Shown here in pieces: positions 1 to 64,000 of a stretch of 64,000 nucleotides of DNA; position 1 is the first letter of the stretch; each line of letters starts with the position of its first letter. This stretch comes from Herbiconiux moechotypicola (lineage in GTDB: Bacteria; Actinomycetota; Actinomycetes; Actinomycetales; Microbacteriaceae), in contig NZ_JANLCN010000014.1 in the NCBI RefSeq assembly GCF_024979255.1, positions 1-64,000 of the forward strand, read 5' to 3'. The translations under genes were made by a program, and so were the position numbers. The notes beneath the pieces were generated by a model that saw nothing but the letters and a program-made list of their open reading frames with translations, had not been told where the DNA came from and searched no databases.

Positions 1-183
1 GCCTTCCGGATCAGGCCACCAGTTAGCCACCGAAACTGGAACCCTTTCCGTGGGGCAGGTCAAGATGTCACCTACACGTGCAGCAGTCCCCGGCGCCACC
101 ATGAAATACTCCTCTTCTCTTCGTGTTCGCGTTGCCTGTCGTGGTGGCGTTCGCGGCCGAGGACATACTCACGCAGCTGCCAG

Positions 184-1362
184 TCAGAGCGAGCGAGTAC
201 CGCCGTTCAGTTGCCGGAACTCGCCCGGCGACCGACCGACATGTCTGCGGAACGCCACGCCCATGTACTCGGATTGGCGAAAGCCGAGGCGCTCGGCGAT
301 TCGGGTCAATGGCCAGTCGGTGTGCAGCAGGAGCTCTGCGACGCGGCTCATCCGCACACGAGTTATCTCGTCGTGCACTGTCCGGCCGAGGGCGCCGACA
401 AAGCGGTAGTCGAGTGAGCGACGGGACAAATTCACTTGTCGTGTCACATCATCAACGCGGATACTCTCGTCGGCGTGCTCTCGAATCCAACGAAGCGCCT
501 TCACGACCAAGGGATCGTCAACCGACAGAACGTCCGATGACAGGCGCGGTTCGATTCGGAGGGGAGGGATTGGATATAGTTCCGGGTCTACGACCGCGCC
601 GACCATCATTGAATCTAGGAGCTGCGCAGCGAGGTATCCAGTGCTGGTCGCGTCCGGTTGGATGCTCGACATAGGCGGAGAGGTCAAGTTGCATATGAGC
701 TCATCGTTGTCGACTCCGAGAACCGCCACCGAGTACGGCACCGCGAGGTTTGCGACCTTGCATGCTTCGAGGAGCTCCTGGCCAGCGATGTCGTAGCACG
801 CCCAGATCCCTACTGGCTTGGGTAGCGAGTGGAGCCAATCGACCAGGGCTCGGCGGCTGTCTGCGGCGGTGCCTGAATCGCTCAACTCGAACAGGTGTGC
901 GAGGCGGCCTTGTCCGTGCGCGCGCACCTGGTGAGAGAAGTGCTCCTGTCGATTGATGGACCAACCGAACCGCGAGTCTCCGCAGTAAGCGAAGTTGTCG
1001 ATCCCTCGCTCGGCGAAGTGGCGAACCGCCCATCGCGCCATCATCTCGTCATCGGTCTCGACGCACGGGAACTCGAGAGCGAGTCTGGCTGAGCTGAGGT
1101 CCACGACGGGCACTCCGAGTTTGCGAACCTGCAGTGCCGTCTGTTCATTCTCGATGCGGGCTATGACGCCGTCGCCGTGCCACCCTTCGAGCCACGAAAG
1201 GTCCGTGTCCTGTCGGCTGTGCTCGCCGATGTAAATCGACCAGGCGGGCCGGGTCGCGAGGTACTTTCGCACTCCAACTAGCAGGCCGCGTGCGTAGGCG
1301 TTGGAGGTCTCAACTACGAGAGCGACATGTTTCGTGAGAGACAGCGGTAACTGGGGGCTCAT
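184..1362 (-). CDS. XylR-like AraC-family transcriptional regulator
   Basis: This 392-residue protein has two parts. Residues about 10-270 resemble a LacI/periplasmic-binding-type sugar sensor, and the last 100 residues form an AraC-type double helix-turn-helix (RMSRVAELLLHTDWPLTRIA, then GFRQSEYMGVAFRRHVGRSP). This order matches the XylR family, which activates sugar operons when ligand binds the N-terminal domain. The gene is divergent from the sugar importer starting at 1564, with a 200-bp gap holding a short palindrome, so it most likely controls the 1.5-9 kb operon. The ligand cannot be told from sequence. Confidence 0.88.
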   Translation of the reverse strand: MSPQLPLSLTKHVALVVETSNAYARGLLVGVRKYLATRPAWSIYIGEHSRQDTDLSWLEGWHGDGVIARIENEQTALQVRKLGVPVVDLSSARLALEFPCVETDDEMMARWAVRHFAERGIDNFAYCGDSRFGWSINRQEHFSHQVRAHGQGRLAHLFELSDSGTAADSRRALVDWLHSLPKPVGIWACYDIAGQELLEACKVANLAVPYSVAVLGVDNDELICNLTSPPMSSIQPDATSTGYLAAQLLDSMMVGAVVDPELYPIPPLRIEPRLSSDVLSVDDPLVVKALRWIREHADESIRVDDVTRQVNLSRRSLDYRFVGALGRTVHDEITRVRMSRVAELLLHTDWPLTRIAERLGFRQSEYMGVAFRRHVGRSPGEFRQLNGGTRSL

Positions 1363-1466
1363 GTCATCAAGCTAACGATACCGGGGCTTTCGTGGATGAG
1401 TTTCACGTGCGACTCCGAGTGCTGGTCGATGCGCGTGATGTGTATGTAAAAAATCTAACCTAGACA

Positions 1467-1478
1467 GCGATTTATCGC
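1467..1478. promoter_or_regulatory. Palindrome GCGAT-TT-ATCGC in divergent intergenic region
   Basis: A perfect 5-bp inverted repeat with a 2-nt spacer lies about 90 bp before the binding-protein start and about 105 bp before the regulator start. It is a candidate operator for the adjacent XylR-like regulator or for a LacI-type protein. It is short, so the call is an inference. Confidence 0.35.
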
Positions 1479-1563
1479 ATCGCTTCGTTCGACATCCCCG
1501 CTTACCGTGGAGTCATCGCACCAGCCCGCCGCGACGTCACCCGCTCACGACAACGGAGTCATG

Positions 1564-2979
1564 ATGATCAATCGAACTCAACCCCACAGTGCCCGCTTCG
1601 CACCTCGTCGGGGCCGACTGCTGACGGCGACCGCGGCGTTGGCTGCCATCGCCATCGTCCTCGCCGGCTGCGCCGGCGAGGCGGAACCGGATACTCCCGT
1701 TGGCGAGATCGGCGGAAAGCTGACCTACTGGATCGGCGTCGACTCTTCCAACCCCGATGCGGAAGCGGTCGCACAGCGCCTTCTCGCCGACCCGTTCATT
1801 GAGTTGTACCCCAATGTGGACCTTCAGCTTGTCGTTCAGCCCGAGACCGGTGCCGCACAGAAGCTGCAGACCGCGCTCGCGGCGGGCCAGGGGCCTGATT
1901 TCATCGAAACGCCGGGCTCGGCGACAGCGATCCCCTACGCCGAGGCAGGATATCTCGCCAATCTGGATGCCGTCGCTGAGGAGGAGGGCTGGAAGGACGA
2001 GATGCTGCCCTGGGCCTTGGACATGGGCGTCATCAACGGCGAGCTGGTAGCCATGCCGACGAACTACGAGACCCTCGTCCTCTACTACAACAAGACTCTG
2101 TTCGACGAGAACGGATGGCAGCCGCCCACCGACCGGGCGTCGCTAGAATCGCTCGCCGCCCAGATGGAGGCGAAGGACATCCTGCCATTCACGGCGGGGA
2201 ACGCGGATTACGCCGGTGCCACCGAGTGGCTCGTGTCGGCCTACCTTAATCAGGTCGCCGGACCGGGCAAGATCCACGACGCTCTCGCGGGAGAGGTCAG
2301 CTTCGAGGACCCTGCCTTCGTCGACGCCATGCAGATGATGGTGGACGACTTCAACGCGGGCTGGTTCGGCGGCGGTGTCAAACAGTACTTCTCGACGACC
2401 GACCCCCAGAAGTATGCGAAGCTCGTCACGGGCGAAGCGGGCATGTTCGTCTCCGGGAGCTGGGAGATCCAGGCGCTCAACCAGTACTTCGGGGACAGTG
2501 ACGCCGACTGGGACTGGGTTGCGCTACCTCCGCTCGCGGATGGGATCCCGAGCGACGTCTACCCACTCTCGGTCGGCGGGACGATCTCGATCAACGCTGC
2601 GACCAAGAATCTCCCGGCCGCCGAGGCGTACCTGAAGTGGAAGTTCTCAGACACCGACACTCAGTGGGCTGCCATCAAGGAGATTGGAGCCCTCCCGAAG
2701 CCGGTTCCCTTCGACACATCGGCGGTGCCGGACGGGATCGATCCGCGGTTCGTCGCGCAGTACAGCGCGATCAGCGATGCTTCTCTGGCCGAGCACGTCG
2801 GTTACGTCACGTGGACGTCATTCGGTGGCGCTGCGGAGGCCTTCATCTCCGAGAACCAGGACCGGATGCTGACCGGCGACATGTCGGCCGATGAGTTCTG
2901 CGCCGGGCTTGCGAATGCCTATCAGAAGGATGCTGACGCCGGTGTGGTCCCGCCCCTGTTCGACACGGCGGCACGGTGA
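1564..2979 (+). CDS. Sugar ABC transporter substrate-binding lipoprotein
   Basis: This is an extracellular solute-binding protein of family 1, 471 residues from the ATG at 1564. That start is 5 nt after GGAG (1555-1558); an upstream GTG at 1507 would add a tail without signal-peptide character. It has a positively charged N-terminus, a hydrophobic stretch and a lipobox (VLAGC), so it should be lipid-anchored on the outer face of the membrane. The FIETPGSA, YYNKTLFDENGW and GEAGMFVSGSWE segments are typical of sugar-binding members. It is the first gene of the operon and its stop overlaps the next start. No ATPase is encoded nearby, so a shared MsiK-type ATPase is likely. Confidence 0.9.
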   Translation: MINRTQPHSARFAPRRGRLLTATAALAAIAIVLAGCAGEAEPDTPVGEIGGKLTYWIGVDSSNPDAEAVAQRLLADPFIELYPNVDLQLVVQPETGAAQKLQTALAAGQGPDFIETPGSATAIPYAEAGYLANLDAVAEEEGWKDEMLPWALDMGVINGELVAMPTNYETLVLYYNKTLFDENGWQPPTDRASLESLAAQMEAKDILPFTAGNADYAGATEWLVSAYLNQVAGPGKIHDALAGEVSFEDPAFVDAMQMMVDDFNAGWFGGGVKQYFSTTDPQKYAKLVTGEAGMFVSGSWEIQALNQYFGDSDADWDWVALPPLADGIPSDVYPLSVGGTISINAATKNLPAAEAYLKWKFSDTDTQWAAIKEIGALPKPVPFDTSAVPDGIDPRFVAQYSAISDASLAEHVGYVTWTSFGGAAEAFISENQDRMLTGDMSADEFCAGLANAYQKDADAGVVPPLFDTAAR

Positions 2980-3917
2980 GCGCGGTGCTCGCCCCTCCAG
3001 CGAAGGATGAGGCGACAGCAGCGACGTCCGCCCCTCGGCGGGTGGGCCTCCGCCGCCGCAGTCAGCTGATCGCGATCGCTTTCGCGCTTCCGGCGCTGGC
3101 GATCAACCTTCTGGTGATCGGCGGTCCTACGATCGCGGGGATCGGATACTCGTTCACCGATTGGAACGGCATCAGCGCTCCCGAGTTCATCGGTCTCGAC
3201 AACTGGGTCAGGCTGCTGAACGATGAGGCACTGTGGAACGCCCTGGGCCACAACTTCGTCTATCTGCTGATCTTCTTGACAGTTCCCCTCGGCGTCGGCC
3301 TTGCCGGGGCTTTCATGCTCTCACGGATCCGACGGGGAGCCGCGCTGTTCCGGGTGCTCTTCTTCATCCCCTACCTCTTGCTGAGCGTCATCAACGCCCA
3401 GATCTGGCGCAACATCCTCGACCCCGAAGTCGGACTCGCCTCAGCGCTGAACAGGATCGGCATCCACTGGCTCGACGGCGTCTACTTCTTCGCCGATAAG
3501 GATCTGGCGCTCTACAGCGTTGCATTCGTCGACAGCTGGACTTTCTGGGGCTTCCTGGTGGTCCTCTTCCTCGCCGCGATGCAGGGCATCGACGCGAGTC
3601 AGTTCGAAGCGGCGCGCATCGACGGAGCCAACGCGTGGCAGGAGTTTCGCTATGTCGTGCTGCCGGGAATCCGACCCACGCTCACCTTCGCGCTCATGAT
3701 CATCGCGATCGGCAGTCTGCTCACGTTCGACTACCCGTTCATCCTCACCAACGGAGGGCCAGCCGGTGCAAGCGATGTCGCGTCGCTTCTGGTGAACCGC
3801 ACCGCATTCGTGGCCCGCGAAGCCGGATACGCGTCAGCTCTCGCGCTGTCGTTGTCTCTCCTCAGTGCGGTCTTCCTGATCCTGTTCAACTTCCTACGGC
3901 GCGGAGAGGAGAACTAA
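2976..3917 (+). CDS. Sugar ABC transporter permease (MalF type)
   Basis: This 313-residue inner-membrane protein has about six transmembrane helices and the conserved cytoplasmic loop EAARIDGANAWQEF....LPGIRPT, which contacts the ATPase. It starts at a GTG that overlaps the stop of the binding protein by 4 nt and ends in a 1-nt overlap with the second permease. With its neighbours it forms a carbohydrate importer of the CUT1 type. Confidence 0.92.
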   Translation: MSAVLAPPAKDEATAATSAPRRVGLRRRSQLIAIAFALPALAINLLVIGGPTIAGIGYSFTDWNGISAPEFIGLDNWVRLLNDEALWNALGHNFVYLLIFLTVPLGVGLAGAFMLSRIRRGAALFRVLFFIPYLLLSVINAQIWRNILDPEVGLASALNRIGIHWLDGVYFFADKDLALYSVAFVDSWTFWGFLVVLFLAAMQGIDASQFEAARIDGANAWQEFRYVVLPGIRPTLTFALMIIAIGSLLTFDYPFILTNGGPAGASDVASLLVNRTAFVAREAGYASALALSLSLLSAVFLILFNFLRRGEEN

Positions 3918-4795
3918 TGGCCGTCCTCGCCACGCTGCGCTCCCCCCGGAAGAAGGCGGCAGTCCACGCGACGGGCGGGCTGGGGCCGACACCCGTGTCG
4001 TACACCGTCCTGATCTTGCTCGCCCTCATCGCCGCACTTCCGCTGCTCGTGCTGGTGTTCAACTCGTTCAAGACCAGCCTTGAGATCGGCACCAATCCGC
4101 TCGGCCCACCGTCGGAGCTCGACTTCGCCAACTTCGCGGAGGCGTGGGAACGCGGGAACATGGCACAGGGCTTCCGCAACAGCGCCATCATCGTCGCCGG
4201 AACCATTCTCGGCACCTGGCTCTGCGCGGGCTCAGCCGCCTACGCTCTGGCTCGGCTGAACCTGCCGTTCAAGCGCGGCATCGAGACGTACCTGTTCCTC
4301 GTGATCTCTCTGCCGGTGCAGATGTTCATCGTGCCCCTGTTCTTTCTGTGGGTGCAGCTCGGACTGATGAACACGCTGCTCGGGCTCATCATCATCTACG
4401 TCGCGCTCAATACGCCCTTCTCAGTTCTGCTTCTGCGCACGTTCCTCGTCGGGATCCCGCGCGAGCTCGATGAGGCCGCCCGCCTCGACGGCGCGAACGA
4501 GTGGCAGGTCGCGACACGCATCATCATGCCGATCGGGTGGCCGGGTTTCCTTACAGTCGGGCTCGTCTCCGGCCTCGGCGCGTATGGCGAGCTTCTGTTC
4601 GCCGTCAACTTCCTCGTCGACCCTGAGTTGATGCCGATCTCGACGTCGTTCCTGCAGTTCAGCCAGGGCTTCACCCAGCTCTACAACCTCGTCAACGCGG
4701 CGAGCGTCATCATCGTGATCCCTCTCATCATCCTCTTCCTCTTCATGCAGCGACGTTTCATCGCGGGGCTGGCGACGGGCGGGACCAAGGGATGA
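3917..4795 (+). CDS. Sugar ABC transporter permease (MalG type)
   Basis: This 292-residue protein starts at the ATG at 3917, overlapping the preceding TAA and placed just after a GGAGAGGAG ribosome-binding stretch. It has about six membrane segments and the EAARLDGANEWQVATRIIMP loop typical of the second CUT1 permease, here preceded by PRELD. It is the partner of the upstream permease. The next gene follows after 28 nt. Confidence 0.92.
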   Translation: MAVLATLRSPRKKAAVHATGGLGPTPVSYTVLILLALIAALPLLVLVFNSFKTSLEIGTNPLGPPSELDFANFAEAWERGNMAQGFRNSAIIVAGTILGTWLCAGSAAYALARLNLPFKRGIETYLFLVISLPVQMFIVPLFFLWVQLGLMNTLLGLIIIYVALNTPFSVLLLRTFLVGIPRELDEAARLDGANEWQVATRIIMPIGWPGFLTVGLVSGLGAYGELLFAVNFLVDPELMPISTSFLQFSQGFTQLYNLVNAASVIIVIPLIILFLFMQRRFIAGLATGGTKG

Positions 4796-4823
4796 CGAAC
4801 CACCTCACACGAAAGGAAACCTC

Positions 4824-5936
4824 ATGACGCGCGCAGTGCGCATCGGAATCGTCGGTCTTGGCTTCGGAGCCGAGTTCATCCCGATCTATCAAGCCCACCC
4901 GGGCGCCGAGCTCGTGGCCGTGTGTCAGCGGTCGGCCGCGCAGCTCGAGCGGGTGGCCGACCACTTCGGAGTGCACGCGCGGTATACGAGTTTCGAGGAG
5001 ATGCTGGAGGATCCCGACATTGATGCCGTGCACATCAATACGCCGATCGGGTTCCATGCCGATCAGGCTGTGGCAGCCCTGGATGCTGGCAAGCACGTCG
5101 CCTGCACGGTGCCGATGGCCGTGAGCCTCGAGGATTGCGCACGAGTCGTCGGGGCGCAGCAGCGCTCCGGCAAGCACTACATGATGATGGAAACCGCCGT
5201 CTACACCAGGGAGTTCTTCTACGCGCAGGAGCTCGTCTCCAGCGGCAAACTCGGCCGAATCCAGTTCCTGCGTGGCGCCCATATGCAGGAGATGGCCGGA
5301 TGGCCGGACTACTGGCGCGAGCTGCCTCCGATGCATTACGCGACGCACGCTATCGCGCCCTTGCTCGCGCTAGCGGAAGCGGAGGCGGAAAGCGTGCGCT
5401 GCATTGGCTCCGGCATGGTGCGGAGGGACGATGGATCGGGAGGTCCGCCCTTCGCCGTCCAGAGTGCGTTGTTCGCGTTGCGCGACTCTGACCTCGCGAT
5501 GGAGGTCACCCGCTCGCTGTATGACGTCGCACGTGAGTACGTCGAGAGCTTCGACGTCTACGGCTCGCTGATGAGTTACGAATGGCAGCAACTCGAGCGT
5601 GAGGCTCCCGTCGTTTTCAGGGGCGAGGAAGGGGAGCGCGTTTCGATCCCCGACTACGCCGATCGTCTCCCGGACGAGATCCGTGCATTCACAACCCGGG
5701 GTGTCTACGACACAGCCGAGAACCAGCACCTCTCCTTCACGCAGGGAAGCGGCCACGGCGGATCGCATCCGCACCTCGCCCACGAGTTCGTCTCCGCGAT
5801 CCTCGAGGATCGTGCCCCCTTCCCTGATGCGTTCACTGCGGCCAACTGGACGGCTGCGGGCATCGCCGCACATCACTCAGCCGTGTCGGATCTCGAAGTG
5901 GCTGTTCCCAACTTTCGAGGAGTTCTGCATGTCTGA
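4824..5936 (+). CDS. Gfo/Idh/MocA-family oxidoreductase, atypical
   Basis: This 370-residue protein has an N-terminal Rossmann fold (IGIVGLGFGAEFIP, residues about 6-20) and the C-terminal alpha/beta domain of the Gfo/Idh/MocA family. The usual EKP motif, whose lysine is catalytic in many members, is replaced here by CTVPMA (about residues 94-99). The protein may therefore use a different catalytic base, or act on a different sugar or glycoside than classical inositol or glucose dehydrogenases. It starts behind a GAAAGGAAA ribosome-binding site, and its stop lies 8 nt inside the next gene. Confidence 0.88.
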   Translation: MTRAVRIGIVGLGFGAEFIPIYQAHPGAELVAVCQRSAAQLERVADHFGVHARYTSFEEMLEDPDIDAVHINTPIGFHADQAVAALDAGKHVACTVPMAVSLEDCARVVGAQQRSGKHYMMMETAVYTREFFYAQELVSSGKLGRIQFLRGAHMQEMAGWPDYWRELPPMHYATHAIAPLLALAEAEAESVRCIGSGMVRRDDGSGGPPFAVQSALFALRDSDLAMEVTRSLYDVAREYVESFDVYGSLMSYEWQQLEREAPVVFRGEEGERVSIPDYADRLPDEIRAFTTRGVYDTAENQHLSFTQGSGHGGSHPHLAHEFVSAILEDRAPFPDAFTAANWTAAGIAAHHSAVSDLEVAVPNFRGVLHV

Positions 5937-6771
5937 AGGTGTCCGTCTTGAGTCTCACGCGCATCGCGTTGAAGTGTTCGCCTCCCACGCCACGGAACCA
6001 TTGCTGGTGCACAACGCGCCTGTGAGTGGGCGTCCATTCCTCCACCCAATTCAGGCGCCAGGAGGCATCGGAAGTGTGACTGAGGATGCTCCCTCTCATC
6101 ACCCCTGGCAGCACGGTCTCTACATCGGACTAAACGACGTCAATGGCGTCGGATTTTGGAGCGAGTCACTCAGTCCGGATACGGCGCACCTGGACGGGAG
6201 CTTCGCATCGCGAGTGACTGCTAGTGCGACGGCGAGTCCCGATGCGGTGAGCTGGATTGTGACCACGGACTACCTCGACCCCCAGGGCGAGCAAATGATG
6301 CACGACGCGCAGAACTGGTCCCTTACGCTGACCGACTCCGTGCTCGAGCTGCGTTTGCGGTGGACGTTAACTGCCGACCGCGACCTAGTTTTCGGTCAGT
6401 ATGACTACGGTGGGCTGTTCTTGCGGATGCCCTACCGTTCAGACGTCGGCGGGACCGCGATCGACAGCGAAGGCAGCCATGGGCCTGCGAGCCGAGCACG
6501 ATGGGTCGCCGTACGGATGCCGTTGCCGGAGAGCGGACAGACGGGCGCAGTGGCGATGTTTGATCATCCCGAGAACTTCGAGCATCCGGTGCCGTGGCGC
6601 ATCGACAACCAATTGGGGATCTCTCCGTCTCCCTGCATTGCCGGTTCATGGGCACTCGCCCGGGGCGAGTCTCGTACCTTCGACTACGGCATCCTCGTCG
6701 GGGGATCCGACTTGACCGATGAAATGATCGACGCTCGCTGGGGCGACTACGCGAAGGAGCAGCGAGCATGA
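5929..6771 (+). CDS. PmoA/DUF6807-family protein
   Basis: This 280-residue protein starts at the ATG at 5929, inside the end of the preceding dehydrogenase gene. The sequence HNAPVSGRPFLHPIQAPGG....HHPWQHGLYIGLNDVNG is characteristic of the PmoA-like DUF6807 family, predicted beta-sandwich proteins that often sit in sugar catabolic operons next to Gfo/Idh proteins. There is no signal peptide, so it should be cytoplasmic. The exact reaction is not known. Its stop overlaps the next ATG by 4 nt. Confidence 0.82.
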   Translation: MSEGVRLESHAHRVEVFASHATEPLLVHNAPVSGRPFLHPIQAPGGIGSVTEDAPSHHPWQHGLYIGLNDVNGVGFWSESLSPDTAHLDGSFASRVTASATASPDAVSWIVTTDYLDPQGEQMMHDAQNWSLTLTDSVLELRLRWTLTADRDLVFGQYDYGGLFLRMPYRSDVGGTAIDSEGSHGPASRARWVAVRMPLPESGQTGAVAMFDHPENFEHPVPWRIDNQLGISPSPCIAGSWALARGESRTFDYGILVGGSDLTDEMIDARWGDYAKEQRA

Positions 6772-7769
6772 AGACCCGAATCGTCGTCACGCCGCGATTC
6801 GACGAGATCTGGCCTGTGTCGGCCGACCGTCTGAAGAGTCTTCTGGAGCCGAGTAGCGATGTCGAACTGATCCGGACGAGCGAGGGAGCGCCTGTCGGGT
6901 CGAGCAGCGTCGATCGGCTGTTCTGGCTCGGCGGCAGCCTCACTGACCTCGACCTGGACGGCTATCCGGCGCTGCGTGAGGCATTCACCACTCTCGGGTA
7001 CGCGTCCGACCCGCTCACGGACGCCCTCCTCCGCGATCGCGGCATCCAAAGGATCGGTCATCCCTCCGAGGGATACTGGGCGCAGTCGGTGTCCGAGTTC
7101 GCGCTTGGTCTGACGATCGCGGCGCTCCGCCGGATACCCCAGCGCACGAGCCTGGTCCTCGACGGTCCGGGCGCCGGTTGGGAATATGAGGCGGAGCAGC
7201 TCAGCGATGATCTCCGCTTCGTCAGCGGCACGATCGCTGGCAAGCGGATCCGAGTCGTCGGCGCGGGCAACATCGCCAGCAGATATGCGAGCTTCACCTC
7301 GATGCTCGGTGCCGACGTGTCGGCATGGGACCCTTTCGCCGGCGAGCCCGCCTTCCATCGGGCTGGCGCACGTCGTGAGTGGAACCTGGAGAAGCTGCCG
7401 GTCGATGCGGACATCTTCGTGCCGATGGTTCCACTGATGGACTCGACACGGGGTCTTGTCACAGCGGAACTCATCCGGTCCATCCCCAATGGGTCGCTGG
7501 TCGTCCTCGCAACCCGTGCCGGCATCTGCGACGTCGCCGAGTTGCGGAGACGTGTCATCGCCGGTGAGCTGAGTCTTGCCGCCGACGTCTTCGATGTCGA
7601 GCCTCTTCCCGTCGGGGACGCGCTGTTGAGTCTGGATCACGTCGTGCTCTCGCCCCACATCGCGGGACGTACGCTCGACTCCGGATACCGGTGGGCCGAG
7701 GCACTGGCCGAGCAACTCCCGGAGTTCGAACCTCACGCCGTCGCGCCACCGGTGCGCCTTCGCCGATGA
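6768..7769 (+). CDS. D-isomer-specific 2-hydroxyacid dehydrogenase family protein
   Basis: This 333-residue protein is of the 2-hydroxyacid dehydrogenase type. A nucleotide-binding segment (VVGAGNIASRYASF) is near residue 165. The catalytic triad is recognisable: Arg in VVLATRAGICDVAEL, Glu in DVFDVEPLP and His in VVLSPHIAGRT. It probably interconverts a 2-hydroxy acid and a 2-keto acid derived from the imported sugar, using NAD(P). It is coupled by overlap to both neighbours. Confidence 0.87.
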   Translation: MKTRIVVTPRFDEIWPVSADRLKSLLEPSSDVELIRTSEGAPVGSSSVDRLFWLGGSLTDLDLDGYPALREAFTTLGYASDPLTDALLRDRGIQRIGHPSEGYWAQSVSEFALGLTIAALRRIPQRTSLVLDGPGAGWEYEAEQLSDDLRFVSGTIAGKRIRVVGAGNIASRYASFTSMLGADVSAWDPFAGEPAFHRAGARREWNLEKLPVDADIFVPMVPLMDSTRGLVTAELIRSIPNGSLVVLATRAGICDVAELRRRVIAGELSLAADVFDVEPLPVGDALLSLDHVVLSPHIAGRTLDSGYRWAEALAEQLPEFEPHAVAPPVRLRR

Positions 7770-8959
7770 ATCCTCGCGCGGAGGGTGTGCAGTTCCCATC
7801 CAGCGTGGATGGCCAAGCGGATGTAGAGTTCGGTCGCGTCATGGATGCCTTTCGTGACTCCTTTGCCGACCGCGGCCCGATGGGGGCGGCGCTATCGGTT
7901 TGGATCGACGGCCGTCAGGTGGTCGACGTCTGGGGTGGCGTGACCGCCGGAAACTTCGCATCCCAATGGACAGCAACAACGACTACCGTCGTCTTCTCGT
8001 GTACGAAGGCGCTTCTCGCCATCCTTGCCGCACGGCTCGTCCAAGAAGGCCGTCTGGACTACGAGGCGCCGGTGGCTCACTATTGGCCGGAGTTCGCGCA
8101 GGCGGGTAAGGAAGACGTCCTCGTCAAGCACGTACTTGCCCACCAGGCCGGCCTGTCAGCACCACGACGGTCCGTGTCGACCGATCAGGCAATCAGTTGG
8201 CCGTTCATGACCGAGCTGCTCGCCTCGCAGCGTCCTCTCTGGACACCAGGAACCGCCCACGAGTATCACGCACTCACGTTTGGCTGGCTCGTCGGCGAAC
8301 TGATCCGAAGAGTCAGCGGTCGATCGGTCGGCGACGCGCTGCAGGAGATCATCAGCCAGCCGCTGAACGCCGAGATCTGGATCGGCGTCCCTCCCGAACA
8401 GTCCTTCCGGGTCGCAGAGCTGCTGCTTGAAGAGGGCAGTGAGACCGCACACGCTGCGGCTGGTGAGCGCACGCCGCAAGAACCTGACTGGGGGGTGCGC
8501 TCGTTGACGCTGGGTGGCGCCTTCCCAGTCGAACTCGCCGGGCCAGGAACAGGATTCAACGACCCAAGGGTGCGGGCCGCCGAGATCGCCGGCGCAGGCG
8601 GCATCGCAACATCACGGTCCCTCGCCAAAGCGATGTCGGCAACAGTCGTGCGCACGGACGGGGTTCGTCTACTTGATGACGCGATTCTCGCCCGCGCGAC
8701 AGCGCCCGTGACGTTGGGGCCCCCAGCTTTCGGGCGCCCACCACCATGGTCAAAACGGGGTCTGGGGTTTCAGTTGCCCTCGCCAGGGCGAGGCTTTCTG
8801 TCCCCGCGATCTTTCGGTCATGACGGCGCAGGTGGTCAGATCGCATTCGCCGATCCTGACGCCCGCCTGGGATTCGCCTACCTTACGAATCGACTCGAGG
8901 CAGGGCCAGACGGGCGGGGCGCCTCGATCATCAATGCACTGCGGCGAGTCCTTTGCTGA
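7766..8959 (+). CDS. Serine hydrolase of the beta-lactamase/EstB family
   Basis: This 397-residue protein starts at the ATG at 7766, a 4-nt overlap with the previous gene. It carries the SxxK motif (SCTKALLA, about residue 75) and a Tyr motif (HEYHALTFGWL) like those of class C beta-lactamase-related esterases, plus a C-terminal FGHDGAGGQIAFADP segment. No signal peptide is seen, so an intracellular esterase or lactonase acting on an acylated sugar or a lactone fits better than a cell-wall enzyme. It is the last intact gene of the operon before the insertion sequences. Confidence 0.87.
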   Translation: MNPRAEGVQFPSSVDGQADVEFGRVMDAFRDSFADRGPMGAALSVWIDGRQVVDVWGGVTAGNFASQWTATTTTVVFSCTKALLAILAARLVQEGRLDYEAPVAHYWPEFAQAGKEDVLVKHVLAHQAGLSAPRRSVSTDQAISWPFMTELLASQRPLWTPGTAHEYHALTFGWLVGELIRRVSGRSVGDALQEIISQPLNAEIWIGVPPEQSFRVAELLLEEGSETAHAAAGERTPQEPDWGVRSLTLGGAFPVELAGPGTGFNDPRVRAAEIAGAGGIATSRSLAKAMSATVVRTDGVRLLDDAILARATAPVTLGPPAFGRPPPWSKRGLGFQLPSPGRGFLSPRSFGHDGAGGQIAFADPDARLGFAYLTNRLEAGPDGRGASIINALRRVLC

Positions 8960-9101
8960 GCACGCAATCAATCCTCGTCAAGAGTTCGGTCTGCTAATCA
9001 ACAAGCTGGTTGTGGCTCTTGTGGAATCGAGCCGCCATTCGGATGCCCAACTACTCGAAGCGCTCATTGATCTAAGCCACTCCGAGTGGAGTCCCGCATA
9101 G
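8960..9101 (+). other. Orphan reading frame ending at the IS boundary
   Basis: Between the serine hydrolase and the IS256 element, one frame reads openly through INPRQEFGLLINKLVVALVE and continues to a TAG whose last bases are the first bases of the insertion sequence. It has no convincing ribosome-binding site and I do not recognise it. It could be a fragment of a gene cut by the element, or chance. Confidence 0.2.
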
Positions 9102-10488
9102 TGGTGTAGCGCGCGGTGGCTGGGTTCGTCGCTTGGACGTAGGCGCGGTCACCGTGTGATCCTTCGAGGAAACTCTCACATCCCACTCGAAAGGCATCAT
9201 CACGATGACCGCACCTCATATTGTCGACCCTTCCGGCCTGCTCACCGAAGCCCTTCTCGACGCGTCGCCCGATCTGATGCGGCAGCCTGCTGCAAACGAT
9301 GATCAACGCGTTGCTGTCCGCGGACGCAGACGCTGTCGTCGGCGCGGAATGGGGCAAGCCCTTACCCGACCGCACGACCCAGCGCAACGGGTACCGGCAC
9401 CGCGACCTCGATACCCGGGTCGGAACGATCGACGTCGCGATCCCGAAGCTGCGGCAGGGCACGTACTTCCCGGAATGGCCCCTTCAGCGCCGCAAGCGCG
9501 CGGAGACAGCGATGATCACCGTCGTCGCGGACTGCTACCTCGCCGGCGTGAGCACCCGCCGGATGGACAAGCTCGTCAAGACCCTCGGGATCCACTCCCT
9601 CTCGAAGTCGCAGGTGTCCCGAATGGCGGTCGAGCTCGACGAGCACGTCGACCAGTTCCGGCACCGTCCGCTCGACGACGCCGGCCCGTTCACGTTCGTC
9701 GCCGCCGACGCGCTCACCATGAAGGTCCGCGAAGGCGGCCGGGTCATAGGCGCCGTCGTGCTCGTCGCGACCGGGGTCAACGCGGACGGGCGCCGCGAAG
9801 TCCTCGGGCTGCGGGTCGCGACCAGTGAGACGGGAGCTGCCTGGAACAGTTTCTTCGCCGACCTCGTCGCCCGCGGCCTGGGCGGGGTCCGTCTCGTCAC
9901 CAGCGATGCTCACGCCGGGCTCGTCGAAGCGGTCGCCGCGAACCTGCCCGGCGCGGTCTGGCAACGCTGCCGCACCCACTACGCCGCCAACCTGATGAGC
10001 GTGACACCGAAGGCCATGTGGCCAGCGGTGAAAGCGATGCTGCACTCCGTCTACGACCAGCCCGACGCCGACAGCGTCCACGCCCAGTTCGACCGGCTCC
10101 TCGACTACGTCGACGGGAAACTCCCCGACGCGTTCGAGCACCTCGACGCCGCCCGGGCGGACATCCTCGCGTTCACCGGATTCCCCGAGGGCCTCTGGCA
10201 GCAGATCTGGTCCAACAACCCGAACGAGCGTCTCAACCGCGAGATCCGCCGCCGCACCGACAGCGTCGGAATCTTCCCAAACCGGGACGCGATCATCCGC
10301 CTCGTCGGCGCCGTGCTCGCCGAACAGACCGACGAATGGGCCGAAGGCCGCCGCTACCTCGGGCTCGACATCCTCGCCAAGAGCAGGCTCACCCTCGTCG
10401 CCAACACCGGCATCGAGGAGGTGACCGACACCGTCCTCGAACTCAGCGCCTGACCCCTCAAACCAAAGGACACCGCGCTACACCACTA
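9099..10488 (+). mobile_element. IS256-family insertion sequence
   Basis: The element is bounded by perfect 15-bp terminal inverted repeats (TAGTGGTGTAGCGCG at 9099-9113, its complement at 10474-10488) and holds one transposase frame. The total of 1390 bp is usual for the family. The 8-9 bp flanks do not match each other, so no target duplication is visible. Together with the truncated SDR gene on the right, this suggests that a deletion accompanied or followed insertion. Confidence 0.88.
9205..10453 (+). pseudogene. IS256-family transposase, frameshifted
   Basis: The natural start is the ATG at 9205 (MTAPHIVDPSGLLTEALLDA), but after ASPDLMR the reading continues one frame over as SLLQTMINALLSADAD, which implies one extra base near 9283. 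Corrected, the product would be 415 residues, usual for the family. The catalytic acidic residues are intact: Asp in FVAADAL, Asp in LVTSDAHAGL and Glu in NPNERLNREIRRR. Without correction, translation from 9299 would lack about 30 N-terminal residues. It is therefore a pseudogene, a sequencing slip, or a still-functional shortened protein. Confidence 0.82.
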
Positions 10489-10685
10489 CCCGGGACTTGA
10501 CCATGACTCAGCCCCTCTCCCAGGACCCGACATTCAGTGGGTGGGTCCAGAACCGCACGCCAGCTGGCCGATGGGGGACCCCCGACGACCTGGTAGGCGT
10601 CGCAGTCTGGCTCTCCTCCTCAGCCAGCACATTCGTCAACGGTCAGACGATCTACATCGACGGAGGGCTAACCAGCGTTGTCTGA
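10489..10685 (+). pseudogene. C-terminal fragment of a short-chain dehydrogenase (SDR)
   Basis: About 60 codons encode the end of a classical SDR: MTQPL, a short linker, RTPAGRWGTPDDLVGVAVWL and SSASTFVNGQTIYIDGGLTSVV. The Rossmann fold and the Ser-Tyr-Lys site are missing and are not found on the other side of the IS256 element. The gene was probably the next member of the upstream sugar operon, lost to an IS-associated deletion. Confidence 0.85.
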
Positions 10686-10793
10686 CCCCACGAGTTCACG
10701 CCGCCCGGAAGTCCCGCCGGACTCCCACGACGCAGCCCACGTTCACACGGCAGGGAGCCTGACCCGGTTTCCCGGACGGTTCTTGTGTGTTGA

Positions 10794-11618
10794 TCATGCC
10801 GCGATTTCTGCGGCGGTGTGAAGGGCTTCGAACTCGGCGGGGCTGAGGTCGCCGAGGCTTGTGTGCCGGCGGCGCGGGTTGTAGTGCCCCTCGATCCACT
10901 CGAACATCGCCGACGCGAGCTGCGCCTTGGAGTCCCAGGCCGTGCGGTCCAGGAGCTCGCGTTGCATCGTTGACCAGAAGCTCTCGATGAGGGCGTTGTC
11001 GACGCTGGAGGCGACTCTGCCCATCGATCCGAGGAGCCCGGCTTGGCGGAGCCGGTGGCCGAAGAGCCACGAGGTGTATTGCGCTCCTCGGTCCGCGTGA
11101 ACCACGGTGCCGGGTTCGGGGCGCCGCCGCCAGCGGGCCATGTCGAGCGCGTCGACGACGATGTCCGCGGTGATCCGATCCGAGATCGACCACCCCACGA
11201 TCCGGCGTGAGTAGGCGTCGATCACGGCCGCGCAGTAGACCCAGCCGTCTCTCGCCCGGTGCTGCGTGATGTCGCAGAACCAGAGCCGGTTCGGCGCATC
11301 GGCGCGGAACTGCCGCTTCACGAGGTCCTCGTGCGTGGCAGTGTCGGGCTTCCAGCCGCGCCGCTTCCGGCGATGGGAGACCCCGACCAGTCCGTCCAGT
11401 CGCATCAGCCGGGCGACGCGCTTGCGGCCCACGTGAACGTTGAGTCCGCGCCGCAGTTCCGCCAGCACCCGCGGCGCGCCATAGGTCTCCCGGGAGTCGG
11501 CGTGGATACGGCGGATTGTCGTGGTCAGCTCCGCGTCCGCGACCGCCCGCGGTGAGGGTGGTCGGCTCGCCCACTCGTAGTAGCCGGAGGTGGAGATGTT
11601 CAGGAACCGGCAGGCCAC
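10794..11618 (-). CDS. IS3-family transposase OrfB (integrase core)
   Basis: This 274-residue frame carries the HTH_21 segment followed by the rve integrase core, with the DDE residues visible: Asp in RLWFCDITQ, Asp in VVHADRGAQYTS and Glu in NALIESFWSTMQ. It ends with the typical YNPRRRHTSLGDLSPAEFE motif. It is normally made as an OrfAB fusion by -1 slippage near the end of OrfA, where the minus strand reads CCCAAAATAG. The ATG used here is internal, so the exact N-terminus is uncertain. Confidence 0.9.
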   Translation of the reverse strand: MACRFLNISTSGYYEWASRPPSPRAVADAELTTTIRRIHADSRETYGAPRVLAELRRGLNVHVGRKRVARLMRLDGLVGVSHRRKRRGWKPDTATHEDLVKRQFRADAPNRLWFCDITQHRARDGWVYCAAVIDAYSRRIVGWSISDRITADIVVDALDMARWRRRPEPGTVVHADRGAQYTSWLFGHRLRQAGLLGSMGRVASSVDNALIESFWSTMQRELLDRTAWDSKAQLASAMFEWIEGHYNPRRRHTSLGDLSPAEFEALHTAAEIAA

Positions 11619-11665
11619 CGCGACGGGGATACCGTCCGCGGCGAGCTCCTGGACCAGCCGGAACC

Positions 11666-11977
11666 CTATTTTGGGAGCACGTTCTCCCTCGCGAAGTACG
11701 CCGACGCACGCTTGAGGATCTCGATCTCCATCTCCAGCACCCGGTTCCGACGCCGCAGCTCGACGAGCTCCTTGTGCTCGTCCGTCGTGACGCCGGCCTT
11801 ACGGCCGGTGTCGACCGCGTCTCGGTTCATCCAGTTCCGAAGGCAGGACTCGCTGATCCCGAGATCACGGGCAGTCTGACCGACAGGGTTGCCCTGGGCG
11901 ACCAGATCCAGGGCTCGACGCCGGAACTCCGGCGGGTGGGCAGCAGGCATCTCACGGACTCCTTCCGAGACGATCAT
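11666..11977 (-). CDS. IS3-family transposase OrfA (helix-turn-helix)
   Basis: This 103-residue protein has an HTH_Tnp_1 domain (FRRRALDLVAQG followed by TARDLGISESCLRNWM) and a leucine-zipper-like coiled coil (ELRRRNRVLEMEIEILKRA), both standard for OrfA. It binds the inverted repeats and supplies the N-terminus of the fusion transposase. A second ATG (MPAAHPPEF) nine codons in is an equally possible start. Confidence 0.88.
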   Translation of the reverse strand: MIVSEGVREMPAAHPPEFRRRALDLVAQGNPVGQTARDLGISESCLRNWMNRDAVDTGRKAGVTTDEHKELVELRRRNRVLEMEIEILKRASAYFARENVLPK

Positions 11978-12083
11978 CGCCTCAACTCAGGTGTCCGGGA
12001 AACCGGGTCAGGCTCCCAGACCTCGAATCTTAGGAGTGGTGTGATGGTTGCGTTCGTTATGATCGCCCGGCGGTGGCGTCCAT

Positions 12084-12121
12084 CGTGTCGGGGAAGTTTC
12101 TTTCGGCTCTTCCCCGACACG
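12084..12121 (-). terminator. Hairpin terminator of the lectin remnant
   Basis: A perfect 13-bp stem (CGTGTCGGGGAAG with its complement) surrounds a 12-nt loop and lies 13 nt past the stop of the lectin remnant on the minus strand. A clear U tract is lacking, as is common in high-GC genomes. Confidence 0.7.
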
Positions 12122-12133
12122 AATGACTGTTCC

Positions 12134-12334
12134 TTACTGCGGCAGGGTCCATTTCTGGCTCGCACCGGCGTGGCAGCTCCAGACGTGGGCTTGGGTTCCG
12201 TTGGCGGTGGATCCGCCGACGAGATCGAGACACTTGCCGCTGAGCGCTCCGAATCTCGACGGCGTCGTCCGGGCCGCAATGGTCGCGGCGTTGGGCGAGG
12301 CATCCCGCATCAAGACCCGCCCGATCGATCGCAT
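12134..12334 (-). pseudogene. Remnant of a ricin-B-type lectin domain (CBM13)
   Basis: From about 12253 down, the frame encodes ALSGKCLDLVGG, a short STANGTQ-type turn, and WSCHAGASQKWTL before the stop. The CLD and QxW pattern is that of one ricin-B/CBM13 repeat, the usual C-terminal module of secreted actinobacterial glycosidases. Nothing catalytic precedes it, so this is the tail of a lost extracellular enzyme. A strong hairpin follows in the expected place. Confidence 0.65.
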
Positions 12335-12438
12335 GGCCTATGTAAGCGCCGCGTCGCATACTTCTATACGCCGAGAGCTGTGCTGGTCGCTCAGGAATGC
12401 CGCCGGGCTCGCGACGATCCTGAGGGCGGCGAGTGCGA

Positions 12439-12594
12439 GCTCCCGGGACTCCCAGAGCCGGCTCACCGCGTCCATCCACTCCTCGGCCCGCACGTAGCGC
12501 TCGTCGTGTTCGAACATCCGGTCGTAGCCGTAGTTCTGCGCGACTCGGTGGCTGACCGAGGTCACCACGTTGAAGCCGATGCGGCCGTTGGAGA
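12439..12594 (-). pseudogene. Duplicated internal fragment of the flavin monooxygenase gene
   Basis: These 156 bases match 28899-29054 with only two visible mismatches (at 12445 and 12461). They encode SNGRIGFNVVTSVSHR through EEWMDAVSRLWES on the minus strand, the middle of the LLM-class monooxygenase at 28093-29412. Similarity stops sharply at both ends. The copy is too short to be functional and points to a recent duplication or recombination event in the IS-rich zone. Confidence 0.88.
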
Positions 12595-12775
12595 TGTATG
12601 ACGGCGGTCGGGCGCCGCTAGAGAGTTGAGTGCGACGGCCGGACAGCTGTGCAGTGCGAGAGTCGGCTGTGCGTTGTTGCTTCGACGACTCAGGAGAGCG
12701 CTTCAGCTCGGGAATTGACAAATGAAGTGCCTAGCGGGTTGCCATCAACAATCGGGACGGCATTCCGAGCACCTA

Positions 12776-12789
12776 GGCCTATTTAGGCC
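12776..12789. promoter_or_regulatory. Palindrome GGCCTA-TT-TAGGCC
   Basis: A perfect 6-bp inverted repeat with a 2-nt spacer lies 13 nt before the -35 box of the RpiR promoter. It could be a second operator or an upstream activator site. No partner protein can be assigned. Confidence 0.3.
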
Positions 12790-12801
12790 CGAATGAGCCA
12801 C

Positions 12802-12840
12802 TTGACACTTCAACTTCAGATCACTAATCTGAAGTTGAAG
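12802..12840 (+). promoter_or_regulatory. Sigma70-type promoter overlapped by a perfect 14-bp inverted-repeat operator
   Basis: A consensus -35 TTGACA (12802-12807) and a -10 TAATCT (12825-12830) are exactly 17 nt apart. A perfect 14-bp inverted repeat (CTTCAACTTCAGAT at 12808-12821, complement at 12827-12840, 5-nt spacer) covers the spacer, the -10 box and the likely start site. A protein bound here would block RNA polymerase. The natural candidate is the RpiR-family regulator encoded 70 bases downstream. Confidence 0.85.
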
Positions 12841-12908
12841 CACGCGATGGCCATGAGAGATTCTGGTCGTGATGGGCTGCGACACAGACCGCAATGGAGG
12901 GGCGCATT

Positions 12909-13757
12909 ATGGCGACGAATGAAAGCGACATCTTCGTCAAGGCGCGATTCGTCTACGCTTCGTTGCCGAAAGCGGAGCGCGGCGCGGCTGATCTACTCTT
13001 CGACGACGGCAAGGCGGCCGCAGGTTATACCCTGGCTGAGTACGCGATGAGAGCGGGCACCTCGGAGTCGTCCGTCATCCGATTCTGCCGACGGATCGGT
13101 GCCGCCGGATATGCGGAGTTCACCGAACTCCTACAGCACGCGAGTGAGGCGCCGAACGGGCACGGCGCCTATCGGATCGCCGCGAGCGACAGTGTGAAGA
13201 CTGCGTTCGAGAAGGTTGCCCGCAACTACAACGACACGCTCACCGATACTTTGGCGCTGTACACGCCGGAGTACGAGCGGGCACTGGCGGCCATCCGCGA
13301 CGCACGCATCGTGCACTTCTTCGGAATCGGCGACGCGCACCTGGTCTGCCAAGCGGCGCAGATGAAATTCACCCGCGTGGGGAAGCAGTCCACCGCCTAC
13401 AGCGACTCCGCGTTGATGCTGGCGACGGGCAGCTTGGCGGAGCCGGTTGACGTCATCGTCGCTGTCTCGTTCTCGGGGCAGAGCCGCGTGCTCACGAACG
13501 CGGTGCGGTTGGCGAAGCAGAACGGCGCCACCGTCGTCGCGATCCTGCACAACGAGAAGAGCACCCTCGGAAAGCTGGCCGACATCAGCCTGTTCACAGC
13601 GACCACCGACCTCACCCCGACCCACGACGAGATCGCACGGAGGATCGCCGAACACGCCATCGTCGACACCCTCTACATGGCGATGATCTCGCAAGACTCC
13701 GAGATTTACGGTCCGAGAGGCGAACAGTCCTTGTCGGCGATCGAAGCTTACAAGTAG
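12909..13757 (+). CDS. MurR/RpiR-family transcriptional regulator
   Basis: This 282-residue protein starts at the ATG at 12909, 6 nt after GGAGGGG; an ATG at 12894 overlaps that ribosome-binding site and is less likely. It has an N-terminal HTH_6 domain (YTLAEYAMRAGTSESSVIRFCRRIG) and a C-terminal SIS domain (about 120-260, including VSFSGQSR) that in this family senses a phosphorylated sugar. It lies at the head of the pentose-type cluster and probably represses it and its own promoter. Confidence 0.9.
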   Translation: MATNESDIFVKARFVYASLPKAERGAADLLFDDGKAAAGYTLAEYAMRAGTSESSVIRFCRRIGAAGYAEFTELLQHASEAPNGHGAYRIAASDSVKTAFEKVARNYNDTLTDTLALYTPEYERALAAIRDARIVHFFGIGDAHLVCQAAQMKFTRVGKQSTAYSDSALMLATGSLAEPVDVIVAVSFSGQSRVLTNAVRLAKQNGATVVAILHNEKSTLGKLADISLFTATTDLTPTHDEIARRIAEHAIVDTLYMAMISQDSEIYGPRGEQSLSAIEAYK

Positions 13758-13936
13758 CGCCGATGAGCAGCCCTCAATAGCCCCAGAAGACGCAGTTCTT
13801 GCGAGCGCGGAAACGCGCTCGCCGCCCCGGCACGAGCAGGACGAGCCACCACTTCTCCTTGCCGCGCCCGAAAAGTGTGCCGATCGACGACGACGGCGCA
13901 CGATCCCGAGAGAAAACCAGGAGAAAGAGGAAAACG

Positions 13937-14914
13937 ATGCACAAGTCACTCGTACAGGGGGTCGGCACGGCCGTGATCGCGGTCATGCTGCTCGCGGGGT
14001 GTTCCGCGGGCGGAACCGACGCCGGACAGAGCGATTCGCCGACTGATTCCAGCAACCTGAGCATGGCGTTCTCCGGCTCCGAGCTCGCGAACCCGTGGGT
14101 GTCGACCGTCAAGGACGGCTTCGAGGCCGCCTGCAAGGACAACAACATCCGCTGCACCACCCTGAACGCCGGCAGCGACGTCGACAAGCAGGTCACCGAT
14201 GTGCAGAACGCGATCAACGGCGGCCAGAACGCGATCATCATGAACCCCGTCGACGGCACCGCGCTCGAATCGGTGCTCACCGCAGGCAAGGAGAAGGGCG
14301 TCGCGAGCATCACGGTCGCCCAGACGGCGGATGCGTCGACAGGCTCGATCTACCTCGACGACGCAGCGTACGGCGAGATGATCGCGGAGAACGCGGTGCA
14401 GTGGATCAAGGAGGAGCTCGGCGGCAAGGGCACCGTGGCGATTCTCGGTGAGGAGAACATCGAGTCGTCGATCGCCCGCGGCGACGGGATCGAGGAGACG
14501 ATCAAGCGTGAGCTCCCCGACGTGAAGATCGTCGCGCGGCAGCACGCGAACACACCGGATCTGGGCCTCAGCGTCACCCAGAACCTGCTGCTGCAGTACC
14601 CCGACCTCAACGTGATCGTCGCCGCGAACGACTCGGGTGGAATCGGCGCCTACCAGGCCTTCGAGAACAGCGGCCTCGCCACCGATCCGCAGCGTGGCAT
14701 CTTCTCGGGCGACAAGACCGACGAGGCGATCAAGTACATGTCGATCCCCGACAGCATCTACCGCGGAACCGTCGACCTGCAGCCGTACAACGCCGGTTAC
14801 GCGGCGGTCGAGATGGCGTTGCAGCAGTTGAAGGACGGGCTCCCCGCCGAGCAGGAGCGTCAGCAGCTGGAGATGACGCCGTTCACGCAGGAAGAGGCGC
14901 TCGCCACCAAGTAG
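13937..14914 (+). CDS. Ribose-type sugar ABC transporter binding lipoprotein
   Basis: This 325-residue protein starts at the ATG at 13937 behind an AGGAGAAAGAGG purine tract. It has a signal peptide with lipobox (LLAGC), then a Peripla_BP_4 (RbsB-like) domain: SGSELANPWVSTVKDGF, NAIIMNPVDGTAL and VIVAANDSGGIGAYQAF. It binds a sugar outside the membrane and hands it to the permease at 16490. It lies 179 nt after the regulator and is followed by a hairpin before the ATPase gene. Confidence 0.92.
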   Translation: MHKSLVQGVGTAVIAVMLLAGCSAGGTDAGQSDSPTDSSNLSMAFSGSELANPWVSTVKDGFEAACKDNNIRCTTLNAGSDVDKQVTDVQNAINGGQNAIIMNPVDGTALESVLTAGKEKGVASITVAQTADASTGSIYLDDAAYGEMIAENAVQWIKEELGGKGTVAILGEENIESSIARGDGIEETIKRELPDVKIVARQHANTPDLGLSVTQNLLLQYPDLNVIVAANDSGGIGAYQAFENSGLATDPQRGIFSGDKTDEAIKYMSIPDSIYRGTVDLQPYNAGYAAVEMALQQLKDGLPAEQERQQLEMTPFTQEEALATK

Positions 14915-14918
14915 TGCC

Positions 14919-14950
14919 TCCGGTGGCCCGCCCCGCAGCGGGCCACCGGA
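14919..14950 (+). terminator. Intra-operon hairpin after the binding-protein gene
   Basis: A perfect 13-bp stem (TCCGGTGGCCCGC with complement) and a 6-nt loop begin 4 nt past the stop. Such hairpins behind binding-protein genes usually act as partial terminators or mRNA stabilisers, giving more binding protein than ATPase and permease. No U tract follows. Confidence 0.7.
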
Positions 14951-14990
14951 TGCTCGTCCACCAGCCCGCAGCACGAGATCGGAGTCGACA

Positions 14991-16493
14991 TTGGTGATTC
15001 TGCAGGTCGAGAATCTGAGTAAGAAGTACGGGAACTTCCTGGCCCTGGAGAACGCATCCTTCGAGGTGAAAGAGGGGAGCGTCCACGCCCTCTGCGGCGA
15101 GAACGGCGCGGGCAAGTCGACACTGATCAAGATGCTCTCGGGGGCGATCGTGCCCACCAGCGGGCGGTTCGTGATCGACGGGGTCGAATCCACGGGCATG
15201 ACCCCTCGCGAGGCCATGAACCACGGAATCCGCGCGATCTACCAGGAGTTCAGCCTCGTTCCTTTCCTGACCGTCGCCGAGAACATCTTCTACGGCCGCG
15301 AGCCGACCCGGGCCGGCTTCTGCGACTTCGGGAAGATGAAGGACGACGCCCGCGCGCTGTGCCGGGAGATGGGTGTGGAGATCGATCCCGGGGCCAGGGT
15401 CGAGACCTTGGGTGTGGCACAGCAGCAGATCGTGGAGATCCTCAAAGCGGTCTCAAGCAAAGCGCGACTGCTGATCATGGACGAGCCCACGGCCTCATTA
15501 ACCGTCGGCGAGACCCAGGTCTTCTACGACATCGTCCGCCGCCTGCAGGCGGCCGGCACCGCGATCATCTACATCTCGCACCGGCTCGAGGAGGTCTTCA
15601 GCCTGTGCGACGAGGTCAGCGTGCTCTGTGACGGGCGGATGACCGCGACCCGGCCGGTGGAGGACGTCACCCGGCGAGAACTCATCTCCCTCATGGTTGG
15701 ACGGGACCTCGTCGAGTCCTACCCGGAATCGAGCACCGCTCCGGGAGCGGAGGTTCTGCGGGTGAGCAATCTCGAGAACGATCGGCTCCACGACGTGAGC
15801 TTCGCGCTGCACGCGGGGGAGATCCTCGGCTTCGGCGGGCTCATCGGCGCCGGGCGCACGGAGCTTGCGATGGCCCTGATGGGTGAGTTGAAGATCGACG
15901 GCGGAACCGTCTTGTTGCGGGGAGCCGACTACCGGCCGCGCTCGTCGCGATACGCGCTGACCCGGGGCATCGGCCTGATTCCGGAAGACCGGAAGCATCA
16001 GGGAGTCGTGATGTCGCTGAGCGTGAAACGCAACGTCTCACTGGGCATCTTGGACAAGCTCTCGAACGCCGCCGGAATCTTGAGTCGCGCCCGGGAGGAC
16101 GAGTACTACGACAAATACGCCACAGAGCTCGCGATCAAGACGGCGACCCCGAACAACCTCGTGAGTACCCTCTCGGGCGGCAACCAGCAGAAGGTCGTGG
16201 TGGCGAAGGTCTTGGCGAGGGATTGCGAAGTGATCATCTTCGACGAGCCCACCCGCGGGATCGACGTCGGAGCGAAACACGAGATCTACGGCCTCATGCG
16301 CGAACTCGCCGACCAGGGCAAGGCCATCATCCTGATCAGCTCCGACATGCCCGAATTGCTCGGGATGTCCGATCGGATCGCGGTGATGAGCGCCGGTTAT
16401 CTGGTGGCGGATCTCGGCCGCGGAGAGGCCGATCAGGCAACGATTTTGGAGCTCGCCTCCACGAAGCTCGCAATGGAAGAAGGAATGCAATGA
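14991..16493 (+). CDS. Sugar ABC transporter ATP-binding protein (RbsA/MglA type, tandem ATPase)
   Basis: This 500-residue protein has two fused ATPase halves. The first has CGENGAGKSTLIKM (about 37-50). The second carries the degenerate Walker A GGLIGAGRTELA (about 283) and a signature/Walker B segment LSGGNQQKVVVAK...IIFDEPTRGIDVGAKHEIY. This is the CUT2 arrangement. The start is TTG at 14991, 6 nt after GGAG, with GTG at 14994 as an alternative. It overlaps the permease gene by 4 nt. Confidence 0.92.
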   Translation: MVILQVENLSKKYGNFLALENASFEVKEGSVHALCGENGAGKSTLIKMLSGAIVPTSGRFVIDGVESTGMTPREAMNHGIRAIYQEFSLVPFLTVAENIFYGREPTRAGFCDFGKMKDDARALCREMGVEIDPGARVETLGVAQQQIVEILKAVSSKARLLIMDEPTASLTVGETQVFYDIVRRLQAAGTAIIYISHRLEEVFSLCDEVSVLCDGRMTATRPVEDVTRRELISLMVGRDLVESYPESSTAPGAEVLRVSNLENDRLHDVSFALHAGEILGFGGLIGAGRTELAMALMGELKIDGGTVLLRGADYRPRSSRYALTRGIGLIPEDRKHQGVVMSLSVKRNVSLGILDKLSNAAGILSRAREDEYYDKYATELAIKTATPNNLVSTLSGGNQQKVVVAKVLARDCEVIIFDEPTRGIDVGAKHEIYGLMRELADQGKAIILISSDMPELLGMSDRIAVMSAGYLVADLGRGEADQATILELASTKLAMEEGMQ

Positions 16494-17461
16494 GGTCTGT
16501 GAACCGGGATCGTCTCGTCCACTACGTGTTCGAGTACGGAATCGTCGTCGTCTTGGCGGTGCTGGTGCTGGTGTTCTCCCTGAGCTCGCCGTCGTTCTTC
16601 ACGGCCAGCACCCTGACCACCATCCTCAGCCAGGTCTCCGTCATCGGCATCATTGCGATCGGCATGGCCTGCGTGATGCTCCTCGGCAGCATCGATCTGT
16701 CGGTGGGCGCCACCGCGGGTCTGGTGAGTGTGACCGCTGCGCTGCTCATGTCGATGGGCTTTCCAGTCTGGTCGGCGGTGATTCTCACCCTGATCGTGGG
16801 AATCGTGATCGGTCTCTTCAACGCTCTGTCGTTGACGTTGTTCCGCATCCCGTCGCTCATCGGCACCCTGGCCGTGATGACGGCGCTCCGTGGGCTGGCC
16901 TATCTGCTCTCTAACGGCATACCGATCTACGACATCGACGCCGGATTCAAGCAATTGGCTCAGGGCTCGTTTCTGTCGATCCCCATTCCCGGTCTCCTCT
17001 TCCTCGGCATCTTCGTCGTGGTCGCCATCGTGCTCAACCGGGCGAAGATCGGCCGGCAGATCTACGGCGTCGGCGGCAACGAGGAGGCCAGCCGCCTCTC
17101 CGGCGTGCCGGTGACGCGCATCAAGTACTTCGTCTTCGCCCTCAGCGGACTGCTGGCGGCGGTCGGCGGCCTGCTCCTGCTTGCGCGCACGAACAGCGGT
17201 CAGCCGAGCGCGGGCTCCGGCTACGAGCTGGATGTCATCACGGCGGTCGTGCTCGGGGGCGTGGCGATCACGGGCGGAAAGGGACGGCTCTGGTTGGTGC
17301 TCGTCGGTGTGCTCATCATGGGCACCCTCTCGACCGGAATGGTCATGAACAACGTCAACGACTACGTGCAGCAAGTGGTCAAGGGACTGATCTTGGTGGC
17401 AGCGGTCGCGTTCTCCCAGATCGCGGCGAGGTCGCAGGGCGGCCGCACCATCACACGGTGA
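16490..17461 (+). CDS. Sugar ABC transporter permease (RbsC type)
   Basis: This 323-residue integral membrane protein has 8-10 hydrophobic segments, with the family motifs CVMLLGSIDLSVGATAGL and GRQIYGVGGNEEASRLSGV, and TAVVLGGVAITGGKG towards the end. It starts at the ATG overlapping the ATPase stop. It completes a CUT2-type importer likely to carry a pentose or a related monosaccharide. Confidence 0.92.
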   Translation: MRSVNRDRLVHYVFEYGIVVVLAVLVLVFSLSSPSFFTASTLTTILSQVSVIGIIAIGMACVMLLGSIDLSVGATAGLVSVTAALLMSMGFPVWSAVILTLIVGIVIGLFNALSLTLFRIPSLIGTLAVMTALRGLAYLLSNGIPIYDIDAGFKQLAQGSFLSIPIPGLLFLGIFVVVAIVLNRAKIGRQIYGVGGNEEASRLSGVPVTRIKYFVFALSGLLAAVGGLLLLARTNSGQPSAGSGYELDVITAVVLGGVAITGGKGRLWLVLVGVLIMGTLSTGMVMNNVNDYVQQVVKGLILVAAVAFSQIAARSQGGRTITR

Positions 17462-17507
17462 CCGGCGAAGACACGGTGACCAGAGAACGAGAAACGGGGT
17501 ACAGCAG

Positions 17508-18218
17508 ATGTTGGAAGAACTGAAGAAGCAGGTCGTCGAGGCCAATCGCGGGCTGAAGGACGCAGCTCTCGCGATCCTGACCTGGGGGAACGCGTCGGGT
17601 TTCGACCCGGAGTCGGGGCTCGTCGTCATCAAGGGGAGCGGCGTCGCCTACGAAGACATGGGCGTGGACGATCTGGCGGTCGTCGACCTCGACGGAAACG
17701 CGGTCGAGGGCGCGGCCACGCCGTCCACCGACCTCGCCACACACCTCACGCTCTACCGCAATTTCCCCTCGGCTCGGGGCGTGATCCACACCCACTCCCT
17801 GTACGCCACCGCCTGGGCGCAACTCGGCCGGGACATCCCCTGCTACGGAACGACGCACGCCGACTACTTCCCGGGCCCGATCCCGTGCACCCGCACGCTC
17901 GGGAGCGACGAGGTCTCCGGCGACTACGAGCTCGCCACGGGTGATGCCATCGTGCAGCGATTTGCCGATCTCGATCCGGCGAAGATGCGCGCCGTGCTGG
18001 TGCGCTACCACGGCCCGTTCGTCTGGGGGTCCTCGCCCGCCGACGCCCTTCACAACGCGATGGTGTTGGAGTACGTCTCGCAGCAGGCCTTCAACACCTC
18101 GGTTCTCTCCGGGGGTGCCGATCCGACGATTGATCGCGATCTCATGCACAAGCACTACGAGCGCAAGTTCGGAAAGGATGCCTACTATGGCCAGTCTCCC
18201 GCCGCACGCGTCCGTTGA
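17508..18218 (+). CDS. araD: L-ribulose-5-phosphate 4-epimerase-like class II aldolase
   Basis: This 236-residue protein closely follows the AraD/UlaF pattern: MLEELKKQVVEANRGL, ILTWGNASGFDP, IKGSGVAYEDM, ARGVIHTHSLYATAWAQLG (metal-binding His pair) and YGTTHADYFPGPIPCTR (third His). Known AraD enzymes interconvert L-ribulose 5-phosphate and D-xylulose 5-phosphate with a divalent metal. UlaF-type enzymes in ascorbate pathways look alike, so the natural substrate could differ. The end of the gene overlaps the SIS isomerase by 32 nt. Confidence 0.88.
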   Translation: MLEELKKQVVEANRGLKDAALAILTWGNASGFDPESGLVVIKGSGVAYEDMGVDDLAVVDLDGNAVEGAATPSTDLATHLTLYRNFPSARGVIHTHSLYATAWAQLGRDIPCYGTTHADYFPGPIPCTRTLGSDEVSGDYELATGDAIVQRFADLDPAKMRAVLVRYHGPFVWGSSPADALHNAMVLEYVSQQAFNTSVLSGGADPTIDRDLMHKHYERKFGKDAYYGQSPAARVR

Positions 18219-18804
18219 CCAGCAGGCCCGCGCCGTGCTGCGGGTGGAGTCAGCCGCGATCGCGGCGCTGGCCGACCGGATGGACTGGAGCGCCGTCGAA
18301 TCGCTCGTCGACCTCCTACTCGAACCCGGCGGGCGTGTCTTCACCTCCGGCTGCGGCACATCCGGAGCCGCCGCTAAGAAGATCGCCCACACCCTGAGCT
18401 GCGTGGGTTGCTCGGCGTCGTTCCTCAACCCGTCGGATGCCCCGCACGGCGCACTCGGGGCGGTGCGGCGTGGTGACGTGGTGATTCTGATCTCGAAGGG
18501 GGGCGGTACCGAGGAGCTGGTGCGGCTCTTGCCCGCCCTCGCGAGCCTGGGCGTCCGCATCGTGGCGATCACCGGTGTGCCCGACTCCGTCATCGGCCGC
18601 AAGGCGGAGATCACGCTGCGGGTCGAGGTCGACGCAGAACCCGACCCGTTCAACATGCTCGCCACCGCCAGCACCCTGGCCGTGACCGCGGTGATGGATG
18701 CCGTGACCATCTGCGTGATGCAGCGCAACGGCTTCGACCGCCGGCAATTCGGCGTCATCCACCCTGGTGGCGCTGTCGGGGAACGACTGGCAGCGCACAG
18801 CTGA
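18187..18804 (+). CDS. SIS-domain sugar-phosphate isomerase (KdsD/GutQ-like, without CBS domains)
   Basis: This 205-residue protein starts at the ATG at 18187, inside the end of the epimerase gene. It has a single SIS domain with VFTSGCGTSGAAAKKIAHTL (about 50-70), LISKGGGTEELVRLLPAL and a C-terminal FGVIHPGGAVGERL, which resembles the PGGAIGRKL of arabinose-5-phosphate isomerases. The two CBS domains of KdsD are absent. It probably isomerises a ketose phosphate and an aldose phosphate made in this pathway. The specific pair cannot be read from sequence. Confidence 0.83.
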   Translation: MASLPPHASVDQQARAVLRVESAAIAALADRMDWSAVESLVDLLLEPGGRVFTSGCGTSGAAAKKIAHTLSCVGCSASFLNPSDAPHGALGAVRRGDVVILISKGGGTEELVRLLPALASLGVRIVAITGVPDSVIGRKAEITLRVEVDAEPDPFNMLATASTLAVTAVMDAVTICVMQRNGFDRRQFGVIHPGGAVGERLAAHS

Positions 18805-18852
18805 TCGCGCCCGGCGCCCCCGAATCACAAACCACCACAGTAAAGGAATCCC

Positions 18853-20007
18853 ATGACAAACTCATCGCGCGTACTGAAGTACGGAATGGTCGGAGGCGGC
18901 GACGTCTCCAGCGTCGGAGAGCTCCACCGGAACGCCCTCCGGTTGAACGGCGACGCCGAACTCGTCGCCGGTGTCTTCTCGCACGATCTCGAGAAGTCCC
19001 GGCGCACGGGTGCGGAACTCGGCGTCGACGCATCCCGCATCTATGCATCCGCCGACGAGATGGCGGAACGCGAGGCAGCTCGCGAGGACGGCATCGATTT
19101 CGTCGACATCTCGACGCCGAACGCCTATCACTACGCCGCGTCAAAGGCGTTCCTGGAACTCGGCATCCACGTCGCCTGCGAGAAGCCCCTGTGTCTCACC
19201 CCCGAGGAGGGCGTGGACCTGGAGGAGGTCGCTGCCCGCACGGGCGCCCTGTTCTGCCTGATGCACACCTTCACCGGGCACGCGATGTCGCGTGAAGCGC
19301 GCGCCCTCTACGAAGACGGAGTCATCGGCGAGCTCCGCACCGTGGTGGTCGAGTACCCGCAGGACTGGCTGGTCGACGCGCTCGAGAAGGAGACCGAGGA
19401 GACGAAGACCTGGCGGTCGATCCCCGCGCTCTCCGGTCGCGGTGCCGCGATCGGCGACATCGGATCACACATGGAGAACTGGGTGCACTACGTGACCGGG
19501 TTGGGCATCCACTCCGTGCTCGCCAACCTGGAGGCCCTGGGGTCGGGCACCATGCTCGACAACAACTTCCAGGTGATCACGAAGTTCGAGAACGGCGCGT
19601 CCGGGTTCTTCTGGGGCAGCCAGGTGGCGGTCGGCTACGACAACGCGTTCAAGGTGATGCTGCTCGGCGAGAAGGGGTCGCTGGAGTTCTGGCAGGAGAA
19701 CAACAACTACCTCGTGCTGCGCCTGCGCGATCAGCCGATGCAGGTGCTGTCGCGGGGGAGCGCCTACTCCCGGCCCGAGTCGCTGAAGTACCTCCGCACC
19801 CCGAAGGGGCACCCGGAGGGCCTCACGGAGGCGTTCGCTAACATCTACAGTGCGTTCGCCGACGCGATTCGGGATCGTCGTGACGGAACGGTGAAGCCCG
19901 AGCAGGAGTATGGCTACCCGACTTTGGCCATGGGAGTCGCCGGCGTGCGCTTCTTCAACGCCTGCGTGGACAGCCAGGAGGCGGGGAACGCCTGGGTCGA
20001 GCTGTGA
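18853..20007 (+). CDS. Gfo/Idh/MocA-family oxidoreductase
   Basis: This 384-residue protein has the N-terminal NAD(P) fold (YGMVGGGDVSSVGELHR), the intact catalytic EKP motif (HVACEKPLCLTPEE, about residue 108) and GDIGSHMENWVHYVTG with a candidate catalytic His. It likely oxidises a sugar or polyol hydroxyl, or reduces a keto sugar. It starts after an AAAGGAA ribosome-binding site and overlaps the kinase start by 4 nt. Unlike the relative at 4824, it keeps the catalytic lysine. Confidence 0.9.
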   Translation: MTNSSRVLKYGMVGGGDVSSVGELHRNALRLNGDAELVAGVFSHDLEKSRRTGAELGVDASRIYASADEMAEREAAREDGIDFVDISTPNAYHYAASKAFLELGIHVACEKPLCLTPEEGVDLEEVAARTGALFCLMHTFTGHAMSREARALYEDGVIGELRTVVVEYPQDWLVDALEKETEETKTWRSIPALSGRGAAIGDIGSHMENWVHYVTGLGIHSVLANLEALGSGTMLDNNFQVITKFENGASGFFWGSQVAVGYDNAFKVMLLGEKGSLEFWQENNNYLVLRLRDQPMQVLSRGSAYSRPESLKYLRTPKGHPEGLTEAFANIYSAFADAIRDRRDGTVKPEQEYGYPTLAMGVAGVRFFNACVDSQEAGNAWVEL

Positions 20008-21683
20008 GCACCACGGCGGAGCCGCTGTACTCGATCGGCGTCGACTTCGGCACCCTGTCCGGGCGGGCGGTGCTGGTGGATGTTGCGAGTGGCGACATTG
20101 TGGCCACCAGCGTGCTCGACTACCCGCACGGCGTGATGAGCAGGCATCTGCCCTCGGGCCGGGAGCTTCCGGCCGACTGGGCCTTGCAGCATCCGTTCGA
20201 TTACGTCGAGGTGCTGGCGACAACCATACCGGACGTGCTGGCCACCGCGGATGTCGACGGCTCGCGGGTGGTGGGGCTCGGCCTCGATTTCACCGCCTGC
20301 ACCGTGCTGCCGATCCTTGCCGACGGTACCCCGCTGTGCACGCTCGCGGAGTTCGCTGACGAGCCGCACGCGTTCGTGAAGCTCTGGAAGCATCACGCGG
20401 CGCAGCCCTACGCGACGAGGATCACCGAGGTCGCGGAGGCTCGCGGCGAGGCCTGGCTGTCGCGGTACGGCGGGAGGATCTCGTCGGAGTGGATGTTCCC
20501 GAAGATCTGGGAGACCCTCGACCTGGCCCCCGCGGTCTACGCCCGCGCCGACGAGTTCATCGAGGCTGGCGACTGGGTGATCCGGCAGCTGACCGGTGTG
20601 CCTGTGCGCAGCGCCGCGCTGGCCGGCTACAAGGCCATGTGGGATGCCGAGAGCGGCTTCCCGGACAACTCCTTCTGGGCCGCCGTGGAGAGCGGGCTGG
20701 TCGGGGTCGGTGCGAAGCTCCCCGGCCCGTTTCGGCCGGCCGGCTCCCGCGCCGGATCCCTCCTCCCGGAGATGGCCGCGCTCACGGGGTTGCCCGTGGG
20801 CACGCCCGTGGCGGTCGCCAACAGCGACGCCTATGTCTCGGCGCCGGCGCTCGGTGTGACCGGAACGGGCGATCTCTTCTCGATCGTCGGAACCTCGAGC
20901 TGCACCTTGATCCTAGACGAGTCGTTCCGGCCGGTCCCCGGGATCTCCGGATGCGTGCACGACGGCATTCTCTCCGGATTCTTCGGCTACGAGGCGGGGC
21001 AGGCGGCGGTCGGGGACATCTTCGCGTGGTTCGTGCGGGAGAGCGTGCCGGCGTCATATGTCGAGGAGGCGCGGAGACTCGGCCTTGACATCTTCGTCTA
21101 CCTGGAGTCGCTCGCCCGGGAGCTCGCGCCCGGCGCGAACGGTCTCGTGGCCCTCGACTGGTGGAACGGCAACCGGAGCGTGCTGGTCGACGCCGAGCTG
21201 TCCGGGCTCCTCGTGGGTTTGACCCTTCAGACCACCGCGGCGGAGGTCTATCGGGCGCTCCTGGAATCCGTCGCCTTCGGAATGCGGACGATCGTCGACA
21301 CCTTCGTCGAGCACGGCGTCGCGGTCGACACGATGACCGTCACCGGCGGAATCTCGCAGAAATCGCCCCTGCTCATGCAGATCTATGCGGATGTGACGGG
21401 TCGAGAGATCCGGGCCTCGCAATTGGCGATCGGCCCGGCCCTCGGGTCGGCCATCTTCGGCGCCGTCGCGGCCGGCCTGGCGGGTCGGGGATACTCGACC
21501 ATCTCGGAGGCGGCCGCGGCGATGGCCAGCCGGGACGACATCCGGTACCTGCCCGATCAGGGACGGCACCGGGCGTACGGCGAGCTCTACGAGCAGTACG
21601 TTCAGCTGCACGAGCACTTCGGTCGAGGCGGCAGCGACGTGATGCGCGCTTTGCGCCGCATCAGCGCCGCCGCGCGCGAGTAG
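20004..21683 (+). CDS. araB: FGGY-family carbohydrate kinase, ribulokinase-like
   Basis: This 559-residue protein of ribulokinase length starts with YSIGVDFGTLSGRAVLVD (phosphate-binding region) and has the FGGY C-terminal ATPase fold: GLTLQTTAAEVYRALLESVAFGMRTI and VTGGISQKSPLLMQIYADVTGR. It most resembles AraB-type kinases, which phosphorylate L- or D-ribulose at the 5-OH. It starts at a GTG overlapping the dehydrogenase stop and is the last gene of the operon. AraB assignment is by overall resemblance; another ketopentose is possible. Confidence 0.87.
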   Translation: MSTTAEPLYSIGVDFGTLSGRAVLVDVASGDIVATSVLDYPHGVMSRHLPSGRELPADWALQHPFDYVEVLATTIPDVLATADVDGSRVVGLGLDFTACTVLPILADGTPLCTLAEFADEPHAFVKLWKHHAAQPYATRITEVAEARGEAWLSRYGGRISSEWMFPKIWETLDLAPAVYARADEFIEAGDWVIRQLTGVPVRSAALAGYKAMWDAESGFPDNSFWAAVESGLVGVGAKLPGPFRPAGSRAGSLLPEMAALTGLPVGTPVAVANSDAYVSAPALGVTGTGDLFSIVGTSSCTLILDESFRPVPGISGCVHDGILSGFFGYEAGQAAVGDIFAWFVRESVPASYVEEARRLGLDIFVYLESLARELAPGANGLVALDWWNGNRSVLVDAELSGLLVGLTLQTTAAEVYRALLESVAFGMRTIVDTFVEHGVAVDTMTVTGGISQKSPLLMQIYADVTGREIRASQLAIGPALGSAIFGAVAAGLAGRGYSTISEAAAAMASRDDIRYLPDQGRHRAYGELYEQYVQLHEHFGRGGSDVMRALRRISAAARE

Positions 21684-21690
21684 GCGGCGT

Positions 21691-21711
21691 GCGCGAGCAG
21701 CCGGCTCGCGC
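21691..21711. terminator. Bidirectional hairpin between convergent genes
   Basis: A perfect 8-bp stem GCGCGAGC / GCTCGCGC with a 5-nt loop lies between the end of the kinase gene and the end of the GntR gene on the other strand. It can serve both as a terminator. No U tract is seen. Confidence 0.65.
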
Positions 21712-21713
21712 GG

Positions 21714-22463
21714 TCAGTCCGCTTGCGTTCCGGCGTCGACCACTCGCCGCTGCGCGCGGAAGACGACGCGGTCGGCGCGCCACTGGCTGAGGCTGTATTC
21801 CCAGACCTTGCCCGTGTCGTCGGAGAGCACCTGATCGCGCATCAGGATGGGCGCCCCGGCCTCCACGTCGAGCAGCGCCGCGACCTGGGCGTCGGCCATC
21901 CGGGAGTCGACCGAGATCTCGATGCCGCCGAAGTCGACCCCGTACTCCACGGGGAACTGCCCCGTGAGCGGAACCTGGTGCTCGACCTCCTCGAAACGGG
22001 TGCGGCCGGACTTCGCCCCGGTGGGCGAGAAGGCGGTGTTGACCGCGACGATCTCGTCGTTCATCATCAGGTGGTGCTCGGTCACCACGAGGGTCCCGGA
22101 GGCTCCGAACTTCGACGAGAGGAACTCGCCGTCGTCGATCACGAACTTGTCGGTCTGGCGCCGGGTGAGGTGGAACCGGGGGTCGAGCGAGGTGAAGTCG
22201 AAGAGGTCGATCGGCACGGGTGCGGCCGCCACGAAGGTGCCGATGGACACCTGGCGGGTGAGGAGGCCCTCCTCGGTGAGCAGACGCAGCACCTCGCGCA
22301 CCTCGGCGCGGGAGAAGAGCCATTCGTTCGAGAGCCGGCGTTCGTCGATCGGCGTGCTCGGATCCCAGTCGCCGAGCTTCACCGCCATCCGCAGCAGCGC
22401 ATAGAGGCGATGGGCGCCGTGCTGCTTGGGCTGGCGGGTCTTGAACGGCCTCGGTGTCTCCAT
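21714..22463 (-). CDS. GntR-family transcriptional regulator with UTRA domain
   Basis: This 249-residue protein starts at the ATG at 22463, 8 nt after a GGAGG on the minus strand; an ATG at 22478 overlaps that site. The N-terminal winged helix (RRLSNEWLFSRAEVREVLRLLTEEGLL) is followed by a UTRA-like ligand domain (about 80-245) ending GKVWEYSLSQWRADRVVF. HutC-type members sense small metabolites. It is convergent with the kinase and downstream of the peptide-type ABC operon, so it may control either cluster. Confidence 0.82.
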   Translation of the reverse strand: METPRPFKTRQPKQHGAHRLYALLRMAVKLGDWDPSTPIDERRLSNEWLFSRAEVREVLRLLTEEGLLTRQVSIGTFVAAAPVPIDLFDFTSLDPRFHLTRRQTDKFVIDDGEFLSSKFGASGTLVVTEHHLMMNDEIVAVNTAFSPTGAKSGRTRFEEVEHQVPLTGQFPVEYGVDFGGIEISVDSRMADAQVAALLDVEAGAPILMRDQVLSDDTGKVWEYSLSQWRADRVVFRAQRRVVDAGTQAD

Positions 22464-22504
22464 GAACCTGCCCTCCATCGACCTGCGCGTGCCACCGGAA
22501 CGGA

Positions 22505-22546
22505 GATGCCGGCGGGAGTGGAGTCGTCCTCCATCCCGCCGGCATC
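22505..22546 (-). terminator. Terminator of the Opp/Dpp-type operon
   Basis: A 13-bp perfect stem (GATGCCGGCGGGA with complement) has a further TGGAG/CTCCA pairing in the loop. It starts 26 nt beyond the stop of the binding-protein gene on the minus strand and ends just before the GntR gene. It is the best candidate end of the 30.4-22.6 kb transcript. Confidence 0.7.
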
Positions 22547-22572
22547 GTCGTCCTGCCGATTTTAGCCCGTCG

Positions 22573-24228
22573 TCACTTGCTCTTCGTGATCTGGGTGTAG
22601 TCGACGAACTGGTCGGTGCGCCAGACGAACCCGTCGACCGTGGAGGAGTACGCCAGGGCCGGCTGGATCGCGGCCACGAAGTTCAGCGGCGACTCGTTCA
22701 CGAGGTAGTTCTCCGCGGCGCTCCACTTCACCCCCGCGGCATCCGAGAGCGGGTCGGGCTCGGCCTCCGCCGCGGTGACGAGGTTCTCGAACTCCGTCGA
22801 GGTCCAGTCGGCGAGGTTGTTGCGCGAATCCGGATGCGTGTACAGCCGCAGCTCATAGGAGGGAACGAGGCTGATGGCGTAGTCGCGGGTGAGGAACGCC
22901 TGCGGGGTGTGGTCGCCACGACCCTCGAAGAACACCGACTGCGACACCTTCTCGATCGAGATGTCGAGGCCCGACTCGGCGGCCGCGGTCTTCATCTGCA
23001 CCGCGGCGCTCTCCAGCTCCGGAACGGTGGAATCGACCGTCAGAGTGAACGAGATGCCATCCGGATGCCCCGCCTGAGCCAGCAGTTCCTTCGCCTTCGC
23101 GGGGTCGTAGTCGTACACCGTGAGGTTCTCGTCGGTGTAGCCGGGCGCATCCGGATCGAGCAGTCCACCCGTGCCGCGTGTGGCCCGACCGAAGTAGACG
23201 TTGTCGATGATCTGGTCGTAGGGAATCGCGTACGACATGGCCTGTCGCACCAGGGTGTCGTCGAACGGCGCCTTGTTGGTGAGCATCGACATGATCAGCC
23301 AGGCATTCGACTTCGCCGCCGTCGGCACGGTGATGGTGCTCGAATCGGCGAGCTCGGCCAGATCCTGCGGTTCGAGGTTGAGAGCCATGTCGACATCGCC
23401 CGACGACAGCGCGTTGAAGCGCGTGCCCGCATCCGGGATCACCCGCATCCGCACCTCGTTCGGTCCCGTTCCGAGGTCGCTCGGGAACCCGGGGTTCTTC
23501 ACGAGGTCGACCGACTGGCCCGCCACGTAGTCGCCCACCGAGTAGGGGCCGAAGCCGAAGTTCGGGTTGGAGTCCGACCAGGCCAGGGCGTACGGGTCGT
23601 CGGCCGTCGCGTGCTCCTTCAGCAGCACCGAGTCGTAGATGTAGCCGGTGTAGTCGGCCATCACGGCCAACAGCAACAGGCCGTCGGACGCGGATGCGAT
23701 GGTCACGGCGACGGTGGAGTCGTCGACCTTGCTGAACTGGCTCGCGCTCGTGATCGCTGGGGCGTTCACCTCGGGGGTCTGACCGCCCTCGGCGCCGAAC
23801 TTGCGCTCGTACGACCAGATCACGTCGTCGACGGTGAGCGGGTTTCCGGCGGCGCTCGTGATGTCGTCGCGCAGGTGGAAGGTGTAGGTGAGGCCGTCTT
23901 CGCTCACATCGTAGCTCTTGGCGAGGTACGGGCCGAACGAGTAGAGATCCTGCCCGGGAACCGTGTCGGCGCCGGTTTCGACGTAGGGCTTGCGGATGAG
24001 CGTGGCCCGGACGTTCGTGAGGATGGGCAGGAGCCCGTCGTCGGCGGTGTCGGGCATGCCCCACTTGGAACCGAGAGCGGGGATGGCCACCACCAGGGTG
24101 TCGGAGGCGTCGGAGCTGCTGGAATCGGTGGGTGTGCTGTTGGCGGCCGGCGTGCAGGCGGCGAGCAGGCCCACCAGGGCCAGTGCTGCCAGCGCCCGAG
24201 GCAGGAGGCCTCGTCTGGATCGTGTCAT
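22573..24228 (-). CDS. ABC transporter substrate-binding lipoprotein, family 5 (Opp/Dpp type)
   Basis: This 551-residue protein has a lipoprotein signal (LVGLLAAC, about residue 25) followed by an SBP_bac_5 domain: LYSFGPYLAKSYDVSEDGLTYTFHLRDDI, the classical motif for peptide, nickel and chelate binding proteins. It binds its ligand outside the cell for the permeases at 24328 and 25308. Family 5 ligands range from peptides to opines and metal-chelates; the linked monooxygenase suggests a small organic acid or chelator rather than peptides. Confidence 0.9.
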   Translation of the reverse strand: MTRSRRGLLPRALAALALVGLLAACTPAANSTPTDSSSSDASDTLVVAIPALGSKWGMPDTADDGLLPILTNVRATLIRKPYVETGADTVPGQDLYSFGPYLAKSYDVSEDGLTYTFHLRDDITSAAGNPLTVDDVIWSYERKFGAEGGQTPEVNAPAITSASQFSKVDDSTVAVTIASASDGLLLLAVMADYTGYIYDSVLLKEHATADDPYALAWSDSNPNFGFGPYSVGDYVAGQSVDLVKNPGFPSDLGTGPNEVRMRVIPDAGTRFNALSSGDVDMALNLEPQDLAELADSSTITVPTAAKSNAWLIMSMLTNKAPFDDTLVRQAMSYAIPYDQIIDNVYFGRATRGTGGLLDPDAPGYTDENLTVYDYDPAKAKELLAQAGHPDGISFTLTVDSTVPELESAAVQMKTAAAESGLDISIEKVSQSVFFEGRGDHTPQAFLTRDYAISLVPSYELRLYTHPDSRNNLADWTSTEFENLVTAAEAEPDPLSDAAGVKWSAAENYLVNESPLNFVAAIQPALAYSSTVDGFVWRTDQFVDYTQITKSK

Positions 24229-24327
24229 TGCGGTGTCCTTTCGGGAACAGTGCGTGAGGTGGAGCGTCGGAGGTGCGAAGGGGTCGGAGTTCGTGCGAAA
24301 GCTGCGGGAGCCGATCTTCTGCGGGCC

Positions 24328-25311
24328 TCACCCCCTCCCGGTCGCCCGGCGGTTCGCGACCGAGACCACGAGGGCGTCGCGCACCGAGAGCGTGGCCAGC
24401 ACGGTTCCGATCAGCGCCGCCGAGGGGAACAGGGCCGTCCACCAGCGGCCGACCGCGGCATCCGACGACCCGCCGGCGATCATCGCGCCCCACTCGGGTG
24501 TGGGCGGTTGGAGACCGACGCCGAGAAAGCCCAGGGCCGCGAGGATCATGATCGAGGTGGCGAAGATGAGCGGCAGGTTCTCCACCAGCGGCCAGACCGA
24601 GTTCGGCAGCACGCGTGACACGGCGATGCGGAACCGGCCGTAGCCGGCGATCGTCGCGGCATCGATGTAGCCGAGTTCGCGCACCCGCAGCACCTCGGTG
24701 CGCACCAGCCGGATCTGCGCCGGACTGAGCACCACGGCCAGGCTGATCACGAGCGAGGGGATGGAGAGCCCGAACGCCACCACCGCCACCAGCGCGGCGG
24801 CCATGATCGGGATCGCCTGAAAGAGGTCGAGTCCGCGGCCGATGAGCCGGGTGATCGTGCCCGTGACGCTGCGTTCGCCCTCGAAGAAGCCCACCAGCAC
24901 CCCGACCGCACCGGAGATGACGGTGGTGAGCACCGCCACCAGGATGCCGAGCAGCACGTCGATGCGGAAGCTCGCGATGGTTCGGGAGAAGACATCCATT
25001 CCGGCGGAATCGGTGCCGAACCAGTGCACGCCGTCGGGCGCGCTTCCGGCCGCCCCCACCGACGCGGTCGGCGGGAACGGGAGCCAGTCGTTCGGCCAGA
25101 GCGTGAGCACGAGCACGATCGCGGCCGGAACGAGCCAGCCGGCGTGCCGGAGGGCGCCGGCGGAGGGGCGGATGCGCCGACCTGTGCGGCGAGCAGGGGT
25201 GCGGCCGGGCGTGGCGCTGAGGGTGAGCGTGTTCGGGGAGTCGGTGACCGTGAGGTCGGTGACAGTGGGGCCGGTGCCAGTCGGGTGCGTGCTCGTCGTT
25301 TCGGTGCTCAT
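24328..25311 (-). CDS. ABC transporter permease (DppC type)
   Basis: This 327-residue protein starts at the ATG at 25311, overlapping the stop of the DppB-like gene by 4 nt. After a long polar Thr-rich N-terminus (about 50 residues) come six membrane segments, with HWFGTDSAGMDVFSRTI and the EAA-like loop VRELGYIDAATIAGYGRFRIAVSRVLPN, then GFLGVGLQPPTPEWGAMI, all typical of DppC/OppC. The gene ends 99 nt before the binding-protein start. Confidence 0.9.
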   Translation of the reverse strand: MSTETTSTHPTGTGPTVTDLTVTDSPNTLTLSATPGRTPARRTGRRIRPSAGALRHAGWLVPAAIVLVLTLWPNDWLPFPPTASVGAAGSAPDGVHWFGTDSAGMDVFSRTIASFRIDVLLGILVAVLTTVISGAVGVLVGFFEGERSVTGTITRLIGRGLDLFQAIPIMAAALVAVVAFGLSIPSLVISLAVVLSPAQIRLVRTEVLRVRELGYIDAATIAGYGRFRIAVSRVLPNSVWPLVENLPLIFATSIMILAALGFLGVGLQPPTPEWGAMIAGGSSDAAVGRWWTALFPSAALIGTVLATLSVRDALVVSVANRRATGRG

Positions 25312-26417
25312 CGGGTCACTCCCAGGGATCGCCGCCGGTCGACCAGGGCGATGACCAGGTCGCAGATCAGAAAGACCACCAGGCAGATCGCGGCGTACAC
25401 CACGAGGAAGCTCTGCACGATGACGTAGTCGGCCGATTGGACGGCCTGCACGGCGTACTGCCCGAGCCCGCCGAGGCTGAAGAGCTGCTCGATCACGATC
25501 GTGCCGCCGAGCACCATCACGGTGAGGTTGCCGAGGTTCGCCACCGTGGTGGGCGTGGAGTGCTTCAGCATGCTCCAGCGCACGTCGCGGGGGCGCATGC
25601 CCACCGCCACCATGAACAGGGTGTGCGGAGCCGAGAGCGCGGTGTCCATCGACACCAGCAGCACCTTCAGCAGCATCGGCGTGTAGGCGAACACGATCAC
25701 GAGCACCGGCAGCCAGAGGTGCGCCAGCAGGGAGCCGAGGGCGGCGCTGTCGCCCGTGAGCACGGCGTCGATCAGCGGAAAGCCGGTGATGCGCGGCGGC
25801 ATCGACAGCAGCGGATCGATCGGCCCGAGCGGGGCCGGCGCCATCCGGATCAGGGAATAGAACACGAAGATGAACAGCACGCCGAGCGTGAAGTCGGGGA
25901 ATGCGCCGGCGGAGCGGCCGAACCAGCGGATCACCCGCCCGATCGGGCTCGTCGGGTGCAGCGAGCCCACGAACGCCAATGCCACCGACACGAGCAGTGT
26001 GGCGCCGAGCCCGAGCACGGTCAGCTGCAGGCTGATCGGCAGGCGCTGAGCGAATTGATCGGCGATGCTGGTGCCGTCGCTGATGCCCGTGCCGAGGTCG
26101 AAGGTGACCATCCTGAGCAGATAGGTGCCGAGCTGAACGGGCAGGGGGTCGTTCATGCCGAGCGAGTCCTTGACCGAGTCGACCTGTTCGGCCGAGAGGA
26201 AGGTGCTCGACGCGGCGAGCGGATCGCCCGGGATCAGTTTCGCGAAGAAGAACACGAACACCGAGAAGACCAGAAGGCTGAGCGGCAGCTGGAGGAGCCG
26301 GCGGAGAACCCAATGTCCGGGGATGCGCGGGCGGGACGGGCGGGCATCCGCTCGGGAGTCGGCGCCGGCGCCGGGTTCGCGTGCGGCGGTGGCCGGCAGG
26401 GTGGTCTCAGTCGACAC
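25308..26417 (-). CDS. ABC transporter permease (DppB type)
   Basis: This 369-residue membrane protein has an N-terminal segment LLQLPLSLLVFSVFVFFFAKLIPGDP followed by further helices, and the loops RPRDVRWSMLKHSTPTTVANLGN and FSLGGLGQYAVQAVQSADY, the conserved end of DppB/OppB permeases. It starts at a GTG that overlaps the preceding ATPase gene by 11 nt. The first 30 residues are Ala/Arg-rich and cytoplasmic. Confidence 0.9.
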   Translation of the reverse strand: MSTETTLPATAAREPGAGADSRADARPSRPRIPGHWVLRRLLQLPLSLLVFSVFVFFFAKLIPGDPLAASSTFLSAEQVDSVKDSLGMNDPLPVQLGTYLLRMVTFDLGTGISDGTSIADQFAQRLPISLQLTVLGLGATLLVSVALAFVGSLHPTSPIGRVIRWFGRSAGAFPDFTLGVLFIFVFYSLIRMAPAPLGPIDPLLSMPPRITGFPLIDAVLTGDSAALGSLLAHLWLPVLVIVFAYTPMLLKVLLVSMDTALSAPHTLFMVAVGMRPRDVRWSMLKHSTPTTVANLGNLTVMVLGGTIVIEQLFSLGGLGQYAVQAVQSADYVIVQSFLVVYAAICLVVFLICDLVIALVDRRRSLGVTR

Positions 26418-27195
26418 GGATCATCTCCCGGTAGGAACGGAGCAGGTGCTTCGTGTAGTCGGCGGCGGGGTTCTCGACGATCTGGTCGGTGCTGCCGCTC
26501 TCCACGATGCGGCCGCGGTGCATGACCGCCATGGTGTCGGTCACGAAGGCGCAGGCCGGCAGCCCGTGCGTGATGAACACGAGGCCGGGACGGTGGCCGC
26601 CCGTGGGCTGCTTGAGCGCGTTGAGCACCCGCGCCTGCACCGAGACGTCCAGCGCCGAGGTGACCTCGTCGCAGATCAGCATCTCGGGCTCCACCAGCAG
26701 ACTCCGGATGACCGAGAGCCGTTGCCGTTGCCCGCCCGAGAGCTGGCCGGGATAGCGCTGCAGCACGGCCGGGTCGAGCGCGAAGCGGTGCAGCATCTCG
26801 TCGAGCGCGTCGCGCAATCCGGTCTCGCTCGGCCGGCGCAGGTAGCGGGCCGCGAAGGTCACCGATTCGAACACCTTCCGGCCGGGCTCGAACGTGCCCA
26901 CGCTGTCTTGGCTGACGTACTGCACCGCGCGCCGGAACCACCGCCGTGAGGTCGCGGACTTCAGGATGCCGGCGAGCGGCTTCCCGTTCACCAGCACCTG
27001 GCCCGTGGTCGGGGTCTCGAGGCCCACCAGCATCCGGCCCAGCGTGCTCTTGCCCGATCCGGATTCGCCGACAACACCGAGCCGGCCGTCGCCGGGGATG
27101 AGCAGATCGAGCTCGTCGACCGCCACGACGGCGGAGCCGAACCGCTTGCCGACGCCGTCGAGGCGGAGGGATTCGAGCGCTGCCGAGCCCGCCAT
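26407..27195 (-). CDS. ABC transporter ATP-binding protein (DppF type)
   Basis: This 262-residue ATPase starts at the ATG at 27195, six bases past the upstream stop; a start at 27258 would overlap the other ATPase more deeply. The motifs are Walker A GVVGESGSGKSTLGR, signature QLSGGQRQRLSVIRSLL and Walker B EMLICDEVTSALDV, where DEV replaces the more common DEP. The switch region reads FITHG, with Gly at the usual Asp. These deviations may weaken hydrolysis at this site relative to its DppD-type partner. Confidence 0.88.
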   Translation of the reverse strand: MAGSAALESLRLDGVGKRFGSAVVAVDELDLLIPGDGRLGVVGESGSGKSTLGRMLVGLETPTTGQVLVNGKPLAGILKSATSRRWFRRAVQYVSQDSVGTFEPGRKVFESVTFAARYLRRPSETGLRDALDEMLHRFALDPAVLQRYPGQLSGGQRQRLSVIRSLLVEPEMLICDEVTSALDVSVQARVLNALKQPTGGHRPGLVFITHGLPACAFVTDTMAVMHRGRIVESGSTDQIVENPAADYTKHLLRSYREMIRVD

Positions 27196-27200
27196 GCCGT

Positions 27201-28040
27201 TCAGCTCTCCACCGTCGTCAGGAGCGGTCGCCGATAGGAATCCAGGTCCGGGATGCACGCGAACAGGTCGCGCGCGTAGTCCGACCTCGGGTTCTCCAGC
27301 ACCTCGTCCGTGGGCCCGAACTCCACCATCTCGCCGTGTCGCAGCACCAAGAGACGGTCGACGTAGCGCCGCGCCACGGGGATGTCGTGCGTGATGAGCA
27401 CGAGCGAGATGCCCCGGGCGCGGCAGGCGGTGGTGAGCAATTCCATCGTCATCACCGTCAGGCCCACGTCGAGCGCACTGGTCGGCTCGTCGGCGATCAG
27501 CAGATCGGGTTCGCTGAGCAGCACTTGCGCGAGCATGACGCGCTGACGCATGCCGCCGGAGAGCTCGTAGGGATAGAGCCGTTTCACCCGATCGGGGTCG
27601 TGCACGCCCACGTCGTTCAGGGCCGCGTCGATCCGCCGCTCCAGCTCGGCCGCGCCGACCCTCCCGCGGGCCGTGATCGCCTTCTTCACCTGGGCGCCGA
27701 TGCGGTAGAGCGGATCGAGGGAGGTCATCGCATCCTGGAACAGCATCGCCACCCCCGGTCGGCGGCGCGGCATGGCCGAGCGCGTCGACGAGGAGCGGCG
27801 GTACTCGGTGCCGAGCACCCGGATCGACCCGCCGGTGATGGCCGCGCCCGAGAGGTGCTCGAAACCCGCGATCGTCATGCCGAGCGTGGACTTTCCCGAT
27901 CCCGACTCGCCGATCACCCCGAGGGAGAGCCCGTGGTCGAGCGTGAAGCTCACGTCGTTCAGGGCCGGCCGCGCCGGGTCGCCCGCGGGGTAGGCGACCC
28001 GGAGCGCGGCCAGGCGCAGATCGGTGGTGGTGTCGGTCAT
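27201..28040 (-). CDS. ABC transporter ATP-binding protein (DppD type)
   Basis: This 279-residue ATPase carries Walker A SLGVIGESGSGKSTLGMTI, Q-loop MLFQDAMTSLDP, signature ELSGGMRQRVMLAQVLL and Walker B DLLIADEPTSALDV with VLITHD. All key residues are consensus. It is the first transporter gene of the operon and follows the monooxygenase gene by about 50 nt. Confidence 0.9.
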   Translation of the reverse strand: MTDTTTDLRLAALRVAYPAGDPARPALNDVSFTLDHGLSLGVIGESGSGKSTLGMTIAGFEHLSGAAITGGSIRVLGTEYRRSSSTRSAMPRRRPGVAMLFQDAMTSLDPLYRIGAQVKKAITARGRVGAAELERRIDAALNDVGVHDPDRVKRLYPYELSGGMRQRVMLAQVLLSEPDLLIADEPTSALDVGLTVMTMELLTTACRARGISLVLITHDIPVARRYVDRLLVLRHGEMVEFGPTDEVLENPRSDYARDLFACIPDLDSYRRPLLTTVES

Positions 28041-28092
28041 GCGATGAGCTCCGAATTCCGGTGCGATCGGGTGGGCAGAGGCACGAGCGGGG

Positions 28093-29412
28093 CTACTCCC
28101 AGTCGTTGAGGTTCTCGCGGAAGGTCGAGCCCGAGTACGACTTGCGAATGAGCTTCTGCCGCTTCAGCTCGGGGCAGAGGCCCTCAGTGATCTCCGCCAC
28201 CGAGCGGCGGCTGATGCCGTGCTGCACACCCTCGATGAGGAACCCGTCGGGGCGACCGGTGGCATCCATCACCTCTTTCATCTGACCGGCGATGGTCTTG
28301 GCCGAGCCGATGAAGTCCATGCCGCGGTAGTCGTGACCGGTGATCACCTCGCGCAGGGTCTTGTCTCCGGCGGAGTCGATGACCGCCTTGAGCGTGGTGG
28401 TCTCGCCGTTGCCGATCTCCTTGAACATCGGCTCGTCGAGGTCGAACGTCGAATAGTCGAACTCCCCGCCGCTGGCGTACGACATGCCCCACAGGCGCAT
28501 CTCCATCTGGTCGGGGTCGTGGTTCTCGGCTTCGACGCCGTCGTACCAGGCCTGGCCGTCGGCATCCGTGGCGCCGATGAAGGCGTGCGCGATGTAGAAG
28601 ATGTGCAGGTCTTCGGGCTTGCGGCCGAACGAGATGAGGCGTTCGTCCATGTCTTTGCGGAAGGTGATCATCTCTTCAGGCGACTGGACGAGCCCGAGCA
28701 TCACGTCGGCGTTGCGGGCGGCGAGGTCGCGGCCCTTCGGCGAGCCGCCGGCCTGGGCGATGACGGGGCGGCCCTGCGGGCCGGGAGGGCTGTTCAGCGG
28801 CCCGCGGGTGCGGTAGTACTTTCCTTCGAAGTTCACCGGGTGCACCTTCGTGTGGTCGGCGAACCGCGGCTCCTCGGTGTCGAGGATCATCGCGCCGGGC
28901 TCCCAGGACTCCCAGAGCCGACTCACCGCGTCCATCCACTCCTCGGCCCGCACGTAGCGCTCGTCGTGTTCGAACATCCGGTCGTAGCCGTAGTTCTGCG
29001 CGACTCGGTGGCTGACCGAGGTCACCACGTTGAAGCCGATGCGGCCGTTGGAGAGGTGGTCGAGCGTGGTGCCGAGGCGGGCCGCGAGGTAGGGATGGTA
29101 CTGCATGGTGGAGATCGTCGGCACGATCCCGATGTGCGAGGTCGCCTGGGCGATCAGCGGGGCGAGCGGCATCGGGTCGTTCTTGGGGGCCATCAGGGCG
29201 AACTTCAGCGCGACATCCATCGAGCCCTGGTAGGTGTCCTCGATCATGGCGGTGTCCTCCATGAAGAACATGTCGAATCCGCCGCGCTCCATCGATCGGG
29301 CGATGTCGACCCAGAAATCCGAGCCCGCCCACTCGCTGCGGTGCTCGCCCGACCAGGGCTGGTACCAGGTCTTCGGGCTGTAGCCGTCGACGAACCATCC
29401 GAGTTTGAACAT
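28093..29412 (-). CDS. LLM-class flavin-dependent monooxygenase (NtaA/SnaA/DszA family)
   Basis: This 439-residue protein starts behind AGAAGGAGAAAG. The motifs PLAPLIAQATSHIGIVPTIS, LDHLSNGRIGFNVVTSVSH and the LYAHA-like FYIAHAFIGAT region place it in the bacterial-luciferase-like family of about 440 residues that includes nitrilotriacetate, EDTA and dibenzothiophene sulfone monooxygenases. These use reduced FMN from a separate reductase, which is not encoded here. Its position in front of an Opp-type importer suggests it oxidises the imported compound. Bases 28899-29054 are duplicated at 12439-12594. Confidence 0.88.
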   Translation of the reverse strand: MFKLGWFVDGYSPKTWYQPWSGEHRSEWAGSDFWVDIARSMERGGFDMFFMEDTAMIEDTYQGSMDVALKFALMAPKNDPMPLAPLIAQATSHIGIVPTISTMQYHPYLAARLGTTLDHLSNGRIGFNVVTSVSHRVAQNYGYDRMFEHDERYVRAEEWMDAVSRLWESWEPGAMILDTEEPRFADHTKVHPVNFEGKYYRTRGPLNSPPGPQGRPVIAQAGGSPKGRDLAARNADVMLGLVQSPEEMITFRKDMDERLISFGRKPEDLHIFYIAHAFIGATDADGQAWYDGVEAENHDPDQMEMRLWGMSYASGGEFDYSTFDLDEPMFKEIGNGETTTLKAVIDSAGDKTLREVITGHDYRGMDFIGSAKTIAGQMKEVMDATGRPDGFLIEGVQHGISRRSVAEITEGLCPELKRQKLIRKSYSGSTFRENLNDWE

Positions 29413-29454
29413 GGGGCTTTCTCCTTCTTGTCGCTTGGTGCTTGGTGCGTCCGC

Positions 29455-30363
29455 TCAGTGAGCGGGGAACGTGGGGGATGCTGGGGTTGTCGAGACCGTG
29501 GAGACCCCAGAGATCCGATCGATGACGGAGGCGGCATCGATGGCGATCTGCTGTCGGTTCGGCAGGGCGAGCGCCGCCAGGCAGGAGTCGAGGCTCTCCG
29601 GGCGGCGCACGCCCGGAATCGGGCAGGTGCCCTGCTCGAGCAGCCAGAGCAGCAGCACCTGGTGGGGTGTGCATCCGTGGCGCTCGGCGAGCTCGCGAAG
29701 GGCGGGCTCCGTGTCGGGGCGGCTGCCGCTCTCGGCGCCGCCGAATCCGCCCCACGGCAAGAACTCGAGGTCGTGCTCGAGGCAGTGCCGGAGTTCGGGT
29801 TCGGCGGCGCGGTTCCAGGGCGAGTACTCGTTCTGCACGGCGGTGAAGCGCTCGCCGAGGATGTCGTGGGCGAGCGCGATCTGGTCGAGGTCGGCGTTCG
29901 AGATCCCGACGCGCTCCACCAGTCCGGTGTCGCACAGTGTGGCGAGCGCCCGCAGCGACTCGGCGTAGGGCACGGCCGGGTCGGGCCGGTGCAGGAGGTA
30001 GAGGGGGATGGCGTCGAGGCCGAGCCGGTCGAGCGAACGTCGGCAGGCCTGCTCGAGGTCGAGCGGGCTTGCGGCGCTGACCCGGGTGCCGTCGGGGAGG
30101 AGGCGTCGGCCGCCCTTGGTGATGACAGCGACCTCGGTGACGTCGCCGCCCCACCGCTCCAGTGCGGCTAGCACGAGGCGCTCCGCGTAGCCTTCGGATT
30201 CGCCGGGGAGGTGGTAGCTGTCGGCGGTGTCGATCAGCCGGATGCCGGCGTCGAGCGCCCGCGTGAGCAGCGCTGTGGCCTGCTCGGCCGAGGGCCGCCC
30301 GAGGCCGCTGACCGGGAAGGTCCCGACTCCGAGCCGCGGGGTTCCGGCAGTGTGAGATGGCAT
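29455..30363 (-). CDS. Aldo/keto reductase
   Basis: This 302-residue TIM-barrel reductase has the AKR residues in place: Asp and Tyr in IRLIDTADSYHLPGESE, Lys in VITKGG and His in LYLLHRPDPAV. The NADPH-binding C-terminus includes CPIPGVRRPESLDSCLAAL. It is the first gene on the minus-strand transcript leading to the monooxygenase, 42 nt away. It may reduce an aldehyde or glyoxylate-like product of the oxygenase, which is an inference from position. Confidence 0.88.
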   Translation of the reverse strand: MPSHTAGTPRLGVGTFPVSGLGRPSAEQATALLTRALDAGIRLIDTADSYHLPGESEGYAERLVLAALERWGGDVTEVAVITKGGRRLLPDGTRVSAASPLDLEQACRRSLDRLGLDAIPLYLLHRPDPAVPYAESLRALATLCDTGLVERVGISNADLDQIALAHDILGERFTAVQNEYSPWNRAAEPELRHCLEHDLEFLPWGGFGGAESGSRPDTEPALRELAERHGCTPHQVLLLWLLEQGTCPIPGVRRPESLDSCLAALALPNRQQIAIDAASVIDRISGVSTVSTTPASPTFPAH

Positions 30364-30502
30364 CTGGTGTCCGCATCCGTAGGTGAATGCTGACGATGCT
30401 AGGGAGGCGGGATTTCGGGTCGATTGCGCCAGTGGTGAGCGTGGTGACAGTCGTGTTGCGCCGAACGACCGATTCTTTCGTGGGTGTTACGCCGAGATGC
30501 GT

Positions 30503-30800
30503 TCAGCGAGAGCTGCGGGGGAGGTGAACTGACGAATACACCCGGCCCGAGGCCAGATCGATGAACGGCAGCGGGGTCCGCAGCTCACGGAGGGTGAATA
30601 GCATGTCGGCGGCGAGCGCGATCTTCCATCGCTAGGAGAGCTGCGGTCCATGAGAACAGCAGCAGCGCGACGCGCGTGAAGGCGAACAGCACGACGCGCC
30701 AGCCGTCCGGCCTGACTGCCGCGGGATCGCGCGCATCGGTGGCGGGGAGGATCAACCACCCCATGAGGAGCACGGCGACGAGCAGCTTGCTAATGGCCAT
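30503..30800 (-). pseudogene. Small membrane protein, frameshifted
   Basis: From the ATG at 30800, MAISKLLVAVLLMGWLILPA and a second hydrophobic stretch (FTRVALLLFSWTAALLA) are readable. Protein-like sequence then continues in another frame as WKIALAADMLFTLRELRTPL and ends in SSVHLPRSSR. One extra base near 30629 would explain the shift. Restored, the product has about 98 residues with two membrane helices. I do not recognise the family. It is either a decayed gene or a sequencing error. Confidence 0.5.
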
Positions 30801-31138
30801 CGTGGCCTCGCCCCGGGACGCGCGCTGGCGGAGACGAAGGTTCGGAGTCCTGATCCTCGGGTCGATAGGGTCTCTGATTGAGACGCTTGTCACGAGGATG
30901 CAGGCCACTGCGCTCATCACTACGCCGAGCGGGAGGGAATCTCGCTCTCATTCTAGACAACATAGGTGTGACCCCTGGTGGCGAGTTCCGATGAATGAGA
31001 GTGAGTGATCATTGGCGAACCCCGCATTTACCCCGCAGATTGAGAATGAACTGTGCGTAACAACGTGATTGATTCTGACGTCGGGGACATGAGGACAAAG
31101 GGTACGTGAGCCGGTTCGACCGAGATGAGGAGCAACGC
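30801..31138. other. Gene-free stretch before the tRNA fragment
   Basis: These 338 bases contain no convincing coding sequence. The stretch is visibly lower in GC than its surroundings from about 30.93 to 31.10 kb, as is common next to integration sites. No integrase gene or clear repeat was seen. Confidence 0.5.
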
Positions 31139-31180
31139 ATCTAATCGTGGGGTCGCGGGTTCAAGTCCCGCTCCCGCTAC
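31139..31180 (+). tRNA. 3' fragment of an Arg-type tRNA, probable attachment site
   Basis: The sequence contains the end of an anticodon loop (TCTAA), the 3' anticodon stem, a complete T arm (GCGGG TTCAAGT CCCGC) and a 7-nt acceptor strand TCCCGCT plus A. The matching 5' acceptor AGCGGGA and a normal D arm are absent from the 75 bases upstream, so this is not an intact gene. A tRNA-type terminator follows at once. A tRNA cut in the anticodon region is the usual mark left at the far end of an integrated element. Confidence 0.65.
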
Positions 31181-31182
31181 GG

Positions 31183-31217
31183 AAAACCCCCGAGATCTCG
31201 CCATCTCGGGGGTTTTT
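31183..31217 (+). terminator. Rho-independent terminator behind the tRNA fragment
   Basis: A perfect 14-bp stem AAAACCCCCGAGAT / ATCTCGGGGGTTTT with a 6-nt loop ends in five T residues, three bases past the tRNA fragment. It is the cleanest intrinsic terminator in the window and also faces the end of the ATPase gene at 31262. Confidence 0.9.
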
Positions 31218-31261
31218 GCGTGGGTGGGGCGCAACCGGCCGACGGTCAGGGCTCACCCTCG

Positions 31262-32530
31262 TCAGGGGCCGAGCAGGGCGAGCGGCACGACTGCGACCCC
31301 ATCCGCGCGCCGATACGCTCTGGCTCCGGTGGTGACGACGATCCGGTCCGTCAGGCGGTCGCCGAGGCGCTCCTTCAGCCAATTCAGGTGACGCACGTCG
31401 GAATCGTCGACTGCAGCGGCCAGCTTCACCTCGATGGCAAGGGTGCGGCCACGGGCCTCGACGATGAGATCGACCTCGTGCGTGCCCGCTTGGTCGCGAA
31501 AGTGCGACACTCGGGCTTCGGCCGCCTGAGCATACGTGTGCACGCTGAGAGCCACGAGCGCTTCGAACAGTTGACCGAGGGCCGTTCCCTGTTGGGGGCC
31601 GAGCATCGAGTGCGCACTGACGGAGAGGAGCTCGGTCTCGTCGAGATCCATCAGGCGCGCTGCAAGCGCGGGGTCGGCGAGGAAGTGCTTGGGAGCCTTG
31701 GCTGGTCGGCCGAGGTCGACGCCCTGCGGGCGCCAGGCCTCGATCGGGTCGAGCAACCAGAGTTGCGTGAGCACGTCGCGGTAGACGATCGTGGTGGGCT
31801 TCGAGGGTTTGTCACTGTCGCCGATCGTCGCGGCGTCGAGGATCGTCGTGTAGCTCGCCGTGGAAGCGGTGGCCATCGCGAAGGCCCGGAGCCACGCGCG
31901 CAGACTGGCCGGAGAGCGGACTCGATAGCCTTGCTCGACCATGTCGCGTTCCACGACGCGCTCGAGGTAGCCGTCCAGGGCGAGTCGCCGTGCGCGTGGC
32001 GCAAGGCCGCGGATGCCGGGGAACCCGGATGCCACGATCTCCTCCACGTACCGTGGCAACGCCCAGTCGGTGGTGGCACTCACCTCGGACTCGCCGCGGA
32101 GAAGGGCCGCCAGCGAGACTGCAGGCACGTGGTCCGACCTCTCGGCGACCGAGAGGGGCCGCATCCGCAGGCTCGCAATGCGGCCCGCTCCGGAATGCAG
32201 GGGCGCAGCGAGCGGTGCCGCGCTGCCGGCCAGGAGGAATTGACCGCCGCGCCGATCGCGGTCCACCGCTCGTCGCACCTGATCCCACACCTTCGGCAGG
32301 CGTTGCCATTCATCGATCAGCAATGGTTTCGCTGCTCGCTCGATGAATCCCGGATCGGCGGAGAACTCGTCGACCCGGGCCGGCTCGTCGAGCGGAACCA
32401 CTGTCGCTGCGCGTCGCGAGGCCGTCGCCGTCTTGCCCACGCCCTTTGGGCCGTCGAGACTGATCGCGGCGAGCTCGGGAAAGACAGCGTCGAGCTCGTC
32501 GTCGACCACACGACGTCGATAGTCACCCAT
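31262..32530 (-). CDS. AAA-family ATPase with DUF4143 domain
   Basis: This 422-residue protein has an N-terminal AAA_14-type ATPase, with Walker A GPKGVGKT at about 27-34, Walker B-like LLIDEWQRLP and sensor FLLAGSA, and a C-terminal DUF4143 nuclease-like domain (RDQAGTHEVDLIVEARGRTLAIEVKL). The DLIVE...EVK pattern is the PD-(D/E)XK arrangement. Such proteins are widespread accessory genes of unknown physiological role. It stands alone, next to the tRNA fragment. Confidence 0.85.
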   Translation of the reverse strand: MGDYRRRVVDDELDAVFPELAAISLDGPKGVGKTATASRRAATVVPLDEPARVDEFSADPGFIERAAKPLLIDEWQRLPKVWDQVRRAVDRDRRGGQFLLAGSAAPLAAPLHSGAGRIASLRMRPLSVAERSDHVPAVSLAALLRGESEVSATTDWALPRYVEEIVASGFPGIRGLAPRARRLALDGYLERVVERDMVEQGYRVRSPASLRAWLRAFAMATASTASYTTILDAATIGDSDKPSKPTTIVYRDVLTQLWLLDPIEAWRPQGVDLGRPAKAPKHFLADPALAARLMDLDETELLSVSAHSMLGPQQGTALGQLFEALVALSVHTYAQAAEARVSHFRDQAGTHEVDLIVEARGRTLAIEVKLAAAVDDSDVRHLNWLKERLGDRLTDRIVVTTGARAYRRADGVAVVPLALLGP

Positions 32531-32633
32531 GCTTCTACTTTACCAAAAACAGGTACTTTACTTTACCGATCCCAAGCATTCTGCTTGTCGGATCCCAGGT
32601 GGCCCGCTGAGAGGCGCTTGCGCCTCGGAGCGC

Positions 32634-33092
32634 TCACCTGCCCGCCACGAACAGGTTCTCCGAGACCTGCTCCCAGGCGCCGTCAGCCGCGGGCTCGCCC
32701 CCGTCGGCGACGAGAGCGGCCCGGGTCTGGTGGGTGGTCAGCTCCAGGCCGCCCGCGAGGATGCTCGCGGCGGACGAGCAGGCGAGCGCGTACCCGTCGG
32801 TCGCTTCCGTCTGGTTCGCGATCAGGCAGATCTGGCCGTTCTCGGTCGTCGCGGCCCAGTAGTCGAACCCGCTTGCTGAACCCACGTGCCGGGTCTCGTC
32901 GATCGGCGACGCGGGCTTGAGTCGGTCGATCAGGCCGGCAGGCAGGGCGTCGACCGAGCTGGGGTCCGCGGCGAAGACCTGCACGTACTCGCTCCCGGAT
33001 GCGGGTGGGTCGGACGTGCATCCGGCCAGGGCCGTCGCCCCGAGGAGTGCCGCGGCGGTGAATGCTGCGGCGGCGACTCGTCGAGAGTGCAC
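32634..33092 (-). CDS. Hypothetical lipoprotein
   Basis: This 152-residue protein has a clear signal peptide and lipobox (ALLGATALAGC, Cys near residue 25). The mature part contains FDYWAATTENGQICLIANQ and a pair of cysteines (ICL, LAC) that could form a disulfide. I do not recognise the family beyond secreted actinobacterial lipoproteins. It is a single gene between the ATPase and an aldo/keto reductase. Confidence 0.7.
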   Translation of the reverse strand: MHSRRVAAAAFTAAALLGATALAGCTSDPPASGSEYVQVFAADPSSVDALPAGLIDRLKPASPIDETRHVGSASGFDYWAATTENGQICLIANQTEATDGYALACSSAASILAGGLELTTHQTRAALVADGGEPAADGAWEQVSENLFVAGR

Positions 33093-33184
33093 TCTCGCGG
33101 CTCCTCTCGCCGACCAGCGGAGCCGAGGTGGCCGGCCGCATCATCAACAGGTGATGAACATCCTAACCGCCCGCACCCCGCCGC

Positions 33185-34021
33185 TCAGGCGTTGAACTCG
33201 TCCGGATGCGGTCCGGTGCGGCCGTCGCGGTCGAGGGTGTCGATCGACGCCAGTTCGTCGCCGGCGAGCTCGAAGTCAAACACGTCGAGGTTCTCGGCGA
33301 TGCGCCGCGGGGTGACGGACTTCGGGATGACGATGCGGCCCTGCTGGAGGTGCCAGCGCAGCACGACCTGAGCCGGGGTCTTGCCGTGGGCGGCGGCGAT
33401 TCCGGTGACGGTCGGGTCGTCGAGCACGGTGCCCTGCGCGAGCGGGCTCCACACCTCGGTCGCGATGCCGTAACGGGTGTCGGCGGCGACGACCGCGCGG
33501 TTCTGGAGGGCCGGGTGCAGCTCGACCTGGTTGACCGCGGGCACCACGGACGACCCGGCGATGAGCCGCTCGAGGTGCGCCGGCTCGAAGTTGGAGACGC
33601 CGATCGCCCGCACGCGCCCCTCGGCGTAGAGCGCCTCGAGCGCCCGCCAGGTGTCGAGGTAGAGGCCGCGCTGCGGGGTGGGCCAGTGGATGAGGTAGAG
33701 GTCCAGCGCCTCTAGGCCGAGCCTGCCGAGAGTGGCGTCGAAGGCGCGCAGGGTGCTGTCGTAACCCTGGTCGGAGTTCCACACCTTCGAGGTGACGAAC
33801 AACTCCTCGCGTGCGAGACCCGAGTCGGCGAGGGCGCGGCCGACGCCGGCCTCGTTGCCGTAGATCGCGGCGGTGTCGATGCTGCGGTAGCCGGCGGCCA
33901 GGGCGATGGTGACGGCGGCGGTGGTCTCCGCATCCGGAACCTGGAACACGCCGAAGCCGAGCTGGGGGATCTCGACGCCGTTGTTCAGGGTGACGGTCGG
34001 GATGATCGGGGTGATGCTCAT
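33185..34021 (-). CDS. Aldo/keto reductase (2,5-diketogluconate reductase type)
   Basis: This 278-residue AKR starts at the ATG at 34021. The catalytic residues are Asp and Tyr in GYRSIDTAAIYGNEAGVG, Lys in ELFVTSKVWN and His in LDLYLIHWPTP. The coenzyme motif IVIPKSVTPRRIAENLDVFDF is typical of the AKR5 branch that reduces keto-aldonates and small aldehydes with NADPH. It follows the MFS gene on the same strand after 41 nt, so the two are probably co-transcribed. Confidence 0.9.
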   Translation of the reverse strand: MSITPIIPTVTLNNGVEIPQLGFGVFQVPDAETTAAVTIALAAGYRSIDTAAIYGNEAGVGRALADSGLAREELFVTSKVWNSDQGYDSTLRAFDATLGRLGLEALDLYLIHWPTPQRGLYLDTWRALEALYAEGRVRAIGVSNFEPAHLERLIAGSSVVPAVNQVELHPALQNRAVVAADTRYGIATEVWSPLAQGTVLDDPTVTGIAAAHGKTPAQVVLRWHLQQGRIVIPKSVTPRRIAENLDVFDFELAGDELASIDTLDRDGRTGPHPDEFNA

Positions 34022-34062
34022 GAGTTCTCTTTCGTGGGGGAGGCTGCCGGGATGGGCCTGGT

Positions 34063-35253
34063 TCAGTTCGCGGCGACGGGATCGCCGATGGGCTCGGGTG
34101 CGGTCGTGCGACGCCGGGCGCCCGCGGCGGCGACCGCCATCACGATCAGCGCGGCTGCGGTGATGATCGCACCGATCCAGATGGGCGAGGTGTAGCCGAG
34201 TCCCGCAGCGATGCCCACGCCGCCCGCCCACGCTCCGAGGGCGTTGCCCACGTTGAAGGCTCCGATGTTCGCGCCGGAGGCGAGGGTGGGCGCGGCGCCG
34301 GCGTAGGTCATCACGCGGGTCTGCAGCCCGGGCACCGTGCCGAAGCCGAATCCGCCCATCAGGAACAGCGCGACGACGGTGGCCACGCCGGAGCCGGCGA
34401 GGAGGGCGAACAGGGTGAGCACCACGACGAGTGCGGCGATGAAGACGATCAGGGTGCCGTCGACCGAGCGGTCGGCGAAGCGTCCGCCGAGCCAGTTGCC
34501 GATGACCAGACCCACGCCGAACAGAACGAGCAGCCACGGGACGGTGCCGGAGGTGAAGCCGCTGACCTCGGTGAGGGTGTAGGCGATGTAGGTGAAGGCC
34601 CCGAACATCCCGCCGTAGGCGAGGATCGTGACGACGAGCGAGAGCCACACCTGGCCGGAGCGGAAGGCGGCCAGTTCGCGGCGGATGCTCACCCGCTCCC
34701 CGGGGCTGTGCAGCTTCGGCACCAGCACGGCGACCCCGATGAGGGCGAGCACGCCGATCGCCGAGATCGCCCAGAAGGTGGAGCGCCAGCCGAGCTGCTG
34801 GCCGAGGAAGGTGCCGAACGGCACACCGAACACGTTCGCCGCGGTGAGGCCGGTGAACATGAAGGCGATCGCGCCGGCCTTCTTCTCGGCCGGCACCAGG
34901 CTCGAGGCGACCACGGAGCCGATGCCGAAGAACGCGCCGTGGCAGAGCGCGGCGATGACGCGGCCGAGCATCGCGACGCCGTAGTCGTCGGCGACGGCGG
35001 TGAGCAGGTTGCCGACGATGAACAGCACGATCAGGCCGAGCAAGACGGGCTTGCGGGGCAGCCTGGTGGTCACGGCGGTGATGACCAGGGCCCCGACCAC
35101 CACGCTGAGGGCGTATCCCGAGATGAGCCAGCCGGCGGTGGCTTCGGAGACGTCGAAGTCGGCGGCCACCTCGGGCAGCAGGCCCATGATGACGAACTCG
35201 GTCAGTCCGATGCCGAACGCGCCGAGCGCGAGGGCGATCAGTCCTAGAGGCAT
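34063..35253 (-). CDS. MFS transporter (DHA1/AraJ-like)
   Basis: This 396-residue protein has twelve predicted helices, beginning LIALALGAFGIGLTEFVIMGLLPEVA, with the GRVIAALCHGAFFGIGSVVAS and FGVPFGTFLGQQLGWRSTFW motifs of the AraJ/YdhP-type sugar-efflux or drug-efflux branch. It is divergent from a MarR regulator across a 117-bp gap with inverted repeats, a usual set-up for inducible efflux. The substrate is unknown. Confidence 0.9.
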   Translation of the reverse strand: MPLGLIALALGAFGIGLTEFVIMGLLPEVAADFDVSEATAGWLISGYALSVVVGALVITAVTTRLPRKPVLLGLIVLFIVGNLLTAVADDYGVAMLGRVIAALCHGAFFGIGSVVASSLVPAEKKAGAIAFMFTGLTAANVFGVPFGTFLGQQLGWRSTFWAISAIGVLALIGVAVLVPKLHSPGERVSIRRELAAFRSGQVWLSLVVTILAYGGMFGAFTYIAYTLTEVSGFTSGTVPWLLVLFGVGLVIGNWLGGRFADRSVDGTLIVFIAALVVVLTLFALLAGSGVATVVALFLMGGFGFGTVPGLQTRVMTYAGAAPTLASGANIGAFNVGNALGAWAGGVGIAAGLGYTSPIWIGAIITAAALIVMAVAAAGARRRTTAPEPIGDPVAAN

Positions 35254-35276
35254 GAAGGTACTCCTGGTACGCTGAA

Positions 35277-35352
35277 ATTAGTTGCGAACGCGGGATATTG
35301 CGTCAGCTGGCATTATCATTGCACACGCAACTATGCCGCGCAAGCAACTAAT
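35277..35352. promoter_or_regulatory. Inverted repeats ATTAGTTGC...GCAACTAAT between MFS and MarR genes
   Basis: A perfect 9-bp inverted pair (35277-35285 and 35344-35352) flanks the divergent promoter zone, and a third half-site CGCAACTA lies at 35326-35333. The arrangement, one site beside each gene start, suits a MarR dimer that represses both directions. Confidence 0.65.
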
Positions 35353-35370
35353 GCTGAGGAGTGTGCCGCC

Positions 35371-35817
35371 ATGGGCATCGCAGACGACGCCGTCGAGATC
35401 CGGGCGCAGGGATGGCGCAGACTCGCCGCTCTGCACGGATTGCTGGAGTCCGCGCTGGAGCGCAGCCTCGGCGACTCGGTCGAGTTGTCGGTGGTGGAGT
35501 ACACGGTGCTCGACGCGCTCGACCGGCAGGACGGGTGGCACATGCGGATGCAGCAGCTGGCCCGCGCCACCGCGCTCAGTCCCAGCGCCACCACGCGCCT
35601 GGTGACCAGGCTTGAAGACCGGGGCCTGCTCACCCGGGTGCTCTGCGCCGACGACCGGCGCGGCATCTACACCGAGCTCACGCCCGCCGGCCGCGACCTC
35701 TACGAGCGCGCCCACCCCATCCATGACGAGACCCTGCGGAGGGCGCTCGAAGACGCGGCGGCGCAGCCTGAGCTCGCCCCCGTGGTGGAGGCGCTGCACG
35801 ATCTCGCGCTGGCTTGA
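35371..35817 (+). CDS. MarR-family transcriptional regulator
   Basis: This 148-residue protein has a winged-helix core (MRMQQLARATALSPSATTRLVTRLEDRGLLTRV), a wing (CADDRRGIYTELTPAG) and a C-terminal dimer helix. The start follows CTGAGGAG. MarR proteins repress neighbours and release DNA on binding small aromatic or oxidised ligands. Its probable target is the divergent MFS/aldo-keto reductase pair and itself. Confidence 0.9.
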   Translation: MGIADDAVEIRAQGWRRLAALHGLLESALERSLGDSVELSVVEYTVLDALDRQDGWHMRMQQLARATALSPSATTRLVTRLEDRGLLTRVLCADDRRGIYTELTPAGRDLYERAHPIHDETLRRALEDAAAQPELAPVVEALHDLALA

Positions 35818-35901
35818 GCCGCTGAACCATGACGGTCAGCTTGGATAGACGGCCTGCGTGATCGTGACGTTCTCACTTTGCTGGCGAGGCCGGTGCCGCC
35901 C

Positions 35902-36171
35902 TCACTCCGCGTCGTGGTCGATCTCGAGGAACGCGACCAGCTCGTCGAGCACGCGCTCGGCGCCTTCGCCCTCGGCCGACAGCGTCACCGTCTCGCCGTG
36001 GCCCACGCCGAGACCGAGCAGCGACAGGATGCTCCCCGCCGGCAGCGCGGGGCCGTCCGGCCGCGAGATGGTGACGGGGATGGCCTTCGCCTGCACCTCC
36101 TGCACGAAGAGCTTGGCGGGCCGGGCGTGGAGGCCGGTGCTGCTGGCGATGGTGGCGGTGCGCTCGGGCAT
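35902..36171 (-). CDS. ptsH: HPr phosphocarrier protein
   Basis: This 89-residue protein is the phosphocarrier of the sugar phosphotransferase system. The phospho-acceptor His15 is in STGLHARPAKLF, and a serine near 47 (GSILSLLGLG) lies where HPr kinase acts in low-GC bacteria. It passes phosphate from enzyme I to the IIA domain of the fructose permease encoded next to it. Enzyme I is not in this window. It is the last gene of the fru operon. Confidence 0.92.
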   Translation of the reverse strand: MPERTATIASSTGLHARPAKLFVQEVQAKAIPVTISRPDGPALPAGSILSLLGLGVGHGETVTLSAEGEGAERVLDELVAFLEIDHDAE

Positions 36172-36237
36172 GGGGTGTCTCCTGGTCGAACGGATGCGGC
36201 GGGGTGGGCAGGCGGGCGGGCGGGATGCGCGGAGTCG

Positions 36238-38400
36238 TCAGGCGACGGCGGGCGCCGGGGTCTTCGCGGTCGGCGCCTGCACCGGAACCGCCTCATCCGC
36301 TTCGAACGGCGCCTCGGCCTCGCGCAGCTCCTTCGGGGCCACGAAGCGCTTCAGCACGATCACCAGCACCGCCGAGACCACGGTTCCCGCCACGAGCGCG
36401 AGCAGGAACCCCCACAGCGGCGTGATGGCGAAGAACACGAAGATGCCGCCGTGCGGCGCGTACGACTGCACCCCGAACACCATCGTCAGGGCGCCCGTGA
36501 CCGCACCGCCGGCCATCGAGGCGGGGATGACCCGGAGCGGGTCGGCGGCGGCGAACGGGATGGCGCCCTCCGAGATGAACGAGGCCCCGAGCAGCCATGC
36601 GGCCACGCCGTTCTGGCGCTCGAGCGGCGTGAACAGCTTGCGCGCCAGCACCGTCGAGGCGAGCGCCATCGCGAGAGGCGGCACCATGCCCGCGGCCATC
36701 ACGGCCGCCATGATCAGGTACGGAGCCGTCTCACCGGGTGCGGCCGTGCTGAGGCCCGCCACGGCGAACGCGTACGCCACCTTGTTCACGGGGCCACCGA
36801 GGTCGAAGCACTGCATGAGGCCCACGATCACGCCCACGACGACGATGGCGCCGGTGGCGGCGAGGGCGTTGAGCCCCTCGGTCATGCGCTCCATGAGCCA
36901 CGCGATGGGCCGCCCGAGGAAGAGGATCATGATGCCGGAGGCCACGATCGAGGCGAGCAGCGGGATGATCACCACGGGCATGAGACCGCGAAGCCAACGC
37001 GGGGCGGGGAGACGGGTCAGGTACAGCGCGATCACGCCGGCGAGCAGGCCGCCGATGATGCCGCCGATGAAGCCGGCCGACATGAGCACGGCCACGGCGC
37101 CCGCCACGAAGCCCGGGGCGATGCCCGGCCGGTCGGCTATCGCGAAGGCGATGTAGCCCGCGAGCGCCGACACCAGGAAGTTCATCGAGGTCGACCCGAT
37201 CATGAAGGCGACCGAGCCGAGATATTGGCCGAGGGGACCGAGAGGCGAGGTGATGTCCTGCGTCGGGAGGTCCCACAGCGAGTTCTGCACGATCACGGTC
37301 GACGCGTGCGCGGTCACCTCGAAGCCGCCGAGCAGGAAGCCGAGGGCGATGAGCAGACCGCCTCCCGCCACGAAGGGGATCATGTAGCTCACACCGGTGA
37401 GCAGCACGCGCTGGATGCGCGCCCCGAACGAGCCGGTCGAGGCGGTCGATCCGGATGCGCCGCCGCCCGCCGACGACGCGGTCGCCGACCCCGCCGCCAC
37501 GCGGGCCCCGTTCGGGTCCTTGGCCGCGGCGACCGCCTCCTCGATGAGCTGCAGCGGCTGCTCGATGCCCCGCTTCACGCCCGAGCGCACGACGGGCTTG
37601 CCGGCGAACCGGTTGAGCTCGCGCACGTCGACGTCGGTGGCGAACACGACGGCGTCGGCGTTCTCGATGATCGAGGGCGCCACCGCCTGGTATCCACTCG
37701 ACCCCTGGGGCTCGACCACGAGGTCGATTCCGGCCTTCTTGCCCGCGGCGGTGAGTGCGTCGGCGGCCATGAACGTGTGGGCGATGCCGGTGGCGCAGGC
37801 CGTCACCGCGACGATGCGGGCGGGGCGCCCCTCGATCGAGAGGGCGTCGGCGACGCCGTGCCCGGATGCGGATGCGGACGCGGACGCGGATGCCGAGGCG
37901 CCCGGATCCGCCTGCGTGACCGCCGGGGCGGCCGTCGCCGCCGCATCCCCCTCTCCGAGTGCCCCGCCCACGATCCCGACGACCTCCTCCGCCGTCGTCG
38001 CCGCCCGCAGCCGGGCCGTGAACTCGTCCTGCATGAGGCTGCGGGCGAGCCGCGACAGCACGGCGAGGTGCGCCTCGGCGGCATCCGCCGGCGCGGCGAT
38101 GAGAAACACGAGGTCGGCCGGACCGTCCGGGGCTCCGAAGGCCACCCCCGGGTCGAGGCGGGCGAACGCCAGCGAGGGCACCGTGACCGCCGGGCTCTTC
38201 GCGTGCGGGATGGCGATGCCGCCCGGCAGGCCGGTCTCGTCCTTCTCTTCGCGCGCCCACGCGTCGGCGAACAGTGCTGCGGCATCGGTCGCGCGGCCCT
38301 GCGCGACGACGCGCTCGGCGAGTGCGCGGATCACCGAGGCCTTGTCGTCGCCGAGCTCTCCGTCGAGCGACACCAGTTCGGTGGTGATGGTCTGGGACAT
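36238..38400 (-). CDS. fruA: PTS fructose transporter IIABC
   Basis: This 720-residue fusion has IIA at about 1-150 with His66 (IAIPHAKSP), IIB at about 193-290 with Cys202 (VTACATGIAHTF) and a membrane IIC domain of eight or so helices from about 335 (FGARIQRVLLTGVSYMIPFV). It imports fructose as fructose 1-phosphate, the substrate of the neighbouring kinase. The IIA-IIB linker contains a Ser-Ala dipeptide run encoded by GCGGAT/C-type hexamer repeats. The C-terminus has an extra polar tail after the last helix. Confidence 0.93.
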   Translation of the reverse strand: MSQTITTELVSLDGELGDDKASVIRALAERVVAQGRATDAAALFADAWAREEKDETGLPGGIAIPHAKSPAVTVPSLAFARLDPGVAFGAPDGPADLVFLIAAPADAAEAHLAVLSRLARSLMQDEFTARLRAATTAEEVVGIVGGALGEGDAAATAAPAVTQADPGASASASASASASGHGVADALSIEGRPARIVAVTACATGIAHTFMAADALTAAGKKAGIDLVVEPQGSSGYQAVAPSIIENADAVVFATDVDVRELNRFAGKPVVRSGVKRGIEQPLQLIEEAVAAAKDPNGARVAAGSATASSAGGGASGSTASTGSFGARIQRVLLTGVSYMIPFVAGGGLLIALGFLLGGFEVTAHASTVIVQNSLWDLPTQDITSPLGPLGQYLGSVAFMIGSTSMNFLVSALAGYIAFAIADRPGIAPGFVAGAVAVLMSAGFIGGIIGGLLAGVIALYLTRLPAPRWLRGLMPVVIIPLLASIVASGIMILFLGRPIAWLMERMTEGLNALAATGAIVVVGVIVGLMQCFDLGGPVNKVAYAFAVAGLSTAAPGETAPYLIMAAVMAAGMVPPLAMALASTVLARKLFTPLERQNGVAAWLLGASFISEGAIPFAAADPLRVIPASMAGGAVTGALTMVFGVQSYAPHGGIFVFFAITPLWGFLLALVAGTVVSAVLVIVLKRFVAPKELREAEAPFEADEAVPVQAPTAKTPAPAVA

Positions 38401-38448
38401 GATGTGACCTCCATGGTCAATCGGTGAGGGTGCGGGTGGGGCGTGACG

Positions 38449-39393
38449 TCACGCCTCGATGCGGGAGACCGTGATCTCGCTGTCGGGGATGTCTCGCGGG
38501 GTGGGGATCTGGGTGCCGGGAAGCGAGGCGGCGGATGCGCCGTAGGCGACGGCGAGACGCAGGCGCTCGGCCGGCGGGGCGCCGGCCGCTTCCGCGATGA
38601 GGTAGCCCGCCAGGGCGCTGTCGCCCGCCCCGACCGTGCTCGCCACCGCGATCTTCGGCGCTCGTGCCGCGTAGCTGCCGTCGGCGGTGAGAAGGAGTGC
38701 CCCCTCGGCGCCGAGGGTGACGAGGGCGGCCCCGACGGTGTCGAGTGCGAGGGCCCGGCCGCCCGCGCGAGCCAGGGCGATCGCCTCGTCGGCGGTCGCG
38801 CATCCGGTCAGTTCGGCGAGCTCGAACTCATTGGGCTTGATGAGATCGGGCCGGCCTTCGGCGACCACGCGCGCCAGCGCCTCGCCCGAGGTGTCGACGG
38901 CGATGCGCGGGGCGGCGGTGCCCAGCCGAGAGCGGAGCGCCGCGATGGTGTCGGCGTAGAAGCTGCTGCCCGCGCCGGGAGGGAGCGATCCCGCCAGCAC
39001 CACCCACGAGGCCCCCTCGGCCGCCGCGACGATGCCGTAGACGAGCGCCTCGCGTTCCGCCGCGCTCAGCTCGGCGCCGGGCAGGTTGATCTTGGTCGTC
39101 GTGCCGTCGGGCTCGGCCACGGTGAGGTTCGACCTCACCCGGCCGGCCACCTCCACCCGGCGCACGGCGATGCCGGTGCGGCGCAGCAGCGGCAGATAGG
39201 GGTCGTCGTCGGCGCACGGCACGACCGCGGTCACGTCGAGACCCGCGGCGGTCAGCGCCCGGGCGACGTTGACACCCTTGCCCCCGGCGTCCTCCCGGCT
39301 GCCGGATGCGCGCTGCACGGCTCCCGGCACGAGCGGGCCGTCGAGACCGACGGTGCGGTCGAGCGACGGGTTGGCGGTGACGGTGACGATCAT
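38449..39393 (-). CDS. fruK: 1-phosphofructokinase
   Basis: This 314-residue PfkB-family kinase starts at the ATG at 39393, overlapping the regulator stop by 4 nt. The signature regions are AGGKGVNVARAL near residue 38, KINLPGAELS and the catalytic STVGAGDSALAGYL near residue 245. It phosphorylates fructose 1-phosphate to fructose 1,6-bisphosphate in the cytoplasm. It sits between fruR and fruA, the standard actinobacterial order. Confidence 0.92.
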   Translation of the reverse strand: MIVTVTANPSLDRTVGLDGPLVPGAVQRASGSREDAGGKGVNVARALTAAGLDVTAVVPCADDDPYLPLLRRTGIAVRRVEVAGRVRSNLTVAEPDGTTTKINLPGAELSAAEREALVYGIVAAAEGASWVVLAGSLPPGAGSSFYADTIAALRSRLGTAAPRIAVDTSGEALARVVAEGRPDLIKPNEFELAELTGCATADEAIALARAGGRALALDTVGAALVTLGAEGALLLTADGSYAARAPKIAVASTVGAGDSALAGYLIAEAAGAPPAERLRLAVAYGASAASLPGTQIPTPRDIPDSEITVSRIEA

Positions 39394-40175
39394 GCGAGCC
39401 ACACGTCGACGTTCGCCTCGCGCGCGGCCTCGGCCAGCGCGGCGGGAAGGGGGGTGTCGGTGACCAGCACGTCGATCTCGGCGAGCGCGGCGAACGAGAC
39501 GAGGCGTTCGCGCTCGAACTTGCTGCCGTCGACCACCAGCACGACCCGGCGGGCGGCGCGCACGATGGCGATCTTGACCGCAGCCTCTTCGGGGTCGGGG
39601 GTGCTCGCACCGAATCCGGCGGAGAGCGCGTTCGTGCCGAGGAACGCCACGTCGGGGCGCAGGCCCGAGATCACCCGCACCGTCTCGGCACCGACAGCGG
39701 CCCCGGTCACGCCGCGCACGCGGCCGCCGACGATGGAGAGCGACACGCCCTCGGCCGCGGAGAGCGCGGGGGCGAGCGAGAACGAGTGGGTCACGACCTC
39801 GGCGCGGCCACCGACAGATGCGAGCCGCGAGCCCAGCCGGTCGGCCACGGCCGCCGTGGTGGTGCCGGCGTCGAAGTAGACCGAGCCCTGGAAGCCGTCG
39901 CCGAGCACCTCGAGCGCGCGCTGGGCGATGGCGTTCTTGGCCTCGCTGTGCTGCACGGCGCGATCGGCCGTCGACTGCTCGACCGTGCTGGTGCGGTCGA
40001 GGTGCACCGCGCCGCCGTGCACCCGCCGGAGCACGCCGTCGCGCTCGAGGGCGTCGAGGTCGCGGCGCACCGTCTCGGTGGTCACGTCGAACTGGGTGGC
40101 GAGCTCGAGCACTCCCACGCGGCCCGTCTCCGACAGCATCCGCGCGATCTGCTCCTGCCGCTCCGTTGCGTACAT
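39390..40175 (-). CDS. fruR: DeoR-family regulator of the fructose operon
   Basis: This 261-residue protein starts at the ATG at 40175 behind GGAGAGGGTGAGC; the frame stays open upstream but without a better site. The N-terminal HTH (VLELATQFDVTTETVRRDLDALERDGVLRRVHGGA) and the DeoR sensor domain with YFDAGTTTAAVADRL are standard. In other actinobacteria, fructose 1-phosphate relieves repression by such proteins. It leads the fru operon. Confidence 0.9.
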   Translation of the reverse strand: MYATERQEQIARMLSETGRVGVLELATQFDVTTETVRRDLDALERDGVLRRVHGGAVHLDRTSTVEQSTADRAVQHSEAKNAIAQRALEVLGDGFQGSVYFDAGTTTAAVADRLGSRLASVGGRAEVVTHSFSLAPALSAAEGVSLSIVGGRVRGVTGAAVGAETVRVISGLRPDVAFLGTNALSAGFGASTPDPEEAAVKIAIVRAARRVVLVVDGSKFERERLVSFAALAEIDVLVTDTPLPAALAEAAREANVDVWLA

Positions 40176-40204
40176 GCTCACCCTCTCCGTTCTGAGTCCA
40201 CACA

Positions 40205-40252
40205 GTACAACACAAAACAACAGGCTATGCCAGAAGAAAACCAACTATTCCA
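40205..40252. promoter_or_regulatory. A/C-rich repeated motif upstream of fruR
   Basis: The region contains repeated CAA-type words (ACAACACAAAACAACA at 40207-40222, then CCAACTATTCCAACAA) in an otherwise GC-rich gap. DeoR-family proteins often bind direct repeats of this kind, so this is a plausible FruR operator. It lies in the gap shared with the divergent AroE-like gene. Confidence 0.4.
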
Positions 40253-40286
40253 ACAATTCGACCTCGGGCCGTGATGGAATGGCTCC

Positions 40287-41099
40287 ATGCCGATCCTCAA
40301 CAAAGACATGACGCTCTGCATCTCGCTGGCAGGTCGTCCCTCGAACATCGGAACCCGGTTCCACAACCACCTCTACGACGAGCTGGGCCTCAACTTCATC
40401 TACAAGGCGTTCACCACCGACGACATCGCGGCGGCCATCGGCGGCGTGCGAGCACTCGGCATCCGGGGCTGCTCGGTGTCGATGCCGTTCAAGGAGGCCG
40501 TCATCCCGCTCGTCGACGTGGTCGAGCCCTCCGCCGCGGCCATCGAGTCGATCAACACGATCGTCAACGACGACGGCACCCTCACCGCCTCCAACACCGA
40601 CTACGAAGCGGTGGCCGAGCTGCTGGCGCGGCACGAGGTCGAGCCTTCGGCCTCCGTGCTGGTGCGCGGCTCGGGGGGCATGGCCAAGGCCGTCGTCGCC
40701 GCCTTCCGTGGGGCGGGCTTCGACGACCTCACGGTGCTCGCGCGCAATCGCGAGGCGGGGGCGGCCCTGGCCGAGAAGTACGGCTACCGCTTCGCCTCCG
40801 AGCTCCCGGATGCGGGCCACGCGGTGATCGTGAACGTCACCCCGCTCGGCATGGCCGGGCAGGACGAGGACGCCCTCGCCTTCCCGCTCGAGCACGTCGC
40901 GGCGGCAGGGACCGTGGTCGACGTGGTGGCGTTCCCGTCGGAGACGCCGCTCGTGCGTGCGGCGCGCGAGACGGGAGCCTCGCTCATCACGGGCGCCGAC
41001 GTGATCGCACTCCAGGCCGCCCGGCAGTTCGCCCGCTACACCGGAGTCACGCCGTCACGCGAGCAGGTCGAGCGGGCCTCGGCCTTCTCGCGGGCCTGA
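40287..41099 (+). CDS. Shikimate 5-dehydrogenase-like protein
   Basis: This 270-residue protein has the AroE substrate domain (GCSVSMPFKEAVIPLVD with catalytic Lys, then SINTIVN and SNTDYEAV) and the Rossmann motif as VRGSGGMAKAVVAAFRGAGF. The consensus GxGGxxxA is nearly kept. It stands alone and is divergent from fruR, so it may be an AroE paralogue acting on quinate or another cyclic substrate rather than the biosynthetic enzyme. Confidence 0.85.
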   Translation: MPILNKDMTLCISLAGRPSNIGTRFHNHLYDELGLNFIYKAFTTDDIAAAIGGVRALGIRGCSVSMPFKEAVIPLVDVVEPSAAAIESINTIVNDDGTLTASNTDYEAVAELLARHEVEPSASVLVRGSGGMAKAVVAAFRGAGFDDLTVLARNREAGAALAEKYGYRFASELPDAGHAVIVNVTPLGMAGQDEDALAFPLEHVAAAGTVVDVVAFPSETPLVRAARETGASLITGADVIALQAARQFARYTGVTPSREQVERASAFSRA

Positions 41100-41118
41100 C
41101 CGGCCGCATCCCGAACCG

Positions 41119-42618
41119 CTACGCGCACGGAGTGAGCGACTCGACCGAGGTGGTGAGCGTCGCCGGGCCGCCGAGCAGGGTGACGTGGGTCACGCCCTGT
41201 GCGCTCATCGCGGCGAGGGTCGCCTGCGGGACGCACTCGCTGGTGACCACGTAGAGCGGGGCGCCGATCGCGCCGGCCCAGGCGGAGCCGGCGAGCGCGT
41301 CCGGGAACTTCAGGCCCGTGGCGAGGAAGGCCCGGCCAGCAGTCGGGAACGCCCGGGTGTTGATGGCGGCCGAGGCGGCGTAGCGGTCGGTGCCACCATC
41401 GCGCACCACCGAGGTGACGCCCGAGACGGAGCCGAGCGAGGCCTCGATACCGGGGCTGACCGAGTTCGGGCCGCCCGCGATCACGATGTTCTTCACGCCG
41501 AGGCTCGTGAGCGTTGCGACGGTGGCGGAGTCGAGGCTGCTCGCCCCGCCGTTCACCAGCAGCACCGGCCCGTAAGCGCTGGCGGCGGCCGCGCCCGCGC
41601 TCAGTGCGTCGGGGAAGTTCGTGCCGGTCGCCACGTACGCGGTCTGGCTGGAGGGGCCGAAGGCGAACTCGCTCAGTGCGCGCGAGACCTCGAATCGGTC
41701 GGCGCCGTCGATGCGGACGGTGTTCGCCTGGATGCTCTTCAGGTCGTCCACCACGGCTCCGGACACCGAGTTGGGGCCGCCCACCACCACGATGCGGCCG
41801 GGCTGGAGCCGCTCGATCTCAGTGCGCACGAGGCCCGGGAGCCCGTCGGAAGGCGTGAGCAGCAGAGGAGCGTTGAGCATCGCGGCCGCCGGTCCGGCGG
41901 AGAGTGCGTCGGGGTAGTTCGCGCCGGTGGCGACGAAGACCGTGTAGGCGCCGCTCGGGTAGGCACGCGCGGAGACGTTCACGGCGACCTCGTAGCGGTC
42001 GGCGCCGGTCACGCGGTCGGGGCCGGTGGGTGGGGTGAGCACGGCCGAGGCGAAGAGATCGTCGCCCCCACCGCATCCGACGGGCCCGGATGACGGGTCG
42101 CACGAGGTGGCCGTGTAGAGGGCGACGACGAGCGGGTCGGCGCGGTCGATCCGGTAGTCCTGGGTGAAGTGGCCGGTCTGCCTGGCCGCCGAGCTGGACT
42201 CGAGGCCGAGCGCGGGCTCGTCGTAGAGCGGCGGCGGCCCACCGATGACCGGCGCCGGGCGTACCGGTGTGGAGGCGTCGCCGTAGTCGACCAGCAGGGT
42301 GACCAGCCCGCCGTAGAACAGGTTAGGGATGGTGGGGCTCGCCACGGAGGCGAAGTCGAAATCGACCGTGAACCCGTCGCTCGTCGCGGTGATCGCGAGG
42401 TTCGTGATCTCGGGACCGTTCCAGTCGTAGGGTCCCAGAGTGGGAGGGGTGGCGTAGCGGATCGGCAGCGGCCCGTTCGAATCGGCGAGTTCCTGCGCGT
42501 CGGCCGTCGTGGAGCTCTCGGCGACGACGGCGTCCGCTGACGCCGAAGCCGGTGCGATGAGAGCGAGGGCCACGGCGGCGATGGTCGCGGCGGCAACGGA
42601 TGCGGTGGTTCTGAGCAC
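41119..42618 (-). CDS. Secreted protein with cell-wall-binding repeats 2 (CWB2)
   Basis: This 499-residue protein starts at the GTG at 42618, 7 nt after GGAAGGA, and has a signal peptide ending near SASADA. After a unique N-terminal part come three CWB2 repeats of about 90 residues from about residue 200, each with a pattern such as RYEVAVNVSARAYPSGA...VFVATGANYPDALSAGPAA and IVVVGGPNSVS. CWB2 modules attach proteins to the anionic polymers of the wall. The function of the N-terminal region is not recognisable. Confidence 0.85.
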   Translation of the reverse strand: MLRTTASVAAATIAAVALALIAPASASADAVVAESSTTADAQELADSNGPLPIRYATPPTLGPYDWNGPEITNLAITATSDGFTVDFDFASVASPTIPNLFYGGLVTLLVDYGDASTPVRPAPVIGGPPPLYDEPALGLESSSAARQTGHFTQDYRIDRADPLVVALYTATSCDPSSGPVGCGGGDDLFASAVLTPPTGPDRVTGADRYEVAVNVSARAYPSGAYTVFVATGANYPDALSAGPAAAMLNAPLLLTPSDGLPGLVRTEIERLQPGRIVVVGGPNSVSGAVVDDLKSIQANTVRIDGADRFEVSRALSEFAFGPSSQTAYVATGTNFPDALSAGAAAASAYGPVLLVNGGASSLDSATVATLTSLGVKNIVIAGGPNSVSPGIEASLGSVSGVTSVVRDGGTDRYAASAAINTRAFPTAGRAFLATGLKFPDALAGSAWAGAIGAPLYVVTSECVPQATLAAMSAQGVTHVTLLGGPATLTTSVESLTPCA

Positions 42619-42769
42619 GGACGGGTCCTTCCGGTGTGGCGAAGAGCTTTCGTACGCTATCGACTGGGGTCTCCGCAGCGGCAGCCCCACTTTCTGGGGC
42701 AGCCGGCTCTGCTCGCCGGACCGACCACATGGTGGGCACGACGGCGGAGATCACCCGACGGACGAAGTC

Positions 42770-42799
42770 TTGACAGGCAAGTGAATGCTTGCCTATTGT
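42770..42799 (+). promoter_or_regulatory. Leaderless promoter with inverted-repeat operator of the ArsR gene
   Basis: A TTGACA -35 (42770-42775) and TATTGT -10 (42794-42799) are 18 nt apart. Between them lies a perfect 7-bp inverted repeat AGGCAAG / CTTGCCT (42775-42781 and 42788-42794). The GTG start at 42807 falls where transcription should begin, so the mRNA is probably leaderless. The repeat has the form of an ArsR-family operator. Confidence 0.75.
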
Positions 42800-42806
42800 C
42801 GTCACC

Positions 42807-43088
42807 GTGACGGATGTCTTCAAGGCGCTCGCCGACGAGACGAGGAGGGCCCTGCTCGACGAACTCGCGCAGCGAGACGGGCAGACACTCTTCGAACTCT
42901 GCTCGAGGCTGGCCATGAACCACGGCCTCACCTCGTCGAGGCAGGCCGTCTCGCAGCACCTCGACGTGCTGGAGGCCGCCGGCCTCGTGCACACGGAGCG
43001 GCGGGGGCGCTACAAGTTCCACACGATCGACACCGCACCGCTCGCGCAGATCGCGCGGCGCTGGAACCCCGAAGGGACCTCACCGTGA
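42807..43088 (+). CDS. ArsR-family transcriptional regulator
   Basis: This 93-residue winged-helix protein starts at the GTG at 42807 (VTDVFKALADETRRALLDEL). The recognition helix is in TSSRQAVSQHLDVLEAAGLV. No metal-binding cysteine pair typical of ArsR/SmtB is seen, so it belongs to the non-metal-sensing type often coupled to SRPBCC or VOC proteins. It overlaps the VOC gene by 4 nt and probably represses this two-gene unit. Confidence 0.88.
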   Translation: MTDVFKALADETRRALLDELAQRDGQTLFELCSRLAMNHGLTSSRQAVSQHLDVLEAAGLVHTERRGRYKFHTIDTAPLAQIARRWNPEGTSP

Positions 43089-43474
43089 GACTTCAGACCG
43101 TCAGCATCTTCGTCGACGACCAGCAGCGGGCCCTCGACTTCTACACCGGCCGGCTCGGCTTCGTGGTCGCCGCCGACGTGCCGCTGGGAGAGCATCGGTG
43201 GCTGACCGTCGTCGACCCCGCGCATCCGGAGGGCACCCAGCTCTCCCTCGAGCCGAAGGGCCACCCGGCCGTCGTGCCCTTCACCGAGGCACTCGCGGCC
43301 GACGGCATCCCGTTCCTCGTGCTCGGCGTCGACGACGTGCAGGCCGAGTACGAGAGGCTGCTCGCCCTCGGTGAGACCTTCACGCAGCCGCCGACGACCA
43401 TGGGACCGGTGATCGTCGCCGTGCTCGACGACACCTGCGGCAACCTGCTGCAGCTCGCGCAGTGGGTCGGCTGA
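43085..43474 (+). CDS. VOC-family (glyoxalase/bleomycin-resistance-like) protein
   Basis: This 129-residue protein starts at the GTG overlapping the regulator stop. It has the paired beta-alpha-beta-beta-beta modules of the VOC fold, with FVDDQQRALDFYTGRLGFVV and IVAVLDDTCGNLLQLAQW. Possible metal ligands include His near residue 38 (GEHRWLTVV) and Glu/Gln near the end. ArsR/VOC pairs often deal with small electrophiles or drugs; the substrate is unknown. Confidence 0.88.
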   Translation: MRLQTVSIFVDDQQRALDFYTGRLGFVVAADVPLGEHRWLTVVDPAHPEGTQLSLEPKGHPAVVPFTEALAADGIPFLVLGVDDVQAEYERLLALGETFTQPPTTMGPVIVAVLDDTCGNLLQLAQWVG

Positions 43475-43499
43475 CGCGGCCCGCGCGCCACGCGCATCC

Positions 43500-43709
43500 T
43501 CAGTCGTCGACGGCGACCATGACGTCGGACGCCTTCACGACCGCGTAGGCCTCTCCGCCCACCACGAGGCCGAGCTCGTCGACGGCCTCGTTCGTGATCG
43601 ACGCGGTTACCACCGAGCCGCCCACGTCGATGCGCACGTGCGCCGTGGTCGCGCCCTTCGTGACCTCGACGATGGTGCCCTTGAGGCGGTTGCGTGCACT
43701 GATGCGCAT
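43500..43709 (-). CDS. Molybdopterin/oxyanion-binding TOBE protein (molbindin-like)
   Basis: This 69-residue single Mop/TOBE domain (ISARNRLKGTIVEVTKGATTAHVRIDVGG...SITNEAVDELGLVVG) is like the molbindins of Clostridium and the C-terminal domains of ModE and ModC. Such proteins oligomerise and bind molybdate or tungstate. No molybdate transporter is nearby in this window. Confidence 0.85.
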   Translation of the reverse strand: MRISARNRLKGTIVEVTKGATTAHVRIDVGGSVVTASITNEAVDELGLVVGGEAYAVVKASDVMVAVDD

Positions 43710-43767
43710 GGCGGCTCCTTCTGCTCCGGCGCCAGCCTACGCCGGGAGTGCAGGCGGTGTCGTCGCG

Positions 43768-44721
43768 TCAGCTCACGCCGGCGACGGCGACGGCGAAGTC
43801 GTCGAGCTCGCGGAGAGTCGGGGGCTCCGCACCCACACGGGTGCACGTGAGCGCGGCGACCCGCATCGCGAAGGAGAGGGCCGTCGTCCACGCGGCCGAG
43901 GTCATCCCTCGAATGCCGCGCGAGCCGTCTGCGAGGAATCCCGCTCGATCGAGTGCTACGAGCAGGCCGCCGCAGAACGAATCCCCGGCGCCGATGGTGT
44001 CGGCCACCTCGACCGGCACACCAGGCACATCGATGCGATGGCCACCGTGCAACAGGACTGCTGCGCCGGCGGCGCCGGTGGTCACGACGACGGCCCTCTC
44101 CGGAGCCGTCCAGCTCGCGGCCGTGAGAAACGGATCGACCCCCGGGTGGAGCCACGCGATGTCGTCGTCGCTCGCCTTGACGATGTGCGCGAGCCGCACC
44201 TGCCGCTCCACCCGGTCGCGCTCGCGGGCGACCGCGAGACCGAGGCCGGGTCGCAGGTTCATGTCGTAGGAGATGAGGGTGGTGGTGGCGAGCTCGCGCT
44301 GCAGGGTCTCGATGAGCGCCGAGCCGGGTTCGATCGCCGCGCTCAACGAGCCGACGTGCAGAGCTGCCGGTTGCAGCTCGGCGACCCTGCCCAGCTCGGC
44401 CGAGGTCCACTGCCAGTCGGCCGTGCCCTGCAGGTAGAACGAGTAGTCGGCCCCGCCGGTGTCGCTCAGCGTGGCGACGGACAGCGTCGTGGGCTGTGCG
44501 GCCCCGGCGATGAGCGTGGTCCCGACCCCGTCGGAGCGGAGCCGCTCCAGGATCCGGGTGCCGAATGCGTCGCTGCTCACGCGGCCGGCGAACTCCACGG
44601 CTCCGCCGAGCCGTGCGATCGTGACCGCGGTGTTCAGCGGTCCGCCTCCGACACGGGCTTCGAACAGGCCGTCGGGTCGCTGGATGAGGTCGATGAGCGC
44701 CTCGCCGAGAGCGACGATCAT
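43768..44721 (-). CDS. PfkB-family sugar kinase, probable fructokinase
   Basis: This 317-residue ribokinase-fold protein starts MIVALGEALIDLIQR, has GGGPLNTAVTIARLGG for sugar binding near residue 30 and the catalytic VADTIGAGDSFCGGLL near residue 245. Linked to GH32-like enzymes and a sugar importer, it most likely phosphorylates free fructose to fructose 6-phosphate. It overlaps the LacI-type regulator gene by 4 nt. Confidence 0.87.
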   Translation of the reverse strand: MIVALGEALIDLIQRPDGLFEARVGGGPLNTAVTIARLGGAVEFAGRVSSDAFGTRILERLRSDGVGTTLIAGAAQPTTLSVATLSDTGGADYSFYLQGTADWQWTSAELGRVAELQPAALHVGSLSAAIEPGSALIETLQRELATTTLISYDMNLRPGLGLAVARERDRVERQVRLAHIVKASDDDIAWLHPGVDPFLTAASWTAPERAVVVTTGAAGAAVLLHGGHRIDVPGVPVEVADTIGAGDSFCGGLLVALDRAGFLADGSRGIRGMTSAAWTTALSFAMRVAALTCTRVGAEPPTLRELDDFAVAVAGVS

Positions 44722-45761
44722 CGCGCGGTCCTGGAGGAATCGCGCAGGATCAGCCGTGTGGGCAGGGTGACGGTCTCGTGGGGTCCGGGGCCGTTCTCGA
44801 GGCGATCGAACAGAAGTCCTGCGGCTCGTCGGCCCATCTCGGCTGGATCTTGCGCGACTACCGTGAGGGGTCGTGCCATCAGGTCGGCGAGCTCGAAATC
44901 GTCGAACGCCACGTGTGCGGGCAGGAACTCGGCGTAGGCGGCCGTGCGCAGGGTCGCGATCGTGTTCAGGGTGTTGCCGGTGAACAAGCCGGTCGGTTGC
45001 GTGGCGCCCGTGAAGCTGGTCCTGAGTGCAGCCTCCGAGCGGGCGGAATCAGGGTGACCCAGGAACACCAGGTCGCTGTCGAGGGGGATGTCGGCATCGG
45101 CGAGGGCATCGCGGTAGCCGGCGAGCCGCTCGGCGCCCGTGTAGATGTCTTCTCCGTCACCGATGTAGACGACCCGTCGACAACCCTGCTCGATCAGGTG
45201 GGTCACCGCGGCACGCGCGCCGCCCCTGTTGTCGGAGGTCACGGAGTCGGCGACGAGACCGAGCGGCGGCCGGTCGGCGAAGACGATCGGCAGGCCGGCC
45301 GCGAGTTCGGGCTGAAGGAATCCGTGGTCGAAAGGCGAGGGGATCACGATGAGCCCGTCGACGCGTCGGGCGATCAGCGACAGGGCCATCTCACGTTCGC
45401 GATCGATGTTGTCAGACGACGACGCGGTGAACAGGAGTGTGCCGTTCGCGATGGCCAGACCTTCCACCGCCCGGGCGAAGTTCGACTGGAACGGCTCCGC
45501 GATGTCCTCGACGATGAGCCCGATGGTCGCCGAGCTGCCGTGCCTGAGGCTCGCCGCGCCCGTGTTGCGCTGGAATCGCAGCTGCACGATGGCGCGTTCG
45601 ACGGCGGTCCGTGTCTCTTCGCTGACGTAGCGCTCCCCGTTCACCACGCGGGAGACGGTCTTCACGCCCACCCCTGCGAGCGCCGCCACGTCTTTCATCG
45701 TGGCCCTTCCCACCCGGGGAAGGGCCCGCCAATCGCGGTCCTCATCGACGGACGTACTCAT
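44718..45761 (-). CDS. LacI-family transcriptional regulator
   Basis: This 347-residue protein starts at the ATG at 45761, 5 nt after AGGAG. The N-terminal LacI HTH (ATMKDVAALAGVGVKTVSRVVNGERYVSEETR) is followed by a periplasmic-binding-type sensor domain with GLIVEDIAEPFQSNFARAVE. It is divergent from the fructan-type importer. Two LacI-like operators lie in the gap, one next to each gene, so it should repress both arms until the sugar is present. Confidence 0.92.
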   Translation of the reverse strand: MSTSVDEDRDWRALPRVGRATMKDVAALAGVGVKTVSRVVNGERYVSEETRTAVERAIVQLRFQRNTGAASLRHGSSATIGLIVEDIAEPFQSNFARAVEGLAIANGTLLFTASSSDNIDREREMALSLIARRVDGLIVIPSPFDHGFLQPELAAGLPIVFADRPPLGLVADSVTSDNRGGARAAVTHLIEQGCRRVVYIGDGEDIYTGAERLAGYRDALADADIPLDSDLVFLGHPDSARSEAALRTSFTGATQPTGLFTGNTLNTIATLRTAAYAEFLPAHVAFDDFELADLMARPLTVVAQDPAEMGRRAAGLLFDRLENGPGPHETVTLPTRLILRDSSRTAR

Positions 45762-45783
45762 CTGCACTCCTCTGGCTTCGACA

Positions 45784-45797
45784 TGACAACGTTATCG
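45784..45797. promoter_or_regulatory. LacI-type operator TGACAACGTTATCG
   Basis: This site matches the usual actinobacterial LacI/CcpA-like consensus (TGACAACGTTGTCA form) in 12 of 14 positions. It lies 22 bp before the regulator start, where it would control the kinase/regulator arm. Confidence 0.7.
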
Positions 45798-45861
45798 GAA
45801 TCTCAACATGATCTGAGCTGCAACGTTTGACTATCAAATTGTGTTGTGTCAAGGTAGCGCA

Positions 45862-45875
45862 TGACAACGATGTCA
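45862..45875. promoter_or_regulatory. LacI-type operator TGACAACGATGTCA
   Basis: This near-perfect palindrome (TGACA outer arms matched by TGTCA) is 45 bp before the binding-protein ATG. It is a second copy of the motif at 45784, so it is likely bound by the same LacI-family protein. Confidence 0.75.
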
Positions 45876-45920
45876 GAACATCGTGGACAACGCACCAGGA
45901 ACCCCGCGAAAGGTGAATCA

Positions 45921-47165
45921 ATGAAGATCAACAGAGGCGTCGCGCTGGTCGCGACGACGGCGGCCGTCGCGCTGCTGGCCAGCGGATGCTCGAGCAGCGA
46001 CTCGGGATCGGCCGACGGCGGCGACGTCGAACTGCGCTGGATCATGTCGGCCGACTCCCAGGCGGAGGTCGACGTCTGGGAGCACCTCGCCGACATGGTG
46101 CACGAGCAGTACCCCGAGATCACGGTGAACTTCGAGAGCGCCCCGTTCAAGGACTACTACAACAAGCTCACCACCCAGGCCGCCAGCAACGACCTCGCCT
46201 GCATCGCGGGCCTCCAGGCTCAGCGGGTGCCCGACGTCGGATCGCTGTTCACCGACCTCGAGCCGTCGTTCGAGTCGACGGACTTCGACATCGCCGACTA
46301 CGCGCCGTCGATCGTCGAAGGCCTGCAGAACGACGACGGCGAGCAGCTCGCCGTGCCGTACGACCTCGGCCCGTACGTGCTCTACTACAACAAGGACATG
46401 TTCGACGCCGCGGGTCTCCCGGTGCCGACCCCCGGCTGGAGCAAGGAGGAGTTCCTCTCCGCTGCCAAGACCCTCACCACCGACGGCAAGTACGGCTTCG
46501 CCGCCGACGGCACCCCCGACACCTGGCTGCCCTACGTGCTCAGCATCGGTGGCGACTACATCGCCGACGGCAAGCCCGACCTCACGAACGACAAGGTCGT
46601 CGAGGGCTTCACCTGGGTCACCGACCTCGTGACGAAGGAGCAGGTCGCCCCCGCGCCGCCCGCCACCGGCGCGTCGAACTGGACCGCCGACCAGTGGCGC
46701 AGCGGCAACGTCGCCATGTACGTCGACGGTCCGTGGCAGCTCATCAACGCCAAGGCGAACGTCGACTTCACGGTGGGGCTCGCGACCGTCCCCGCGACGG
46801 ACGGCACCTCGATCACGACGATGTCGGGAACCGGCTTCGGCGTGACGCAGGGTTGCGACCACCCGGAGGAGGCCTGGAAGGCCATCTCGGTGATCATCGG
46901 CGCCGACGCGCAGAAGTACATCGCCGACGCGGGGCGGGGCTTCCCGGCCTACCTCGACGCCCAGGAGAACTGGTACACCACCGCCGGCGTCGACGGCGCT
47001 CAGGAGGCGATCGAAACGGCGCTCAGCACCGTGAACGTCTACCGCACGACGCCCAAGTGGAACCAGCTCTCCGCGCTGATGCTGCAGTACGGAGTCGAGG
47101 CGTTCAGCGGAGCGAAGACACCTGCGGAGGTTCTCGAGCAGGTGCAGAGCCAGGTCGGCAACTAG
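45921..47165 (+). CDS. Sugar ABC transporter substrate-binding lipoprotein
   Basis: This 414-residue family-1 solute-binding protein starts at the ATG at 45921 after GAAAGGTGA. The signal and lipobox read AVALLASGC (Cys near 23). The SBP core has SADSQAEVDVWEHLADMVHEQYP, YYNKDMFDAAGLPVPTPGW and VAMYVDGPWQL. The cluster suggests it binds a fructo-oligosaccharide or another fructoside. A strong hairpin separates it from the permease genes. Confidence 0.92.
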   Translation: MKINRGVALVATTAAVALLASGCSSSDSGSADGGDVELRWIMSADSQAEVDVWEHLADMVHEQYPEITVNFESAPFKDYYNKLTTQAASNDLACIAGLQAQRVPDVGSLFTDLEPSFESTDFDIADYAPSIVEGLQNDDGEQLAVPYDLGPYVLYYNKDMFDAAGLPVPTPGWSKEEFLSAAKTLTTDGKYGFAADGTPDTWLPYVLSIGGDYIADGKPDLTNDKVVEGFTWVTDLVTKEQVAPAPPATGASNWTADQWRSGNVAMYVDGPWQLINAKANVDFTVGLATVPATDGTSITTMSGTGFGVTQGCDHPEEAWKAISVIIGADAQKYIADAGRGFPAYLDAQENWYTTAGVDGAQEAIETALSTVNVYRTTPKWNQLSALMLQYGVEAFSGAKTPAEVLEQVQSQVGN

Positions 47166-47178
47166 CCGCACCCGAGAA

Positions 47179-47204
47179 GCGGGGCCCCGTCAGCGGGGCC
47201 CCGC
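47179..47204 (+). terminator. Intra-operon GC hairpin after the binding-protein gene
   Basis: An 11-bp perfect stem GCGGGGCCCCG / CGGGGCCCCGC with a TCAG loop starts 13 nt past the stop and ends 13 nt before the permease ATG. It resembles the hairpin at 14919 in position and probably reduces read-through into the permease genes or protects the upstream mRNA. Confidence 0.75.
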
Positions 47205-47217
47205 CCAGGGAGAGATC

Positions 47218-48168
47218 ATGACAACCACACCCACCCAGACACCACCGCCGACCACGGTGCCGGAGGTGCTGAAGAAGGCCAGGCGCCGCGGCGTCGGGCG
47301 CTCCGACAGAGGCGCGGCACTGGGCTTTCTGGCCCCGAACCTGCTCGGCTTCGCCTGCTTCACCATCCTGCCGATCGGCGCCTCGCTGGTGCTCAGCTTC
47401 TTCGAGTGGCCGCTGATCGGCGAGGCGACCTTCACCGGGCTCGAGAACTTCATCACCCTGTTCACCGCTGATCCGGTGTTCTGGCAGGTAGTGGGCAACA
47501 CCTTCTACTTCGTCGGCGTCTACGTGCTGCTGAACCTGATCGTGTCGCTCAGCCTCGCGCTGTGGCTCACCTCGAAGGTGCGCTGGAAGGGATTTCTGCG
47601 GTTCGTCTTCTTCCTGCCCGTGGTGAGCCCGATCGTGGCGAACGCCGTGGTCTGGCGTCTGCTCTACAACCAGGACGACGGGCTCATCGCCTGGTTCTTC
47701 CAGACCTTCACCGGAACCAGTGGTCCCAACTGGCTGGGCAGCTCGGAGTGGGCGATGCCGGCGGTCATCATCATGTCGGTGTGGGCGGGCTTCGGCTACA
47801 ACATGATCATCTTCATCGCCGGCATCGAGGGCATCCCGAAGACGCTCTACGAGGCGGCCGAGATCGACGGCGCCGGCTGGTGGCGGCGGCTGGTCAGTGT
47901 GACCCTGCCGATGCTCACCCCGAGCATCTTCTTCGCCACTGTCATGACCGTCATCTCCTCGCTGCAGGTGTTCGCCCAGCCGTTCATCCTCACCGGCGGA
48001 GGGCCGGGCTCCTCGACCACCACTCTCGTGTTCTACCTCTACCAGCAGGGCTTCCAGGGCTACGAGATGGGTTACGCCTCCTCTATCGCCTGGTCGTTGT
48101 TCCTGCTCATCATGGTGATCACCTTCATCCAGTTCCGCAGTCAGAAGAGGTGGGTGCACTACTCATGA
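47218..48168 (+). CDS. Sugar ABC transporter permease (MalF type)
   Basis: This 316-residue protein has about six membrane helices, starting GFLAPNLLGFACFTILPIGASLVLSFF. The EAA loop is TLYEAAEIDGAGWWRRLVSVTLPMLTP, typical of CUT1 permeases. A GGGAGAG ribosome-binding site precedes the ATG. It overlaps the second permease by 4 nt. No ATPase gene is present, so an ATPase encoded elsewhere must energise it. Confidence 0.92.
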   Translation: MTTTPTQTPPPTTVPEVLKKARRRGVGRSDRGAALGFLAPNLLGFACFTILPIGASLVLSFFEWPLIGEATFTGLENFITLFTADPVFWQVVGNTFYFVGVYVLLNLIVSLSLALWLTSKVRWKGFLRFVFFLPVVSPIVANAVVWRLLYNQDDGLIAWFFQTFTGTSGPNWLGSSEWAMPAVIIMSVWAGFGYNMIIFIAGIEGIPKTLYEAAEIDGAGWWRRLVSVTLPMLTPSIFFATVMTVISSLQVFAQPFILTGGGPGSSTTTLVFYLYQQGFQGYEMGYASSIAWSLFLLIMVITFIQFRSQKRWVHYS

Positions 48169-49040
48169 CGACCCATCAGTTCCGGGCGCCTCGTCGCCCG
48201 ATGACGCCGGAGCGCGCGAAGTCCGCCATCGGCGGCGTCGTCTCGCAGGTGCTCATCCTCGTGGCGGCGGTGATCACCCTCATCCCGTTCATCTGGATGG
48301 TCTCCACCGCCCTCAAGCCCTCCAGCGAGGTCTTCTCCAACCCGCCGAGTCTCGTCGGGTCGAGCATCGAGTGGCAGAACTTCGCCGACGCCTGGAACTA
48401 TCTGCCCTTCGGGCGCTTCATGCTGAACGGTCTCATCGTGGCGGGCATCGGCACGGTGATCGTGGTCGCGACCTCGGCGATGGCGGCCTACGCCTTCTCC
48501 CGGCTGCGCTGGAAGGGGCGCGACGGCACCTTCCTGCTCTACCTCGGCACCCTGATGATCCCACAGGAGGTGCTCATCGTTCCGATGTTCATCCTGATGC
48601 GGGAACTGGGCTGGGTGAACTCCTACCAGGCGCTCATCGTGCCCTGGGCCTTCACCGCCTTCGGCACCTTCCTGCTGCGCCAGTTCTTCCTCACGCTGCC
48701 CGACGAACTCGAGGAGGCGGCCCGGCTGGACGGCGCGAACCGCTGGACCTCGTTCACCCGCATCATCCTGCCGCTGTCGAAGCCGGCGCTCGGAACGCTG
48801 GCCGTGTTCACCTTCATCGGGTACTGGAACAGCTTCCTGTGGCCGCTGCTCATCGTGAGCGACGTGAACATGGCCACCGTCCCGCTCGGTCTCAACATGT
48901 TCCTCGGCCAGACCGGCAACCAGTGGAACCTGCTCATGGCGGCGTCGACCATCTCGGTGCTCCCGAGCGCGATCATCGTGATCCTGCTGCAGAAGTACCT
49001 CGTGAACGGCATCGCCCTGAGCGGGATGGGCGGCCGCTGA
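48165..49040 (+). CDS. Sugar ABC transporter permease (MalG type)
   Basis: This 291-residue protein starts at the ATG at 48165. It has six membrane segments, the LPDELEEAARLDGANRWTSFTRIILPLSKPALGTL loop and a typical C-terminus (LLQKYLVNGIALSGMGGR). It is the partner of the upstream permease. The glycosidase genes follow after 85 nt, with AAAGGA as their ribosome-binding site. Confidence 0.93.
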   Translation: MTTHQFRAPRRPMTPERAKSAIGGVVSQVLILVAAVITLIPFIWMVSTALKPSSEVFSNPPSLVGSSIEWQNFADAWNYLPFGRFMLNGLIVAGIGTVIVVATSAMAAYAFSRLRWKGRDGTFLLYLGTLMIPQEVLIVPMFILMRELGWVNSYQALIVPWAFTAFGTFLLRQFFLTLPDELEEAARLDGANRWTSFTRIILPLSKPALGTLAVFTFIGYWNSFLWPLLIVSDVNMATVPLGLNMFLGQTGNQWNLLMAASTISVLPSAIIVILLQKYLVNGIALSGMGGR

Positions 49041-49125
49041 GCGCCTCGCCCGGCAGCCCCGCGCAGCACGCTGCGCTCATCCGCACCCCTCGACAACACC
49101 CTCCATCCTGAAAGGACCGATCGCC

Positions 49126-50526
49126 GTGCACTCCCTCTACTACCAACCAGAAGGCACCTGGTTCGGCGACTGCATGCCGTACGCCGAGAACGGCGTGTTC
49201 TACCTCTACCACCAGCGGGACACCCGCAAGCCGGGGCCCTTCGGGGAGCCCTTCGGCTGGGCTCTCGCCACCACGCGCGACTTCGTGGACTACGACGACC
49301 GGGGCGAGTCGCTGCACCGCGGCGGCGATGACGAGCAGGACCAGTTCATCTTCGCCGGGAGCGTGTTCAAGGCGCGAGACGGCCGCTACTACGCGCTCTA
49401 CACCGGGTACAACCGGGACTACCCAGCCCAGGGCAAGGCCTCGCAAGTGCTCATGATCGCCGCGAGCGACGACCTCGTGACCTGGGAGAAGACCGACACC
49501 AGGCTCGTCCCGCCGCAGGAGGGCTACGACCCCGACGATTGGCGCGACCCGTTCGTGCTCTGGAACGAGGAGGCGGGGGAGTACCTCATGATCCTCGGGG
49601 GGAGGAAGAAGGGGCCGAAGGTGCTCACCGGCTCGACGGTGGCCTTCACCTCGACCGATCTCGAGAACTGGGAGTTCCAGGGCGACTTCTGGGACCCGGG
49701 GCTCTACAGCATGCACGAGATGCCCGATCTGTTCCGGATGGGTGACTACTGGTACCTCCTCACCACCGAGTACAGCGACAAGAGCAAGACCGTGTATCGC
49801 ATGAGCACCTCGCTCGACGGGCCGTGGACGGCCCCGGTCGACGATGCGTTCGACGGGCGCGCCTACTACGCGGCTCGCTCCGCGGCGGACGGCGGGCGCC
49901 GCTATCTCTTCGGATGGGTGCCCACCAAGGAGAACGACGACGACCTGGCCTCGTGGGAGTGGGGCGGCACCCTCGTGGTGCACGAACTGGTGCAGCGCGC
50001 CGACGGATCGCTGGCCGCCGCGATTCCGCAGGGCGTCGCGGATGCGTTCGGCGAGGCGGAGTCGCTGGGGTCGGACCCGCTCGAGCTCGCTTCGATCGAC
50101 GGACTCGCCGAGCAGGTGCTCACGCCGGACTCGGGCACGCTGTTCCTGTTCGGCACCACCTTCACCGTGGCTCCGGGAACCCGTGCCCTCTCGCTCCGGC
50201 TCTACGAGGACTCGGTCACCGGAGCCGGATACGAGTTCGTCGTGACGCCGGGCGAGAACCGCCTGTTCTTCGACCGCCGGCCGAACTACCCCTGGCACCA
50301 GTACGCCAACAAGGGGCTCGACCGGCCGATCGTGCTCGACCCCGAGGTTCCCCACCGACTCGAGGTGGTGGTCGACGACACCATCGCCACCCTGTACGTC
50401 GACGGCGTGGCGCTCAACGCGCGCCTCAACACCAAGCCCGGCAGTGCGCTCACCCTCGGCGTGGTGGAGGGATCGGCCGTGTTCACCGACACGAGCATCC
50501 GCCGCAGCCTGAAGGAGCGTCGATGA
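49126..50526 (+). CDS. GH32-like beta-fructosidase, cytoplasmic, atypical nucleophile motif
   Basis: This 466-residue protein has the five-bladed propeller signatures of GH32: WFGDCMPYAENGVFYLYHQ at residues 12-30 in place of WMNDPNG, DDWRDPFVLW near 140 (RDP transition-state stabiliser) and MHEMPDLFRM near 195 in place of the ECPD acid/base motif. The C-terminal beta-sandwich holds FDRRPNYPWHQY. No signal peptide is present, so it acts on sugars after import. The changed motif suggests an unusual fructoside such as a difructose derivative. Confidence 0.85.
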   Translation: MHSLYYQPEGTWFGDCMPYAENGVFYLYHQRDTRKPGPFGEPFGWALATTRDFVDYDDRGESLHRGGDDEQDQFIFAGSVFKARDGRYYALYTGYNRDYPAQGKASQVLMIAASDDLVTWEKTDTRLVPPQEGYDPDDWRDPFVLWNEEAGEYLMILGGRKKGPKVLTGSTVAFTSTDLENWEFQGDFWDPGLYSMHEMPDLFRMGDYWYLLTTEYSDKSKTVYRMSTSLDGPWTAPVDDAFDGRAYYAARSAADGGRRYLFGWVPTKENDDDLASWEWGGTLVVHELVQRADGSLAAAIPQGVADAFGEAESLGSDPLELASIDGLAEQVLTPDSGTLFLFGTTFTVAPGTRALSLRLYEDSVTGAGYEFVVTPGENRLFFDRRPNYPWHQYANKGLDRPIVLDPEVPHRLEVVVDDTIATLYVDGVALNARLNTKPGSALTLGVVEGSAVFTDTSIRRSLKERR

Positions 50527-51989
50527 CCCAGGCTCTTTTCTACCGCCCCCTCGAGGGATGGTTCGGCGACGTCATGCCCGTCGTGCACGACGGCGTGTGC
50601 CATCTCTTCTACACGCACCTCGACTTCGACGACACGGGGTCGGCCGAGGTATCGAAGAAGTTGCGGTGGGCGCACCTCAGCACCACCGACTTCGTGACCT
50701 TCACCGAGCATCCGAACGCCATCCCCTCCGGGGCGCCCGGCGAGCAGGATCTGCTGGCCGGGGCCGGCTCCGTCGTCGGTCCTGCCGACGGCGTGTTCCA
50801 CGCCTTCTACGTGGGCATCAACCCGCACGCGGTGGCGCCCGAGCGCGAGCAGGTGGTGCTGCACGCGACGTCGAGCGACCTCGAACGGTGGGAGAAGGAC
50901 GAGGGCTTCGCCTTCGCCGCCGACCCGCGCTGGTACGACGCGAACGCGTGGCGTGACCCGTTCGTGGTGGGCGACGCCGAGCGGGGCTGGAGCATGCTGC
51001 TGTGCGCCCAACTCGATCTCGAGCCTGCCCGGCGTGGCGGCGCGGTGGGCGTGGCGACGTCGTCCGATCTCGTCACCTGGAAGGCCCAGCCGCCCTTGTT
51101 CGCGCCGGGCACGACGCTCGCTCCGGAGTGTCCCGAGGTCTTCGAACGGGATGGTGTCGAGTACCTCCTCTACTCCACCTATTCCGATCGCTTCGCGGTG
51201 CGCTATCGACGACGCCCGGCGGGCTCGCAGGAATCCTGGCGCGCCGCGGCCTGGGATGCGCTGGACGGTAACGACTTCTACGCGGCGACGAGTGTCGACG
51301 TCGCCGGGCGTCGCATCCTGGTGGGGTGGATCGCCACTCGGGCGGGCGACTCCGACCGTGGGCACCGGCAGTGGGGCGGTGACCTCGTGGTGCACGAGCT
51401 CGTGCCGCGCGACGACGGGACACTGGGCGTGCTGCCGCTCACCGAGCGGCTCGATGCGTTCGCGCCCGTCGCCCCGCAGATCGAAGCGCGCTCCGGTGAC
51501 TGGCGGATCGAGGGAGCATCGGCCGTGCGCTCCCAGCCCTCCGCGGTGGAGCCGTTCGGGTGGGTGTCGGTGGCCACGCTCGACCGGCCCACTCTCGTGC
51601 GCGCGACGGTGGCGGCCCCCGAGGGAGCCGAGGAGTTCGGCATCGCCGTGCAGGCGAACGAGGACTTCACGGCTGCCTATCTGGTGCGCTTCGAGCCGGC
51701 CAGAGGGCGCTTCGTCTTCGACCGCCGGCCGCACCGCATCGACGTGCCGTTCGATCACGAGGTCGACCGCAGCTATGTCAGCGACCCCGACTTCGAGATC
51801 GAGCGTCCGCTCGACGGTGGCGCCGCCGCGTGGGCGGTCACGGTGATGGTGGAGGGATCGGTGATCTCCGTGTACGTCGACGATGTCGCGCTCACCACCC
51901 GCGGCTACGACCTTCAGGGCGGAGCCATCGGCTTCTACTCCGCGGCGAGCGCTCTCGAGGTGACGGAGATCGCCGTGTCCGTGCGCTAG
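50523..51989 (+). CDS. GH32-like beta-fructosidase, second paralogue
   Basis: This 488-residue protein starts at the ATG at 50523, overlapping the first paralogue by 4 nt. It has WFGDVMPVVHDGVCHLFY near residue 12, ANAWRDPFVVGDAE near 140 and PECPEVFERDG near 200, the last being closer to the canonical ECPD than in its neighbour. The C-terminal lectin-like sandwich has FDRRPHRIDVPFDH. It has no signal peptide. The two enzymes probably cleave different linkages of one imported substrate. Confidence 0.85.
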   Translation: MTQALFYRPLEGWFGDVMPVVHDGVCHLFYTHLDFDDTGSAEVSKKLRWAHLSTTDFVTFTEHPNAIPSGAPGEQDLLAGAGSVVGPADGVFHAFYVGINPHAVAPEREQVVLHATSSDLERWEKDEGFAFAADPRWYDANAWRDPFVVGDAERGWSMLLCAQLDLEPARRGGAVGVATSSDLVTWKAQPPLFAPGTTLAPECPEVFERDGVEYLLYSTYSDRFAVRYRRRPAGSQESWRAAAWDALDGNDFYAATSVDVAGRRILVGWIATRAGDSDRGHRQWGGDLVVHELVPRDDGTLGVLPLTERLDAFAPVAPQIEARSGDWRIEGASAVRSQPSAVEPFGWVSVATLDRPTLVRATVAAPEGAEEFGIAVQANEDFTAAYLVRFEPARGRFVFDRRPHRIDVPFDHEVDRSYVSDPDFEIERPLDGGAAAWAVTVMVEGSVISVYVDDVALTTRGYDLQGGAIGFYSAASALEVTEIAVSVR

Positions 51990-52024
51990 GGGCCGCTGTC
52001 GTGGACCGAAGAGGAGAGGCGGAG

Positions 52025-52339
52025 ATGAACGATGATCCCGTGGCAGCGGGGCAGGCGCCCGTCGACCTGATCGCCCGGATCCGGGCGGGGCGCGGGCACG
52101 AGGAGTCCGTGGCCGGGCTCCTGGCGGAGTACGGGCAGCACGTGTCCCGCTCGCCGGGCACCCTCCGCTTCGAGGTGTACCGCGACGCTGATGACAGCAG
52201 CCGGTTCGTGGTGCTCGAACGCTACGCCGATCAGGCGGCGTTCGAGCACCACCTCGCCGACCCCGCGAACGCCGAGTTCAACGGTGCGATCGCCGGGATG
52301 GTGACGGGTGCATCCGAGCTCCAGTTCCTGAGGTCGTGA
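52025..52339 (+). CDS. Antibiotic biosynthesis monooxygenase-domain (YgiN-like) protein
   Basis: This 104-residue protein is a single ABM/dimeric alpha-beta-barrel domain (DLIARIRAGRGHEESVAGLL...SPGTLRFEVYRDADDSSRFVVLERYADQAAFEHHL). YgiN-type members are quinol monooxygenases or small heme- or substrate-binding proteins. It follows the GH32 genes after 35 nt behind AGAGGAGAGG and may be the last gene of that operon. Its role there is not obvious. Confidence 0.87.
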   Translation: MNDDPVAAGQAPVDLIARIRAGRGHEESVAGLLAEYGQHVSRSPGTLRFEVYRDADDSSRFVVLERYADQAAFEHHLADPANAEFNGAIAGMVTGASELQFLRS

Positions 52340-52628
52340 CGGGGCGGGTGGGACGGTGACCGCCGTCGGGCTCCCCGCCGGCACGACCCCAATCGTGTCC
52401 GGCGGGGAGTCCACCGCGACGCCGACGGCACCCCACCGGGTGCAAGCGGTGGAGTGCGATCGGAGCGGTGACGGGCCTTGACCGGGCGACCACGCTGTCG
52501 CCGAGCCCTCGAGTTCGAATGCCCCAAAATGTCACCCGCCTCGGTGCTTCGACGCTACGGGTGCGCAGGGCCGGGCGCCATATCCCCAACCGGGGTCACG
52601 CCCCGTGTGAGGGCGCTAGCCTGAACGC

Positions 52629-53921
52629 ATGAGCGGGGAACGCGACATCATCGTCGGCTCGATCGTCGACCTGTCGGGGGTGGTGCGCGCGAAGGCCGTG
52701 CCCGCGGCGCGCGCCGAGGCGTTCGAGTCGGTCGGGATGGGGGCCTCGCCCAGCTGGAACGTCTTCTGCGTCGACGACCAGACCGCGTTCACGCCCACGT
52801 TCTCCGTCACCGGCGACCTGCGGATGCGCGTGGACCGCTCGCGGCTGCGCGAGATCGCCGAGGGGGTGCGCTGGGCTCCCGGCACCTTCCACACGCAGGA
52901 CGGTGCCGTCGCCGCGGTGTGCACGCGGTCGGCGCTGGAGCGGCAGGTGGAACGGATGCGCGACCGCGGCCTCGAGGCGCTGGTGGGTCACGAGGTGGAG
53001 TTCGTGCTCGACGAGGCCGTGCCCCGCGAGCGCTGGTCGGCCTACGGCCTCGGTTCGCTTCTGGAGAGCCGCGGATTCGTCGCCGATCTGCTCGAGGCGG
53101 CCGACCGGGCCGGCCTCGAGGTGGCGCAGGTGCACGCCGAGTACGGCCCCGACCAGTACGAGGTGTCGCTCGCACCGCGGCCTCCGGTCGAGGCGGCCGA
53201 CGACCTCGTGCTGGCGCGCATCCTCATCTCCCAGACGGCTCGACTGCACGGGCTGACCGCCTCGTTCTCGCCCGTGCCGGCCGCCGGCGGCAGCTCGAAC
53301 GGCGCCCATCAGCACCTCTCGTTCAGCCGCGCCGGAGTGCCGCTGATCTCGGGTGGCGCCGAGGTGCATGGACTCACAGACGACGGCGCCGCGGCCATCG
53401 CCGGCGTTCTCGCCCGGCTGCCCGAGGTGCTCGCGGTGCTCTCGGGTTCGGTGCTCTCCACGCTGCGGCTGCGCCCGGGCATGTGGGCGGGCGCTTACGG
53501 CTGCTGGGGTCTGGAGAACCGCGAGGCCGCGGTGCGGTTGTGCGCCGTGACGCAGGGCACTCCCGAGGCGACGGTCGAGGTGAAGTGCATCGATCCCTCG
53601 GCCAACCCCTACCTCGCCACGGCGGTGCTGCTCGCCGCCGCGATCGACGGCATCGAGACCCGCGCGGTGCTCCCGCCCGAGGTGACGGTCGACCCCCAGC
53701 TGCTGGCCGAGGCGGAACGCGAGGCGGCCGGGGTGCGACTGCTGGCCGGCCAGACGGGTGCTCGCCTGGAGGCGTTCGCCCGTTCCCCGTTCGCCGCGGC
53801 GACACTGGGTGCCGAGATCGTCGAAGCCCTCGTCGCCGTCCGCTCCCGCGAGGACGACACCTACGGTGCCGTCGACCCCGCCACCGTCACGACCCGTCTC
53901 CGCTACGCCTGGACCTGCTGA
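52629..53921 (+). CDS. Glutamine synthetase family protein (GlnA-like)
   Basis: This 430-residue protein has a short N-terminal beta-grasp region (IVDLSGVVRAKAVP) and a catalytic domain with GHEVEFVLDE (metal Glu), AAGGSSNGAHQHLSFSRAG (ammonia/metal site) and VEVKCIDPSANPYLATAV. It lacks the Tyr adenylylation motif of biosynthetic GSI, and its active-site strings differ from GlnA1, so a gamma-glutamyl-amine or similar ligase is more likely than primary ammonia assimilation. Confidence 0.85.
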   Translation: MSGERDIIVGSIVDLSGVVRAKAVPAARAEAFESVGMGASPSWNVFCVDDQTAFTPTFSVTGDLRMRVDRSRLREIAEGVRWAPGTFHTQDGAVAAVCTRSALERQVERMRDRGLEALVGHEVEFVLDEAVPRERWSAYGLGSLLESRGFVADLLEAADRAGLEVAQVHAEYGPDQYEVSLAPRPPVEAADDLVLARILISQTARLHGLTASFSPVPAAGGSSNGAHQHLSFSRAGVPLISGGAEVHGLTDDGAAAIAGVLARLPEVLAVLSGSVLSTLRLRPGMWAGAYGCWGLENREAAVRLCAVTQGTPEATVEVKCIDPSANPYLATAVLLAAAIDGIETRAVLPPEVTVDPQLLAEAEREAAGVRLLAGQTGARLEAFARSPFAAATLGAEIVEALVAVRSREDDTYGAVDPATVTTRLRYAWTC

Positions 53922-54006
53922 CCTGAACCGCGCGGGCCCGGCCGCGCACAGGGGCCTCATCGGATGCGCACAGCGCCGGCCCGGGATCGCCTGCGAGAGT
54001 GAGGCC

Positions 54007-54528
54007 ATGTCCACCACCGCGCTGCTCAACCTGCTGTTCGCAGCGGTGCTGGTGGCGCTCTCGGCGGCGGCCGTCGTGCGTGCCGCCGCTTCTCCCGCTC
54101 CGTCGAGGCGCTTCGCGCCCGCGCTCATCGCGGTCTGGGCCGTCGCGGTCGGCTACATGACCCTGCGCCCGGGCACGGGCCTCGGCGTGCGGCTCAACCT
54201 CGTCCCCATCCTCTTCGACGGCACGGGGTCGGCCATCGACGCCGTGCTCAACGTGTTCGTGTTCGTGCCGCTCGGGCTGCTGCTGGCGGCGGCGGGAGTG
54301 CGGATGCGCGTGGCCCTGCCGCTGGCGTTCGCCGTGACCCTGGGCATCGAGACCACGCAGTACCTCACCGACCTCGGCCGCACCGCCGATGTCAACGACC
54401 TCATCACCAACACCCTCGGCGCGGTGCTCGGCTGGGTCGTGGCCCACCGCATCCGACTCTGGGCGCGGAGCGCGGCCCTCGCCGGTGCCCGTGACACGAC
54501 CCCCGGGTGGACAGCTCCACAAAGGTAA
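54007..54528 (+). CDS. VanZ-family membrane protein
   Basis: This 173-residue protein has four membrane segments and the VanZ pattern: YMTLRPGTGLGVRLNLVPI, AVLNVFVFVPLGLLLAAAGV, then ETTQYLTDLGRTADVNDLITNTLGAVLGW. VanZ relatives confer lipoglycopeptide tolerance or handle lipids, but most are uncharacterised. Its final codons lie inside the DtxR-like palindrome at 54523. Confidence 0.88.
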   Translation: MSTTALLNLLFAAVLVALSAAAVVRAAASPAPSRRFAPALIAVWAVAVGYMTLRPGTGLGVRLNLVPILFDGTGSAIDAVLNVFVFVPLGLLLAAAGVRMRVALPLAFAVTLGIETTQYLTDLGRTADVNDLITNTLGAVLGWVVAHRIRLWARSAALAGARDTTPGWTAPQR

Positions 54529-54542
54529 GGCTAGCCTTACCT
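54523..54542 (+). promoter_or_regulatory. DtxR/IdeR-type metal box, 20-bp perfect palindrome
   Basis: AGGTAAGGCTAGCCTTACCT is a perfect 20-bp palindrome, very close to the DtxR/IdeR consensus TTAGGTTAGGCTAACCTAA. It lies 16 nt before the GTG of the NRAMP gene, so metal-loaded repressor bound here should block transcription of the transporter. The left half overlaps the end of the vanZ gene. Confidence 0.85.
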
Positions 54543-54558
54543 CGGAGAGGGGACCGGG

Positions 54559-55833
54559 GTGGCGAAGGGTGCAACGCAGGTCGAGGGCACCCGTCGCATC
54601 CCGAAGCGCGTCCGCTGGTTCGCGTTCCTCGCCGTCGCGGGCCCGGGGCTCGCGGTCATGCTCGCCGACACGGATGCGGGCAGCCTCATCACCGCGGCCC
54701 AGAGCGGCGCGCAGTGGGGGTACACCCTCCTCTCGGCGCAGATCGTGCTCATCCCGATCGTGTTCATCGCGCAGGAGCTGACCGTGCGGCTCGGGCTCGT
54801 GACGGGCAAGGGCCACGGCGAACTCATCCGCCAGCGCTTCGGCCGCGGCTGGGCCTGGCTGTCGGTGTCCACCCTCGCTGTCGCCTGCGCCGGCGCGATC
54901 GTCTCCGAGATGAGCGGCATCGCCGGGGTCGGGCTCATGTGGGGCATCCCCACCTGGGCGAGCACCGGCGCCGTCGGGCTCTTCCTCGTGCTCATGGTGG
55001 TCACCGGCAGCTACAAGCGGGTGGAGCGGGTGGCGATCGGCATCGGGCTGTTCGAGCTGGTCTTCCTCGTTACCGCGGTACTCGCGCGCCCCGATCCCGC
55101 CCAGGTCGCCGAGGGGCTGCTCGACGTGCCGGTGGGCGACAGCGGCTACCTCTTCCTGGTGGCGGCCAACATCGGCGCCGTCGTGATGCCCTGGATGATC
55201 TTCTACCAGCAGTCCGCCGTGGTCGACAAAGGTCTCGGCCCCACCCACCTGAAGGGTGCGCGCCTCGACACCGCCGTGGGCGCCGTGGTGACGCAGCTGG
55301 TCATGATCGGCATGCTCGTCACCACCGCCGCCACGCTCTGGGCGACGAACCAGTCGGCGGTCGATCTCGACTCGGTCGAGCAGATCTCCGACGCCATCAC
55401 GCCGCACCTCGGCGACTTCGCGGGACGCATCCTGTTCTCGATGGGCATGATCGGCGCCTCCCTCGTGGCCGCCATCGTCGCGAGCCTCACCGCGGCCTGG
55501 GGCCTGGGAGAGGTCGCCGGGTACCGGCGCTCGCTCGAGAGCAGCCCCCGTCAGGCGCCCTGGTTCTACCTGGTGTTCGGCGGCGTGATGGTGCTCGGCG
55601 TCGTGGTGGTGGAGTCGGGCGTCAACCTCGTCGACCTCAACCTGTTCGTGCAGGTGATGAACGCGCTCCTGCTGCCGATCGTGCTCGGCTTCCTCTACCT
55701 GCTCGCGCTCAAGGCGCTGCCCGATCCCTACCGTCTGCGCGGCTTCTACGCCTGGTTCGTGGGGGTGCTGCTCGCCGTGACGGCCGCGTTCGGGGTGTAC
55801 TCCGCGGTCGCGGGAATCCTGGGCGGGCCCTAG
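54559..55833 (+). CDS. NRAMP-family divalent metal transporter, divergent
   Basis: This 424-residue protein has about eleven membrane helices. The first helix reads GPGLAVMLADTDAGSLITAA, where canonical NRAMP transporters have DPGN: the Asp is kept but Asn becomes Ser. In helix 6 the MPH motif is MPW (VVMPWMIFYQQSA), keeping the metal-binding Met. It likely imports Mn or Fe, though changed site residues leave other ions possible. The DtxR box and the ferritin gene downstream support an iron or manganese role. Confidence 0.87.
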   Translation: MAKGATQVEGTRRIPKRVRWFAFLAVAGPGLAVMLADTDAGSLITAAQSGAQWGYTLLSAQIVLIPIVFIAQELTVRLGLVTGKGHGELIRQRFGRGWAWLSVSTLAVACAGAIVSEMSGIAGVGLMWGIPTWASTGAVGLFLVLMVVTGSYKRVERVAIGIGLFELVFLVTAVLARPDPAQVAEGLLDVPVGDSGYLFLVAANIGAVVMPWMIFYQQSAVVDKGLGPTHLKGARLDTAVGAVVTQLVMIGMLVTTAATLWATNQSAVDLDSVEQISDAITPHLGDFAGRILFSMGMIGASLVAAIVASLTAAWGLGEVAGYRRSLESSPRQAPWFYLVFGGVMVLGVVVVESGVNLVDLNLFVQVMNALLLPIVLGFLYLLALKALPDPYRLRGFYAWFVGVLLAVTAAFGVYSAVAGILGGP

Positions 55834-55872
55834 GCCGTTACTCCTCCGCATCCGTCACCTGAAAGGACCCCC

Positions 55873-56397
55873 ATGCCCACCTTCGACACCCTCCTCGCCG
55901 AGCAGATCGGCCACGAGTTCGCCGCCTCGCAGCAGTACATCGCCATCGCGGTGTGGTTCGACGACCACGACCTGCCCCAGCTGGCCGGTTACTTCTACCG
56001 TCAGGCGGTCGAGGAGCGCAACCACGCCATGATGCTCGTGCAGTACCGGCTCGACAGCGGGATGGGCGTGGTGATTCCCGGGGTGCCGCCCGTGAAGAAC
56101 GACTTCGCCGACGTGCGCGAGCCCATCGCGCTGGCCCTCGCGCAGGAGAAGACGGTGTCCTCGCAGATCCAGGCGCTGTTCGCGGCGGCCCGGGCCGAGA
56201 ACGACGGTCTCGGCGAGCAGGCCATGCTGTGGTTCCTCAAGGAGCAGGTGGAGGAGGTCGCCTCGATGCAGACTCTGCTGAACATCGCCGAGCGCACCGA
56301 CAACCTCTTCGACATCGAGAACTTCGTGGCCCGCGAGACCGCCGGCGCCAGCACCGCCGACGTCAGCGCCCCCGAGGCCGCCGGCGGTGCCCTGTAG
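55873..56397 (+). CDS. Ferritin (non-heme)
   Basis: This 174-residue four-helix protein has ferroxidase-type ligands: Glu15 in IGHEFAASQQY, Glu48 and His51 in QAVEERNHAMML, and a Glu/Gln pair in ALAQEKTVSSQIQ and FLKEQVEEVASM. It stores iron as a 24-mer shell in the cytoplasm. It follows the metal transporter after 39 nt with GAAAGGA as ribosome-binding site and may share its metal-dependent control. The last 20 residues are Ala/Gly-rich. Confidence 0.93.
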   Translation: MPTFDTLLAEQIGHEFAASQQYIAIAVWFDDHDLPQLAGYFYRQAVEERNHAMMLVQYRLDSGMGVVIPGVPPVKNDFADVREPIALALAQEKTVSSQIQALFAAARAENDGLGEQAMLWFLKEQVEEVASMQTLLNIAERTDNLFDIENFVARETAGASTADVSAPEAAGGAL

Positions 56398-56433
56398 GCG
56401 CCCGCCGGCGACTGTCCTCGTAGACTCGGGGGC

Positions 56434-57255
56434 ATGCCCGTCGTGCCCGTGACCACGCTCGACGACCCGCGGCTGGCCGACTACGCGCACGCCACCGACG
56501 TCGCGCTCAAGAACTCGCACCGCGCCGCGCCCGGCCGCGAGCACGGGCTCTACCTCGCCGAGTCGCTCCTCGTGCTCGAGCGCGCCCTGCGGGCCGGCCA
56601 CGTGCCGCGTTCGGTGCTGGCCCTCGGCTCGAGCGAGACCGAGGCGCTCGAGGCGCTCGCCGCATCCGGTCACCCCGGCGTGCCGGTGTTCGTCGGCCCC
56701 GACGCGCTTCTCGCCGAGCTCACGGGCTACACCCTGCACCGCGGTCTCATCGCCTCGATGCACCGGCCCGCGCTCGTGCCGCCCGTCGAGTTGCTGTCGG
56801 GCGCCCGGCGCGTGGTCGTGATCGAGAACGTGGCCGACCCCACCAACGTGGGCGCGATCTTCCGCTCGGCCGGGGCCATCGGCGCCGACGCCGTGCTCGT
56901 CACCCCGCGCTGCAGCGACCCCTTCTACCGCCGCGCCATCCGGGTGAGCATGGGCACGGTGCTGCAGGTGCCGTGGACCCGGGCGCCCGAGTGGCCCGAG
57001 CTGCGGCCCCTGCTGCAGGGGGCAGGCTTCCACGTGGCGGCGCTGGCGCTGACCCCGGATGCGGTGAGCCTGCGCGACTTCGAGCGCCGCGTGCCCGAGC
57101 GGGTCGCCCTGGTGCTCGGCGCCGAGGGCACGGGGCTCACCGACGAGGCCATCGCCGCCGCCGACACGGTGGTGCAGATCCCGATGCTGCACGGCATCGA
57201 CTCGCTCAACGTCGCCGCCGCGAGCGCGGTGGCCATGTGGGCGGTGTCGGGCTGA
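56434..57255 (+). CDS. SpoU/TrmH-family RNA 2'-O-methyltransferase
   Basis: This 273-residue protein has an N-terminal substrate-binding region with HGLYLAESLLVLERALRAG, then the SPOUT knot domain: VVVIENVADPTNVGAIFRSAGAIGADAVLVT (motif 1), VALVLGAEGTGLTDEAI (motif 2) and IPMLHGIDSLNVAAASAVAMW (motif 3). It transfers methyl from SAM to a ribose 2'-OH in rRNA or tRNA. The exact site is not predictable. Confidence 0.92.
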   Translation: MPVVPVTTLDDPRLADYAHATDVALKNSHRAAPGREHGLYLAESLLVLERALRAGHVPRSVLALGSSETEALEALAASGHPGVPVFVGPDALLAELTGYTLHRGLIASMHRPALVPPVELLSGARRVVVIENVADPTNVGAIFRSAGAIGADAVLVTPRCSDPFYRRAIRVSMGTVLQVPWTRAPEWPELRPLLQGAGFHVAALALTPDAVSLRDFERRVPERVALVLGAEGTGLTDEAIAAADTVVQIPMLHGIDSLNVAAASAVAMWAVSG

Positions 57256-57286
57256 CCGACCTCGCCGCCGAGTGGCGTCGCCGGGC

Positions 57287-57739
57287 TCACTCCTCCCCGA
57301 TGTCCTCGTTCCAGAGCTCGGGCTCGGCGGCGATGAACTCGGTCATCAACCGCACGCACTCGGCGTCGTCGAGCACGACGACCTCCACGCCGCGCGAGCG
57401 CAGGTAGTCCTCGCCGCCGTAGAACGTGCGGTTCTCGCCGATCACCACGCGCGGGATGCCGTACAGCAGGATCGCCCCGGTGCACATGTCGCAGGGCGAG
57501 AGCGTGGTGACCATGGTGGCGCGGGCGTAGACCGAGGCGGGCAGCCGTCCAGCGTTCGCCAGGCAGTCGGTCTCGCCGTGCAGGATCGGCGAGCCGAGCT
57601 GCACGCGACGGTTGTGGCCCACGGCGAGCACCTCGCCGTCGACCACGAGGGCGGCGCCGATCGGGATGCCGCCCTCGGCGCGGCCCTCACGCGCGGCGGC
57701 GACGGCGTGGGCGAGGAGCTCGTGGTCGGTGGGGGTCAT
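57287..57739 (-). CDS. Cytosine deaminase of the yeast (Fcy1) type
   Basis: This 150-residue zinc deaminase starts at the ATG at 57739. It has HGETDCLANAGRLP (zinc His and catalytic Glu) and TLSPCDMCTGAILLYGIPRVVIGEN (the two zinc Cys), then ends NEDIGEE. The motif strings and length are strikingly like yeast cytosine deaminase rather than E. coli CodA or guanine deaminases. It should convert cytosine to uracil for pyrimidine salvage. Confidence 0.88.
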   Translation of the reverse strand: MTPTDHELLAHAVAAAREGRAEGGIPIGAALVVDGEVLAVGHNRRVQLGSPILHGETDCLANAGRLPASVYARATMVTTLSPCDMCTGAILLYGIPRVVIGENRTFYGGEDYLRSRGVEVVVLDDAECVRLMTEFIAAEPELWNEDIGEE

Positions 57740-57792
57740 GGAGTTCCTTCCGTCGGGCGGGGCGGGATGCGCGGGGCGCGGGCGGGATGCGG

Positions 57793-58725
57793 TCAGCGGT
57801 CGAGGCCGTCGAGGTAGCGCAGCAGGATGCCCTCGCGCAGCGCCCACGGCGACACCTCGAGCAGCTCCACGTCGTACAGCTTCATGGCGGAGTGCAGCAC
57901 GATCGCGCCCGCCACGATCTGGAAGGTGCGGTCGGGCGTGATGCCCGGCAGCGCCTGCCGCGCTTCGGCGTTGATCTGACCGAGGCGGGGGATCCAGTCC
58001 TTGAGCTCCGAGCGACGGAGCGTCAGCCGGTCGTCGCCGGAGGAGGTCGCGAACGACGACCCCGCGAGGCGCGCCAGCGAGCGGATGGTCTTCGACGACC
58101 CGACCACGTGCTCGACCGGCGGCAGCCCCTCGAACAGCGGCAGCGCATCCGCCCTCATCACCTGCCGCGAGTAGGCCCGCAGCTCGAGCATCTGCTCGGG
58201 GGTCGGCGGGTCTTCGGGGAAGAACTGCACGGTGGTGCGGCCCGCGCCGAGCGGCAGCGAGACGGCCACGTCGGGGAACTCGTCGACCCCCTGGGCGATC
58301 TCGAGCGAGCCGCCGCCGATGTCGAACAGCAGCATCGTGCCCGACGACCAGCCGTACCAGCGCCGGATGGCGAGGAAGGTGAGCCGCCCTTCGTCTTCAC
58401 CCGTGAGCACGCGCAGCGCGACGCCCGTGCGCTGCTCGATCAGCGCGAGCACCTCCTCGCCGTTGCGCGCCTCGCGGAGCGCCGAGGTGGCCATCGGCAG
58501 CAGCTCGTCGATGCCCTCCCGCTCGGCGACGGCCACCGCGGCGGAGATCGCGTCGACGATCGCCGCGACGCCCTCCGCGCTGATGGCGCCGTCGGGCTCG
58601 AGGTAGCGCATGAGCCGCAGCACCGACTTGTGGTCGGCCATCGGCACGGGGCGGGCGCCGGGATGCGCGTCGACGACGATGAGATGGACGGTGTTCGATC
58701 CGACATCGAGGACTCCGAGGCGCAT
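57793..58725 (-). CDS. Ppx/GppA-family phosphatase
   Basis: This 310-residue protein of the actin-like ATPase fold begins MRLGVLDVGSNTVHLIVVDAHPG (phosphate 1) and has TMLLFDIGGGSLEIAQG (phosphate 2) near residue 140. Family members hydrolyse polyphosphate or pppGpp. It has the short form found in actinobacteria (Ppx1-like). It lies back to back with the dehydratase gene pair and 53 nt upstream of the deaminase gene. Confidence 0.9.
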   Translation of the reverse strand: MRLGVLDVGSNTVHLIVVDAHPGARPVPMADHKSVLRLMRYLEPDGAISAEGVAAIVDAISAAVAVAEREGIDELLPMATSALREARNGEEVLALIEQRTGVALRVLTGEDEGRLTFLAIRRWYGWSSGTMLLFDIGGGSLEIAQGVDEFPDVAVSLPLGAGRTTVQFFPEDPPTPEQMLELRAYSRQVMRADALPLFEGLPPVEHVVGSSKTIRSLARLAGSSFATSSGDDRLTLRRSELKDWIPRLGQINAEARQALPGITPDRTFQIVAGAIVLHSAMKLYDVELLEVSPWALREGILLRYLDGLDR

Positions 58726-58785
58726 GCTGCGACACTACCGGGCCGGGATCGGGCGCGCCGGTATCGGGCTCGTAGACTGGAGCGC

Positions 58786-59235
58786 GTGCCAGTGAACCAG
58801 GAGCTGATCGGCCGTGTCTTCGACAAGACGGCCCCGTACTTGGTCGGTCGCGAGAAGGTGCGCGAGTTCGCCCGCGCCGTGTTCGCCACCGACCCCGCGA
58901 GCCTCGACGTGGAGGCGGCGAGGCAGAACGGCTACGCCGACGTGGTGGCGCCGCCCACCTTCGCCATCGTGGTGCAGCAGCTCACCCTCGACCAGCTGTT
59001 CGCGGTGGAGGACGCCGGGCTCGAGCTCACCCACGTGGTGCACGGCTCGCAGCAGTTCGCCTACACCCGCCCCATCGTGGCGGGCGACGAGCTCACCGCG
59101 CAGCTCGTGGTCACGAGCATCAAGACCCTCGGCGGCAACGCGATGCTCACCGCCGAGACCGGCGTGTACGACGCCGCGGGCGAGCACGTGGTCACCGCCA
59201 CGTCGACCCTGGTCGTGAGAGGAGACGCCGCATGA
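58786..59235 (+). CDS. MaoC-fold dehydratase subunit (HadA/HadC-like)
   Basis: This 149-residue protein starts at GTG 58786, with GTG 58792 also possible. It has FARAVFATDP, VVAPPTFAIVVQQLTLDQLF and VHGSQQFAYTRPIVAGDELTAQLVV, the pattern of the non-catalytic hotdog subunit of the mycobacterial HadAB 3-hydroxyacyl-ACP dehydratase. It pairs with the next gene, which it overlaps by 4 nt. Confidence 0.88.
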   Translation: MPVNQELIGRVFDKTAPYLVGREKVREFARAVFATDPASLDVEAARQNGYADVVAPPTFAIVVQQLTLDQLFAVEDAGLELTHVVHGSQQFAYTRPIVAGDELTAQLVVTSIKTLGGNAMLTAETGVYDAAGEHVVTATSTLVVRGDAA

Positions 59236-59666
59236 GCGACGAGATCGTGGTGCACCGCTACGAGGTGGGCGAGGTCGTGGCCGAGGCCCGCTACCCGCTC
59301 ACCCGCGAGTCCCTCGTGCGCTACGCGGGCGCATCCGGAGACTTCAACGCCATCCACTACCGCGACGACGTGGCGGCCGAGGTGGGTCTGCCCGGCGTGC
59401 TCGCGCACGGGATGCTCACCATGGGTCTCGCGGTTCAGCCGGTGGTCGAGTGGCTGGGCGACCCGGCGCGGGTGCTCGACTACCAGGTGCGGTTCACCCG
59501 GCCCGTGGTCGTCGACCCGGTCTCGGGGGCGTCGATCGCGGTGAGCGCGAAGATCGGCCAGCTCGACGAGGCGGCCGGCACCGGTCGCATCGACCTCACG
59601 GTCACGGCCGGCGACGAGCCGGCGACGGTGCTCGGCAAAGCCCAGGTGCGCGTCAGCCTGCCATGA
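59232..59666 (+). CDS. MaoC-fold dehydratase catalytic subunit (HadB-like)
   Basis: This 144-residue protein has the hydratase motif: RYAGASGDFNAIHYRDDVAAEVGLPGVLAHGMLTMGLA, with catalytic Asp and His in DFNAIH. Together with the upstream subunit it should form a heterodimer acting on 3-hydroxyacyl-ACP or -CoA. It overlaps murB by 4 nt, the usual actinobacterial order hadA-hadB-murB. Confidence 0.9.
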   Translation: MSDEIVVHRYEVGEVVAEARYPLTRESLVRYAGASGDFNAIHYRDDVAAEVGLPGVLAHGMLTMGLAVQPVVEWLGDPARVLDYQVRFTRPVVVDPVSGASIAVSAKIGQLDEAAGTGRIDLTVTAGDEPATVLGKAQVRVSLP

Positions 59667-60913
59667 CCGAGGCCTTCCCGGCGGTGACGGATGCTCCGCT
59701 CGCCTCGTTCACCACGCTGCGGGTGGGAGGGCCTGCCGCGCGTCTGGTGACGCCGGTCACCGAGCCCGGCCTGCTCGACGCCGTGCGCGAGCTGTGGAAC
59801 GACGGCGACGACTGGTTCGTGCTCGGCGGCGGGTCGAACGTGGTCGTGGCCGATGCGGGGTTCGACGGGACCGTGGTGCGCGTCGCGACCACCGGCATCG
59901 CCCCCGTGATGGCGCAGGTGGGGCGGGTGCGGCTGCGGGTGCAGGCGGGGCATCCGTGGGACGACTTCGTGCGCCACACGGTCGAGAACGGCTGGAGCGG
60001 GGTGGAGGCCCTCTCGGGCATACCCGGCTCGGTCGGGGCGGCCCCCATCCAGAACATCGGAGCCTACGGGCAAGAGGTGGCCGACTCGATCGTGTCGCTC
60101 GACTTCCTCGACTTCGCCACCGGCGCGGTGCGCCGCATGCCGGTGGACGAGCTCGAGCTCGAGTACCGCAGCTCGGTGTTCAAGCGGGGCCTGCGCGGCG
60201 TGGTGCTGTCGGTGACGTTCGAGCTGCGGGATGCGTGGGGCGATGCGCTGGGGGTGGGCGCGGATGCGGGTGCTGATGCGGGTTCGCGTGCGGATGCGGG
60301 TGCGGACTCGACGCCGGCTCCGGTGCCGCTCGGTGCGCCCATCGCCTACGCGCAGCTGGCCGGCGCCCTCGGCGTCGAGCTCGGCGCACGACTGCCGCTG
60401 GTCGACGTGCGTGCGGCGGTGCTGAGGCTGCGGGCCTCGAAGGGCATGGTGCTCGACCCGGCCGACCCCGACTCGGTGAGCGCGGGCTCGTTCTTCACCA
60501 ACCCGATCGTGACCGAGAGCTTCGCCCGCACGCTGCCCTCGTCGGCGCCGCGCTGGCAGGTCGAGCCCGACGAGCCCGACGTCGTGATAGCGCTGGAGCC
60601 GGAGGGCGACGCCGCGGCGGGGGTGGCCCTGGCCGGGGACCGCTCCGAGGCACCGCCCCGGGAGTACCACGTGAAGCTCAGCGCCGCGTGGCTGATCGAG
60701 AACGCCGGCATCGGCCGCGGCTTCGCGCTACCGGGTTCGACGGCGGCCGTCTCGTCGAAGCACACCCTCGCGCTCGTGAACCTGGCCGGCGCGGCCACCG
60801 GGGGCCGCGCCTCCGACGTCGCCGAGCTCGCCCGCTTCATCCAGAGCCGCGTGCAGGCCGAGTTCGGGGTGCTGCTGCAGCCCGAGCCCGTCTTCCTCGG
60901 GCACGCGCTCTAG
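59663..60913 (+). CDS. murB: UDP-N-acetylenolpyruvoylglucosamine reductase
   Basis: This 416-residue flavoenzyme starts at the ATG at 59663. It has TTLRVGGPAARLVTP, LGGGSNVVVADAGFDGTVVRV (FAD site), GIPGSVGAAPIQNIGAYGQEV, the catalytic Ser in DSVSAGSFFTNPIV, and SAAWLIENAGIGRG. It makes UDP-MurNAc for peptidoglycan. It is longer than the usual 300-350 residues because of an Asp-Ala-Gly-rich insert at about residues 195-220 and extra sequence near residues 300-325. Confidence 0.93.
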   Translation: MTEAFPAVTDAPLASFTTLRVGGPAARLVTPVTEPGLLDAVRELWNDGDDWFVLGGGSNVVVADAGFDGTVVRVATTGIAPVMAQVGRVRLRVQAGHPWDDFVRHTVENGWSGVEALSGIPGSVGAAPIQNIGAYGQEVADSIVSLDFLDFATGAVRRMPVDELELEYRSSVFKRGLRGVVLSVTFELRDAWGDALGVGADAGADAGSRADAGADSTPAPVPLGAPIAYAQLAGALGVELGARLPLVDVRAAVLRLRASKGMVLDPADPDSVSAGSFFTNPIVTESFARTLPSSAPRWQVEPDEPDVVIALEPEGDAAAGVALAGDRSEAPPREYHVKLSAAWLIENAGIGRGFALPGSTAAVSSKHTLALVNLAGAATGGRASDVAELARFIQSRVQAEFGVLLQPEPVFLGHAL

Positions 60914-60932
60914 CGGCGCCGGCGCATCCGGT

Positions 60933-61586
60933 TCAGTCCTGCGCCTGCCGCAGCATCTCGCGGTATCTCGCCGACTCCGACACCATCTGGTGCCCCTCGT
61001 CGTCGGCCGGGGGCTCCCAGTCGGGCTGCTCGCCGGCGAACACGAGCGCCCCGGCCTCGATCGACCCGATGAACTCGGCGAGCCAGGCCCGCTCCGTCTC
61101 CACGAGTCGCAGCTCGAGCTCGATGCTGTGGGCGACGTGGGGCGGTGCGAGGCCCCGGGCCACCCGTGCGATGCGATCGAGCAACCGTGCGCTCGTCTTC
61201 TCCGCGACACGGGCTCTTTCCCGCAGATCGGTGAGCATCGTCGGCCGCTCCACGAGGGGGATGAAGCTGAGCGCCACACGGAACGCCGACGGCTCCATCG
61301 CGTTCACCGTCACGGTGGCCTCGTGGAGCAGGCGCGCCAGTTCGGTCTGCCCCGCATCCGTCATCGTGTAGACGGCCACGGCGCGCTCGCCGTCGACCAG
61401 GTCGTGCCGCTCGAGGAGCTGCTGCTTCACGAAGGTCGACAGCATCGAGTAGATGGAGCCGGGGTGGATGTGCGCCCACTCCTCCACACCCCAGGAGAGC
61501 AGTTCGCGCCGCAGCTGATATCCGTTCACGGGCTCGAACAGCGTCACGACGCCGAGCAGCAGAGCGCGGGTCGTCGTGGTGGACAT
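60933..61586 (-). CDS. PadR-family transcriptional regulator
   Basis: This 217-residue protein starts at the ATG at 61586, preferred over 61613 for its match to the family start (MSTTTTRALLLGVVTLFE). The PadR winged helix (GYQLRRELLSWGVEEWAHIHPGSIYSMLSTFVKQQLLERH) is followed by a C-terminal Vir_act_alpha_C-like helical domain (residues 95-200). It is divergent from an ABC exporter that it probably represses. Confidence 0.88.
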   Translation of the reverse strand: MSTTTTRALLLGVVTLFEPVNGYQLRRELLSWGVEEWAHIHPGSIYSMLSTFVKQQLLERHDLVDGERAVAVYTMTDAGQTELARLLHEATVTVNAMEPSAFRVALSFIPLVERPTMLTDLRERARVAEKTSARLLDRIARVARGLAPPHVAHSIELELRLVETERAWLAEFIGSIEAGALVFAGEQPDWEPPADDEGHQMVSESARYREMLRQAQD

Positions 61587-61678
61587 GTCGTGAGTATATG
61601 AGTGCGCATCCATCTGATGAAGCTCTTGACGGGAGTATGATCAAGTTTGAATAATGGTGCCGAGCGAAGGAGACCGCA

Positions 61679-62641
61679 GTGATTCACGCACGGGGCCTCG
61701 CGCGCACCTTCGAGGGGCGCGGGCGGGGCAGGAAAGACGAGGTGAAGGCCGTCGCCGGCGTCGACATCGATGTCGAGACCGGCGAGATCGTGGGCTTCCT
61801 CGGCCCCAACGGCGCGGGCAAGACCACCACGCTCCGCATGCTCACCACGCTGCTGAAGCCCACGGCGGGCACCGCGACCGTCGCCGGTTTCGATGTGGCG
61901 ACGCAGTCGAAAGAGGTGAGGAAGAGCATCGGCTACGTCTCGCAGAGCGGCTCCACCTCGCCCGAGGCGCGTGCCGGTGAGGAGATCATGGACCACGGGA
62001 TGCTCTACGGCATCAGCCGCAGACAGGCCGAGTCGCGAGGTCGCGAGCTGTTCGGGCAACTCGACCTCGAGGGCCTGTGGGAGCGTAAGCCGCAGGCCAT
62101 GTCGGGCGGCCAGCGCCGCCGCCTCGACATCGCGATGGGGCTCGTGCACGACCCGCAACTGGTCTTTCTCGACGAGCCGACCACCGGGCTCGACCCGCAG
62201 GCGCGCGCCAACCTCTGGACGCACATCTCCGAGCTGCGCGACACCCGCGGTGCGACGGTGTTCCTCACCACCCATTACCTCGACGAGGCCGACGCGCTGT
62301 GCGACCGCATCCTGGTGATCGATCACGGGTCGATCGTCGCCTCCGACACCCCGGATGCGCTGAAGCGCCAGGTGGCGGGCGATCTGGTCGAGCTCGTGGT
62401 GGCCGATGCCGCCCAGGCCGCCGCGGCGGCCGAGCTGCTGGGCCGGGTGGCCGACGCCGAGCTCGCGGCCGAGGGCGCCACGGTGTCCGCGCGGGTGCGT
62501 GGAGCCGGCCACGAGATCGCGGGCCTCATCCGCGGGCTCGATGCCGCCGGCATCGCCCTGGAGTCGATCGAGGTGCGCCGGCCGACGCTCGACGACGTCT
62601 TCCTCGACCTCACCGGCCGCTCGTTGCGAGAGGATGCCTGA
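61679..62641 (+). CDS. ABC exporter ATP-binding protein (DrrA type)
   Basis: This 320-residue ATPase starts at GTG 61679 after GAAGGAGA. Walker A is FLGPNGAGKTTTLRML (residues about 41-56), signature MSGGQRRRLDIAMGLV, Walker B LVFLDEPTTGLDPQ and switch TTHYLDEAD. The C-terminal 90 residues form the DrrA-type extension with ESIEVRRPTLDDVFLDLTGRSL. It is the motor of a multidrug or antibiotic exporter with the permease two bases downstream. Confidence 0.93.
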   Translation: MIHARGLARTFEGRGRGRKDEVKAVAGVDIDVETGEIVGFLGPNGAGKTTTLRMLTTLLKPTAGTATVAGFDVATQSKEVRKSIGYVSQSGSTSPEARAGEEIMDHGMLYGISRRQAESRGRELFGQLDLEGLWERKPQAMSGGQRRRLDIAMGLVHDPQLVFLDEPTTGLDPQARANLWTHISELRDTRGATVFLTTHYLDEADALCDRILVIDHGSIVASDTPDALKRQVAGDLVELVVADAAQAAAAAELLGRVADAELAAEGATVSARVRGAGHEIAGLIRGLDAAGIALESIEVRRPTLDDVFLDLTGRSLREDA

Positions 62642-62643
62642 CC

Positions 62644-63396
62644 GTGTTCTGGAGAGAGACCTTCATCGTCTTCCGGCGACAACTGCGCATCGCGCTGCGC
62701 AACCCCGCCTGGGTCATCATCGGGCTGGTGCAGCCGGTGCTCTACCTGTGTCTGTTCGGGCCGCTGCTCGAACCGCTGGCGGGCACGCTGGGCGCCGAGA
62801 ACGCCTACACCCTGTTCGTGCCCGGACTCCTCGTGCAACTCGGGTTGTTCGGGGCCCTGTTCGCCGGCTTCGGGCTCATCGCCGAGTGGCGGGCGGGGGT
62901 CGTGGAGGCCGAGCGGGTCACTCCGGCGAGCCGCACCGCCCTGCTGCTGGGGCGCATCCTGCGTGACGTGCTGCAGCTGTTCGTGCAGGGCATCGTGCTG
63001 ATCGGGCTCGCCTTCCTGTTCGGGCTCACGGGGTCGATCCCGGGCATGATCCTGGGGCTCGTGATCACCGTGCTGCTCGGGGCCGCGTGCGCCGCCGCGT
63101 CGAACGCGCTCGCCCTCACCACCAAGAGCGAAGACGTCATGGCGCCGGTGCTCAACAGCATCGCCCTGCCCGTGCTGCTGCTGTCGGGCATCCTGCTGCC
63201 CATGACCATCGGCCCGCAGTGGCTGCAGGTGGTGAGCGACTTCATGCCCACGAAGTACATCGTGAATGCCATCCGTGAGCTGTTCACGGGTGACTTCTTC
63301 ACGATCACGACGCTGTGGGGCGTGGTGTGGACGCTCGTGCTGTTCGCCGCGGGGCTGTACGTGGGCACCCGCACGTTCCGCAAGGAGAACGCGTAG
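62644..63396 (+). CDS. ABC-2-type exporter permease (DrrB type)
   Basis: This 250-residue protein starts at GTG 62644 and has six membrane segments. The ABC-2 signatures are RQLRIALRNPAWVIIGLVQPVLYLCLFGPL and LPVLLLSGILLPMTIGPQWLQVVSDFMPTKYIVNAIRELF. It forms a two-gene exporter with the upstream ATPase. It is likely under control of the divergent PadR protein. Confidence 0.92.
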   Translation: MFWRETFIVFRRQLRIALRNPAWVIIGLVQPVLYLCLFGPLLEPLAGTLGAENAYTLFVPGLLVQLGLFGALFAGFGLIAEWRAGVVEAERVTPASRTALLLGRILRDVLQLFVQGIVLIGLAFLFGLTGSIPGMILGLVITVLLGAACAAASNALALTTKSEDVMAPVLNSIALPVLLLSGILLPMTIGPQWLQVVSDFMPTKYIVNAIRELFTGDFFTITTLWGVVWTLVLFAAGLYVGTRTFRKENA

Positions 63397-63421
63397 GGGG
63401 CGCCGCCGGGCCGTTAGTCCG

Positions 63422-64000
63422 CTAGCCGTCCTTGCGGATCCAGCGGAAGGTGAGGCGGCACACGATCAGGCCCGCCACGAGCCAGATGCCGAGCACCACG
63501 GCCACCCAGGGCAGGTTCCAGCTGCCGCCCTGCTCGGCCGCGGCGAACGACTCGGGCAGGAACGCCGCGCGCATCCCCTGCGCGATCCATTTGAGCGGGA
63601 ACACGCTCGCCACCGTCTGCAACCACGACGGCAGCATGGTGAAGCTGAGGAAGACGCCCGAGATGAACTGCAGCACCAGCAGGGGTGGGATGATGACGGC
63701 GGTGGCGCTCTTGCCGGTGCGCGGCAGTCGCGAGATGGCGATGCCGAGCACCGCCGAGGTGGTGATGCCGAGCAGGTAGACCCAGGCGAAGGTCACCCAG
63801 TTCGCCGGATCGGCGGGGAGCTCGACCCCGAAGGCGACGCGCGCGAGCAGGAGCAGCAACGCCACCTGCGCGAGCGAGGTGACGAGCACCTGGCCCATCT
63901 TGCCGATGAAGTACGACAGCACCGGGAGGGGCGTGCCGCCCAGACGCTTGAGGGTGCCGTCGCCGCGTTCGATCGCGATGTCGACGCCGAGGTTCTGCAC
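63422..64000 (-). CDS. ABC-2-type permease, truncated by the window edge
   Basis: The last 192 residues of an ABC-2 permease are present; the start lies beyond the window. The sequence shows GDGTLKRLGGTPLPVLSYFIGKM, five or so membrane helices and LLVLQFISGVFLSFTMLPSWLQTVASVFPLKWIAQGMRAAF. It belongs to a second exporter, convergent with the DrrAB-like pair. Confidence 0.88.
   Translation of the reverse strand: MQNLGVDIAIERGDGTLKRLGGTPLPVLSYFIGKMGQVLVTSLAQVALLLLLARVAFGVELPADPANWVTFAWVYLLGITTSAVLGIAISRLPRTGKSATAVIIPPLLVLQFISGVFLSFTMLPSWLQTVASVFPLKWIAQGMRAAFLPESFAAAEQGGSWNLPWVAVVLGIWLVAGLIVCRLTFRWIRKDG

Follow-up and report, generated by a model that had tools for sequence, protein, structure and literature searches.

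In the first 64,000 nucleotides of the Herbiconiux moechotypicola contig NZ_JANLCN010000014.1 (the window), a single plus-strand operon at positions 12802-21683 encodes an RpiR regulator, a CUT2 importer, AraD, a SIS-domain protein, a Gfo/Idh dehydrogenase and AraB, and contains no aldose isomerase. We consider it reasonably probable that this is a horizontally acquired catabolic operon which provides an additional route to L-ribulose 5-phosphate that does not depend on araA. All named genes are in frame on the plus strand, with start codons chosen by us and families confirmed with NCBIfam and Pfam, and gene ends overlap between ATPase and permease, AraD and SIS, and Gfo/Idh and AraB. The gene set and overlaps listed in a preliminary description of this DNA are thus all present, and its statement that the cluster lacks araA and xylA agrees with the operon genes recognised here:

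12802-12840, plus strand: probable promoter and operator (TTGACA-17-TAATCT overlaid by an inverted repeat)
12894-13757, plus strand: RpiR-family regulator (HTH_6 and SIS; Pfam)
13937-14914, plus strand: CUT2 substrate-binding lipoprotein, inside the open reading frame 13799-14914 (Peripla_BP_4; lipoprotein signal judged by eye)
14991-16493, plus strand: CUT2 ATPase, AraG-like (best NCBIfam model PRK11288 AraG, 527 bits, below the cut-off of 689)
16490-17461, plus strand: CUT2 permease, AraH-like (best NCBIfam model PRK11285 AraH, 254 bits, below the cut-off of 378)
17508-18218, plus strand: AraD (PRK08193, 299 bits, cut-off 257; TIGR00760, 294 bits, cut-off 389)
18187-18804, plus strand: single-domain SIS sugar-phosphate isomerase, KpsF/KdsD-like, without CBS domains (Pfam: SIS only)
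18853-20007, plus strand: Gfo/Idh/MocA dehydrogenase (Pfam)
20004-21683, plus strand: L-ribulokinase AraB (PRK04123, TIGR01234)

The AraB-like kinase and AraD-like epimerase of the preliminary description proved to be genuine members of their families. AraB scores above both L-ribulokinase cut-offs (PRK04123, 662 versus 428 bits; TIGR01234, 645 versus 583 bits) and reaches 627 bits against 3qdk, and the alignment to 3qdk shows that the equivalents of Bacillus halodurans A96, K208, D274 and E329, which we take to be the substrate contacts of that ribulokinase, are kept. AraD exceeds one of its two cut-offs, that of PRK08193, and lies below the stricter TIGR00760; it aligns over its full length with E. 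coli AraD (1jdi) and retains D120, H218 and Y229, presumably the catalytic residues. Together, AraB and AraD convert L-ribulose via L-ribulose 5-phosphate to D-xylulose 5-phosphate. These assignments suggest L-ribulose or a close relative as the kinase substrate. They do not prove L-ribulose, because E. coli AraB also accepts D-ribulose (PMC12307932).

The gene order recurs in four clostridial genomes (loci L013, L104, L014 and L019), all located via their Gfo/Idh protein, which argues that the operon is more than a chance assembly. The two Christensenella-type loci, L013 and L104, carry AraB and a second SIS gene. At L014 and L019 a different FGGY subfamily, presumed to be ribulokinase-type, supplies the kinase in the AraB slot; the L014 enzyme shares 53% identity with the kinase from the host araBDA operon and 61% with the araA-adjacent kinase of its own genome, and owing to this resemblance to araA-linked kinases, two presumed ribulokinase types appear to fill one slot. 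The L019 draft genome has a Gfo/Idh gene split by a frameshift, an apparently split ATPase gene and a truncated second SIS gene. SIS accompanies Gfo/Idh and AraD in all five operons found via Gfo/Idh, including that of the window; a Treponema locus (L015) has AraD, an importer and Gfo/Idh, with no SIS match in 21 kb. Across the four loci, identity to the window proteins is 75-77% for Gfo/Idh (best segment, closest clostridial relatives); the binding protein reaches at most 68%, and AraB, AraD and SIS lie at 49-63%, a ranking biased toward Gfo/Idh by the way in which the loci were chosen.

A perfect 14-bp inverted repeat (12808-12821/12827-12840), at which the span 12808-18804 of the preliminary description begins, overlies the promoter-like sequence, which was identified by eye. 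Positions 12802-12840 share 29 of 39 bases with the sequence preceding rpiR in L013 and 28 of 39 with that in L104, a likeness matched by 0 of 1000 dinucleotide shuffles in each case; the match is absent in L014 and L019 (19 of 39, with 647 and 611 of 1000 shuffles equally good). The regulator itself is 55% identical to its counterparts at L013 and L104 and 40-41% to those at L014 and L019. RpiR would bind the palindrome over the promoter and might be released by a phosphosugar.

In phylogenetic trees, the nearest relative of the window AraB is the Christensenella-type AraB. The two were joined in a first tree of 15 rows (support 95/82) and again in a second of 19 rows, which adds five more distant AraBs from plasmid records and omits the Treponema row; here the grouping received 84/97, below the starred level, while 11 AraBs of the host order stood apart (100/100); these 11 are the ones assigned loci out of 35 other matching genomes. 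Both trees give the window a long branch, and for AraB the donor is uncertain because it is just 55-56% identical to Christensenella-type AraBs and 53% to a Deinococcus AraB. Taken together, gene order, the swap in the kinase slot and the operator match in the Christensenella-type loci suggest that the operon was acquired across phyla with its operator carried along, and also suggest a ribulose-type kinase substrate. The donor would probably have been a Christensenella-like bacterium related to gut bacteria.

A comparison of gene order across actinobacterial genomes had been proposed in the preliminary description: the order does recur, namely in the four clostridial genomes. That description had overlooked that a search of 15 genus mates yielded no match at E 1e-40. 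A DNA search with the right flank in genus mates gave scattered matches of 64-91% among those listed and no clean empty site. The G+C content is low in the left flank as well (64.2% in 1-12800), and low G+C is therefore no marker of the operon alone.

The SIS protein resembles KdsD, GutQ and KpsF in its SIS domain and KpsF-like sequence, its best HMM being kpsF (137 bits, below the cut-off of 203.7), yet its active-site signature is GTSG/SKGG in place of GKSG and SNSGE. We take K59, E111, E152 and H193 to be the active-site residues of KdsD arabinose-5-phosphate isomerase; the equivalents of E152 and H193 are kept in the window protein, whereas those of K59 and E111 are lost in all 25 aligned clade members, the window included, with Lys/Arg in the neighbouring loop. 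The alignment includes 15 fetched out of 28 matches, found, as in some other genome searches, by scoring the best few candidates per genome, and omits the truncated second SIS of L019; the E152 equivalent is missing in one of the 25 rows (L147). Eleven further matches in host relatives include two of the GKSG type (L173 and L179, the loop of the latter lying outside the reading) and one with an SNGG loop (L176). The best HMM and the two kept residues would fit a plain KdsD-type enzyme that exchanges Ru5P and A5P, but the lost residues, the scores below curated cut-offs and the lack of CBS domains led us to reject this role, which we regard as quite improbable; a plain KdsD would have contradicted the preliminary description. 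Deglycation of Amadori products (FrlB type) was considered as another candidate role; the best HMM matches are KpsF-type.

Some members of this SIS clade adjoin CUT2 importers and FGGY kinases, arranged as in the D-ribulose (Rbl) locus. Among 11 clostridial loci, a count that leaves out L152-L155, five (L141, L143, L149, L150 and L151) have an FGGY-kinase match no more than about 7 kb from the SIS gene; none was seen near the other six, some of which are on short contigs. A further relative belongs to a PTS cluster of Listeria innocua that also contains an annotated galactitol-1-phosphate dehydrogenase and pentose-phosphate enzymes.

In the Gfo/Idh protein, Lys111, Asp202 and His206 are invariant across all 12 aligned rows, the window included; we take them to be the EKP lysine and the Asp...His pair of Gfo/Idh/MocA dehydrogenases. 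Relatives at 39-45% identity sit in xylose and inositol clusters, and of the four closest solved relatives, two (3v5n and 3dty) belong to the scyllo-inositol/L-glucose dehydrogenase clade (PMC5969746). The score against the characterised clade member 5ya8 is low (61 bits), and the window enzyme differs from this clade in its AraB/AraD rather than inositol context. The family relationships disfavour an acyclic polyol, and a cyclic substrate appears at least as likely as a polyol or rare pentose. Of the earlier interpretation, the AraB/AraD core, the lack of a linked araA and the distinct SIS protein stand, whereas ketose formation by Gfo/Idh from a polyol or uncommon pentose is a candidate role at best, some relatives lying in inositol and xylose clusters and the nearest solved ones grouping with scyllo-inositol dehydrogenase. 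Oxidation at carbon 1 to a lactone, as by L-glucose and D-xylose dehydrogenases, is unlikely because AraB and AraD require a ketose and because none of the operon genes was recognised as encoding a lactonase or dehydratase.

In the pathway that we favour, the CUT2 importer would take up a five-carbon compound, either a ribulose-type ketopentose or a polyol or sugar which Gfo/Idh would oxidise with NAD(P) to a ribulose-type ketose. AraB would phosphorylate the ketose, and AraD would convert L-ribulose 5-phosphate to D-xylulose 5-phosphate, an intermediate used by the pentose phosphate pathway; the SIS enzyme may isomerise a by-product or isomer of the ketopentose phosphate and so avoid waste. 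This scheme has to be weighed against a spare L-arabinose operon, in which a standard araB-araD pair would rely on the araA of the host. Like araBDA and araBAD operons, the window operon pairs an AraB-type ribulokinase with AraD, leading to D-xylulose 5-phosphate, and has a CUT2 importer resembling AraFGH, with AraG and AraH as the best-scoring models for its ATPase and permease. Unlike them, it lacks AraA and adds SIS, Gfo/Idh and an RpiR regulator. The genome does contain an araA on contig C29 and a xylA on contig C34 (Arthrobacter-type xylA model above cut-off), both outside the window; the xylA type and the high G+C content fit an actinobacterial host. An araA elsewhere under the same regulator had been named in the preliminary description as a sign of ordinary L-arabinose use; an araA does lie elsewhere, but in an araBDA-type operon with its own kinase and AraD, beside a LacI-family regulator gene, so that the window operon is not the only L-arabinose set of the host. 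For this reason a plain L-arabinose operon was rejected. Moreover, a C. intestinihominis draft genome carries the same operon, and no canonical araA was found there, only two remote AraA-like proteins (110 and 154 bits versus a cut-off of 622). As a spare L-arabinose set would also leave SIS and Gfo/Idh unexplained despite their constant association with AraD, we give it very little credence.

Two narrower versions of the favoured pathway can be distinguished. Gfo/Idh might oxidise carbon 2 of L-arabitol or ribitol to L-ribulose for AraB and AraD, which we regard as possible though on the unlikely side. A single oxidation of a pentitol yields the ketopentose that AraB takes, in keeping with redox balance, and the Listeria innocua cluster places a SIS relative together with an annotated polyol-phosphate dehydrogenase. 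However, we know of no characterised pentitol 2-dehydrogenase in the Gfo/Idh/MocA family, some contexts of which are inositol and xylose, and SIS would have no necessary place if carbon 2 were oxidised. Alternatively, free L-ribulose or D-ribulose might be imported, with AraB and AraD being essential and SIS and Gfo/Idh recovering side products; we consider this doubtful, and less probable than pentitol oxidation. A published precedent for half of the gene set, also overlooked in the preliminary description, is the Rbl D-ribulose locus of Citrobacter rodentium, described in the available portion of PMC12307932 as comprising a CUT2 importer, an FGGY kinase and a KpsF-like isomerase, with importer and kinase essential for D-ribulose use, no growth defect upon deletion of the isomerase gene rblI, and no aldose isomerase mentioned there; the locus shows that a cell importing a ketopentose can do without such an isomerase. 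The window operon contains all three Rbl components, and the same SIS clade occurs in Rbl-like Pantoea and Duffyella loci. These loci have two permease genes and the window operon one; moreover, its kinase is AraB rather than an annotated D-ribulokinase, and AraD and Gfo/Idh are added. Against the D-ribulokinase-type model TIGR01315 (cut-off 409 bits), the kinase of the Rbl-like Pantoea locus, on which this comparison rests in place of the Rbl sequences themselves, scores 690 bits and that of the window 157. Import of a free ketopentose also sits poorly with Gfo/Idh as the most similar protein across the four loci, which is unlike an accessory enzyme even though the loci were picked via Gfo/Idh. 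To our knowledge, free L-ribulose is not an abundant nutrient.

There is a small chance that the pathway runs through a 3-pentulose instead: Gfo/Idh would oxidise carbon 3 of a pentitol or cyclic form, AraB would phosphorylate the 3-pentulose, and SIS would transfer the carbonyl group from position 3 to position 2, like 6-phospho-3-hexuloisomerase, giving L-ribulose 5-phosphate for AraD. The altered SIS active site may no longer be suited to aldose-ketose exchange. If true, every conserved enzyme would have a necessary role, and the SKGG clade would consist of 3-to-2 ketose-phosphate isomerases.

In searches of the open-licence PMC literature, no description of this gene set appeared among the papers listed. 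The operon links to the known end product L-ribulose 5-phosphate three protein groups for which we found no description of function. They are the Gfo/Idh subgroup, the SIS clade, which in several bacterial groups neighbours FGGY kinases and CUT2 importers, and the binding protein, whose closest solved relative scores just 87 bits. Identification of the substrate would thus help the annotation of further genomes.

The sugar genes form one densely packed run, with overlapping ends at three joints, and their families were assigned with NCBIfam and Pfam profiles:

12894-21683, forward strand (open reading frames as read from the sequence): RpiR regulator, CUT2 binding protein, ATPase, permease, AraD-like epimerase, single-domain SIS protein, Gfo/Idh dehydrogenase, AraB-like kinase

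The preliminary description had claimed this gene set with its overlaps and without an aldose isomerase, and both the reading frames and the profiles bear it out, no aldose isomerase being present among the genes of the operon. AraB scores above both ribulokinase cut-offs of NCBIfam (662 vs 428 and 645 vs 583), and AraD exceeds the cut-off of subfamily PRK08193 (299 vs 257) and stays below that of TIGR00760 (294 vs 389); judged by these profiles, kinase and epimerase belong to the families of the L-ribulose route. The SIS protein resembles KpsF, with NCBIfam scores below the cut-offs, and Pfam and NCBIfam detect no domain in it besides SIS. For Gfo/Idh, hits to four NCBIfam models all fall below the respective cut-offs.

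The operon is real, and its order is conserved in four other genomes. In the gene-order comparison with other genomes, the succession importer-AraD-SIS-Gfo/Idh recurs at four loci, all located via their Gfo/Idh protein:

L013, Christensenella intestinihominis: the order, then AraB and a second SIS gene
L104, genome G650: the order, then AraB and a second SIS gene
L014, Clostridium sp. Marseille-P3244: the order, then a second SIS gene plus an FGGY kinase of another subfamily
L019, draft genome RUG154: the order, then a second SIS gene plus an FGGY kinase of another subfamily

L014 and L019 also have a transaldolase-like gene nearby. At L019 10001-11406 the Gfo/Idh gene is split by a frameshift, and the second SIS gene is truncated in this draft genome. 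A Treponema locus (L015) contains AraD, importer and Gfo/Idh, with no match to SIS.

Among the 119 genomes searched with Gfo/Idh, the 15 others from the host's genus gave nothing at E 1e-40 or better, and four of the rest held matches with 36-37% identity; at 1e-90 the host stands alone among 394 genomes of its class. A wider scan with short peptide patterns, using one genome per species, confirmed 78 relatives, the nearest three being clostridial and 75-77% identical in the best segment. At 1e-120, matches were found in 3 of 391 genomes of the class to which one of these three belongs (that genome counted) and in 5 of 18 in the C. intestinihominis family (C. intestinihominis counted), where only C. 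intestinihominis and G650 carry a 75% copy, the others reaching 54-58%.

Acquisition of the operon from outside the genus is well supported, and its sequence suggests transfer from a Christensenella-like donor along with the operator. A 14-bp perfect inverted repeat (12808-12840) overlaps a promoter-like TTGACA-17-TAATCT, recognised by eye. The 39-base stretch 12802-12840 is identical to the region upstream of rpiR at 29/39 positions in L013 and 28/39 in L104, a likeness equalled by none of 1000 dinucleotide shuffles each; the same comparison gave no match in L014 or L019. The window AraB is closest to the two Christensenella-type AraBs in both trees (support 95/82 with 15 rows, 84/97 with 19), and a 100/100 split in the 19-row tree separates it from 11 AraBs belonging to the host's order. 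Its branch is long, and it is 55-56% identical to the Christensenella-type proteins and 53% to one from Deinococcus, which leaves the donor less certain for AraB taken by itself. G+C content is 65.7% across the operon and 64.2% in the flank to its left, compared with 69.8% in window positions 22001-64000. The following features lie on the left side:

184-3917: XylR-like AraC-family regulator (reverse strand) next to the binding protein and permease of a sugar-type ABC system (forward strand)
7691-8959: beta-lactamase-family (PF00144) domain protein, a family that also includes esterases
9299-10453, forward strand: Mutator-family (IS256-type) transposase, left of the operon
10794-11618, reverse strand: IS3-type integrase-core transposase, left of the operon
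11666-11977, reverse strand: IS3-like small open reading frame (by eye), left of the operon

A 162-bp direct repeat, 98% identical, occurs at 12436-12597 and 28896-29057 (spacing 16.46 kb), its left copy inside a reading frame with a fragmentary luciferase-like monooxygenase match. Because the repeats flank the sugar operon together with a peptide-type ABC gene set, and the left copy duplicates part of the reading frame 28093-29412 (reverse strand), they are likely a rearrangement scar.

The window operon is not the sole L-arabinose gene set of its host, since araA, a kinase and AraD of its own lie in a separate araBDA-type operon on another contig (C29) of the host genome (4.28 Mb, 51 contigs). 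The AraA N-terminal model has a single match in the whole genome, in the full-length AraA of this operon, which also encodes an FGGY kinase resembling XylB and an AraD from a different subfamily (PRK06557, 361 bits vs a cut-off of 251); a LacI-family regulator gene adjoins it. The genome also encodes xylA (contig C34); a second AraB-type kinase was not found in it, the next match having 32% identity and 89 bits.

The preliminary description had raised the alternative that the SIS protein is a plain KdsD. Its closest solved relative is 3fxa, and among 25 aligned related proteins (window counted) the positions of KdsD K59 and E111 hold Lys and Glu in none, a Lys or Arg lies within the E111-position loop in all, and those of E152 and H193 hold Glu in 24 and His in 25; residue names and roles are presumed from KdsD. 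The isomerase 5uqi, which we take to be an arabinose-5-phosphate isomerase, retains GKSG and SNSGE. By these residues the enzyme is not KdsD-like at its active site, the K59 and E111 equivalents being lost in 25/25. Genes of the clade have FGGY kinase and CUT2 importer neighbours in 2/2 Erwiniaceae plasmid loci and 3/3 loci from the host's relatives that were opened; an FGGY-kinase match lies nearby in 5 of 11 clostridial loci read, and both Bacilli loci opened are PTS clusters with pentose-phosphate enzymes. L141 (3866-10012) is a further sugar cluster of the clade, in which a clostridial relative (55%) neighbours a DRL-type oxidoreductase (PF21135), an FGGY kinase and, by eye, a Zn-alcohol-dehydrogenase-like protein, with an RpiR-like gene just outside (2968-3861). 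More distant relatives occur, by eye, with triosephosphate-isomerase-like proteins (L144, L146, L150, L151), with ribulose-phosphate 3-epimerase in L144 and L146, and in L146 and L151 with AraA/FucI-like isomerases as well as YjbQ-like proteins, which hints at an additional pathway.

The Erwiniaceae loci, with two permease genes, an FGGY kinase (in Pantoea, 690 bits vs 409 for FGGY family pentulose kinase) and a SIS gene, resemble the D-ribulose (Rbl) locus of Citrobacter rodentium as described in PMC12307932; from this layout, its isomerase RblI probably belongs to the window SIS clade. The same paper reports that D-ribulose use requires both importer and kinase, that the KpsF-like isomerase is dispensable and that E. 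coli AraB phosphorylates D-ribulose.

Lys111, Asp202 and His206 are invariant in 12/12 aligned Gfo/Idh rows (window counted), so the protein is consistent with an active dehydrogenase. Eight plasmid loci of relatives 34-45% identical were opened, with xylA and xylB within about 6 kb in two, an inositol cluster in one, importer and TIM-barrel isomerase genes in three and TIM-barrel genes only in two. Because of these contexts and the placement of the solved relatives 3v5n and 3dty in the scyllo-inositol/L-glucose dehydrogenase structural clade (PMC5969746), a cyclic substrate is possible. A ketopentose, pentitol or rare sugar would be imported and oxidised by Gfo/Idh, and the RpiR ligand would be a phosphosugar; that Gfo/Idh oxidises carbon 3 and the SIS enzyme then shifts the carbonyl from 3 to 2 seems improbable.

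The search for AraA turned up only two remote AraA-like proteins in the draft genome of C. intestinihominis (110 and 154 bits vs 622) and none in that of L019. The L014 kinase shares 53% identity with its counterpart in the host's own araBDA operon and 61% with the kinase adjoining araA in the L014 genome, and from these araA-linked relatives it is presumably a ribulokinase. At least two molecular solutions for L-ribulokinase are reported to have evolved within the FGGY family, one subgroup, AraB-III, occurring in Firmicutes and being shared with Actinobacteridae (PMC3245297); the Clostridium acetobutylicum ribulokinase is named AraK in PMC3507653. That two kinase subfamilies fill one operon slot speaks for L-ribulose, or a close analogue, being the kinase substrate.
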